Of a stretch of DNA of 38,485 nucleotides, positions 1 through 38,485 are shown one piece after another (within the stretch, counting starts at the first letter, position 1; every line of letters starts with the position of its first letter). The notes beneath the pieces are model-generated. The model was not told where the DNA came from. It saw only the letters and a program-made list of their open reading frames with translations, and searched no databases. The DNA lies in assembly GCA_009861545.1 (NCBI GenBank), contig VXME01000096.1:4791-43275 (forward strand), written 5' to 3'. Origin of the DNA: Acidobacteriota bacterium (GTDB lineage: Bacteria; Acidobacteriota; Vicinamibacteria; Vicinamibacterales; UBA8438). The position numbers and the translations under genes are program-made.

Positions 1-1298
1 AAGTCTTTGGAGCTGTCGCGGGACTTGTCGGACATGTTGTAGGCGTAGATCTTGTCGTCCGACGCGTCCGACACCCAGATGGTGGTCGCGTTCGACCACA
101 TGCCCCTAGCGGCGGTGTTGCCGGCCGCTTGCAGCCCGTCGAGATCTTCGCTTGCCTTCCAGCCGTAGGCTGCGGTCACTCCCCGATTGATGGTCACCCA
201 ATAGGTGCGGGTGGTGGTGGTGTCTTGGGCGGTGACCGTGACAGTGACAGGGTTCCTCCCCGCGCTCAGGCTCACCTGGTGACCGCTGGCGGTGGTGTCC
301 GAGTCGTCAGGTTTGATGACGACCGAAGCGTTGGAGTTGTTCCTGCCCGCCGAGATCGTGGCGGTGGTTACCGTGGAAGCCACGCCCAACTCGTAGTGGA
401 GCGTTTCCGCGTCGAACCCGACGATGTCCTTCGGGCTGACCGACAGGGAGCTCAGCGTGGCGTCCGTGGAGAGGTTCTGCCTTCCAAGATTCCCACCGCC
501 TTTGGAGTCGCCTTTGGAGTCAGCGCCCCTAAGGTCGGCGTCTCTAGCGCCGATAGTCTCAGTGGGAGGCTCGTCAGTCACCGAGAGAGGCTCAGTAGTC
601 ACGGGGGGAGGCTCGTTGGCCTGCACGCCCATGGCCGATTGCGTGCTCCAAGGGCCGGAGCCGTCGTTGTAGCGCGCCCGCATCATCACCTTGTAGCGGT
701 CGCCCGGCGTGAGTCCGGTGATCGTGTACGAGGAGGTGTCCCCGCTGGGGTAGGCGTTGCCGCGCTCGGCCTCATTCACGCTGCGATATGACAGCCAATC
801 GCCATCCTCGGGCGCCCACGCAATCCGGTAGCTTTCAGGAGCTGGCGACGGCACGTCCCACGTCACCGTCAACGAGCCCGCAGTATCGCTGCTCAGTCGC
901 GGCGCCCCGCGCACCTGAAGCACCGACTGGGCGCTCCAGGGGCCGGAGCCGTTGTTGTCGCGGGCCCGCATCATCACCTTGTAGCGTCCGCCCGGCTTCA
1001 GACCGTCGATCGTGACATGGGTCTGGTCGCCCCCCGGATATAGGTTGCCGCGCTCGGTCTCGTTCGCGCTGCGATACGACAGCCAATCGCCGTCCTCAGG
1101 CGCCCACATCAGCCGGTAGTCATCTGGAACAGGTGACGGCGTGTCCCACGCCACCGTCAACTGACCCACCACGGTGCTGCTCAACTGGGGTGCCGCCATT
1201 GACGTGCTGGCCAGGGACTTCCCAGGCAACACCGCCAGTCCCGCAGCCAACACCAGCAACGTCAGCAGTGCCCTTCTGCGGGCGCTGGTAGCAATCAT
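1..1298 (-). CDS. Secreted FN3 / cadherin-like protein, 3' end cut by window edge
   Basis: The frame is open from an ATG at 1298 to the left edge, giving about 432 residues with no stop. Residues 1-31 form a signal peptide: an Arg-rich start, a Leu/Ala-rich core and an Ala-x-Ser-like end. Two fibronectin type III domains follow (about 36-130 and 132-225), each with the motif YKVMMRAR and a GPWS ending. They are so alike that the gene shows a visible internal tandem duplication of about 300 bases. After a Pro/Thr/Asp linker comes a cadherin-like beta-sandwich (about 270-375) with the typical L..LSVSP start and TYWVTINR end. The sequence then enters what looks like the first blade of an NHL/beta-propeller type repeat (WVSDASDDKIYAYN). 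The protein is probably exported and involved in adhesion or extracellular binding. The function of the C-terminal part cannot be judged because it lies outside the window. The start is the only ATG placed directly before the signal peptide; no clear Shine-Dalgarno (SD) site is visible. Confidence 0.85.
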   Translation of the reverse strand, partial: MIATSARRRALLTLLVLAAGLAVLPGKSLASTSMAAPQLSSTVVGQLTVAWDTPSPVPDDYRLMWAPEDGDWLSYRSANETERGNLYPGGDQTHVTIDGLKPGGRYKVMMRARDNNGSGPWSAQSVLQVRGAPRLSSDTAGSLTVTWDVPSPAPESYRIAWAPEDGDWLSYRSVNEAERGNAYPSGDTSSYTITGLTPGDRYKVMMRARYNDGSGPWSTQSAMGVQANEPPPVTTEPLSVTDEPPTETIGARDADLRGADSKGDSKGGGNLGRQNLSTDATLSSLSVSPKDIVGFDAETLHYELGVASTVTTATISAGRNNSNASVVIKPDDSDTTASGHQVSLSAGRNPVTVTVTAQDTTTTRTYWVTINRGVTAAYGWKASEDLDGLQAAGNTAARGMWSNATTIWVSDASDDKIYAYNMSDKSRDSSKD

Positions 1299-1646
1299 TG
1301 CTGAAAGCTAGAACAACAAGACACAAATGGCAAACCCATAACAACAACATAAGCAACACACTCACAACACCAGTGCACGAGCAACGCCCCACGAGCGAAC
1401 ATGCGGCATGCAGGCGGTGACCGGCATCCCTGCGCGGAACTGGCGGGCATCGGGGTGTCAAGGCCCGGGCTGGCGTTTGCGGCCGAATGACGCGCACCCA
1501 CTGGCCCTCGTGGCGGTGCCGCGCAATCGGCTGCCGACGCACAGCGCGAAGGGGCCGAAATAGTGTTAGAGGGGATGCTCCTGCCTGAACGCCACCACAG
1601 GGCTGTCGGCACTCACCAATCGGCGCACCTGCCGGGAGGCATGTGA
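1299..1646. other. Divergent intergenic region with AT-rich stretch
   Basis: This gap separates two divergent genes. Bases 1300-1380 are clearly richer in A and T than the surroundings and contain CAACA/AACAA-type repeats, so they probably hold the promoter of the minus-strand FN3 gene. No clean -35/-10 pair could be assigned. The rest, 1380-1630, has reading frames on both strands with no protein-like composition. Confidence 0.4.
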
Positions 1647-2888
1647 GTGGACTGGTCGGCGCTATTTGACTACTTGCCGCAGCTCACTTTGATGGCAGTG
1701 ACCGTCGCTCCCGCCATCAAGCCGGGCCGGGAAGGGCTCTCCTCGTGGTTAGGTCGCGGGCGCAAGCCGTCGGCCAGCGTCCAGTCTGCTTCTCGCGGCG
1801 GGCGGTGGTCCAACCAGAGCGGATACCGCCTTTCAGCCTGGCCGTCGACTGCGCAGCCACAGGAACTCGAGCACTACGTCGCGGCGCGAGGCCTAGTGCC
1901 CATCCAGAGGAAGGTCCAGTCATCGAGGCTCAGATCGACGTGGAGGGCAGTAGCGGACTTCCTGTTCGAGACCCGGGCCAGCCCGAAGCCCGGATTCAGG
2001 ATCCTGGGATGGCGGTGCCGACCAGTCCCGGGTTCCGAAGCGATACCGGGCGCATTCGTCCTGGCTCTGCGGCTCCACCCCAACGAGAACAGGAGCCACC
2101 TGCGAACGTCGCTGCTGCCCCGCCTCCGGTTCTCGGACCGTCCCTGCCTCGTCGCCATCGCGTCGGTCTCGGATCTTTTCGACGAGACGTCTTGGGTGCG
2201 CTGCTACGCCGTTGACCCGTCCACGACGAGCCTCGACCCCGAGGATTGTCAGCTGGTCGCCGTGCAGTCCTATGACACCGCCCGGCGCGGGACGCCGACC
2301 TGCATCAGCATGAGAGTCCGCGACGCCCGCGAGAGCGTCGTATGGCTGATTGTCGACAACGTCGGCAAAGCTGCGCCCGGCGGGGACTGGGGCCGGTCCC
2401 CCGCAACGATCTACGAGACCCACGATGACGCGCCCGAGCCCGAGGACCTGGGCGACGAACGCGTCCAGATCGATGACGACTTCCGCTACATCCGCCGCGA
2501 GGACTTCACGAGCAGTCTCATCGGGCGAACCATCGTGTGGCTGGCGGCCGGTGCATGCGTCCCCCTGCTGTATCTCCTGGGCTGGGGGTCGGCCGTCTTC
2601 TTGGGCTTGCGGCTTCCGTCGTGGCTGACCTCGGGAGCGACTGTGGTCCCGGCGGTGTGGCTTGCGCTGTGGACCTCGTTGGCCTACCTCTATGTCGGCG
2701 CCATGGTCGGCACTCAGCTTCAAGCCGCATGGTGGCGCCGACGAGACGGGCAGCGTCGCCGCGGCGACCGAGTCTGGCGGGGCGGAACCACCGACTGCCT
2801 AGTGTTCGGTTCGATGGTACGGAGAGGCAGACGGCTCGACCGCGATGGCTGGAGGAGATTCTGGCTGAGCCTGCGACCCGGGGACTAG
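1647..2888 (+). CDS. Unknown membrane protein with two C-terminal TM helices
   Basis: This 413-residue protein is not recognised. The GTG start at 1647 is supported by a GGGAGG Shine-Dalgarno at 1634-1639, seven bases upstream; the nearby ATG at 1641 is followed at once by a stop. Residues 1-290 are mostly soluble, with a hydrophobic patch near 10-25, an Arg/Ser-rich stretch (35-60) and an acidic segment (about 255-280). Two adjacent hydrophobic helices lie at about 296-321 and 328-353. The last 55 residues are very Arg/Trp-rich and would be cytoplasmic. The layout suggests a membrane-anchored cytoplasmic protein. No catalytic motif was found. It stands alone, divergent from the FN3 gene and followed by a decayed sulfate-transporter fragment. 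The frame is long and has a good ribosome site, so the gene is probably real even though its function is unknown. Confidence 0.65.
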   Translation: MDWSALFDYLPQLTLMAVTVAPAIKPGREGLSSWLGRGRKPSASVQSASRGGRWSNQSGYRLSAWPSTAQPQELEHYVAARGLVPIQRKVQSSRLRSTWRAVADFLFETRASPKPGFRILGWRCRPVPGSEAIPGAFVLALRLHPNENRSHLRTSLLPRLRFSDRPCLVAIASVSDLFDETSWVRCYAVDPSTTSLDPEDCQLVAVQSYDTARRGTPTCISMRVRDARESVVWLIVDNVGKAAPGGDWGRSPATIYETHDDAPEPEDLGDERVQIDDDFRYIRREDFTSSLIGRTIVWLAAGACVPLLYLLGWGSAVFLGLRLPSWLTSGATVVPAVWLALWTSLAYLYVGAMVGTQLQAAWWRRRDGQRRRGDRVWRGGTTDCLVFGSMVRRGRRLDRDGWRRFWLSLRPGD

Positions 2889-2979
2889 GGGACCGCAGGC
2901 TATGCCGAGGTAGAGACGCCTAGCAGCGCTCAACATGATCGACAGGCGGACGCCGACGAGAGTATCTGCGCTGGTGTGA

Positions 2980-3311
2980 GCAAGCCCGGTAGGGGATCTG
3001 TTCAGGGGCAGCTTCACCGTCGCGTCGCCGCAGAAGCTGATCTACAGCATCGGCGAAGACATCAAGGATCATGAGATCGTCATTCTGGACTTCTCCGAGA
3101 CCGTCCACATCGACGACAGCGCAGCCCTGTAGTGGAGTTCTTGATCGAAGTCGCCGTAGCGCAGCACACCGAGACTGTGGTGCTTGGCCTCACGGACCGA
3201 GTCGCGGAAAGCCTTCACGCTCTCGGCGTTCTGCGACTCGTACTCGAAGACCGTCTTGTAGGGACGATGGACGAGGCACTGGACTTGACGACCCGGTTGC
3301 TGAAGGCCTGA
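2980..3311 (+). pseudogene. Frameshifted remnant of SulP-family STAS domain
   Basis: Translating from 2989 gives a sequence typical of the C-terminal STAS domain of SulP anion permeases: GDLFRGSFTVASPQKLIY, then VILDFSETVHIDDSAAL. It stops at a TAG at 3130-3132. If one base is restored there, the next frame continues in register from about 3131 as VVEFLIEVA, then TVVLGLTDRV and HALGVLRL, to a natural TGA at 3309-3311. No transmembrane permease region is present upstream, and a TGA at 2977-2979 closes the frame on that side. This is therefore the decayed 3' end of a sulfate or bicarbonate transporter gene, left after deletion of most of the gene plus a one-base loss. It has no plausible start or function today. 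Confidence 0.75.
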
Positions 3312-3460
3312 CTTTGCGCATCTAGGTGGTTCCGACATGGCGGTAATTCCCAGCCTCAACAATGCATGGCGTGCGCCTTGGCATGGGCTAGCTATTGAGT
3401 ATTCCTAAGCGTGCGATGGTCGCGATGTGGCGCCGTGATATGAGTAGCCGATTCTGCGCG

Positions 3461-3466
3461 TAGAGT
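3461..3466 (+). promoter_or_regulatory. Possible -10 box (TAGAGT) for the M16 peptidase gene
   Basis: TAGAGT lies eight bases before the ATG at 3475, which would allow a leaderless or nearly leaderless transcript. No convincing -35 box is seen. It matters because it bears on the choice between the starts at 3475 and 3535. Confidence 0.3.
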
Positions 3467-3474
3467 CCGGGGCT

Positions 3475-6400
3475 ATGAGGTTCTGGTTTCTGTTCTCGGC
3501 GGTTGAGCGCGTATCCGAGGCTACGCCTCCGCGCATGCGGCCAAAGCTGTGGGCCACGGTTGTGGTGACGGCGCTGATCGTCGCGGCCTGTTCCGCTGAT
3601 GCGCCGGAGGTGACGCCCGCTGCGAGCGAGCCCCCTAGGACGACTCAGGCCGCTGCCGAACCGGCGCCGGAGACCCCTGCCCAACTAGACGATGACGAAG
3701 CTCCCGAGCTTCGAGACGCCACCCGGGAAGATGAACCCGGAGATGTCACCCAAGTCGAACCTGACGACGCCGCTCAAGTTGAGCCCGACGACGCTGCCGA
3801 CTCCCCAGCGTCACCCCCGGCCGATCTGGGCGCCTTCAACGACTACGAGCCCGGCGATCCGGACTCCACTCTCCTGGGGACCGACGACGAGGTGCTGGTC
3901 GGCACGCTCGACAACGGCCTCACCTACTACTTGCGCTCGAACGACTCGCCGGCTGGGGCGGTGGAGACGCGGCTGGTGGTCAATGCGGGCGCCGTGCTGG
4001 ACCCGCCGGGCGCGGAGGGAACCGCGCACTTCCTTGAGCACCTGCTGTTCAACGGCACTGAGAGCTTCTCCAAGACCGACCTTCGAGAAGTGCTGCGTTC
4101 CATCGGTGTGGAAGTCGGGCCGGACCTGAACGCGTACACGTCCGCCGACGAGACCGTGTACATACTCGACTTCCAACTCGATGACCCCGGGGCGCTTGAT
4201 CTCGCCTTCACCGTGCTGTCGGAGTGGGCGTCGGCGGCCACGATCTCGCCGGAGGAGGTTGAAGCCGAGCGGGGCATCGTGGTCGACGAGTACCGGCTGT
4301 TCGACGAGTCCGCCGACGGCCGGATCGGGAACTTCCTCGACGCCGTCTACTACAGCGGCACCGTGTATGAGGGCATGCAGCTCGGCGGCAACGAGCAGTC
4401 GAACGCCTCGATCACCGCCGAGCAACTGCGGGCCTTCTACGAGACGTGGTACCGGCCCGACAACATGGCGGTGGTCGTGGTGGGGGATCTGCCGGTGGCC
4501 GATATGGCGCAGAAGGTCGCGGAGTTCTTCGGCGGGTTGACCAACCCTGTTGAGCCGATGCCGGCCCAGCCCGAGCGCAGCGCGTTCACTGCGGACTTCG
4601 TCGACGAGCCCGTCATCGATGTGGTCACCCATCCCAACTACGGCGGCATCTCGATGTCGATCGACTGGCAGCTGCCGGCTTGGACGCCCGCTACAACCGG
4701 CGGCGACCGGTTCCGCTTGATGGAAGGCGTTATCGCCAACCTGCTCGAAATCCGGCTCGACAGCGCATACCGCGCCGGGCTGATGTCCCAGGCCAGCGAG
4801 CCCTACGTGGTGTCGTGGCAGCAGGCACGCGGGCTGCGCCTGTACGGCACGAATATCCGGGGCCAGGACCTGCAGCAGGCCACCACCGACTACCTGTCGG
4901 TGCTCGCTGGTGCGGCCCACTACGGCTTCACTCCCGCCGAGTTGGACCAGGCGATCGCTGCGGTCCGCACCGCGCTGGAAGCGCAGCTCGAGCGGGAGGC
5001 GACGATGCAGAGCGCGGGACTGGCGGACAGGTACGTGCTGCACTTCGTGGAGGAGGAGAACATCGAATCGGTCGAGGACCGTGTGGCCCGGCAGGGCGCG
5101 CTGCTGGATACCTTCACCGTCGAGGAGCTGACGGCGCACCTCCGCTGGATACTCGACAACGCGCCGCCGCTGGTGGTGTCCCTCGGCGACGATCCCGCCA
5201 ATGTCCCCGACGTGGAGGAGCTCCGGGCGGCCATCGATGCGGCGGCCCCATTGGCGGCGCCCGAGCCCGAGGAGCGCATCGAGACGCTGATGGCGCCACC
5301 CGATCCCGTCGCGCCGATCCGTGAGCATTCGGTGAGCCTGTTCGAGGGCGCACACGAGTGGGTCTTCGCCAACGGGGCCCGCGTCGTGTTCGCCCCCTCG
5401 GATCTGGCTGCCGGCCAGGTGAACGTGACGGCGCAGAGCCTGGGCGGCTGGTCGCTGCTGCCGATCGGCAACGCCGGAATGCGCCGCGCCATCACCGGCG
5501 CGGTCGCCAACAGCGGAGTCGGCGACTACTCGGCATCACAGATCGACGAGTACCTCGCCAGCACCACGGCCCGAGTCGGACCGTATCTCAGCGAGTTGAC
5601 CGAGGGCTTCTCAGGCTCCGCCAGCCCCGACGACCTCGGCGACCTGCTCGCGCTGATGCACCTGTACATCATCGAGCCGCGAGTCACCGAGGTCGCCACC
5701 TCCCAGCAGATCCAGGATCTGCAGACCCGCAAGTCCTACGCCGAGAACGACCCGGTCTCAAGCTCCGTTTACACGCTGTGGGACGCGTACTACCAGAACA
5801 GCCCCTGGTACCGCTTTATCCTGACGCAGGAGGAGATCGACGCCGTCACCGCCGATCAGCTGCTCGAGCTCTACGAAGCCCGCCTGGGCGACGTCGACGA
5901 CTTGGTGGTGGTGATCGTGGGCGACACCGACCGCGACACGGTGGCCGATCTGGCGGCCCGCTACGTCGGCACCCTGCCCGCCGGCGAACCCGATCAGTAC
6001 GTCAACCACAACCCTGGTTTCCCTCAGGGTGTACACCGCATCACCGTTCCCGTTGACGCCGACGCCGGGGCGTCGGGCCTCTACCTGCAGTTCGGTGCCT
6101 CAGTGCCGGTCACCGTCGAGACTCTGGTTATCGCCGACCTCATCGAGAGCCTGCTGGGCGACCTGCTCTTCGGCACCGTCCGTGAGGGTCTCGGCGAGTC
6201 CTATTCCGCCTACGCGGTCCTGTCGCCGTGGGTCGAAGTGGGCATCTGGGACAATTACTTCGGCGCGACCGGCCCCTCAGACCGCCTCGAGGAGATCAAC
6301 GCCACAGTCGTGGGGATCATCGCCGAGCTGACCGCCGACGGGCCGACCGACAGCGATCTGGCTCGGGCAATGTCGGTGATGCGGGACGACTACCAGCTCG

Positions 6401-6582
6401 ACAGCAACGGCGAGATCATCTCCCCGCTGCTGCTACGCCGCCACCTCGATGATGCTCTCGTCGGCACTCCCGAACAGCGACTCCAAGTGCTGGACGAGGT
6501 CACCGCTGCCGACATCCAGCGGTACATGGCGCTGTTCTTCAACCTCGACAACCGGATCGAGATACTCCGCGTCGAACAGTAG
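3475..6582 (+). CDS. M16 family zinc metallopeptidase, lipoprotein (PqqL/pitrilysin-like)
   Basis: This is a 1035-residue inverzincin. The zinc site HFLEH is at residues 185-189, and the third ligand Glu265 (in AERGIVVDEY) falls 76 residues on, the spacing expected for an active M16 domain. A second, catalytically inactive M16 half follows after about residue 620, which gives the usual two-half clamshell in one chain. The N terminus carries a hydrophobic stretch ending in a lipobox (IVAAC), so the protein should be a lipoprotein on the outer face of the membrane. An acidic, Pro/Glu/Asp-rich linker follows, with an imperfect repeat of VEPDDAA. M16 enzymes degrade peptides or process proteins; the substrate here is unknown. 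Start choice is uncertain. ATG 3475 sits behind a TAGAGT box, whereas ATG 3535 would give a more normal short signal peptide; both keep the lipobox. It converges on the minus-strand FN3 gene. Confidence 0.92.
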   Translation: MRFWFLFSAVERVSEATPPRMRPKLWATVVVTALIVAACSADAPEVTPAASEPPRTTQAAAEPAPETPAQLDDDEAPELRDATREDEPGDVTQVEPDDAAQVEPDDAADSPASPPADLGAFNDYEPGDPDSTLLGTDDEVLVGTLDNGLTYYLRSNDSPAGAVETRLVVNAGAVLDPPGAEGTAHFLEHLLFNGTESFSKTDLREVLRSIGVEVGPDLNAYTSADETVYILDFQLDDPGALDLAFTVLSEWASAATISPEEVEAERGIVVDEYRLFDESADGRIGNFLDAVYYSGTVYEGMQLGGNEQSNASITAEQLRAFYETWYRPDNMAVVVVGDLPVADMAQKVAEFFGGLTNPVEPMPAQPERSAFTADFVDEPVIDVVTHPNYGGISMSIDWQLPAWTPATTGGDRFRLMEGVIANLLEIRLDSAYRAGLMSQASEPYVVSWQQARGLRLYGTNIRGQDLQQATTDYLSVLAGAAHYGFTPAELDQAIAAVRTALEAQLEREATMQSAGLADRYVLHFVEEENIESVEDRVARQGALLDTFTVEELTAHLRWILDNAPPLVVSLGDDPANVPDVEELRAAIDAAAPLAAPEPEERIETLMAPPDPVAPIREHSVSLFEGAHEWVFANGARVVFAPSDLAAGQVNVTAQSLGGWSLLPIGNAGMRRAITGAVANSGVGDYSASQIDEYLASTTARVGPYLSELTEGFSGSASPDDLGDLLALMHLYIIEPRVTEVATSQQIQDLQTRKSYAENDPVSSSVYTLWDAYYQNSPWYRFILTQEEIDAVTADQLLELYEARLGDVDDLVVVIVGDTDRDTVADLAARYVGTLPAGEPDQYVNHNPGFPQGVHRITVPVDADAGASGLYLQFGASVPVTVETLVIADLIESLLGDLLFGTVREGLGESYSAYAVLSPWVEVGIWDNYFGATGPSDRLEEINATVVGIIAELTADGPTDSDLARAMSVMRDDYQLDSNGEIISPLLLRRHLDDALVGTPEQRLQVLDEVTAADIQRYMALFFNLDNRIEILRVEQ

Positions 6583-6680
6583 AAGTCTCGGCGAGCCGCC
6601 CTCGGCGAGCGCGTAGTCCCGTCGAGTACTTCCTCCCGATGCGATGTCCGGCCGTTGGGGTGAGGCCGCTGCGGGATCGG

Positions 6681-8429
6681 CTAGCCCACAGGAGCGGCGA
6701 GCGACACCCTGTGAGTCTCGCCGACCGACCACGAGAAGCCCGGATCGGTCCAGTACACCTTGTACACGGGCCGCCCTGTGTTGTTCCCCAGGAACCCGCG
6801 GTACGCGTCGCCGACACGGAAGCTTTTTCCGTCGACGGTCAGCACCCAGTCGTCGGGCATTGCCCGGTCGAAGGCGTAGAAGTCGAGCGCCTTCGTGTGG
6901 GAGGTGCCGTCGGAGTTGCTGCGGTTGCCGCGGTACCAGGCCAGGATCAAGAACTCGTAGGCGGTGTCGCCGACGGTGACGGTCCTCGGTGCGAGCGAAC
7001 CGACGCTGGTCGAACCGTCTTCGCGGTCCTGGTAGCCGAGGTACCCGGAGTCGGCGTCGCCGAACATGCCGACAGTGAGCGTGGAGGTCCAGATCTCTTC
7101 GGTGTCGATCAGCAGCGGGTCGGCGGCTGAGATCCGCACCTTGACCTCGTCGCCCTCCGCCCAGGAGAAGGGCCGCTCGTCCCATGCCCAATAGCGGCCA
7201 AGCGGAACCTCGTGTCCATCGGGGTGCAACGCATGGGCCGACACGAACTCGGCTCCGCCGACCTCCAGCCGGAACGGCGTGGGCAGGTCGCCGCGGTAGC
7301 CGAATAGGAACGCGTCCGTCATTTCGCCCGATTTGAATATGACCGAATCGCCGGGGACGCTCCCAATGAGTCTCACGTCGCCGCGCCCCCCGATGGTGCT
7401 CTCGTCGCTCGCGGCGGTGATATCAAGACTGCCCCAGCGCATGCCGAGTCCCGCCACCCCGTATCTCTGACGGTTCTCGATGTTCGTGAACTCCCATTCT
7501 TCGACGGTCATGATGCCCTCCAACACCCCGTCATACGGCTCGGGTTCGGGTTCGGGTTCGGGTTCGGGCTCGGGCTCGGGCTCGGGTTCGGGTTCGGGCT
7601 CGGGCTCGGCCACCCGCTTGGTGTAGGTGAACGACCACTCTCCCTTCCAGTTCGAGTACCGGGACCTGATCTGGACCTCGTACACCGCGCCCTGGACTAG
7701 GCCCGTCAGCGTCACCTGCTCGGTGGTCGGGTACATCGTCTGGTCGGTGCCCGACTGCCCGCGGCGTGCCCACACGAACTCGTAGTCGTTCGGCGCGGGA
7801 TTGGACCGGTTCCAGGTGACCGACAGTGTGCCCGGCGTTTCGCTGGTCAGCCGCACACCGCCGACGGAGCCGCGGCCGTTACCGATCGTGGCGCGACCCT
7901 CTATGGCCTGCTTCGTGCCAGTCTTGGCCGCGGTCTGATCGTCGGCGGTTGCAGGCAGTGTCGTGGTCGGTGTAGGCGGTGCCGTTGTGGTTGTGGTAGT
8001 GGTCGGTGTGAGGGGTTCTGCTGTTGTCACTGCGGCCCGGATCTCAGCGCTCCAGGGACCGCTCCAGGGGCCGCTGCGGTAGCGGGCACGCACCTTCAGC
8101 TTGTAGGTCTCGCCTTCACTCAGACCGGTGATGGTGTGCTGGTTGTCTGTCGGGAACGCATTGCCGCTCAGGTCAGTCCAGGTGCGGTAGTCGCCTGTCG
8201 CCGGGGCCCACATCAGGCGGTAGTCGTCCGGCACCGGTTCCGGCACGTGCCAGGTGACGGTCAACTCGCCCGCAGCGCCGCTGTGGGCGGACAGACCGCT
8301 GATGGCTCCCGGCGCGCCCGCGCCCGCTCCAGGCGTCACCGCGAGGCTGGAGACGAGCACAGCCGCCGCCACCGCCCCCCACCCAAGCGCTCGAATCGGC
8401 CCCGAACGTCTCCCTCGACCAGTGCTCAC
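6681..8429 (-). CDS. Secreted FN3-domain protein with Glu-Pro linker
   Basis: I place the start at GTG 8429, which precedes a good signal peptide (basic residues, then an Ala/Val core ending AGAGA) and leaves a 29-base gap from the upstream gene. The longer frame from 8531 would overlap that gene and put 34 odd residues in front. The 582-residue product has FN3 domain 1 (about 41-131), a Thr-rich spacer, FN3 domain 2 (about 190-276) and a run of 12 Glu-Pro dipeptides. Two beta-rich domains of about 110-140 residues follow. These end in W....FSWAEGD and W..PGFSWSVGE and resemble a domain in the neighbouring 1392-residue protein. No enzyme motif is seen. It is probably an extracellular adhesin or binding protein, co-transcribed with the upstream gene. 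The repeat linker can lengthen or shorten in frame. Confidence 0.8.
   Translation of the reverse strand: MSTGRGRRSGPIRALGWGAVAAAVLVSSLAVTPGAGAGAPGAISGLSAHSGAAGELTVTWHVPEPVPDDYRLMWAPATGDYRTWTDLSGNAFPTDNQHTITGLSEGETYKLKVRARYRSGPWSGPWSAEIRAAVTTAEPLTPTTTTTTTAPPTPTTTLPATADDQTAAKTGTKQAIEGRATIGNGRGSVGGVRLTSETPGTLSVTWNRSNPAPNDYEFVWARRGQSGTDQTMYPTTEQVTLTGLVQGAVYEVQIRSRYSNWKGEWSFTYTKRVAEPEPEPEPEPEPEPEPEPEPEPEPYDGVLEGIMTVEEWEFTNIENRQRYGVAGLGMRWGSLDITAASDESTIGGRGDVRLIGSVPGDSVIFKSGEMTDAFLFGYRGDLPTPFRLEVGGAEFVSAHALHPDGHEVPLGRYWAWDERPFSWAEGDEVKVRISAADPLLIDTEEIWTSTLTVGMFGDADSGYLGYQDREDGSTSVGSLAPRTVTVGDTAYEFLILAWYRGNRSNSDGTSHTKALDFYAFDRAMPDDWVLTVDGKSFRVGDAYRGFLGNNTGRPVYKVYWTDPGFSWSVGETHRVSLAAPVG
7536..7607 (-). 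repeat. Hexanucleotide repeat encoding (Glu-Pro)12
   Basis: Twelve consecutive copies of a six-base unit (GGYTCG pattern on the + strand, varying only at one pyrimidine) encode the rigid Glu-Pro linker between the FN3 and C-terminal domains. Because the unit is six bases, slippage changes linker length without breaking the frame. Confidence 0.9.
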
Positions 8430-8458
8430 GTTCTCAATCGCTTTCGTGCCTGCACCAG

Positions 8459-11400
8459 TCAGTTCTGTGCGCTCGGACCGGGTATCTGGAGGACGTTGCG
8501 GTTGGAGAGCTTCCGGCCGTCGGCGGTGCAAATCGCGCCGGTGTCTTGACAGTCGGTGGTGGCCGGCAGGACGATAGTCACCGTTGCGCTGCTGGAGGGC
8601 TGCACGGTGATCTCCCAGGCGAGGTTGCTGCCCGGCGTCAGCCGTCTGGCTTTGATCACCTCGCCGCCGGACTCGGTGAAGGCGCTGTCCCGCAGAGTGA
8701 CGTAGCTGAGGGAGGGCTCCTCGCTGAAGTGCAGTTCGAAGGTGAAGGGAGCGCTGCCGTCGTGGGAGCCGGGAACGCTACGGAAGCTGGCCGTCAGCGG
8801 CGGCGGTGCCACTGCCGCAGTGGGCTGGCTGGTCAACGACTCGGCGTTGTTCTCGTCGTCGGTGAAGGACACCCGCACGGTGATGGCCTTGCCCTGGTCG
8901 CCGGTCACCAGCGTGTAGGTGCTGTCTGTGGCCCCGCTGATGTCGGTGCCGTCGGCCAGCCACTGGTATCTGTAGGTTGCGTTGTCGAGGCCGTCTTCGT
9001 CCGCGATGCCTGCCGTGTCGGCGGTCAGGGTCTGCCCGACCTGAGCGGTGCCGTCGATGGTCGGTGTTCCCGTCGCGGCGGAGTTCTCATCGCTGGTGTC
9101 CTCCTCTTCCTCTTGCGGCGGCTCGACCTGTTCTTCGGTTGTCTGTTCTTCGGTTGTTTGTTCTTCGGTTGTTTGTTCTTCGGCTGTGGTTACGCTCACG
9201 GTGACCTCGTCGTCGACCTCCCAGCCGGGTGTGATGTTCTCCCATACCCAGAAGCGGCCGACACGTGACTCGTCCCCGTCGGGATGTACCGCATCCGCGG
9301 ACGACAGCTGCGTCTCGCCGAACAGCAGCGTGAACGGCAGCGTCAACTCGTCGGCATAGGCGAATGTCACCGAGTCGGTGACCTCGCCTACCGACGGAAG
9401 CGTCACGTCTCCCGGGGCCCGCATCATGATGCGCAACTTCCCGTAGCTGCCGAGATAGGCGGAGTCCGCAGGCGCGGTGACCTCGAAGGTCCCCCAGTCG
9501 CCCCGCGTCGAGTACCCGAACACCGAATTCCCCCGATAGGTGGAGGTCCCCACGGTCATGGTGCCCGCCATCACCCCGTTGAATTGCTCAGCCTCTACGG
9601 TGACCGTCACCGTGTCCCGGGCGTGGAGGCCGCCGGCGTCGGTCACCCGCAGGGTGAAGACGATGGTCTCGTCGTCGGTGAGGTCCGACGGCGCTGTGAA
9701 CGTCGGCGCTGAAACCGAGGCGTCGGACAGTGTGACTGTCTCGCCGCTGGTCTGTGACCATGCGTAGGTCAGGCTGTCGCCGGGGTCTGGATCGGTTGCC
9801 GAGCCGGCCAGGGTGACGGTTCCGCCGGGTGTGACACTGTCCTGGTCGGGTCCAGCGTCGGCGCTGGGCGCCTCGTTGACATCCACCAGCGTGACGCGCA
9901 GGTCTGCGGTGTCGGAGCGTGTTCCGTCGCTGACCTGCACGGTCACTTCGTAGGTGCCGTCGGTGTCGGCGTCGTCGGGGTTCTCGAAGTCCTTGGCGGC
10001 GGCGAAGCTGATGCTGCCGCTGCTTGTGATGCTGAACCGGCTCCGGTCGGTGCCGCCGGCGGCGCCTGTGGGAATCGTCCATGTGAGCCGTGAGCCGTCG
10101 GCGTCGGTGGCCACCAGCGCGGTGGCCGTTGTGGAGTTCTCGTCCATCCGCAGGAACCGGTTGCTGTTGATCTGCGGGCTGGCGTTGTTCGTCCGCACGG
10201 TCGTCGACCTGGGGCCCAGCACACGGCCCGACTTGGCCGCCACCTGATAGTGATAGTTCTCGGTCTCAGCTGCCGTGGCGTCCACATACGACGTGGCGTC
10301 TGCCGCGATACTCGAAGTCAGCAGGTACATGCCATAGGCGCTCGTACCCCGGTAGAGGTGGTAGCCGTCAGCAGCGGGCGTACCGGTGGGCGTCGACCAT
10401 GAGAGTGTCACGCCGCTGCTGCCGCGTGTGGCTGAGAAACTCCCCACCGCTGCGGGGCGTGACCCCACCGAGACTTCAACTGACGGCGACGGGCTGCCCG
10501 GGTAGTAGCCGTCATAGATCGCCACCACCTGGTAGGCGTAGGTCCCGTCCGCGGGATCCTCGTCGGTCCATGTCGTGGCCGTGGAGCCGGTGTCCTCGAC
10601 CATCACCTCCGGCTCGCCGTCAGCGACGCCGCGCAGGATCCTGTAGCCGGTGATGCCGCTGCGGTCATGTTTGGGGGCCGTCCAGTTCAAAGCGACGTCG
10701 CCGCCTGACACCGACGTGCTCAGCCCCGACGGAGCGCTGTCCCTGAGTGCCGCGCACACCCGTGGGACCATCGCCGCGTTGTGGCCGTAACGGAAGCTCG
10801 CGCTCTGGGGCCCCTGCATCCAGAGCTTGCCGTTCTGCTGGTCTCTGGACCTCACCGATGCTTCGCCGCCATGGCCGAAGTGCACTCGCAGTCTCTGGAT
10901 CAACTCATCCTCAGCGTTGGCCGAACCGGCGGGATAGTGCAATACCACCGGCACCAATACCGACTGGACCCGCTGGTGCAAGCTCTCCGAGTTGGAGGTG
11001 TTGCGGTAGAGCCGCCTGACGATGGGCTCGTCGCGCCATAGATCGGCCGCCATCAAGAACAGCACCGCATCGAAGATGTCTCCGCCCGGGAACCACTCGT
11101 AGGTGTAGACGGCGCTGACGGCCGGGTGCGTTGACGTCTTCCCGGGCACGTCTGACTCGTTCGGGTCCCAGTCCGGTATCGCCAGATTGTGCACTGACTG
11201 GGGGAATCCATACAATACTGAATTCTGCGCCGGTCGCAACGGATTGGCCCGACAGATCGTGTCGATCTGGTAGGTGCGGAAGTCCGGATACCTCTGCGCC
11301 AAGATTCTATAGAGAACCTCGGCGTGGCGCCATGACCAGACATTTCCGGCCTCTTCCACGACAAGACTCGTCGCTGCCCCTCCCCCGACAGGCTGCATTA

Positions 11401-12637
11401 TCCGCTCGTTCCTGAAGGTCTCTATCGACTGACTGAAGTCCAACACCGAGAGACGGGGATTCGTCGAAGCCTTAACCGCGTTCAGGGCTAGGGCCTGTTC
11501 CAGAGGCCCTCTCGTCGCCTCGACGAACTCGGTGCCGCGCCAGGCGAGGCGAGGGTCCCACAACGGCTTGTTCACCGGGCTGTGACAACTCTGGCAGCTA
11601 GAGGGTTCGACGATCCGCGGCGTGCTCCCGGAGAAGTCGATGACCCCGGCGGTCCAGTCCGTCTGGTTCTGCCGCAGGAACTCGACCGAGTCCCGGAACA
11701 TGGAGGGAGCCAAGGGATTGCTGACCCAGGAGAATGTGTATGCCCCGTCGAATCCGAACGACACTACTCGCGGGCTGTCGACGGATACGTGGGGCCGGGC
11801 GGGCGACTCCGACTCGTAGTTCAGCACGAACCGTTGCTTGTACTCGTCCGGCAGGCTGTCGATGAACTGCTGTGCAGTGGTTATTCCGTTGTCCGCGATG
11901 TACTTGGAGATGCGGGGATAGCTGCCTGAACCGGGCTGCTGGCTACCGTCGTCTCCGAGTCCGTAGTGGGGCGAGAAGTCGCCACCGAAACCCTCTGGCA
12001 GCGCAGTGAGCCTGTTGCCGTGCAGCGAGAGCTCCACCAACATGAACAGTTCGTCGAAGATGCCTGCCGGGAGGGTCTGGAGGCTGTTGTTATGCAGTCG
12101 CAGCACCTCGAGCAGGTACAGTTCGTCGAAGATGCCCGCAGGCAGCGTCGTTATGGAGTTGTCCGAAAGGTCCAGCACCACGAGGCTGTGGAAGTCGTCG
12201 AGGTCCCCGGAGCTGAGGCTCGTGATGCTCTGGCCGCTGAGGTCCAACGACAATGTGTCGCGCAACTGCGCCTCGCTCACATCGCTGCACGCGTCGGCGC
12301 CGGTGGCGGCGACGATGGCGTCACGCACGGCGGCGGTTCGATCGCATACCGCGGTGCTGGTCGATTGCGCGCTCGCGATGTCGACCTTGCCCGCGGCCAG
12401 CAGCACAATCACCGTGAGGGCCGAGACAGCCGCGACCAACACCGCCACGCTCACCCAACTGGAGCCGGGGGGAGGCCCACCGATCCCGCTAGGGGCGCGA
12501 CGAGAATCAGTCCCGACGCTGAGGAGGCTGCGCACTACCGTCCACCAACTCCCGGCACCCCTTCGGCCCAAGCAACTCAACGCCTCGTCCCGTCTGGGCC
12601 GTGGTGCTTTGCCATAAGGAGTTTCTTGGTGCCACAT
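8459..12637 (-). CDS. Giant multidomain surface protein: LRR, CxxCH domain, FN3, cadherin, PKD, Ig-like
   Basis: This 1392-residue exported protein has a hydrophobic signal or anchor at about 58-82, after an unusually long basic N terminus, so the true start may be internal. Leucine-rich repeats follow (about 128-210, pattern L..LPAGIFDEL). A 400-residue domain comes next with a heme-type CxxCH motif (CQSCH, residues 348-352) followed by KPLWDPRLAW; the motif looks like a single c-type cytochrome site in a larger conserved domain. Then come two FN3 domains (about 632-815), a cadherin-like repeat (about 820-920, with VDVNEAP), a PKD-like domain (to about 1015) and a beta-domain shared with the downstream gene (about 1020-1150). 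After a TTEEQ repeat there is an Ig-like domain (WLADGTDISGATDSTY) and a C-terminal beta domain. It is probably a cell-wall or extracellular adhesin with a heme or redox module. It is first in an operon with the FN3 gene, with a clear promoter at 12669-12696. Confidence 0.85.
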   Translation of the reverse strand: MWHQETPYGKAPRPRRDEALSCLGRRGAGSWWTVVRSLLSVGTDSRRAPSGIGGPPPGSSWVSVAVLVAAVSALTVIVLLAAGKVDIASAQSTSTAVCDRTAAVRDAIVAATGADACSDVSEAQLRDTLSLDLSGQSITSLSSGDLDDFHSLVVLDLSDNSITTLPAGIFDELYLLEVLRLHNNSLQTLPAGIFDELFMLVELSLHGNRLTALPEGFGGDFSPHYGLGDDGSQQPGSGSYPRISKYIADNGITTAQQFIDSLPDEYKQRFVLNYESESPARPHVSVDSPRVVSFGFDGAYTFSWVSNPLAPSMFRDSVEFLRQNQTDWTAGVIDFSGSTPRIVEPSSCQSCHSPVNKPLWDPRLAWRGTEFVEATRGPLEQALALNAVKASTNPRLSVLDFSQSIETFRNERIMQPVGGGAATSLVVEEAGNVWSWRHAEVLYRILAQRYPDFRTYQIDTICRANPLRPAQNSVLYGFPQSVHNLAIPDWDPNESDVPGKTSTHPAVSAVYTYEWFPGGDIFDAVLFLMAADLWRDEPIVRRLYRNTSNSESLHQRVQSVLVPVVLHYPAGSANAEDELIQRLRVHFGHGGEASVRSRDQQNGKLWMQGPQSASFRYGHNAAMVPRVCAALRDSAPSGLSTSVSGGDVALNWTAPKHDRSGITGYRILRGVADGEPEVMVEDTGSTATTWTDEDPADGTYAYQVVAIYDGYYPGSPSPSVEVSVGSRPAAVGSFSATRGSSGVTLSWSTPTGTPAADGYHLYRGTSAYGMYLLTSSIAADATSYVDATAAETENYHYQVAAKSGRVLGPRSTTVRTNNASPQINSNRFLRMDENSTTATALVATDADGSRLTWTIPTGAAGGTDRSRFSITSSGSISFAAAKDFENPDDADTDGTYEVTVQVSDGTRSDTADLRVTLVDVNEAPSADAGPDQDSVTPGGTVTLAGSATDPDPGDSLTYAWSQTSGETVTLSDASVSAPTFTAPSDLTDDETIVFTLRVTDAGGLHARDTVTVTVEAEQFNGVMAGTMTVGTSTYRGNSVFGYSTRGDWGTFEVTAPADSAYLGSYGKLRIMMRAPGDVTLPSVGEVTDSVTFAYADELTLPFTLLFGETQLSSADAVHPDGDESRVGRFWVWENITPGWEVDDEVTVSVTTAEEQTTEEQTTEEQTTEEQVEPPQEEEEDTSDENSAATGTPTIDGTAQVGQTLTADTAGIADEDGLDNATYRYQWLADGTDISGATDSTYTLVTGDQGKAITVRVSFTDDENNAESLTSQPTAAVAPPPLTASFRSVPGSHDGSAPFTFELHFSEEPSLSYVTLRDSAFTESGGEVIKARRLTPGSNLAWEITVQPSSSATVTIVLPATTDCQDTGAICTADGRKLSNRNVLQIPGPSAQN
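9128..9187 (-). repeat. 15-bp tandem repeat encoding TTEEQ x4
   Basis: Four nearly identical 15-base units (CTGTTCTTCGGTTGT on the + strand) encode a TTEEQ linker between the shared beta-domain and the Ig-like domain. Unit changes are single substitutions, so the array looks young. Confidence 0.9.
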
Positions 12638-12668
12638 GGGTTATTCATCGGGTCTTTATAAGTGCAAG

Positions 12669-12696
12669 ATAGTACAGGTGAGAAGTCTTGAGTCAA
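12669..12696 (-). promoter_or_regulatory. Sigma-70-type promoter of the LRR/FN3 operon
   Basis: Read on the minus strand, TTGACT (12696-12691) and TACTAT (12674-12669) are separated by 16 bases, close to the sigma-70 consensus. The box lies about 32 bases before the ATG at 12637, within a short AT-rich patch that stands out from the GC-rich surroundings. Confidence 0.65.
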
Positions 12697-12818
12697 ATAG
12701 TCGCTGCCCGGGTCGCTTCATGGGGCAGTCGCTCAGCTCCTAGAGCACCTCGAGCGGACTAGGCCGGGCTGTGCGCAGGTGGTTGCGTATTCCGCAGCGC
12801 TGTGCGCTGATGACGGGC

Positions 12819-15212
12819 TCAGGTGTGGGCCGAGTCGAGTTTCTCCGGTATGGCCATCCGGTAGCCGACGTGGGGGATTGTGGTGATGTATTTGGGGTCG
12901 CGGGCGTTGTCGGCCAGCTTGTGGCGGAGGTTCATGATGGTGGTGCGGATGCGGCTGGCGTCGGCGGCGTCGTCGCCGGGCCAGATTCTTGCTAGCAGTT
13001 CGTCGTGGGTGAGCAGCGAGCCAGCATTCATGGCGAGTTCTGTGAGCAGGCGGTACTCGATGCGCGTGAGTTCCACGGTGCGGCCGGCGACGGTAACGAG
13101 GCGGGCGGCGTAGTCGATGGCCAGGCTTCCGAGCTTGAACCCGGCGGACGCCGCCGGGCGCGCCCGCGGTGCGGCCGCAGCGGCTCTTGGGCCGCGCCGG
13201 GCACGGAGGGCGGCTATGACTCTGGCTGCGAGCTCGGTGGGGGAGAAGGGCTTGACGATGTAGTCGGCGGCGCCCATCTCCAGGGCCTTGGCGACGAGGC
13301 TGTCTTGGCCGTAGGCCGACAGGAATATGACCGGGATGTCGCGGTCGGTCAGCAGGTCTCGCATCACCTCGATCCCGTCGGTTCCCGGCAGCATCAGGTC
13401 CAGCAGCACCACATGGGGGTCGGTCTTGTCGATGAGCTCGGCGATCTCGTCGGGGTTGCCGGTCACGGTCGGCTCGTATCCCGCACCGGCGAGGGACTCG
13501 CGGATGTGTTTGAGTTCACGGGGGTCGTCGTCAACGGCCAGCACCCGCGTCCGGTCGCTGCCCGAGCTGCCGTCGTGGCTCGCGAGGCGGTCCGACCCGT
13601 CGGAGGTTTGCAGAGTGAACGCGAGCCGGCTGCCCAGCCCCGGCCCGTCGCTCTCTGCCCAGATGCGGCCGCCGTGGGCCTCGATGATCCCCTTGCAGAT
13701 GGCCAGGCCCAGCCCGAGGTCCTGGCGCCGGTCCTGGCCCTGGGGGTGATGGTACTTCTCGAACAGGCGCCCGAGCCTGTCCGCGGTGAATCCCCGGCCG
13801 TTGTCCGCGACGGAGACCTCCACTGACTCGCCATCGATCCGTGCCTTGATGTGGATGATCGACTCGTCGTGGCAGTGGCGGGCCGCGTTGGACAACAGGT
13901 TGTTGAGCACCTGCACGATGCGGCGCGCGTCGGCGAGGACCAGCGGCAGGTCGGGTGGCAGCTTGACACGCACAGTCTGGTTGCCGCCGGCGCCCGCAAA
14001 CGTGTCGCGGGCCTGGTCCACCAGCCGGGACAACTCGGCCGGCTCGGGGTCCACCGACAACGTGCCCGTCTCGATCTGCACCATGTCGATCAAGTCCGCG
14101 AGCAGACCCCGCATATGGTCGGCCTGCTGGTCGATGATCCGGACGAACTCTTGCGTCTCGGCCGGGTCCAGCGAGGAGCGGGACTGAAGCAGCGTGGTGG
14201 CCGATCCCTTTATGCTGGTCAGAGGCGCCCGCAGCTCATGGCCGATCATGGCCATAAATTCGCCCCGGAGCCGTTCGGTCTCCTCCAGCGGCCCCATGTC
14301 CTGGCCAGTGGTCACCAGCGACACCACCCCGCCGTCGGCTGAGCGGATCGGGGTCACGTTGACCATCGCGGTCAGCTTGCGGCCGTTGGGGAACTCGACG
14401 GTCATCCTCTCGTCTCGCACGGTCTCCACCGACGCAAGCAGCGACTCGTACGAGAGATTGTCGGAAGAGATCTCCTGGCCGTCGGCGCGCTTGATGGTGC
14501 TGCCACCGATGAGTTCCTGCAGCGAGTCAAACGCCAAGTCCATCTCCGCCATGAGCCGGCGCGCCTCCCGGTTGACCGACTGCAGTTCGCCGCTGGCAAC
14601 GTCGAAGATCGCCACCCCCACCGGGGCGCTGTCCAGCACCGCCTCTAGGTCGTCGCGGGCCTGATGTTCGTCGCGGTAGCGGCGAGCGTTGGAGATCACC
14701 AGCGCGGCCTGCGATGCGAACATGACCAGCGTGTCCTCGTCAGCGGCTGTGAACCCGCCTGGCTTCTCAGCAACGTATACGGCCCCCAACAGCTGGCCCT
14801 GATGCCTCACCGGCGCGCCCAGGAATGCCGTGGCGTCGCTCGTCGGGAACGGCGGCTCCCACTCCGGAGCGCCGCAGTCGCGCAGATAGCCCGGGAAGTC
14901 GTCGAGACGCTTGGGTTTGTCGAAGCAGGAGATCAAATCGAAAATCTCCCAGCGGCTGGGCATCTCCCAGAACTCGCTGTCCTGTTGCTCTGTCATACCC
15001 GACGACATGAAATCCACCGGGTGCTCCTCGTCGTCGACCAGCAGGATCACCCCGACGGCGGCGCCTGTCAGCGCCCTGGCGCTGTCCAGCGCCCCTTGAA
15101 GAACCGCCTCCACATCGAGGCTCTCGTTGAGGCGCAGGCTCGCCGAGCTCAGCTTGGAGAGCAGCTCCCGGAGGGCCTCGACCTCCGAACCCGGACCCTC
15201 CCCTGCGGTCAT
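12819..15212 (-). CDS. One-chain two-component system: GAF-PAS-histidine kinase-receiver-OmpR DNA-binding
   Basis: This 797-residue soluble protein combines sensor, kinase and transcription factor. Domains in order: GAF (about 15-178), PAS (about 185-308) and HisKA with phospho-acceptor His325 in the H-box (MIGHELRAP). The HATPase has an N-box NNLLSNAARH (437-446), a G1 box DNGRGF (470-475) and a G2 box LGLGLAICKG (about 499-508). The receiver has acidic residues Asp561-563, phospho-site Asp605 (LLDLMLPG) and Lys654 (KPF). After an Ala/Arg/Pro linker comes an OmpR/PhoB winged helix (about 692-788, with LTRIEYRLL and the ending TIPHVGYRM). No transmembrane segment is present, so the signal is probably cytoplasmic and sensed by GAF or PAS. 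All catalytic residues are intact. An unfused OmpR regulator is normally about 230 residues; here it is covalently joined to its kinase. The target genes are unknown, and no partner genes lie beside it. Confidence 0.93.
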   Translation of the reverse strand: MTAGEGPGSEVEALRELLSKLSSASLRLNESLDVEAVLQGALDSARALTGAAVGVILLVDDEEHPVDFMSSGMTEQQDSEFWEMPSRWEIFDLISCFDKPKRLDDFPGYLRDCGAPEWEPPFPTSDATAFLGAPVRHQGQLLGAVYVAEKPGGFTAADEDTLVMFASQAALVISNARRYRDEHQARDDLEAVLDSAPVGVAIFDVASGELQSVNREARRLMAEMDLAFDSLQELIGGSTIKRADGQEISSDNLSYESLLASVETVRDERMTVEFPNGRKLTAMVNVTPIRSADGGVVSLVTTGQDMGPLEETERLRGEFMAMIGHELRAPLTSIKGSATTLLQSRSSLDPAETQEFVRIIDQQADHMRGLLADLIDMVQIETGTLSVDPEPAELSRLVDQARDTFAGAGGNQTVRVKLPPDLPLVLADARRIVQVLNNLLSNAARHCHDESIIHIKARIDGESVEVSVADNGRGFTADRLGRLFEKYHHPQGQDRRQDLGLGLAICKGIIEAHGGRIWAESDGPGLGSRLAFTLQTSDGSDRLASHDGSSGSDRTRVLAVDDDPRELKHIRESLAGAGYEPTVTGNPDEIAELIDKTDPHVVLLDLMLPGTDGIEVMRDLLTDRDIPVIFLSAYGQDSLVAKALEMGAADYIVKPFSPTELAARVIAALRARRGPRAAAAAPRARPAASAGFKLGSLAIDYAARLVTVAGRTVELTRIEYRLLTELAMNAGSLLTHDELLARIWPGDDAADASRIRTTIMNLRHKLADNARDPKYITTIPHVGYRMAIPEKLDSAHT

Positions 15213-15696
15213 CAGACCACTACGCCAGCGATGTCAGCAGGCGGGTGCAGCAAGCGAACCATCGAACAGTTATACCCCAGCGCCTCAGCGCCTTCAACGC
15301 ACCAGGCAGCACCGTGCACGGCGCGATCCTGTCCGGGCCGGCGCGCCGCCCGTCAGATCATCGGGCGACTCAACTCCTGAAGCCCCTCGAACCCGCCGAG
15401 AACGCACGGTGGCTGTCAGTGGCCAGGACTGTAGGTACCGCCTCCGCTCCTAGCGCGACCAGATCCTGTCGGCGGCGACTGGGATCCAGGTCGCCGCAGG
15501 CGGGGAGATCGCATCCCATTAGTCCGGGCGTCTCGATCTCGCCCATTACTGTGAAGTCGCGCCACAGCGGCGCTCATCGGGCCAAACCATGGCCCAGCCG
15601 CTGGCGTGGGCAAGCAATTCGCCCGTCAAATTCCTACTCGGGTGCGAGTCTCATGGATCCCGCTCGTGGAGGACGACCCGCAACCAAGGAGATATC
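15213..15696. other. Intergenic region, no gene seen
   Basis: These 484 bases between the divergent kinase and LRV genes have short overlapping open frames on both strands, without ribosome sites or protein-like composition. The only clear signal is the ribosome site at the right end. It may hold divergent promoters, but none could be assigned confidently. Confidence 0.4.
15686..15691 (+). promoter_or_regulatory. Ribosome binding site AAGGAG setting the LRV start
   Basis: A consensus AAGGAG lies five bases before the GTG at 15697. It is the reason this start is preferred to the in-frame ATG 108 bases upstream, which has no such site. Confidence 0.75.
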
Positions 15697-16497
15697 GTGA
15701 TCACCCCTACGCAAGAGCGAAAGATGGTGCGCATGGCGCGCTCCACCCTTCTTCCCGCTGACGTGATTAGCGCGAGGGTGGGCTGTGACGTCGAAGAGGT
15801 GCATTCTCGGCTAGGAGCCAAGGCGATCCGTCGGGGCGTCGGTACGGTATGGATCCTCAAGGCCAAGAGTTCTGACATAGCTGTCCGACGAAGCGCGGCC
15901 AGCGCCCCTTCCTGCCCGTCGGACATCCTGCGCCGGCTTGCTCGGGACGGGTCATCCCGGGTGCGCTCAGCCGTCGCCAGTAACGACTCCTGTCCGTCGG
16001 ACGCCCTGCGCCGGCTTGCTCGGGATCGGTCAATGTGGGTGCGCTCAGCCGTCGCCAGTAACCAATCCTGTCCGCTGGGAGTGCTCCGTTTGCTCGTTCG
16101 TGACCGGTTCGCTCTGGTGCGTCTTCGGGTGGCGGAGCGCAAGGACTGCCCCGGCGACTTCTGGTTGAAGCTCGCTCGGGATCGATCTCCGGAGGTGCGC
16201 TGCTGGGTCGCACACAACCCTTTCTGCCCGCGGGATGTCCTTCACTGGCTTGCTGATGATCCGGACCGGAGGGTGCGCCGAAGCCTTGCACGCGTCCGGT
16301 GGTGCACACCGGCTGTCCTGAGCCGGCTTATGCGTGACCGGGACCGTTTCGTGCGGAGCGAAGCAGCGCGCAACCCGTCCTGCCCCCTGGATCTCGTGCG
16401 TCAGCTCGCTGACGATCCCGAGCCCGTGGTGAGACGCGCTGCGGTGTCCAGGCTTCGCCGATCCGGGATGCCGGCGAGGGGTCTCCCGGCGAGCTGA
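15697..16497 (+). CDS. LRV-repeat protein with a cysteine in every repeat
   Basis: The product has 266 residues from the GTG at 15697. A basic N-terminal region of about 60 residues (with one Cys in VGCDVEE) is followed by seven consecutive 26-residue units and a partial one. Each unit follows VR..VA.N.SCP.D.LR.LARD, which matches the leucine-rich repeat variant (LRV) family of alpha/3-10 solenoids. Each of the seven units has Cys directly before the Pro or Thr (SCPSD, DCPGD, FCPRD, WCTPA and so on). The related repeats of the operon at 19.4-26.0 kb have Ser, Thr or Val there. The founding LRV protein from Azotobacter carries an iron-sulfur cluster, but in a separate domain, so a metal role here is only inference. 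It is probably a scaffold for protein or nucleic-acid binding, and it sits at the left edge of the putative defence island. Confidence 0.8.
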   Translation: MITPTQERKMVRMARSTLLPADVISARVGCDVEEVHSRLGAKAIRRGVGTVWILKAKSSDIAVRRSAASAPSCPSDILRRLARDGSSRVRSAVASNDSCPSDALRRLARDRSMWVRSAVASNQSCPLGVLRLLVRDRFALVRLRVAERKDCPGDFWLKLARDRSPEVRCWVAHNPFCPRDVLHWLADDPDRRVRRSLARVRWCTPAVLSRLMRDRDRFVRSEAARNPSCPLDLVRQLADDPEPVVRRAAVSRLRRSGMPARGLPAS

Positions 16498-16582
16498 CAC
16501 AGCAGGGGGCTGGAGGGGGAGCAGGCACGATGAGGGGCGCCCGTCCGGGGCAGCATGCATGCACCGACTGAGTCACCGAGGC

Positions 16583-16696
16583 TTAGGTGCTCTGTGCCCC
16601 CCAAGGAGTCCTCGCGAGCATCCGTTCCAGCCGGGCGATGACCGGAACTCCCATCCGACCGGATGGGGCGAGCCCCGATTCCCAGCGCGAGATCCC
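16583..16696 (-). pseudogene. Remnant of an XRE-family regulator (3' end only)
   Basis: Read on the minus strand, the frame encodes GISRWESGLAPSGRM followed by PVIARLERML and a short tail to TAA at 16583. This matches the recognition-helix end of an XRE helix-turn-helix protein and closely resembles the end of the intact gene at 18932-19270 (PVIARLERVL then a WG tail). The first half of the domain is missing; upstream the frame runs into the start of the nuclease gene. Two extra Gs near the end shift the last codons relative to the intact copy. It is a truncated relic. Confidence 0.6.
16587..16646. repeat. Left copy of imperfect direct repeat (XRE 3' end)
   Basis: It shares a 15-base perfect match (GGTGCTCTGTGCCCC) and then a strongly similar tract containing TCCAGCCGGGCGAT with 18938-18993. 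The two copies bracket the nuclease pair in the same orientation. Confidence 0.7.
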
Positions 16697-16747
16697 GGGA
16701 CACGCGGCCTGCCCACAAGCTCCGATGCCGGGATAGTGTCGGCCACC

Positions 16748-17320
16748 GTGGCTGGGGAAGAAGCGCAAGAGGCTGGCCGAGAAGGCGTGCAGCGGGCGAA
16801 GCGATGGCTCGAGGGCACAGGACGCGTCAATGTGTACTGGACAGTGTACGAGCACGCCTCGATGCTGGGCGTGCCGCGCCCCGGGGGCGGGAAGCGGTCA
16901 TTTGACATGAGCGGCGTCATTCTCGGTGGTGATCTGGATGGCCACCAACTATATGCAGAGGTCAAGAGACACTCGAATCCCCGCAACCAAGCCAAGGCGT
17001 ACGGTGACTACTTGGCGAATTGCTACTGCAAGATGCTTCGAGATCCGGATAGGCCGTATCAGTTCATGTGGATCACGTGGCATCCTTTCAGCCAGACGAA
17101 GTGGACCAGGTTGTGTGAATGGGACGAGGTGCGAGATGAAGTCTCTAGACGGCAGACTGAATGGCTCGGCTCGAAGATCTTGGTCGATGACGACCTATGC
17201 AGGCTTGTCGCGGACCGACTCTGGCTCATTGTTCTGTCGGACAAGCAGGAACAACTCAGAATGAGCGATGAGATGTTGGCCGAGGTGCGCAAGACTGCGA
17301 CGATAAGGACAAAGCGATGA
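16748..17320 (+). CDS. PD-(D/E)xK nuclease-like protein
   Basis: The product has 190 residues from the GTG at 16748; an in-frame GTG at 16736 is a possible alternative, and neither has a good ribosome site. The N-terminal helix (GREGVQRAKRWLE) and the sequence up to residue 80 match the restriction-endonuclease fold. Asp53 follows a beta-strand (SFDMSGVIL), and Glu71-x-Lys73 sits in the next strand (LYAEVKRHSN), giving a D-x17-E-x-K core. This predicts a Mg-dependent DNA- or RNA-cleaving enzyme. The rest is Trp-rich and not recognised. The stop overlaps the next ATG (ATGA), so the two proteins are made together. Base composition is visibly less GC-rich than in the neighbours, and a broken regulator lies just upstream, both suggesting horizontal acquisition. 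The most likely role is the nuclease effector of a small defence system; the nuclease fold is well supported, the role is inferred. Confidence 0.7.
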   Translation: MAGEEAQEAGREGVQRAKRWLEGTGRVNVYWTVYEHASMLGVPRPGGGKRSFDMSGVILGGDLDGHQLYAEVKRHSNPRNQAKAYGDYLANCYCKMLRDPDRPYQFMWITWHPFSQTKWTRLCEWDEVRDEVSRRQTEWLGSKILVDDDLCRLVADRLWLIVLSDKQEQLRMSDEMLAEVRKTATIRTKR

Positions 17321-18720
17321 GCACTGGTCAAGCGGCGATTGATGAAGCGCTCACGCATGGCGATCCGCAGGATGTCACAGAATCGGTGAAGATGATTGTC
17401 GCTCAGGAGATAGCGGCCGTCAATTCCGAGCTGAGGATACAGCGTACTGAGTACTTCAATCACTCCTACATCCCTGATCTGGTCACTTGGTGGGGACCGA
17501 ATGATGCTGATCACCGGGAGGTGTTTCTGCGATTCGATTCTGCGGACCGAAGCCTGGCGCTCGATATCGAGAGGCTGAGTCGAGATCATCCGATGTTCTT
17601 CTCGTTGCGGCCTCATCGAGTGGAAGAGTCATCGCCTGAGGTAGCAGAGGCTCTGTCGCAGCATCGTCGAGTCATGGTCACGGAGGCCAGTGCTCTCAAG
17701 GAACTGTCAGGATCTGAGCCCGGCTCCTTTGAGTCCCTGGTGTCAACGTCCGTTGTAAGGGCCGGGCGCGGACTCGTGGACAAAGAGCAGGCGACTAGAG
17801 CCCGCATGGATACACAGGGCAGCATCAAGGCGGCACTCCTCGGTGATGAGCCTCGAACGCGGGCCGCTGTAGCGACCACGAGAGCGATCCTGGCGGACGC
17901 AGCTTCTCAAGAGATTGGCAAGTATTTGCAGATGCTATGGCTCGCCGGGGGAGGTGAACTTGATGCGTATCCCGGAGACAGGGATGTCGGCTTAGTTGCA
18001 GGGGCGCAAGATGTGGAGCGGCTCGTTCGTCTGGTATTGAGCAGCGAAGTTGTCGATAGCGTTGGATTCTGGCGTCGGCTGGGCTCAATGGTCACTCTCG
18101 AAGTGCTCGAGAACTTGGAGTCAGTTGAGTTGCTCCCGAATCTGCAACACCTTGTTAATGCCAACGTCTCGCGACTGTTCGTCTCGTACGCAGCGGTGTC
18201 GGAGCACGAACCGCGGCTAACCAGCGTGCAAAGTCCTTTCAGTTGGCTCGTGGTTGACTCGCGGTTGTGCCTTGACGGGCCGGAGTGGACGATCGCGTTC
18301 GCCGACGATGGCCGCCACTTTAGCGGAGTCAGCAAGGACCGTCAGTTGCCAACGATCGAAGAAGTCAACCGCCGTGCCTGGGAGTTCCTGATCGAGGCGG
18401 TGGAACTCGACGATGAGAATCTCTTGGTTACGGTGGAGCCGAAGGACCCCGATGGGCTACGATTCCACGGTGCCATCGGCGGGTTGTCCGGAGTAAGCGG
18501 GCTTCCGACGCTAGTGCGGAGTCTCACAGTCCGGAATGGTGTGGCTATAGAGGTAGAATATGATCGTCTCATCGCCAACACTCGGCAGCATAAGATCCCA
18601 CTGCCCCAACTTGCCGACGTGGCTGTCGCACTAATGACAGACAGTGACGAGATCGAGGGACTCAAGTTGAGGAGACTTCTTGGGCTTGGGTCGGACGGGG
18701 GCCTCCTCTTTGGAGAGTAG
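17317..18720 (+). CDS. Unknown 467-residue partner of the PD-(D/E)xK nuclease
   Basis: The protein is not recognised. Its ATG overlaps the nuclease stop by four bases, and a TAAGGA ribosome site lies seven bases upstream inside the nuclease gene, so translation is coupled. It is soluble, without signal peptide or membrane helix. Visible parts: an N-terminal helical section (1-60), a mixed section with YIPDLVTWWGPNDADHREVFLRFD (about 50-75) that looks like a beta-sheet core, a helical middle (about 130-290), and an Asp/Glu-rich alpha/beta C-terminal part. No Walker, HNH, PD-(D/E)xK or helicase motif was found. Codon use is less GC-rich than in neighbouring genes, as for the nuclease. It probably senses, regulates or targets the nuclease. 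This rests only on the tight linkage. Confidence 0.7.
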   Translation: MSTGQAAIDEALTHGDPQDVTESVKMIVAQEIAAVNSELRIQRTEYFNHSYIPDLVTWWGPNDADHREVFLRFDSADRSLALDIERLSRDHPMFFSLRPHRVEESSPEVAEALSQHRRVMVTEASALKELSGSEPGSFESLVSTSVVRAGRGLVDKEQATRARMDTQGSIKAALLGDEPRTRAAVATTRAILADAASQEIGKYLQMLWLAGGGELDAYPGDRDVGLVAGAQDVERLVRLVLSSEVVDSVGFWRRLGSMVTLEVLENLESVELLPNLQHLVNANVSRLFVSYAAVSEHEPRLTSVQSPFSWLVVDSRLCLDGPEWTIAFADDGRHFSGVSKDRQLPTIEEVNRRAWEFLIEAVELDDENLLVTVEPKDPDGLRFHGAIGGLSGVSGLPTLVRSLTVRNGVAIEVEYDRLIANTRQHKIPLPQLADVAVALMTDSDEIEGLKLRRLLGLGSDGGLLFGE

Positions 18721-18931
18721 CGATCATCGGCCTCGACCGTCGTCGACAGAGGCCGCGGCGCCACTCGGGCCTGGTGGCTCGCCAACACCACAGGCGAGGC
18801 ACCGCGCCCCTCTAAGGCCTCATCGGTTCTGCGCTTGACTCGCGCTGTCGTGGCGATGAAGCCCGAGCCTCTCGTTGCGGAGACCGCTCGACTCCGGGAA
18901 ACAGCCGCCGAGTTGGATTATGCCTTGGGCT

Positions 18932-19270
18932 CTATCGGTGCTCTGTGCCCCAGAGGTCCGCGCCGAGCACCCGCTCCAGCCGGGCGATCACCGGCAGGGT
19001 TCCCCATGACTCGCCCCGCAGCATCCGGCTGATGGAGGTCTTGTTGACCCCGCTCAGCCTTTCGATCTCCTCAAGGCCCCGGTCGCCCATCGCGGCCCTG
19101 AGCCGCTTGCCGAGTTCCTGAATAAGCCGCGCCTCCTCGGGCGCGTCGTCCGTTAGGCGGCCCTCGGGCCAGGCGTGGCCTTGAACGAGGTGTTCCCTGG
19201 GCTGGCGGTGCAGCTTGAGCCGGCTGTACTTGCTTGCCGGGTCGTCGCTCGGCTTGTCCACCACGGCCAA
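18932..19270 (-). CDS. XRE-family helix-turn-helix regulator
   Basis: The product has up to 112 residues. The C-terminal half (about 49-108) is a lambda-repressor-like HTH: an IQELGKRLRAAM helix, then EEIERLSGVNKTSISRML as the helix-turn-helix, then a stabilising PVIARLERVL helix. The N-terminal 45 residues are polar and basic. The start is uncertain. TTG 19270 is the longest option, and GTG 19264 lies eight bases after a TACTGT box (19278-19273), which would fit a leaderless message. The gene is transcribed away from the mini-ORF and LRV/MoxR operon, with only about 70 bases between the starts, an arrangement typical of a regulator controlling its divergent neighbour and itself. A truncated relative lies at 16583-16696. 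The function as operon repressor or activator is inferred. Confidence 0.8.
   Translation of the reverse strand: MAVVDKPSDDPASKYSRLKLHRQPREHLVQGHAWPEGRLTDDAPEEARLIQELGKRLRAAMGDRGLEEIERLSGVNKTSISRMLRGESWGTLPVIARLERVLGADLWGTEHR
18938..18993. repeat. Right copy of imperfect direct repeat (XRE 3' end)
   Basis: This is the partner of 16587-16646. It lies inside the 3' end of the intact XRE gene, 2.3 kb from the first copy, so the nuclease pair sits exactly between two regulator ends. Confidence 0.7.
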
Positions 19271-19325
19271 CGACAGTAACCCGCACCTGCGGCCCGAGTG
19301 CGGTTTCGGTGGTCTGCGCCATCGC

Positions 19326-19362
19326 TGTCACACCCGCTCAGTATGATCCGCATATGCAGAAA
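19326..19362 (+). promoter_or_regulatory. Promoter/operator block, leaderless type (copy B)
   Basis: The 37-base block reads TGTCACACCC, a six-base spacer, TATGAT (19342-19347), CCG, then CATATGCAGAAA. TATGAT is a good -10 box, and the ATG at 19354 follows after six bases, so the transcript would begin at or next to the start codon. The sequence around CATATG is an imperfect palindrome that could bind the divergent XRE protein. A closely similar block of the same length is at 34129-34165. Confidence 0.6.
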
Positions 19363-19413
19363 GTCGGGCAGCGTTCGGCCTCCGGCAACCGTAGCTGGAG
19401 GTTCTGTCGGTGA
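19354..19413 (+). CDS. Leaderless 19-codon mini-ORF (putative leader peptide)
   Basis: ATG 19354 to TGA 19411-19413 encodes 19 residues (MQKVGQRSASGNRSWRFCR). It begins six bases after a TATGAT box, and its stop overlaps the GTG start of the LRV gene (GTGA). It also spans that gene's GGAGG ribosome site (19397-19401). Translation of the mini-ORF would therefore carry ribosomes over the LRV start. It could be a coupling or attenuation leader; the basic, Trp/Arg-ending peptide has no known function. Confidence 0.45.
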   Translation: MQKVGQRSASGNRSWRFCR

Positions 19414-21128
19414 GCGGACGGCGGCGTGGTCGGGTGGTGTCTGTGGGAGCGGTGCGCGGTGTGCTGGCGCATCGCGGAGCCGGCTGGGTGGTGGACAACG
19501 ACTCCGAAGTACGGCTGCTGGAGGCACTGCGGGGCGAGCGCGGCGCGCGGGAGCGGTTGTGGGCGCTGGCGGCGGTGCTTGATGAGGGACTCGTCGGGGC
19601 TGGGGATCTGAGGTGGCTGAACGGGCGTCTGTCGGCCATCACGGCGCTGGAGCCGCCCGAGGAGGTGTGGCAGGTCCGGGTGGCTGGAGAGTTGATGGCG
19701 GCGGTGGCGTATGTGTGCGTGTGCGTGAACGACGAGCCGTTGTCGCGCTGGCTGGGGTATGCGCTGGCGGCGCGGCTGGACGGAAACCTGGTGCGGGGCT
19801 TGTTGCCTGGCCCTGGCTGGGCGTCGTGGGAAGCGCCGCATCGGCGTCGCTGGGAGACGTTCAATCGGGACGTGCATTGGATCTCTGAGTTGCCGGAGTC
19901 GTTCTGGTCACGGCTGGCGGCCCACAGCGACAAGAGGCTCCGAGCTGTGGCGGTTGCGTCTGATCCTACGACTCGGCCCAAGGTGCTCGAGAGTCTGATC
20001 ACTAAGCACTACGGGGTGCCTGAGGTGTTGGATCTTGTTGCTGCCAACCCCAGGACGCCGACTCGGGCTCTGCGTCGTCTGTTGCGGCGTTCGTGGGGCC
20101 GGGGGCGGCCCGACCTGCGGGTGGCGCAGAACCGCAGCGCGACTGTGGGGCTGCTGCGCGAGTTGGCCAACAGCGACGACTGGGAGTTGCGCTATGTGGC
20201 CGCGTGGCATCCGAAGGCGCCGGTGTCGGCGCTGCGGCGCCTCGCGGGTGACGAGTCGCGCGAGGTGCGGAGTGCGGTGGCTCAGTCCGTGTCGGTGCCG
20301 GCGGTGGTGCTGGAGGTGCTGGCGTCGGATGGAGATGTGTGGGTGCGCAGGAATGTGGCGTCGAACCCATTGTCGCCGCCAGCGGTGCTGAAGGCGCTGT
20401 TGGGGGATCGGCGAGCGGTGGTGCGGGCCGCGGCCGCTCGCAACGAGAACACGCCGACGGAGGCGGTTGCTGCTCGGTCTGGTGATCGAGCGATCAGGGT
20501 GCGCAAAGAGGTGGCGGCGCGCGTGGTTGGGGCCGAGGTGCTCGCGGTTCTTGCAGCAGATCCCAAGTGGGTGGTGAGACAGGCGGTCGCGTACAACGTT
20601 CAGACCCCGCCGGAGGTCTTGGACCGCCTCGCCGCCGACGACCACGAAGAGGTTCGCGCCAGTGTCGCGTACAACACCAGCGCGACACCGGCTGCGCTTG
20701 AGGCGCTGGCGCGAGACGAGTTCGTGTGGACCAGGGTCCATGTGGCCGTCAACAAGTCCGCTCCGGTCGATCTGGTGATGATGCTGGCCACAGACGCGGA
20801 CCTCCATGCGATGGGCGACGCCGCCCAGAACCCCGCGCTGTCGCCGGCGCAACTCAACACGCTGGCGACCGGTGAGTCCTTGGAGGCCCGAGCCGGGGTC
20901 GCGTTGAACACCAGCGCGCCTGAGGATCTGCTGGCGGCGCTGGCCGAGGACTTTGACGTCGATGTGCGGCGCTGCGTGTGCGAGAACGACCGTGTGCCGC
21001 TGGATGTGGTGCGCGCCCTGAGGTCCGATCGGGACTATCGGGTGCGCGCCGCGGCCGCGGCCGCTTGTGAGCGGCGCGGCGACCACACCGCGGACGATGC
21101 CGCATCGAAGCGAACCATCCACACCTAG
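19410..21128 (+). CDS. LRV-repeat scaffold protein, first gene of MoxR/VWA operon
   Basis: The product has 572 residues. GTG 19410 has a GGAGG site eight bases upstream. The N-terminal part (about 1-110) is helical and unrecognised. A cap module follows (about 113-190) with WL..AL.ARLDGNL and LPESFWSRL. About fifteen units of roughly 26 residues then run to the end (VR..VA.N...P..VL..LA.D), the LRV/HEAT-like solenoid pattern. The same cap followed by LRV repeats occurs at the C-terminal end of the DprA-like protein of this operon. LRV solenoids usually bind proteins or nucleic acids. An 18-base gap separates it from the MoxR gene. It is probably the recognition or scaffold subunit of the system. 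Confidence 0.82.
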   Translation: MSGRRRGRVVSVGAVRGVLAHRGAGWVVDNDSEVRLLEALRGERGARERLWALAAVLDEGLVGAGDLRWLNGRLSAITALEPPEEVWQVRVAGELMAAVAYVCVCVNDEPLSRWLGYALAARLDGNLVRGLLPGPGWASWEAPHRRRWETFNRDVHWISELPESFWSRLAAHSDKRLRAVAVASDPTTRPKVLESLITKHYGVPEVLDLVAANPRTPTRALRRLLRRSWGRGRPDLRVAQNRSATVGLLRELANSDDWELRYVAAWHPKAPVSALRRLAGDESREVRSAVAQSVSVPAVVLEVLASDGDVWVRRNVASNPLSPPAVLKALLGDRRAVVRAAAARNENTPTEAVAARSGDRAIRVRKEVAARVVGAEVLAVLAADPKWVVRQAVAYNVQTPPEVLDRLAADDHEEVRASVAYNTSATPAALEALARDEFVWTRVHVAVNKSAPVDLVMMLATDADLHAMGDAAQNPALSPAQLNTLATGESLEARAGVALNTSAPEDLLAALAEDFDVDVRRCVCENDRVPLDVVRALRSDRDYRVRAAAAAACERRGDHTADDAASKRTIHT

Positions 21129-21146
21129 CCAATCAGGGAGGTACCC

Positions 21147-22292
21147 GTGACCACTACCCAACATCGCAACAGCGTCCCGACGGCGGGCGCGACCCAAGCC
21201 GACACTCTCGCCGCCATGCAGATCCTTTTGGCTGCGGGCATACCGGTGCTGTTGTGGGGCGACCCCGGCACCGGCAAGACCCACACCATCGAGGCGTTCG
21301 CACGGCAGGCCGGGTGGCGCACAGTGTCGGTGATCGCCTCGATCCATGACCCCACCGACTTCGCCGGTCTGCCGATGCGCACCGCAGAGGGCGTGGTGTT
21401 CGAGCCGCCTGCGTGGGCTCGGCGCACAGCCGGGTGCGACGGGGCGTCGCTGGTGTTCTTCGACGAGGTCAACACCGCCACCCCCGCGACCCAGAACGCG
21501 CTCATGAGAGTGGTGCTCGAGGGCCGCGTCGGCGACCTCGAACTCGGAGACAGCGTGCGGTTCGCAGCCGCGGCGAACCCTCCGTCGCAGAACAGCGCCG
21601 CGTGGGATCTCAGCGCTCCGTTGGCCAACCGGTTCGCGCACCTGTCATGGCCGGTGAGCTTCGAGGACTGGAAGGCCGGCTACCTCGGCGGCTGGCCCGA
21701 CCCCGACCCCCTCGACATCGATCCCGGTGCGATCGACCCCTACACCAACGAGATGGTCAGGTTGTTGCAGACGTCGTTCTTGGCCACGCGGCCAGCTCTG
21801 GTGTGCGAAGTGCCCGACAACGGCGCCGAACTGCGGGGCTGGCCCTCGCCGCGATCATGGGAGCGCCTCGCGGACTGTATGTCTATAGCCGACACCGCCG
21901 ACGTGTCAGGCGAAGTGCGGCTGCTGGTTGCGTCCGCGCTGGTGGGAGAGGGCGCCGCGGCCGAGTACCTGGCGTACCTGCGGAACCTGGACCTGCCCGA
22001 CCCCAAGGACCTGCTCACCTATCCCGCCAAGTTCGGCGAACTGCAACGCACCGACCAGCAACTCGCGGCCCTCGACGCGGTCGTCGCCGCCGCGGCGGCG
22101 GACCCCAAGTCCTGGAGCGACGCGTTCCGAGTGTGCATAGTCGCCGCCGGCTGCGGAGCCCCCGATGTGGCCGCGTCGGCCGCGATGCGCCTCGCTGAGA
22201 TCAAGCCCACCTCTGTGAAGCTGCCCGCGGGACATGAGGTCTTCGCACAGATCCTCACCGACGCCGGCCTGCTGGAGGACCCCGACACATGA
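21147..22292 (+). CDS. MoxR-type AAA+ ATPase
   Basis: The product has 381 residues. GTG 21147 has a GGGAGG site five bases upstream. AAA+ motifs: Walker A GDPGTGKT (38-45), Walker B LVFFDEVN (102-109), sensor-1 Asn144 (AAANPP), and an arginine-finger-like NRF (161-163). The region between Walker A and B (HDPTDFAGLP and VVFEPPAWARR) is typical of the MoxR/midasin-like branch. MoxR ATPases form rings and act as chaperones or remodelling motors, usually with a VWA-domain protein, and here the next gene encodes one. It should hydrolyse ATP in the cytoplasm and drive assembly or activation of the other operon products. All catalytic residues are present. Confidence 0.93.
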   Translation: MTTTQHRNSVPTAGATQADTLAAMQILLAAGIPVLLWGDPGTGKTHTIEAFARQAGWRTVSVIASIHDPTDFAGLPMRTAEGVVFEPPAWARRTAGCDGASLVFFDEVNTATPATQNALMRVVLEGRVGDLELGDSVRFAAAANPPSQNSAAWDLSAPLANRFAHLSWPVSFEDWKAGYLGGWPDPDPLDIDPGAIDPYTNEMVRLLQTSFLATRPALVCEVPDNGAELRGWPSPRSWERLADCMSIADTADVSGEVRLLVASALVGEGAAAEYLAYLRNLDLPDPKDLLTYPAKFGELQRTDQQLAALDAVVAAAAADPKSWSDAFRVCIVAAGCGAPDVAASAAMRLAEIKPTSVKLPAGHEVFAQILTDAGLLEDPDT

Positions 22293-22335
22293 CCCCCGCG
22301 CGCCGACCAGACCCCCACAGTGTGAAGGAGCCACG

Positions 22336-23700
22336 ATGACCTTCGACTCCGACCGCGCCGGTCGCCACCATCGCAGACAGCGCAGATTCGGTGATGTCCA
22401 CGGACACGGCGACACCCACAGCCGAGGCTCCGATCCCGTCGGGGGCGAAGGAGCCGACACCGACGACGAGCCCGAGATTTCACAGCCCCCGCCGCCGCGG
22501 CCCAAACAGTTGAGCCCCTTGGCGCAGCGGCGCCTGCAAGCGGCGCGGCTGTGGATCGCCGCCAACCGCCCCTACTACTCCAAAGCCGTCTTCTCCTGCC
22601 CGGTCATCCCCACCGCCCCACCAGGCCGAGTCGGCATCGATGACCGGTGGCGCATCTACGCCAACTCCGAGTTCCTGGAGTCGCTCACCGTCAAAGAGGC
22701 AGCCGCAGAGTTGATACACGTGCTCAACCATGCTCTGCGCGACCACGCGCAGCGGGCCCGCAACTCAAGCGTGGACGCCCTGACGGTCCTGGAGTGGAAC
22801 GCGGCCGCGGACTGCGAGATCAACGACGACCTCTATGAGGACGACCTGATCGAAGACGACGGCTGGGTGTTCCCCGATGACCTCGGCATGAGCGAGTTCA
22901 TGGCCGCCGAGCACTATTACCGGCACCTGCTCGACAACGGTATACCGGTGCCGGTCCACATCGAATGCGGATCGGGATGCCACAGCCACGCCGTCCCATA
23001 CGAACTCGGCACCGACAGCGACGCGCTCAGCGACTTGGACCGCGCGCTGCTCAAACGCGCCGTCGCCGCCGCGGTCGCCGACCACCAGAAAGCCCACGGC
23101 CCCGGAAACGTCCCAGAAGGGCTCGCCCGGTGGGCCCAACAGACATTGCACCCCAAAGTCGACTGGCGCCAACAGCTCGCGGCGGCGCTGCGATCGAGCG
23201 TGCATCACAAGACCGGGATGGCCGACTACACCTGGCAGCGGCCCTCGCGCCGCCAACAGCCACAAGACCTAGTGCTGCGCCCGGCCATGACCCGCCCTGT
23301 GCCGTCCATCGTCGTGGTGGTGGACACCTCCGGATCCATGTCACAGCAGGAACTGGACAGAGCACTAACGGAGATCAGCGCCATCATCGCCACCGTCGTT
23401 CCCGGCGACAGCGTCAGAGTCCTGGCGGTGGACTCCGACGTCCACACCGACCAGCACATCCACAACGCCAAGCTGATCCGGCTCGCAGGCGCAGGCGGCA
23501 CCAACATGGCCGCTGGCATCGAGGCAGCCGCCGAGACCAAACCCGACGCCATCGTCGTCATCACCGACGGGTGGACCCCCTGGCCCCCGACCAGGCCCGC
23601 AGGCGCCCGATGCGTCATCGCCGCCCTGACTGACGACTGCAGGATGCGCGATGTCCCCGACTGGATCCAGACCGTCGACATGAGCGGAGACCTGATCTGA
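22336..23700 (+). CDS. DUF2201-like metallopeptidase-fold plus VWA domain protein
   Basis: The product has 454 residues. ATG 22336 is set by a GAAGGAG site five bases upstream, 43 bases after the MoxR stop. A His/Arg/Gly-rich, disordered N terminus is followed by a domain (about 60-200) with ELIHVLNHALRDHAQR. This resembles the putative metallopeptidase half of DUF2201 proteins, with His128 and His132 on one helix and downstream acidic residues (NAAADCEINDDL). The C-terminal half (about 320-450) is a von Willebrand A domain with an intact MIDAS start DTSGSMS (330-336), Thr389 (GGTN) and a final TDG (410-412). Such proteins are the standard partner of MoxR ATPases. The role is probably metal-dependent binding of a client loaded by the ATPase. 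Its stop overlaps the next ATG by one base (TGATG). Confidence 0.9.
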   Translation: MTFDSDRAGRHHRRQRRFGDVHGHGDTHSRGSDPVGGEGADTDDEPEISQPPPPRPKQLSPLAQRRLQAARLWIAANRPYYSKAVFSCPVIPTAPPGRVGIDDRWRIYANSEFLESLTVKEAAAELIHVLNHALRDHAQRARNSSVDALTVLEWNAAADCEINDDLYEDDLIEDDGWVFPDDLGMSEFMAAEHYYRHLLDNGIPVPVHIECGSGCHSHAVPYELGTDSDALSDLDRALLKRAVAAAVADHQKAHGPGNVPEGLARWAQQTLHPKVDWRQQLAAALRSSVHHKTGMADYTWQRPSRRQQPQDLVLRPAMTRPVPSIVVVVDTSGSMSQQELDRALTEISAIIATVVPGDSVRVLAVDSDVHTDQHIHNAKLIRLAGAGGTNMAAGIEAAAETKPDAIVVITDGWTPWPPTRPAGARCVIAALTDDCRMRDVPDWIQTVDMSGDLI

Positions 23701-26033
23701 TGCGCCCCACCCTCAGCGAAATGGTCGAGGCCGGTCTGACCGACGAGCGGCTGCAGTTCCTCGCGCTGTTGCGGCGGGTCCATCAACACGACTGGGGACT
23801 CGTGGCTCGCACCGCTCTGACGGCGGGCTCGATGGCACGGCTGCTGGAGGACGGCCTGTGGGACACTCCCGGCGCGGTGAGGTCGCCGCTGGGCCCGCTC
23901 GATGCCCTGCCGATGGGCTGGAGCGGCACCCAGGCCGCGGTGCAGAAGGAGTTAGAGCTTGCAGAGGAGGCGGGTTCGCGGTTCGTGACGGTGTTCGACG
24001 ACCAGTTCCCGCTCAACCTGCGCCGGGCGTCGCGCACCTACCCGTTCCTGTCCTATGACGGCACCCTCGACGCCGACCGCGACGCTCACAGTGTCTATGT
24101 GGCGTCCGGTCGGCGCGCACCGTCCGCGGAGGACTTGAGGCGGGCCCGGATCATCGGGCGAGGCCTGGCCCGCAGGGGCGTCACCGTGATCGGCGACGTT
24201 CTCTCAGAGATCGACCGAACTGTGCTACAGACAGCGTTGGACGTTGGGGGACGCGCCGTTGCTGCGCTGTTGTACTCGCTGGGCCCGGTCCGCTACGGCT
24301 ACAGGGGACAGCGGCAGTTGTGCGAGGACATCATCGCCTCGGGGGGTGCCGTGGTGTGTGCGAACTGGCCCTCGGACAGGCCGAACCAGTTCACCTTCCG
24401 CCCCAGCAACGGCCTCAAGATGACAATCGCCTCCGGGGCCGTCGTGGTGGAGCGGCCCCCGCCGTATGGTGCGCGCCGCGAGGCCCGCGGAGCCGTCAGG
24501 GAGCGAAGGCCCGTGTTCTTCGTAGGGCCGGTAACTGTTGAGGAGATCGATGTCGGAGACGACCCGTGGGACACCGCCGAGCTGGCCCCTATCTCCTACG
24601 TCGTCTACAACGGCGCGCAGATCGCTCGACGCCTCCGCAGCTTCTATGCCACAACCGAAGCCGGTGCGGCCAAGCACAGCCCGATGCCGTGGCAAGTCGA
24701 GCGACTGCGGCAACGCGCCGCGGGCCTAGTCACGGGCGTGGCGCCCCGAACCCGGTTCCAGCAGACGCGGTCGCTCCTGCGCGCTCGCTGCACGCCGCCC
24801 GCCTGGCTGCGCGAGTGGCTGGCAGAGCCAGCACAGAGACTGACCCGCCCCAGCAGCTCCGCCACCGAGACAGCCGTCGAGGCCCTACGTCTCCAGGAGG
24901 CGAGGAGAAGGAGCGCGGCCGAAGACGAGCGGTACAGGTTCACGTGGCGAGGCGAGACCGTGGAGCTCAAGGCGCGGCGCCGAGGTACAGGCCCCAACCC
25001 TCTCCAAGACCCGGTCATCAACGAGGGCTACTGGGTCCTGGCCCACGGCGAGCGTCCACGGCGCCGACGATCACCGAAGCGGCGCCTGTTCTCGGCGCGG
25101 CGGCCGCTCGCAGAGGCCGACCCCGACCGCACCGAATGGCTCGAGATGCTGCTGGCGCCGCTTAATGCGGGAATGATCGAGGTCGAAGAACTCCCACAAA
25201 TCGACCGTGACCTGCAAGCGATAGCAGACGCAGACAAGGTCTGCTTCGCTGATGTCTCCTCGAACAACGCCGCCGCAGTCGCCATGGCTTGTGCGCACTG
25301 GACCGACCCCAAGGGCGCCGAATGGCTTCTATGGGCTCTGTCGGCGCGCCTCGAGGACAACCTCGACCCCGAGGTGGGACGCGGCGAGGGCCCGGGCTTG
25401 CTGGCATGGTCCTACTACTACAAGCTCGACAACAGAGGCTTCGGCCGCGACGCCAGCTGGACGACGCAGATGCCGCCCGCATTCTGGCGCCGGCTCACCA
25501 ACCACCCCGACCCCAGCCTGCGCCGAGCCGTCATCGCGAGCGACCCTCAAGCCCTCGGCCGCGACCTGGCGCGACTCGTCGACGAATCCGGAATCTCCGG
25601 GGAGATCGCCGACATGATCGCATCCAACCCCCGAACCCCACCTGCGGCGCAGCTCCAGCTGGTGACACGCAGTCACCCCTCGCGCACAGCCGGCAGGATG
25701 GGCCAGAACCGGCGCACCTCAAGACGCCTCCTAGCCCGACTGGCTCGATCGCCCGAGTGGATGGTGAGAGACGTGGTCGCGGTCCACCGGCGAGCCCCGC
25801 GTCGGGCGCTTACCCGGCTGGCCAAAGACTGCAAAGCGATCAGGCAGGCGACTGCAGGCAACCCCCGAACCCCGAAGCGAACGCTGCGCGGCCTCGCCGC
25901 CGACCCAGAACCGCACGTAAGGATCGCAGCCGCCAGCAACGAAGCAATCCCCGCAGACGTACTGGCAACTCTTCTACAGGACGGCCATGAACGAGTGCGC
26001 GAGCATGCCGCCAACAACCCGAGAGCGAGCTGA
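23700..26033 (+). CDS. DprA-like (SLOG/Rossmann) protein fused to LRV repeats
   Basis: The product has 777 residues. A helical N terminus (about 1-60) is followed by a DprA/Smf-like Rossmann domain (about 85-315): SVYVASGRRAPS (131-142, matching the nucleotide-binding SR.PS turn of DprA), RGVTVIGDVLSEID, GGRAVAALL, LCEDIIASGGAVV, FRPSNGLKMTIASGAVVVE and RPVFFVGP. A linker region with an Arg-rich, acidic-flanked segment (about 320-540) comes next. Then follows the cap module also found in the first operon protein (about 542-615: WLLWALSARLEDNL, PPAFWRRL) and LRV repeats to the end. Standard DprA is about 280-380 residues, binds single-stranded DNA and loads RecA. The DprA-like/SLOG superfamily also includes nucleotide-signal sensors of defence systems. 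Fusion to LRV repeats in a MoxR/VWA operon argues for a conflict-system sensor rather than a transformation protein. The fold is well supported, the role is inferred. Confidence 0.85.
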   Translation: MRPTLSEMVEAGLTDERLQFLALLRRVHQHDWGLVARTALTAGSMARLLEDGLWDTPGAVRSPLGPLDALPMGWSGTQAAVQKELELAEEAGSRFVTVFDDQFPLNLRRASRTYPFLSYDGTLDADRDAHSVYVASGRRAPSAEDLRRARIIGRGLARRGVTVIGDVLSEIDRTVLQTALDVGGRAVAALLYSLGPVRYGYRGQRQLCEDIIASGGAVVCANWPSDRPNQFTFRPSNGLKMTIASGAVVVERPPPYGARREARGAVRERRPVFFVGPVTVEEIDVGDDPWDTAELAPISYVVYNGAQIARRLRSFYATTEAGAAKHSPMPWQVERLRQRAAGLVTGVAPRTRFQQTRSLLRARCTPPAWLREWLAEPAQRLTRPSSSATETAVEALRLQEARRRSAAEDERYRFTWRGETVELKARRRGTGPNPLQDPVINEGYWVLAHGERPRRRRSPKRRLFSARRPLAEADPDRTEWLEMLLAPLNAGMIEVEELPQIDRDLQAIADADKVCFADVSSNNAAAVAMACAHWTDPKGAEWLLWALSARLEDNLDPEVGRGEGPGLLAWSYYYKLDNRGFGRDASWTTQMPPAFWRRLTNHPDPSLRRAVIASDPQALGRDLARLVDESGISGEIADMIASNPRTPPAAQLQLVTRSHPSRTAGRMGQNRRTSRRLLARLARSPEWMVRDVVAVHRRAPRRALTRLAKDCKAIRQATAGNPRTPKRTLRGLAADPEPHVRIAAASNEAIPADVLATLLQDGHERVREHAANNPRAS

Positions 26034-26344
26034 CATCGGGACTCCGAGCAACTCAAGCGAAATCGCCGCCTCGCGCCATGACGACCTAGTGAGCCGCGAC
26101 AGCCTGGTGCGGTGCAGGTGTCACCTCAACAGGGGTGCCGGGGTGGGTTGCTGGACGCAGGCGCACGATCCCTGCGCCTTGCTCGGCGGGCCCAGAAAGG
26201 AGCTTGTTGCCACAGGCATGACGCCCAGCGGGTGCATAGTGCGATCACCCCCCACCCCGGCGATGATCCTGTTCGCCACCTACAAGTTTAGTGTCGCTGA
26301 GCTGGGACGATGGCAGGCCTCGGTGCCTAGCGAGCCAGCGATGC
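26034..26344. other. Intergenic region after the LRV/MoxR operon
   Basis: About 310 bases with no protein-like frame and no strong hairpin followed by Ts. An AGAAAGGAG tract near 26194-26202 looks like a ribosome site, but only a short unlikely frame follows it. Confidence 0.35.
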
Positions 26345-26350
26345 CATAAT
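26345..26350 (+). promoter_or_regulatory. -10 box CATAAT, leaderless start
   Basis: CATAAT lies exactly six bases before the GTG at 26357, so this gene probably makes a leaderless message. No ribosome site is present. Confidence 0.55.
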
Positions 26351-26356
26351 GCAGCC

Positions 26357-26692
26357 GTGACTGCCCTGCTGCGATCTGGAACCCCAACCGTCGACGAGAT
26401 CCTGGAATGCCTCAACCACTACCGCATACGCGCCACCTACGAAGCAACAGGCACCGTCCTCGGATGCGGACCACGCAATGTCGGACAACTCCTGAAAGAA
26501 GCCCGACCGCTGTCATCTTGGATCGTCGCTAAGAGCGGACCACGCAAAGGACTGCCATCCGAAGACCCCTACCACGACAACCCGCTACTCATACACCCCG
26601 ACCTTGAACTCAACCCCCACGTCATCGACACGTCACAGGAACTGCTGGCACTCATCACCGCCTACCGGATCAGGTACCTCACCCATGGCTGA
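26357..26692 (+). CDS. Small conserved protein with AGT/winged-helix-like fold
   Basis: The product has 111 residues, with GTG 26357 chosen because a CATAAT box lies six bases upstream. The order of motifs is VDEILECL, YRIRATYEATGTVLGCGPRNVGQLL, WIVAKSGPRKG, HPDLELN and then a helix with SQELLALI. It resembles a family of about 100-residue actinobacterial hypothetical proteins related in layout to the alkyltransferase-like winged helix (YGDVA..G.....VG..L, then sWVV). A DNA-binding or DNA-repair related role is possible. The active-site Cys-His pair (PCHR) of true alkyltransferases is absent. It is monocistronic. Confidence 0.7.
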   Translation: MTALLRSGTPTVDEILECLNHYRIRATYEATGTVLGCGPRNVGQLLKEARPLSSWIVAKSGPRKGLPSEDPYHDNPLLIHPDLELNPHVIDTSQELLALITAYRIRYLTHG

Positions 26693-27254
26693 ACCAAACG
26701 TCCAGACAGGCGGGAGGGCTGGGGCTACCTGACACGGACTGGCGCGGCCGTCGCCGTCGTCGGCGAGTTGCGGGGCGGGCAATAGGGGCCGCCCGCTCAT
26801 CGGGGTTTGCGGTCGCTGCGGCTGGGGTCTCCACGGGGCGGACGGCCAGCGGATTGCTGAGTCGTCTGGCTCTGCGGGTTGCGGCTGCCGGAACGTCCAC
26901 AGGACGCGCTTTGGGGGCAGCTTGGCAAGAGAGGGGGCAACGGAGTAGCTGCCTCTGTGCGTACCGCGGCCAGCAACGAAAGATGCGGTGTGGGGCGGCC
27001 GATGAGCGAGAGGGCCGCAGAGCCGATACGGGCCCGCAGTCGCAAGATGATCCAGTCAACACGTTGAAGACGGAGCGGCCCGCGCCCAGCAGGCGAAGGT
27101 GGCCGCCGTCAAGGCGGCATTCACCTCAGGCGTCGAGGTGCCCGAGATAGCCCGGTCCGTGGGCGAGCGTCGCAGCACGATCAAGACTTGGCTCGCCAAC
27201 GGCCGACTCCAACGCTAGCTCCAACAGAACCGTCAAGTGCGCCGAAGGACTCGC
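26693..27254. other. GC-rich intergenic region with decayed HTH fragment
   Basis: These 560 bases contain no intact gene. Open frames on both strands are extremely Arg/Ala/Pro-rich, as expected from random high-GC sequence. The only protein-like part is the HTH fragment at 27051-27218. Confidence 0.4.
27051..27218 (+). pseudogene. Fragment of a helix-turn-helix protein
   Basis: The frame from 27051 to TAG 27216-27218 has no ATG or GTG near its left end, because a TGA lies directly before it. It encodes a convincing HTH: AAVKAAFTSGVEVPEIARSV followed by a GERRSTIKTWLANGR recognition helix. This is the type found at the C terminus of serine resolvases or in small HTH_23-like proteins. An internal GTG at about 27100 could start a 39-residue product. 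It is more likely the relic of a mobile-element gene. Confidence 0.45.
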
Positions 27255-28217
27255 TCATGACGGGCGAGCGACGGTCAGCACCCTACGGTCCTGCTCCCTG
27301 CCGTCGACTTCGAGCAGGACGATGATCTCGGAGTCCCGATCGCCGGGCACGGGGATGTCGAGGACGCTTGTCAGGTACCCCTGCAGGCTGTACGGGAAGT
27401 CGTCCAGCGGCCCGTAGATCTCGACCTCGACCCTAGGCGGGCCGACGGCCTCCCATGACACCGTGACATCCCAGAAGCCTTCGACCAGCTCCGGGACCGG
27501 CGGGTTCCAGGTCGGCGGCCCGTGGGTCACATTGCAGAACCGGGGGAGCGGGGCCCGGGCGACGGAGCGAGAGTCAGACGCCGTTCCCGGGCGGTCCACG
27601 AATAGCGTCGTCTCGTCCTGGACGGCGCCCTCGTATTGGAGGCTGAGCTTGACCTCCGAATCGGTGTCGGCGGGCACCGAGACCCAGATGCCGTCGTTCC
27701 ACAGATCCATGTCGGTGCGCGTCCGTGTAGCCGAATCAGGCAACGGCTCGGTCAGGGTGATCGTCGCTCCCGCCGGAGCGTCGGCGCGCCATGACACATC
27801 GATCCACCACGCGTCGCAGAACTGCTCTGGACCAGTGTAGGCAGCGCCGAGAATCTGAGGATCCCCGAACTCACCGCTGTCTGCTGCGAGCCCAACCGAC
27901 AGCTCGATCACCGTTGTGGCCGTAGCAGCAGTCGTTCTAGTCGGCGGCGCAGGGGTCTCAGCGGTCGTTGTGGTCGTGTCACGTACTTTCGCGTCCGCAT
28001 CATCGTTAACCGTGAGCGCAGGAACCATCGTAGTTGTGTCAACCGTGGGCCCGGCCGCCGTGGAGGTCGTGCCCGGCCAGACACCATCGCCCGTGGCAGG
28101 CTCAGTCACGCTAGGGGCCTGCGAGTATTCGGGTTCCGGCGGAGCGTCACCGCCGCACCCAGCAGCGAGCACAACAGGAGCGAGCACCGCGATGACTACG
28201 GGGCGGGTCCGAGCCAT
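27255..28217 (-). CDS. Secreted lipoprotein, Thr-rich linker and two beta-domains
   Basis: The product has 320 residues. ATG 28217 has a strong GGAGGGAG site just upstream. A type II signal peptide ends in the lipobox LAAGC (Cys21), so the protein should be anchored to the outer membrane face. A Thr/Pro/Ala-rich disordered linker (about 25-105) follows. Then come two related beta-rich units (about 120-215 and 225-318), each with a Cys (QFCDAWWIDVSW and RFCNVTHG) and a ..VSW...P......I.GPL pattern, perhaps joined by a disulfide. No enzyme motif is visible. It is a monocistronic gene of unknown function. The inverted repeat at its ribosome site (28222-28290) may affect translation. Confidence 0.75.
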   Translation of the reverse strand: MARTRPVVIAVLAPVVLAAGCGGDAPPEPEYSQAPSVTEPATGDGVWPGTTSTAAGPTVDTTTMVPALTVNDDADAKVRDTTTTTAETPAPPTRTTAATATTVIELSVGLAADSGEFGDPQILGAAYTGPEQFCDAWWIDVSWRADAPAGATITLTEPLPDSATRTRTDMDLWNDGIWVSVPADTDSEVKLSLQYEGAVQDETTLFVDRPGTASDSRSVARAPLPRFCNVTHGPPTWNPPVPELVEGFWDVTVSWEAVGPPRVEVEIYGPLDDFPYSLQGYLTSVLDIPVPGDRDSEIIVLLEVDGREQDRRVLTVARPS

Positions 28218-28362
28218 GGGTGGCTCCCTCCGGTGTGGTCGGGCATCGAATGCCGTTCAACGCCGTGCAACCCTCGCCCCGGAGGGAGCCATGGCGACGC
28301 CACAGCCACTACTTGGCTTGGATTGCATCAGGGGTTTCGGCAAACCCCCGACGTTGAACGGC
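28214..28362. repeat. Crossed inverted repeats around the lipoprotein start
   Basis: GGCTCCCTCCGG (28222-28233) is a perfect inverted match to CCGGAGGGAGCC (28279-28290), and both are flanked by CCATGG-like bases. TGCCGTTCAACG (28251-28262) pairs with CGTTGAACGGC(A) (28352-28363). Because the second pair begins inside the first loop and ends outside it, the layout is pseudoknot-like. A third hairpin, GGGGTTT-CGGC-AAACCCC, is at 28331-28348. Confidence 0.6.
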
Positions 28363-28363
28363 A

Positions 28364-28877
28364 GCCGCAACGATAGCCGCAGCCACCCTGCGCCGTCCAC
28401 GGCCGAAACCGCTCCGAACTCCGCTCCCCAAAGTGCGACGACCGCGCCAACGGCCTAGTCGCCATCACTATCGGAAGAGCCGTCCTAGGCGCTCCGCACG
28501 AGCGTTACGAGCCGGATACAGAGATGATCGTCGATTGCTTCACCGACACCGCCGTGCCACCCGACTTGGCGAAGCGAATTGCTGTCTCATACCAGAACTG
28601 GCGCAACTCAGAGTACATCAGCGCCGTCTCATTGATCGTCTTGACGATAGAGCCCATCGTGAGGTGGATTTGCCGCGCAATTGGCATCCACGCCGCTGAA
28701 GCAGAACCACGAAGAACTGGAGACGCCGATAGGCCGCGTCCGCTCACTCAGCCCACTGGTCGAGGATCTCGAAAGTCCACATCCGTCCGTCTCGGCCACC
28801 TAGGGATGCGCGGCCATACCCGCAACGTTTCTGCGGCGCACCGCAGCCATCCTCCGAAGTCGCTGAGTCGGCGGGAG
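28364..28877. other. Long intergenic region with doubtful small ORFs
   Basis: Between the dyads at 28214-28362 and the structured element at 28878 no gene can be called with confidence. A 55-codon frame (28291-28458) starts with ATG right after a GGAGGGAG ribosome-like site that is part of the dyad. A plus-strand frame from ATG 28524 opens with about 75 protein-like residues (SYQNWRN, then VSLIVLTIEPIVRWICRA), followed by junk. A minus-strand frame (28747-28505, 80 residues) overlaps it and is equally plausible. Confidence 0.3.
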
Positions 28878-29047
28878 GGGCTTGCTACCCCTACGGGTCG
28901 GCGCTACGGTGCTCGTCGCCAGAGAACGTCGGGATCGCCAATCCCGTTTAGCAACTGGAACCCACTGCGGGTGGGCCTCCCGAGGCTCCCTCCGGTCCGG
29001 TTGCAGGCGTTCTCTGGCAAGAGGCCCAAGCCCGCTCCGGAGGGGCC
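28878..29047. ncRNA. Candidate structured RNA or mobile-element end (nested stems)
   Basis: A closing stem GCCAGAGAACG / CGTTCTCTGGC (28918-28928 with 29008-29018, 11 perfect pairs) encloses three or more stems. These are CGGGAT/ATCCCG (28930-28935 with 28941-28946), GCAACTGGA/TCCGGTTGC (28951-28959 with 28996-29004, one G-U) and, inside the latter, CCCAC/GTGGG (28961-28965 with 28971-28975) and CCT/AGG (28976-28978 with 28983-28985). Further hairpins flank it: GGGG/CCCC around 28878-28892, and GGCC(C)/(G)GGCC around 29023-29047. The orientation is not clear; the minus-strand copy gives slightly better U-G options. The nesting is typical of large structured RNAs such as the HEARO/omega-RNA type, but I cannot confirm a family. 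Confidence 0.5.
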
Positions 29048-29285
29048 ACCTATGCCTAGGACGGCCAGCCGTCGACAGCCGTTTCGCACGACGCAGTCGC
29101 TAGCTGTCGCCGGAGCGGTCCCCTCATCTGACGAAGCGGCCGATGACGAGCTGACCCTGGGAGCCGGCGCTGTGCCCGTTCGCCCTCCGACGTCCGGTGA
29201 CCGCCTGTGTGCCTTCGGTGAACGCATCGGGCGAGCAGGCGTCGTTCATCTCTGAGCGGCTCTAACCAGAAAGGACATTGCGCTC

Positions 29286-30122
29286 ATGCGGTATGGGATC
29301 GGAGCAGCGATAGGTGCCCTTCTGGCAGTCCTGCTGGGCATTCCGTCGTTCACCATCGACCGGGAGGCGAACACCGAGCCTCCCTTGTTTCGGGTCTACT
29401 GCGACCTGAACAAGACGGACTTCTGGGACTTCAAGTGTGTTCCCGGGGCTGGAACAGCAGCGATCATCCTTACTGGAGCAGGACTCGGAGCCATCGGCGC
29501 AGCAGCGTTCCGGCGCCGCACATCACGGCCGAGCCGTACGGCCACGGGAATCACCCACACGGCGCGGAAGCGAACCGATTCAGGATCGTACGCCGGACTT
29601 GGCAGCAGGATTGATGATCTTGTTCAGGAGGCAGCTCGCGACCTGGCCCGGAAGATCGACAACTACAACTACAAGTCCATCAATCATTCGAGCGTCTACC
29701 AGCACATCGACAGGTCGCTGAGGGAACGAGCGCGTGCGCTCGGGATCGGGGACCTCGCCAAGAGAGCACTGGATACTGCGATAGCGGACGGGACGCTGAG
29801 ACACGAAACGGGTCTCACTTCCCGAGTTTCTCGAACATCACGACCATTGGTGTCCGAGGTGGAACTGGCTGCTAGTGCCACATCATCGGATCATGCACCA
29901 GCCCCTCAAGAGGATCCAGCGAAGTCCAGCAGCGATGCAGCGACACCTACGGGACAGGCGTCTGGGACAGAGCCCACAACACCGGAGCGGCCCGACGAAC
30001 TAGAGAGCCTCATCCGCCTCAACGAGCGCGGCATCCTCACCGACGCAGAGCTAGAGGCAGCGAGAGCACGGCTGCTGAGAGGCCCCGGACGAGATGAAGG
30101 GCCGCGAGGTGATGTCCTGTAA
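29286..30122 (+). CDS. Membrane protein with C-terminal SHOCT domain
   Basis: The product has 278 residues from ATG 29286; an AGAAAGGAC tract about ten bases upstream is a usable ribosome site. Two transmembrane helices lie at about 4-22 and 55-75, with a short loop between them containing two Cys. The cytoplasmic part has a helical segment (about 105-170, GLGSRIDDLVQEAARDLARKI and following) and a Ser/Pro/Ala-rich disordered linker. A SHOCT motif near 240-268 (DELESLIRLNERGILTDAEL) follows. SHOCT helices usually mediate self-association or binding near membranes. The function is unknown. Its end overlaps the start of the PP2C-like gene by about 29 bases, so the two may be co-translated. Confidence 0.75.
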   Translation: MRYGIGAAIGALLAVLLGIPSFTIDREANTEPPLFRVYCDLNKTDFWDFKCVPGAGTAAIILTGAGLGAIGAAAFRRRTSRPSRTATGITHTARKRTDSGSYAGLGSRIDDLVQEAARDLARKIDNYNYKSINHSSVYQHIDRSLRERARALGIGDLAKRALDTAIADGTLRHETGLTSRVSRTSRPLVSEVELAASATSSDHAPAPQEDPAKSSSDAATPTGQASGTEPTTPERPDELESLIRLNERGILTDAELEAARARLLRGPGRDEGPRGDVL

Positions 30123-30978
30123 CGTCACTGCAGCGGGGTCGCCGCTAAATGGCGTGCCGACACCAGCGCCAATAGCCGTGTCCGACGGGGTTACTAGCGT
30201 GGCCAGCGTGGCCCCAAACCTCGACTTCGAAGCGTCCGTCGGGGCGGTGACCGACACCGGCCCCCGGCCTGTGAACGCCGATCGCTTCTACACGTCGCAT
30301 TCGCCCGCTGACGGGTCGTGGGTTATCGCGGTGGCCGACGGCGTCGGCGGGCACCCCGAGGCTGCTGACGCCGCGGCTGCCGCCGTTGAGGGGCTTCCTG
30401 ATCGCATCGAATCGCTCGACGCGATGAGAGACGCCTTCGTCGCGGCGTCTGACCGCGTGCTGGCCCTTGCGCCGTCCTGGGATGACTTCATCGCTCAAGA
30501 GCGCGCCGATTTCGGTGACGACAGGCTGTTCGACCTGCTCGAGGCGAGAACGGTCGGGGGGTCGCCTTACCGCTACCTGGCGAATTGCCCGCTGTGCACT
30601 CTGTACGTCGCGGCGTGGACCCCCACGGGCGGCCTGTTGGTCGCCTCGATGGGCGATACGCTCGCCTTCGAAGTGCGCTGGCCAGCCGATGTCGGCGTCA
30701 TACAGCGGCGGGAACATCTCGCCGATCTGTTCGCAGGCCGGCCCCCTGAACAGCAGGCCACCGACCCCGACGGCGGCGGTGCTGGCCGCTGTCGCCGCTG
30801 CCCACACACCGGTGCCGATGAGTGTGGCCCTGAGACGGCTCTGGGCATGCAGCAGCGCCCGCAGCCGGCGCCCTCCTCGGCGAAGGTTCTCACTAGATGC
30901 ATCACGTGGCGCCCCAGATGTAGGAGTAGTTGGTGGGGTGTCGTGGTACTACATGGGTCGTCTATCGGTAAGCCATAG
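30094..30978 (+). CDS. PP2C-type protein phosphatase, C-terminally truncated
   Basis: The first 200 residues match PP2C Ser/Thr phosphatases. AVTDTGPRPVNADRF (51-65) carries the Arg..Asn.Asp metal-site signature, WVIAVADGVGGH (76-87) holds the catalytic Asp82-Gly83, and LLVASMGDTLAFEV (about 185-198) is the GDS-like strand. After about residue 205 the composition becomes Cys/Arg/Pro-rich with no PP2C motifs, and the late conserved Asp-Asp (DDNxT) is missing, so the protein is probably inactive. Bases 30700-30950 instead read well on the minus strand as a membrane segment (see findings). The start is uncertain: ATG 30094 overlaps the SHOCT gene, and GTG 30181 or later are alternatives. It is probably a pseudogene created by rearrangement. 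Confidence 0.55.
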   Translation: MKGREVMSCNVTAAGSPLNGVPTPAPIAVSDGVTSVASVAPNLDFEASVGAVTDTGPRPVNADRFYTSHSPADGSWVIAVADGVGGHPEAADAAAAAVEGLPDRIESLDAMRDAFVAASDRVLALAPSWDDFIAQERADFGDDRLFDLLEARTVGGSPYRYLANCPLCTLYVAAWTPTGGLLVASMGDTLAFEVRWPADVGVIQRREHLADLFAGRPPEQQATDPDGGGAGRCRRCPHTGADECGPETALGMQQRPQPAPSSAKVLTRCITWRPRCRSSWWGVVVLHGSSIGKP

Positions 30979-31335
30979 TTTGTGCATGAGATAAGAGTGG
31001 GGTCTATATTTCTGAGCTTCAGCCGGCACGCGTAGTATCCCGGCTGCCCGGAAAGTCCGGGCACGCGTGACGGGGCAGCATCCCCAGTTCCTCTTGCGGG
31101 GGCTGGGGATGCTGCTCGCGGATCTCGTTAGTAGCGACGCGGTTCAGCGTTTGTCCCCCGATTCTGAGACCTGATCCGCCGCTTGCCAGCGGCGTTCTGG
31201 GGTCTCACCGCGCTGCGGCGCTCGCCGACTGGATGGCCGCGAGGATCGACGCGAGGCCGCCCTCCCGGGGGGAGGCGGGGCGGGGAGCGGTGGCTAACGT
31301 TCGGCGGCTCCCGAGTGCAGAAGGAGAGAAACCTC
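30979..31335. other. Intergenic region with three hairpins
   Basis: No gene is seen. The left part carries the hairpin cluster annotated at 31021-31115. The right part (31116-31320) is GC-rich without a protein-like frame and ends in the ribosome site of the next gene. Confidence 0.4.
31021..31115. terminator. Three consecutive perfect hairpins (terminator cluster or small RNA)
   Basis: AGCCGG/CCGGCT (31021-31026 with 31040-31045), TGCCCGGA-AAG-TCCGGGCA (31045-31063) and GCAGCATCCCCAG/CTGGGGATGCTGC (31075-31087 with 31103-31115, 15-base loop) follow one another directly. No T-run follows, so if it ends transcription it would act without the classic U-tract, as is common in actinobacteria. 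A small structured RNA is the alternative. Confidence 0.5.
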
Positions 31336-31614
31336 ATGTCAGATCAAGTCCCCCAGAGTCCCGCGCCCGCCTACCCTCCAGTTGGCTCTCGTGAGCCGCA
31401 CTGGACTACCGGTCCGGGCATCGGCTTCTTGGTGGCGGTGCCCGGCTGGACAATCGTCGGGCTAGCCGCGTTGACCGCTGTCATCGGCGTCGCAACATCC
31501 GGCGGCGGCGACGATGTGGGCGCTGCCGTCGGCGTCGCCATGCTCACAGCGGTGTTCGGGATAATCGTCGCCATCCCCGGCACCATCGTCTTCAACAAGT
31601 GCAAGCGTCGCTAG
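31336..31614 (+). CDS. Small membrane protein, two TM helices
   Basis: The product has 92 residues. ATG 31336 has AAGGAG at 31321-31326, nine bases upstream. A Pro-rich N terminus (about 1-27) is followed by two hydrophobic helices (about 29-52 and 60-84), separated by a Gly/Asp loop, and a basic CKRR end. This looks like a small actinobacterial membrane protein of unknown role. No family is recognised. Confidence 0.65.
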   Translation: MSDQVPQSPAPAYPPVGSREPHWTTGPGIGFLVAVPGWTIVGLAALTAVIGVATSGGGDDVGAAVGVAMLTAVFGIIVAIPGTIVFNKCKRR

Positions 31615-31871
31615 CGGCCCGCATGAAGGCTTCGCGTCAGCTCAATTGTGCAACGGAGACTCATCGGACACCCGGTCGCGCCCTGCTCCTGTTGGTGCGG
31701 GTCAACTGCCTACCAGCGCCAAGTAAGGCCGTCTGGAATGTGAAGCAGTATGCCGATGCCTGCAAGCACCCTTTCCGACCTGCCACCGACGAGCAGGCTG
31801 CCTAGTCGTGTCGCACGCCCTCGGTAGCTTGCCTCCGCGTTCGTGAACCAGTCCTTCTCAGGGAGGTTGCA

Positions 31872-33242
31872 ATGGAGTGTCGTCGCCGCCTGTTGATGTC
31901 GGTGCTGGCGGTGTTCGTGGTGCTGGCAGCGGCCTGCGCTGCGGAGGAGGCCGACACCGGACAGGTTGGTGATACCGCCCCCGAGGCGGTCGCAGAGCAG
32001 GTGGAGCCGGAGGCACCGGAGCCAGACACGGCCGCCACCACGGCGGAGCCGGAACCGGAGTCCGCTCCGACGACTAGCGAGGTCGAGCCTGAACCTGAGT
32101 CCGCTCCCGAGGTGGAACCGATCACTACCACCAGCGAGGCGGGGGAGCAGGAATCAGACCCTGCTCCCACTATCAGCGCCACCGCTGAGGCTGCTGCGAC
32201 GAGCACCGAGCCGGAACCAGAACCCAACGAACAGGCCGCGCCTGAACCAGAATCCGACTTCGACGCGATCCTCGAACCCGAGGCAGAGCCCGAGAGCGAC
32301 TCGACGATGGTTCCGGAACCGGAACCGGAGCCAGAGCCGGAGCCCGAGCCCGAACCGGCGCCAGAGCCGGAACCCGAGCCGACTGAGCCCTCATCTGGGG
32401 CGGCCGCGGTGCTCGCTCTGCTGGACGCTCTCACGGTCGCCACGGAGCACACGAGCGGCTATGACCGCGACCTGTTCAAGCACTGGACTGACGAAGACGA
32501 AGACGGATGTGACACCCGCCGAGAAGTGCTGCTAGCGGAGGCAGTGGTCGTACCGGCGCAAGGCAGCCGATGCTCGCTGTCAGAAGGAGAGTGGATCAGC
32601 CGCTACGACGGTCTGACCGAACGGGGCAACGGCAGAGGCTTCGATGTCGACCACCTAGTGCCGCTCGCGGAAGCCTGGGAATCCGGCGCTCACGGCTGGT
32701 CATCGGACCGCCGCGAACAGTACGCCAACGACCTCGGCTACGAGCATTCCCTCATTGCTGTGTCGGCGCGGTCCAACCGCTCCAAGGGTGCCCAAGACCC
32801 TGCGACGTGGATGCCGCCGGATGTTGGGCAGCACTGCTGGTATGTGGCGGCTTGGGTGCATGTAAAGACCCGCTGGTCGCTGACGGTTAACACGGCCGAG
32901 GTCAACGCCGTACGCGCTGTGCTCTCAGATTGTTCCAATGCTGACCTGAGCATCGGGCTTCCGGCTCCCGTCGTCGAAGAGCCTCCCGCGGCCACCACCA
33001 CGACAACAACTACTACCGCACCGCCCACCACCACGACAACGACTACTACCGCACCGCCCACCACCACGACGCAGGCACAGGACTGCCACCCCGCCTACAC
33101 ACCCTGCCTGCCCAACCTCCCCGGCGACGCCCTGAACTGCGGCGACCTCACATCGGACCAGAAACCGGTCACCGTCAACGAAATCGGTGTCGACCCCTAC
33201 CGGCTGGACCGCGACGGCGACGGACGCGGCTGTACCAGTTGA
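31872..33242 (+). CDS. Secreted HNH nuclease lipoprotein (DUF1524) with Excalibur tail
   Basis: The product has 456 residues. ATG 31872 has GGGAGG five bases upstream. The lipobox VLAAAC (Cys22) predicts a lipoprotein. An acidic, Glu/Pro-rich linker (about 30-175), partly pure Glu-Pro repeats, follows. The nuclease domain (about 180-345) has [13 protein letters not shown] (His261), [22 protein letters not shown] and DPATWMPP, then [16 protein letters not shown]. This is the DUF1524/HNH pattern of secreted nucleases, in which the metal is held by the ββα fold. A Thr-rich linker with two copies of an [11 protein letters not shown] unit leads to an Excalibur domain (about 403-456: DCHPAYTPC to [14 protein letters not shown]) with a DxDxDG calcium loop. 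It is probably an extracellular nuclease tethered to the membrane. It stands alone. Confidence 0.88.
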
Positions 33243-33284
33243 TCGTCGGAACCGGCTGCTCATTGGCGCCAGTACCGTGCGGTC

Positions 33285-33470
33285 ATGGTTGATGCTGCTT
33301 GTGAAATCACATGGGGGTTGCACTTCTCAGGGCTGGTGGCGGAGTGCTCAGACTGCGACGCGACACACCAGGTGGCCGACATGGCCGACCTGGACAGGTG
33401 GGCCCGAGAGCACTGGCTGAACGCCCATCCGTGGGCTGCGCGGGTCAGAGTCGTCCGCGTCATGGACTGA
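33285..33470 (+). CDS. Small Cys-containing protein, leaderless
   Basis: The product has 61 residues. The ATG at 33285 follows a TACCGT box by exactly six bases, as in other leaderless genes here, and no ribosome site exists. The sequence (ITWGLHFSGLVAECSDCDAT, then ADLDRWAREHWL) has a C-x2-C pair and an amphipathic helix and looks like a real small protein, perhaps metal-binding. The family is unknown. Confidence 0.5.
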   Translation: MVDAACEITWGLHFSGLVAECSDCDATHQVADMADLDRWAREHWLNAHPWAARVRVVRVMD

Positions 33471-33523
33471 CAGATGCCGATCGGCCTCGCGGTGGCTGCG
33501 AGCCACCGTCCGCCTGGACCGGT

Positions 33524-33997
33524 TCACAAGAACCAGAGGACGATAGTGACGAAACCGCAGACACAGCCGAGGTTGGTAACGGCTTGGAAGCGGACCCAGT
33601 TGTACGCGCTCCGAACTGACGCCCGGTTGTTGGTGCAGCGGGTGCCCAGAGTCGTGATGAGATGGTCAAGTAGCGCCGAGTGGCTGTTGTTGCGCTGACG
33701 CATCAGATCTCCGATGTCTGGGCCCTGCGCCAACTGTCGTCCTGTCAAGTGGATGCCGATCCAGCACAGGGTGTTGGTTGCGACGATCATTAGAGCGATA
33801 GCGACGGCGGCGATGACCTGGGTGCGCTCCGCCTCTACAACATCGAAAGCCAACAGAGCGGCGACGAGAGTGCCAACTGGGATAAACCCCGCCGCGAGGG
33901 CTGAGGAGTTCCGTTGATTGGCGATCAGGCTGGCATCTTGCCTACGCATGTCCTCGGTCGTCTGGCGCAGGATCTCCTCTCGGGCCTGAATGGTCAC
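33524..33997 (-). CDS. Small membrane protein, three TM helices
   Basis: The product has 157 residues from the GTG at 33997, chosen because GATAAT (34010-34005 on the minus strand) lies seven bases before it and there is no ribosome site; ATG 34006 and the longer frame from 34063 are alternatives. The N-terminal helix is polar and charged (AREEILRQTTEDMRRQDASL). It is followed by helices at about 30-53, 58-83 and 135-155, with a charged cytosolic loop (about 90-130) between. There are no catalytic motifs and the function is unknown. It is divergent from the recombinase operon. Confidence 0.65.
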   Translation of the reverse strand: MTIQAREEILRQTTEDMRRQDASLIANQRNSSALAAGFIPVGTLVAALLAFDVVEAERTQVIAAVAIALMIVATNTLCWIGIHLTGRQLAQGPDIGDLMRQRNNSHSALLDHLITTLGTRCTNNRASVRSAYNWVRFQAVTNLGCVCGFVTIVLWFL

Positions 33998-34004
33998 AGC
34001 AGTC

Positions 34005-34010
34005 ATTATC
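34005..34010 (-). promoter_or_regulatory. -10 box GATAAT for the small membrane protein
   Basis: Read on the minus strand GATAAT (34010-34005) is followed by seven bases and the GTG at 33997. It differs from the TATAAT consensus by one base and supports a leaderless start. Confidence 0.5.
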
Positions 34011-34128
34011 GCGGACGGATTCGAACGGCCCGGACCTAGGTGCAGCCCCTGTCCGACGAGCACTGACTCAGCGCCGCGCCCGTGGCTCCAGAGGTGCCCC
34101 GGTAGACACCGAAGTTCTCCGAAGCCGG

Positions 34129-34165
34129 TGTCACACCCCTTGCTATACTTCTGTATATGCAGAAA
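34129..34165 (+). promoter_or_regulatory. Promoter/operator block, leaderless type (copy A)
   Basis: TGTCACACCC, a five-base spacer, TATACT (34144-34149), TCTG, then TATATGCAGAAA. It has the same length and order as the block at 19326-19362. TATACT is a good -10 box. The bases GGTGT-C-ACACC (34127-34137) form a perfect dyad, and TTCTGTATATGCAGAA (34149-34164) an almost perfect 16-base palindrome, so two operator-like sites lie in 38 bases. The ATG at 34157 follows the -10 box by seven bases. Confidence 0.6.
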
Positions 34166-34507
34166 TCAGCCGGGCGGCTGGTCTCCCAATCCAGGACGAT
34201 CCATGCCGACGGAAGCCCCGTCTCCACAACGGCGGCGCGTCACATATTCGACGTCCGCATGTCTGCTTCGGCCAGCCGTTCGCCGGAGTCGGGTAGGCCC
34301 GCGCGGCTCCTCTCGGCCGGGCTGACCTGGACTTTCGTTCAGACAGGCGCTGCATATCAGGCTTCTGACCGTAGTTCGTCCACGACTTCGGTTAAAGGTC
34401 GTGGTGCATCATGGTGCAGACGCGCATCGAGGCGCCCCAGTCCAGCAAGACAGCCGGGCGCCTCGATGTGTCTCATCCGCATCGCCCAAGGGCGAGGAAG
34501 ACGTGAG
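34166..34507 (+). promoter_or_regulatory. Structured leader before the recombinase operon
   Basis: The 350 bases between the promoter and the likely start at 34508 have Ser/Arg-rich, non-protein-like translation although the frame is open. They contain CCACGAC/GTCGTGG (34380-34386 with 34398-34404) and a perfect 13-pair stem CATCGAGGCGCCC/GGGCGCCTCGATG (34425-34437 with 34456-34468). This is best read as a structured 5' leader that may attenuate expression. Confidence 0.5.
34494..34500 (+). promoter_or_regulatory. Ribosome binding site GAGGAAG before ATG 34508
   Basis: GAGGAAG lies seven bases before ATG 34508. It favours this start over the leaderless ATG at 34157, whose first 117 codons look non-coding. 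Confidence 0.55.
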
Positions 34508-35650
34508 ATGCACCGTAGCAGAACTTTTCTACCGGCATCAAAAGAACGGCCCGGTATTGACGCCCCGGACCCGATGCCGAGCTCGGCCGAGTTAGCAGTT
34601 GGCCGTCGGACGCGGCTCCCGGTTGGGCTGAGGCGCGCACTAGAGGCTCAGGCACGCAACCAAGTAGATCTGTGTACGGCTTGGACAGAGGTCGCGGCCG
34701 AGGTCCTGGCAGGGATCGCCGACACCTACCTGCTCACAGAGCGCCCTCTGAGTCGGTTCGCAAGCATGTTGATCTCGATGTTCGCCCATTTCGAGCGGCG
34801 TGGGGTGAAGCGGCTGCGCGACGTGACCGGGGATCTCACTCTGGAGTGGTGCTGGTCGCCGGTGCAGGGGCCGGACGGGTCGGCCCAAGAGCCCGCTCGC
34901 AACTTTGCCCGCGACCGCCAGTGGGTTGCTCGGGCCGCGTTCAAGGTGGCCGCACAGCTCGGAGCGCAACTGGATCCCAATGTCGCGGCGGGCGCAGGGA
35001 TCAAGCGGGGCGACCCGGATGTGGCGGCCCGGCCCCTCACGGACCAAGAGCTGGACAGGCTGTGCGCATGTGTCGATGCCGGAACCGCGGCGTCTAGGCG
35101 GGCCCTTCTCGTAGCCATGTACATGGCGGGCGGCTCCGCTGCTGAGGCGGCCGCCGTGCGCACGAGAGACATCGACCTAGACGCGGGGACCGTCACTTTC
35201 TTGGGGGAGCGTGCGCGGGTGTGCGCCCTTGATGAGTGGAGCGCTCGAGCAATCGCCCGGTATCTGCGAGCCAATCCCACGGCACCCGACGAGCGTCTGT
35301 GCGTCAAGGCGGACACGCCGCGCGATGCGGCGGTGGACTCGGTCTCCATCCGGATGTGGAAAGTCATCAAGGAAGCTGGGTTCAGTAGCCGCAGCGGCAT
35401 CTCGCCGCGCTCAGTTCGGCTCGCCGCGGCACGGCAGGTCCTCGAGAGCGAGGGCATCGTTGCAGCGGCCCGGTTCTTGGGATCGCCGTCGCTGGACAAC
35501 ACGGCCCACGCCTTGGGCCATGATTGGCAGTTCCAGCACAGCACCGCATGTCTGTCGGCGCCCGACTCTTCGGCGCGGTCAAGCGGTGCCGCTGGGTCGG
35601 CTGGCTGCGCCTCCAATGAGGGCCTGCGTGTCATCGAGGATCCACGATGA
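34508..35650 (+). CDS. Tyrosine-recombinase-fold protein lacking catalytic residues (paralog 1)
   Basis: The product has 380 residues. An N-terminal SAM-like core-binding domain (about 60-110: ADTYLLTERPLSRFASMLIS) is followed by an integrase catalytic-type domain (RPLTDQELDRLCACV, DIDLDAGTVTF, VRLAAARQVLES, then FLGSPSLDNTAHALG). By alignment with XerC/D, the first catalytic Arg (GLRxSE) is replaced (GGSAAEA), the beta-hairpin Lys is absent, HxxRH is RSVRL (only Arg kept), the LLGH His is Ser, and the nucleophile Tyr is Ala. It should not cut DNA but may still bind it. Its stop overlaps the next ATG (ATGA). The paralog downstream has the same losses, so the change is old and selected rather than random decay. 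Confidence 0.75.
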   Translation: MHRSRTFLPASKERPGIDAPDPMPSSAELAVGRRTRLPVGLRRALEAQARNQVDLCTAWTEVAAEVLAGIADTYLLTERPLSRFASMLISMFAHFERRGVKRLRDVTGDLTLEWCWSPVQGPDGSAQEPARNFARDRQWVARAAFKVAAQLGAQLDPNVAAGAGIKRGDPDVAARPLTDQELDRLCACVDAGTAASRRALLVAMYMAGGSAAEAAAVRTRDIDLDAGTVTFLGERARVCALDEWSARAIARYLRANPTAPDERLCVKADTPRDAAVDSVSIRMWKVIKEAGFSSRSGISPRSVRLAAARQVLESEGIVAAARFLGSPSLDNTAHALGHDWQFQHSTACLSAPDSSARSSGAAGSAGCASNEGLRVIEDPR

Positions 35651-36615
35651 CAGCGGGTCAACGGCTGTCGGCGGGCTGGCAGGAGCTGGTGCTGGCGCGG
35701 GTCGCCGACACCTACCGAACCAGCGAGCGCACCTACAAGAAGGTTGCCGCCAACGTGATGTGGATGTTCGCGTACTTCAGCAAGCGCGGCATCGAGGAAT
35801 GGTCCGACGTGACCCCGGACATCACCCTCGAGTGGTGCTGGGCCGGGGCCAGCGGCCCCTACGGGTCGTGTGGCGACCCGTCCGCAAGCACCGCGCGCAA
35901 CCGACAGTGGACGGCACGGCTCGTGTTCGAAGTGGTCGCAGGGCTCGGCGCGCAGATCGACCCGAACACCGCGGCGGGCGAGAAGATCAGGCGGGACGAC
36001 CCGGATGCATCGGCCCGGCCCCTCACAGAGGACGAACTGCGCCGGATCTGCGCGCACGCCGACCCCGGTGTCGCGCCGTCGAAGCGTTCGGCAGTGGTTG
36101 CGCTGGTGCGTTCGGGGGCTTCCGCCGCGGAGGCGGCCGAGGTGCGCGTACGAGACATCGACTTGGAAGCGGGCACGGTCGCATTCTCGGGCGCGAGTGC
36201 GCGGGTGTGCGCTCTGGACGAATGGAGCGCCCAGACCATCGCCCGGTACCTGCGGGCCAACCCTCCCACGTCGCCCGTACAGCGGCTCTGCGTCACTGCC
36301 CGCACATCCGGTGAGCGGGCGACGGAGTCGGTGAACGCCCAACTTTGGAAGGTCATCAGCGAGGCCGGGTTCGCGGACCGCGCTGACATCTCCGGCCGCT
36401 CACTGCGCCTCACCGCGGCCCGGCGGGTGCTCGAGAGTGACGGAATCGAGGCCGCGGCGCGGCTCCTGGGCTCGCCGTCGCTGGACAACACCGCCAAGGC
36501 TCTCGGCTACTCCTGGCAGGAGCACGCGACCAGCAAGCCGCTCGGCTTCGGCCGTCGGGGCCCGACCATTGCTCAGGGCGTGGTCGATGAGGCCGCCGGG
36601 GTCTGCAGGGGATAG
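35647..36615 (+). CDS. Tyrosine-recombinase-fold protein lacking catalytic residues (paralog 2)
   Basis: The product has 322 residues. The ATG overlaps the previous stop, so translation is coupled. The core-binding domain (VADTYRTSERTYKKVAANVM) and catalytic-type domain (RPLTEDELRRICAH, DIDLEAGTVAF, LRLTAARRVLES, LLGSPSLDNTAKALG) are clearly paralogous to the first gene. The same substitutions occur: Arg to Ser (GASAAEA), no Lys, RSLRL for HxxRH, Ser for His, and Ala for Tyr. A nearby Tyr (LGYSWQ) is four residues off the nucleophile position and is His in the paralog, so it is unlikely to be catalytic. The pair recalls the tandem recombinases of Tn554- and RIT-type elements, but those are active. 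The transposase-like gene follows two bases after the stop. Confidence 0.8.
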   Translation: MTAGQRLSAGWQELVLARVADTYRTSERTYKKVAANVMWMFAYFSKRGIEEWSDVTPDITLEWCWAGASGPYGSCGDPSASTARNRQWTARLVFEVVAGLGAQIDPNTAAGEKIRRDDPDASARPLTEDELRRICAHADPGVAPSKRSAVVALVRSGASAAEAAEVRVRDIDLEAGTVAFSGASARVCALDEWSAQTIARYLRANPPTSPVQRLCVTARTSGERATESVNAQLWKVISEAGFADRADISGRSLRLTAARRVLESDGIEAAARLLGSPSLDNTAKALGYSWQEHATSKPLGFGRRGPTIAQGVVDEAAGVCRG

Positions 36616-36617
36616 GG

Positions 36618-38255
36618 ATGGCCAAGCCCCGCGAGAGCGAGCGTGTGCCGTTCAGTGACGGCAGGCCCATTGAGGCCGAAGTGCTCTACGGGTTGCTGGG
36701 CGACTCCGAAGACGTGGAGCGCGTCGACGGGCCGAGGCCGGCGGACTCACCCGGCGGCGGCGGAATCCGCCACATCAACCCGGTCCGAGATGAGGACTCG
36801 GATCTGCAGCGGCTCGAGGACGTGATGGTCTCGCCGTTCGTTTGGGAGCTGATGGACAATCTCGAAGAGTTCCACAACAGCCGCCGACCGCCGGGCGGGC
36901 CCGGCCGCAAGCGCGAGTACAAGCTGGCCGACATCCAGGTGATCGAGACGGGCACGCACTTCTACGGCAACTCCGACAGCGCCTGGCGCAACCTCAAGGA
37001 TCCCAACACCTGGGAGCGGCTGTGCCGCGCGGTCGAGAGGGCGTTCCCCAACGACGAGACTCGGCGCCTGTCCAAGAAGCCCCCGAGCCGGCACCAGATC
37101 TATCGCGCGCGGCGCGACTACTTCAGCGGCGACGCGCTCAGGGAATTCAGGCGCCAGTACCGCCGCATTGCCCTCGAGGCAGCGAGGGACATCGGCATCT
37201 TCGATCCCAAGGCGGGCAGTTGGACCCATCCCGACAAGACACAGTGCATCGTCGGCGACAGTTCCTGGACGCCCAGCGCCACCAGGCACCATCGCAAGGA
37301 CTCGACTGACCCCAAGACCGGCAAGACCCGCAAGTTCGATCCCCACGGCGACTATCACCACACCAGCGACGACAAGCCGACCAAGGTCCCCGGCCGCGAC
37401 GTGGTGATGCTGTCGTGCCGCACCCAACACAGCAACGAGCGCATCATCATCGACTCTGAATTCATGCCCCCCAAGAAGAGTCTGAAACGCAAGAACCGCA
37501 ACGACGCCGACTTCGCCGTCGACCTCCTTGAGGACCTCCTCGCAGAGAACGGCGACCTGCTCTGCGGCGGACCCGGTGGCCGCTCCGGCGGGCTGCGAGG
37601 CTTCATCTACGACATGGCGATGGACTCAGAGGCCAATGACAGAGTGCTCAGCAACAAGGTGCTGCCAATAGACAAAGTCCGCAGGCTCAAGGGCGGCCGG
37701 TACCGCGGCGGCAACCTCGGACCCCACTCGTTCAAGACCCGCAGCGGCAGCACCGAACACCACGACGTCAAGACCTGCAACGGCTCGACATGGGTGCTGC
37801 TGCCAGACAGCCGCGGCACAGAGATTGCGGTGCCGCTGCGCCGCAAGCACCTCTACTGGGGCGACGCGACGCGGCAGGGGTACACCGCCTACTGCGAAGT
37901 CGAGATTCCGAACGAACCCGCAGTTCCTCGAGGGCTGCGGGGAGCCACCACCACCGTGCGGCTCAACAGCACCCCCGAGGAGATCCACAACAATCCCCAC
38001 ACCCGCCGCACCCGATCGCTGCGCCCCATACCCGAGGCCGACCCCGACTTCGAGATCCACGGAAGCCGCGAGGACATCGAGTCCACCTTCTCGAACCTCA
38101 AGTACTGCCTCCGCGGCAGGCTCAGGTCCATCCACGAGGACTTCAACCGCTTCAACATCCTCTCGTACCAGATCCTGCGACTGTCCCGCACTCTGAGCGC
38201 GTATCACAAGCGCACGGCCACCACAGCGCCGCAAGCGATCCCAATAGCCGCCTAG
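36618..38255 (+). CDS. DDE-transposase-like protein
   Basis: The product has 545 residues. ATG 36618 has a GGGGATAGGG tract just upstream and lies two bases after the previous gene. A candidate catalytic triad fits a DDE (RNase H-fold) transposase: Asp214 (CIVGDSSW), Asp332 (FIYDMAMDS) and Glu488 (EDIESTFSNLK), followed by the helical C-terminal end LSYQILRLSRTLSAYH usual in IS transposases. The N-terminal 200 residues are helical with a basic HTH-like region (about 165-195: YRARRDYFSGDALREFRRQY). The length is at the high end for such proteins. Together with the two recombinase-fold genes it forms a tight three-gene operon ending 180 bases before a tRNA gene. No terminal inverted repeats were found. 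The family is not firmly identified. Confidence 0.75.
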   Translation: MAKPRESERVPFSDGRPIEAEVLYGLLGDSEDVERVDGPRPADSPGGGGIRHINPVRDEDSDLQRLEDVMVSPFVWELMDNLEEFHNSRRPPGGPGRKREYKLADIQVIETGTHFYGNSDSAWRNLKDPNTWERLCRAVERAFPNDETRRLSKKPPSRHQIYRARRDYFSGDALREFRRQYRRIALEAARDIGIFDPKAGSWTHPDKTQCIVGDSSWTPSATRHHRKDSTDPKTGKTRKFDPHGDYHHTSDDKPTKVPGRDVVMLSCRTQHSNERIIIDSEFMPPKKSLKRKNRNDADFAVDLLEDLLAENGDLLCGGPGGRSGGLRGFIYDMAMDSEANDRVLSNKVLPIDKVRRLKGGRYRGGNLGPHSFKTRSGSTEHHDVKTCNGSTWVLLPDSRGTEIAVPLRRKHLYWGDATRQGYTAYCEVEIPNEPAVPRGLRGATTTVRLNSTPEEIHNNPHTRRTRSLRPIPEADPDFEIHGSREDIESTFSNLKYCLRGRLRSIHEDFNRFNILSYQILRLSRTLSAYHKRTATTAPQAIPIAA

Positions 38256-38269
38256 CGCCCGCCCGCTCC

Positions 38270-38302
38270 GGCCTGGAACCGGCCCTCAGAAGGCCCCAGG
38301 CC
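38270..38302 (+). terminator. Hairpin after the transposase-like gene
   Basis: GGCCTGG (38270-38276) pairs with CCAGGCC (38296-38302), with an inner GGCC..GGCC self-match. It has no T-run. It lies 14 bases after the operon stop and is a plausible GC-rich terminator. Confidence 0.4.
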
Positions 38303-38435
38303 ACTCTGGCGCGCCCAGGCGCGTCCCGCGTCCCGCCAACGGCGCCATGGCGCGGGAAATCGGCCTGCTGATAGCCTGACCAGCCCGCAGGATCGGCTCC
38401 AAGAGCTAATTCGCGCAACAAATCGCGCAAACTCC

Positions 38436-38485
38436 GCCCTCGTAGCTCAGTGGATAGAGCATCGGTCTCCTAAACCGTGTGCGCA
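38436..38485 (+). tRNA. tRNA-Arg (anticodon CCT), 3' part outside window
   Basis: GCCCTCG begins the acceptor stem. A D-arm with GCTC/GAGC and an anticodon arm CGGT-CTCCTAA-ACCG follow, with T33 and anticodon CCT. The window ends in the variable loop and T-arm start, so the CCA end cannot be seen. tRNA genes are frequent integration sites, which fits the neighbouring mobile-element-like operon. Confidence 0.9.

Follow-up and report, generated by a model that had tools for sequence, protein, structure and literature searches.

A patchily distributed LRV–MoxR–VWA gene unit in an Acidobacteriota genome, with a possible role in genetic conflict

Four same-strand genes (D, E, F and G; 19410–26033) in a 38,485-nucleotide stretch of an Acidobacteriota genome (contig VXME01000096.1; hereafter the window) raise the question of whether their products work as one system and, if so, what that system would be for. 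A first-pass annotation, made from the letters of the window, had read the four as a candidate conflict system in which a DprA-like part detects foreign DNA or a signal, LRV solenoids recognise targets and a MoxR/VWA pair activates.

Locus layout and features of the encoded proteins

The open reading frames and their junctions are exactly as first annotated: D and E are separated by 18 bases and E and F by 43 bases, F and G overlap by 1 base, and each of the four is either preceded by a ribosome-binding site or coupled to its predecessor (Table 1). The single promoter proposed for all four was not recovered in a sigma-70 scan, to whose consensus the promoters of this lineage need not conform. 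GC content at third codon positions is 0.80–0.86 in D to G and lower in the upstream genes A to C (0.72 in A). Neither B nor C has a match in Pfam, NCBIfam or PHROGs; the AlphaFold model of the C product, computed without homologues, has a pLDDT of 35, and C was not found in the five genomes searched for it (G516 and G783, described below, and three relatives). Genes A to C were rejected as members of the unit because C was not found in those five genomes and third-position GC is lower in A to C; gene A, which also encodes an LRV protein, is possibly an extra adaptor that stands outside the conserved D-E-F unit.

Table 1 Coordinates and main features of genes in the window.
Feature	Position	Strand	Product and basis of assignment
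Gene A	15589–16497	+	302 aa; third LRV protein at the locus; Pfam LRV
Genes B and C	16559–18720		253 and 467 aa
Gene D	19410–21128	+	572 aa; GTG start, GGAGG upstream; N-terminal module plus LRV solenoid
Gene E	21147–22292	+	381 aa; GTG start, GGGAGG upstream; MoxR-type AAA+ ATPase
Gene F	22336–23700	+	454 aa; ATG start, AAGGAG upstream; DUF2201_N plus VWA domain with MIDAS
Gene G	23700–26033	+	777 aa; degenerate DprA/SLOG-like domain (~89–279) fused to D-type LRV module (~420–777)
Two tyrosine recombinases	34157–35650 and 35647–36615 (overlapping)	+	Pfam/NCBIfam
Transposase-like gene	36618–38255	+	weak DDE match

Pfam bears out the domain calls made at first reading for all four products: LRV in D, AAA+/MoxR-type in E, DUF2201 VWA in F, and DNA_processg_A plus LRV in G. 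E matches AAA_5, AAA_3 and AAA and, as annotated, is an intact MoxR-type ATPase that keeps both Walker A (GDPGTGKT) and Walker B (FFDEVN); its match among phage families is phrog_1297 (ATPase, 163 bits), and its matches to clamp loaders and the like in PADLOC and PHROGs were set aside as generic AAA matches. F consists of DUF2201_N (85 bits) and DUF2201 VWA (72 bits) and matches phrog_1314 (171 bits); the ‘HNH endonuclease’ label carried by that phage family is unsupported for F, in which Pfam shows DUF2201_N and VWA only.

Neither active site of F is quite as first described. The MIDAS, annotated as intact, reads DTSGS...GGTN...TDG: the DTSGS element is present, but N replaces the D seen at this position in 76 of 80 genome relatives. 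The DUF2201_N domain, annotated as a metallopeptidase, is metallopeptidase-like, but its motif is HVxxH, with the glutamate of HExxH lost. HExxH is kept in 65 of the 80 genome relatives, and in two further copies of the unit described below (L221 and L243), and is evidently not universal in the family; its loss weakens the claim to peptidase activity and leaves the MoxR–VWA pairing as it was. The lost glutamate suggests that the machine would act by remodelling rather than through peptide cutting by F.

Tandem LRV repeats exceed the Pfam cut-off in three proteins of the locus: D (75 bits against a cut-off of 21.6), A (94 bits) and G (31 bits, best repeat at residues 738–761). The N-terminal module of D (~200 aa) was assigned to no known family, was not found on plasmids and had no match in a remote homology search of the PDB; the sole PDB match to D is 1lrv, the solved LRV structure. 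Among 159 genomes of the window's order, LRV was detected in this genome only, a count that weak LRV proteins can escape since the model is a single 26-residue repeat.

G is a D-type protein with a DprA-like domain fused on. Residues 89–279 match DNA_processg_A (60 bits), although G falls below the cut-off of the NCBIfam DprA equivalog (59.8 against 191.15 bits), and residues ~420–777 align to D at 37–38%, including the non-repeat stretch that precedes the solenoid; because homology extends beyond the LRV repeats, D and G share a module. Matches to the LRV part of G in its own genome all lie within this locus. The AlphaFold model of G is confident for the solenoid only, from ~594 onward (block pLDDT about 60–95).

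The DprA-like domain is degenerate. In G, SGRR, GDVLSEID, YGYRGQ and FRPSN replace the DprA motifs G(S/T)R, SGxAxGID, YPxxN and FPxRN, which housekeeping and plasmid (accessory) DprAs keep, exactly or as close variants; in the motif alignment the start of the DprA from the same genome is unchecked, with no effect on the motifs. That genome encodes a housekeeping-type DprA elsewhere (247 bits). Because all four signature motifs are broken in G and kept in accessory and housekeeping DprAs, the detection of foreign DNA initially proposed for this domain looks unlikely. The closest DprA relatives of G are plasmid proteins paired with ComF or an unnamed neighbour (30–36% over ~220–280 residues). 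Like accessory DprAs, among them those of plasmid dprA–comF pairs and ShosA of the Shosta system, G has a DprA/SLOG fold and it matches the PADLOC ShosA model (57 bits); unlike them it lacks the DprA motifs and a comF partner and carries a D-type LRV module in the same protein. The ShosA match involves the DprA domain only, and no phosphoribosyltransferase (ShosT) was identified among the scanned genes. On linear Streptomyces plasmids (L207 and L208), a comF-family gene lies directly after the accessory dprA.

The D–MoxR–VWA unit in other genomes

The nearest VWA relative of F in named genomes (52%) is encoded by an Acidimicrobiia MAG (G516; JAJDZO010000173.1, L122), on a contig that starts inside MoxR and is thus cut off on its upstream side. 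Searching G516 with G identified D-type proteins on two further contigs, C288 (L221) and C335 (L220), the latter carrying two D-type genes in tandem, and a profile search with the D module then led to G783, another genome of that family, which carries two copies. D, MoxR and VWA genes follow each other in the same order and on the same strand in G516 (L221, contig C288) and on the chromosome of G783 (L243; MoxR 67%, VWA 54–56%), where D is split by an inserted transposase gene. The other G783 copy (L241) is decayed: the MoxR after D lacks its C-terminal part, and no VWA gene was identified there. The D homologues directly upstream of MoxR in L221, L241 and L243 all include the N-terminal module (35–42%). 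Defined as a D with this module directly upstream of MoxR–VWA of one clade, the cassette is present in the window, L221 and L243, and in decayed form in L241. Against the window, identity is 57–67% for E, 44–56% for F and 36–42% for D, the least conserved of the three; the G783 value for D is taken from its second copy, the D beside its E and F being split.

A quick tree of 109 MoxR proteins places the four that are linked to D in one clade (SH-aLRT 100, stem 1.66), and in a tree of 43 VWA rows the cassette VWAs, L122 included, also form one clade (support 1.0). D, E and F make up a conserved three-gene unit with its own MoxR and VWA clades. Within the MoxR clade the window groups with G783 (support 85) and not with the copy from G516, though G783 and G516 belong to one family; horizontal movement or an old duplication would explain such a grouping.

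The unit is patchy. Full D modules were found in one of 248 genomes sampled from the order of G516 and in two of 51 from its family. The window's order is represented by 162 genomes, every one of which was searched, and the order of G516 by more than 248, so G516 and G783 belong to another order than the window's genome. The patchy linkage put forward as a check in the first-pass annotation is seen for D-E-F, in G516 and G783, with full D modules missing from almost all of their relatives. The D-E-F set is genuine, rarely encountered and probably mobile. The set of four genes fared differently: the fusion of a DprA-like domain to a D-type module, as in G, has no homologue in the genomes, plasmids, phages or IMG/VR data searched, and a four-gene set conserved as such was rejected, the fusion being known from one genome. 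The locus is better described as a three-gene unit accompanied by one lineage-specific fusion.

Relatives of F were identified in 71 plasmid records, mostly from Rhodococcus, Streptomyces and mycobacteria, and in 254 phage records, and are widespread in IMG/VR. MoxR adjoins the VWA gene in all 80 loci from named genomes, none of which shows LRV, DprA or a homologue of B or C in the DNA examined, which reached at most 10 kb to either side; in another set of 85 loci (L037–L121; 80 viral, 5 genomic), MoxR is present in 77 and LRV in none. Profiles of the cassette MoxR and of D matched nothing in IMG/VR, and carriage of the cassette by known viruses was rejected for that reason.

LRV and MoxR–VWA genes do occur near each other on two plasmids. 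Plasmid pMESIL01 of Allomeiothermus silvanus (L027) carries an LRV–VWA–MoxR operon, and on the Synechocystis plasmid pSYSA, a defence plasmid (PMC9978351), an LRV gene lies ~4 kb from an opposite-strand VWA–MoxR pair, near type I-D CRISPR genes. The pMESIL01 operon is like the locus studied here in combining an LRV solenoid protein, a DUF2201-type VWA and a MoxR, but has another gene order and a more distant MoxR, and the LRV proteins of both plasmids match D in the repeats only; the operon is probably an independent pairing. These cases are suggestive: the association of LRV proteins with MoxR–VWA may have arisen repeatedly. The other LRV genes examined are not linked to MoxR–VWA, and a general linkage was rejected on the ground that most are unlinked.

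Some plasmid and genomic MoxR–VWA pairs have other neighbours. In L020, L021 and L022 (Mycolicibacterium, Rhodococcus and Cellulosimicrobium plasmids), MoxR–VWA, a small protein, a ~390-aa hypothetical protein and an AAA-family ATPase (SF1-helicase-like in L022) are encoded in the same order, constituting another recurrent unit. In L122 (2988–8092), MoxR–VWA is followed by genes for a 469-aa protein and an RNase H-like/SF1 helicase protein (PADLOC MkoA/MkoC matches). On an Euzebya pacifica plasmid (L204) the pair lies beside a DNA cytosine methyltransferase gene and one annotated as DpdB, of the 7-deazaguanine DNA modification type.

Candidate function and competing readings

MoxR proteins are AAA+ rings that remodel bound proteins with the help of vWA co-factors (PMC7159879). 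By analogy E would form such a ring, using ATP to remodel proteins, and F would be its vWA co-factor, docking through the MIDAS. D may be an adaptor, the solenoid binding a substrate and handing it to E–F, and G may be a second adaptor in the window that arose when a DprA/SLOG fold, now without the ssDNA/nucleotide motifs, was joined to a D-type module, its pseudo-DprA being more likely a protein-binding or bait domain than a DNA sensor. The adaptor model draws on linkage, co-inheritance, the faster divergence of D, the tandem D genes of G516 (L220) and the D-type fusion in G, the last two of which also fit interchangeable adaptors; any weakly constrained repeat protein, however, would also be expected to diverge faster. 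That the unit is a patchy, mobile MoxR–vWA remodelling machine with swappable LRV adaptors, most likely employed in genetic conflict, is the reading we favour, and we put its chances at about even. Weighing against it are the different genes that follow the pair in L122 and the restriction of G, so far, to one genome.

Conflict, either defence or competition between mobile elements, is the leading guess for the purpose of this machine: the unit is patchily distributed, occurs in several copies and lies next to mobility genes, and a PLD–SNF2 helicase and a SoFic-like protein are encoded near one copy. It is also the weakest step. That copy, in G783 (L243, C1:446000–464500, and L244), is situated between the helicase gene (PADLOC HKD+Snf2, 119 bits) and yraN, comM and dprA, with a gene for a SoFic-type Fic protein nearby; yraN and dprA were named from their sequences, without a family search. 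Of the cassette copies other than that in the window it is the only one with defence-like neighbours, and it borders housekeeping genes as well. PADLOC has no model that covers any of D, E and F (E gives only weak AAA matches, D and F give none), which counts against the favoured reading; defence is suggested by the neighbours of this one copy, and the conflict role originally annotated is a candidate one.

In a more specific form, which we consider possible but tentative, the locus would represent a new class of conflict system, with interchangeable LRV adaptors aiming a MoxR–vWA motor at invader proteins and G as a decoy or sensor adaptor with a pseudo-DprA. Known MoxR–vWA ternary conflict systems have as third component VMAP, an inactive STAND (iSTAND), FtsH or a beta-propeller, and an effector domain C-terminal to the vWA has been reported in VMAP systems (Kaur et al. 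2020, PMC7159879). The window resembles these systems in having a MoxR–vWA core plus a third component and in its patchiness, and solenoid repeats occur there too; however, its third component is an LRV solenoid and none of the four defining components. Pfam domains of VMAP, STAND, FtsH or beta-propeller type were not detected in A to G (bpMoxR reached 20.0 bits, below its cut-off of 27), and the DUF2201 VWA of F ends at residue 448 of 454, without a C-terminal effector. Should the unit prove to serve defence, it would extend the MoxR–vWA conflict systems by a further class of third component.

The strongest rival, doubtful in our view but to be taken seriously, is that the unit serves a mobile element: MoxR and the metallopeptidase-vWA protein would help to assemble, replicate or maintain the element, with D and G as element-specific adaptors. 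Group 2.2 jumbo phages have a MoxR + metallopeptidase-vWA pair, for which a part in virion assembly has been proposed (Iyer et al. 2021, PMC7824862). The two pairs are alike in that a MoxR AAA+ gene adjoins one for a vWA protein with an N-terminal metallopeptidase domain, E and F matching phrog_1297 and phrog_1314, and such pairs are common on actinobacterial plasmids and in phages. Plasmid contexts include ssb, ParB, Rad52 and helicase-like ATPases, and recombinase genes are found in the window and beside L241. The phage and plasmid pairs examined nevertheless lack D and G, F lacks the HExxH glutamate, and no virion genes were found near the window's unit; the scan of window genes turned up none for capsid, tail, terminase or plasmid replication. 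The failure to find cassette-type MoxR in IMG/VR or the D N-terminal module on plasmids also argues against such a service. The pairing of MoxR with a metallopeptidase-vWA protein is already published (PMC7824862); no paper that describes the LRV partner was found.

A third reading, which we regard as improbable, is host protein maturation of the kind performed by CoxD/CoxE, NorQ/NorD and CbbQ/CbbO, in which the unit would insert a metal or rebuild an enzyme held by the LRV protein. Most MoxR–vWA pairs with known function serve host protein maturation, and LRV proteins on two plasmids adjoin electron-transfer-flavoprotein genes, but the cassette loci share no common metabolic partner gene, and extreme patchiness with multiple copies per genome is a poor fit. 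Chance placement of an ordinary plasmid-type MoxR–VWA pair beside LRV genes, to which the mostly unlinked LRV proteins elsewhere and the many pairs without LRV might point, is very improbable, being contradicted by the conserved D-E-F order, by D with its N-terminal module preceding MoxR in two other genomes and by the monophyly of the linked MoxRs and VWAs.

MoxR–vWA motors are widespread and their choice of substrate is mostly obscure. Under the favoured reading, that of a remodelling machine with LRV adaptors, D-E-F provides a testable adaptor model: its quickly diverging solenoid accompanies a single MoxR–vWA clade, has been duplicated in G516 and, in the window, joined to a DprA-like domain.

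Mobility genes and flanks of the window

The recombinase and transposase-like genes towards the right end of the window are the probable mobility genes of the region, and homologues of the second recombinase gene (44%) and of the transposase-like gene (29–30%) are found beside the decayed L241 copy. Just left of the window (L018:2176–3750) lies a second transposase-like paralogue (39%), so that related mobility genes may flank the region on both sides. An empty-site comparison in relatives gave no useful synteny, the matches being mainly to histidine-kinase paralogues. To the left of the recombinase genes, 31872–33242 encodes what looks like a surface or secreted nuclease: its C-terminal domain is of the HNH-type GmrSD kind, and the protein also has acidic proline-rich repeats and matches Excalibur weakly. 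A tandem repeat with a unit of ~144 bases spans the left edge of the window (L018:4222–4780, continuing into window positions 1–125).
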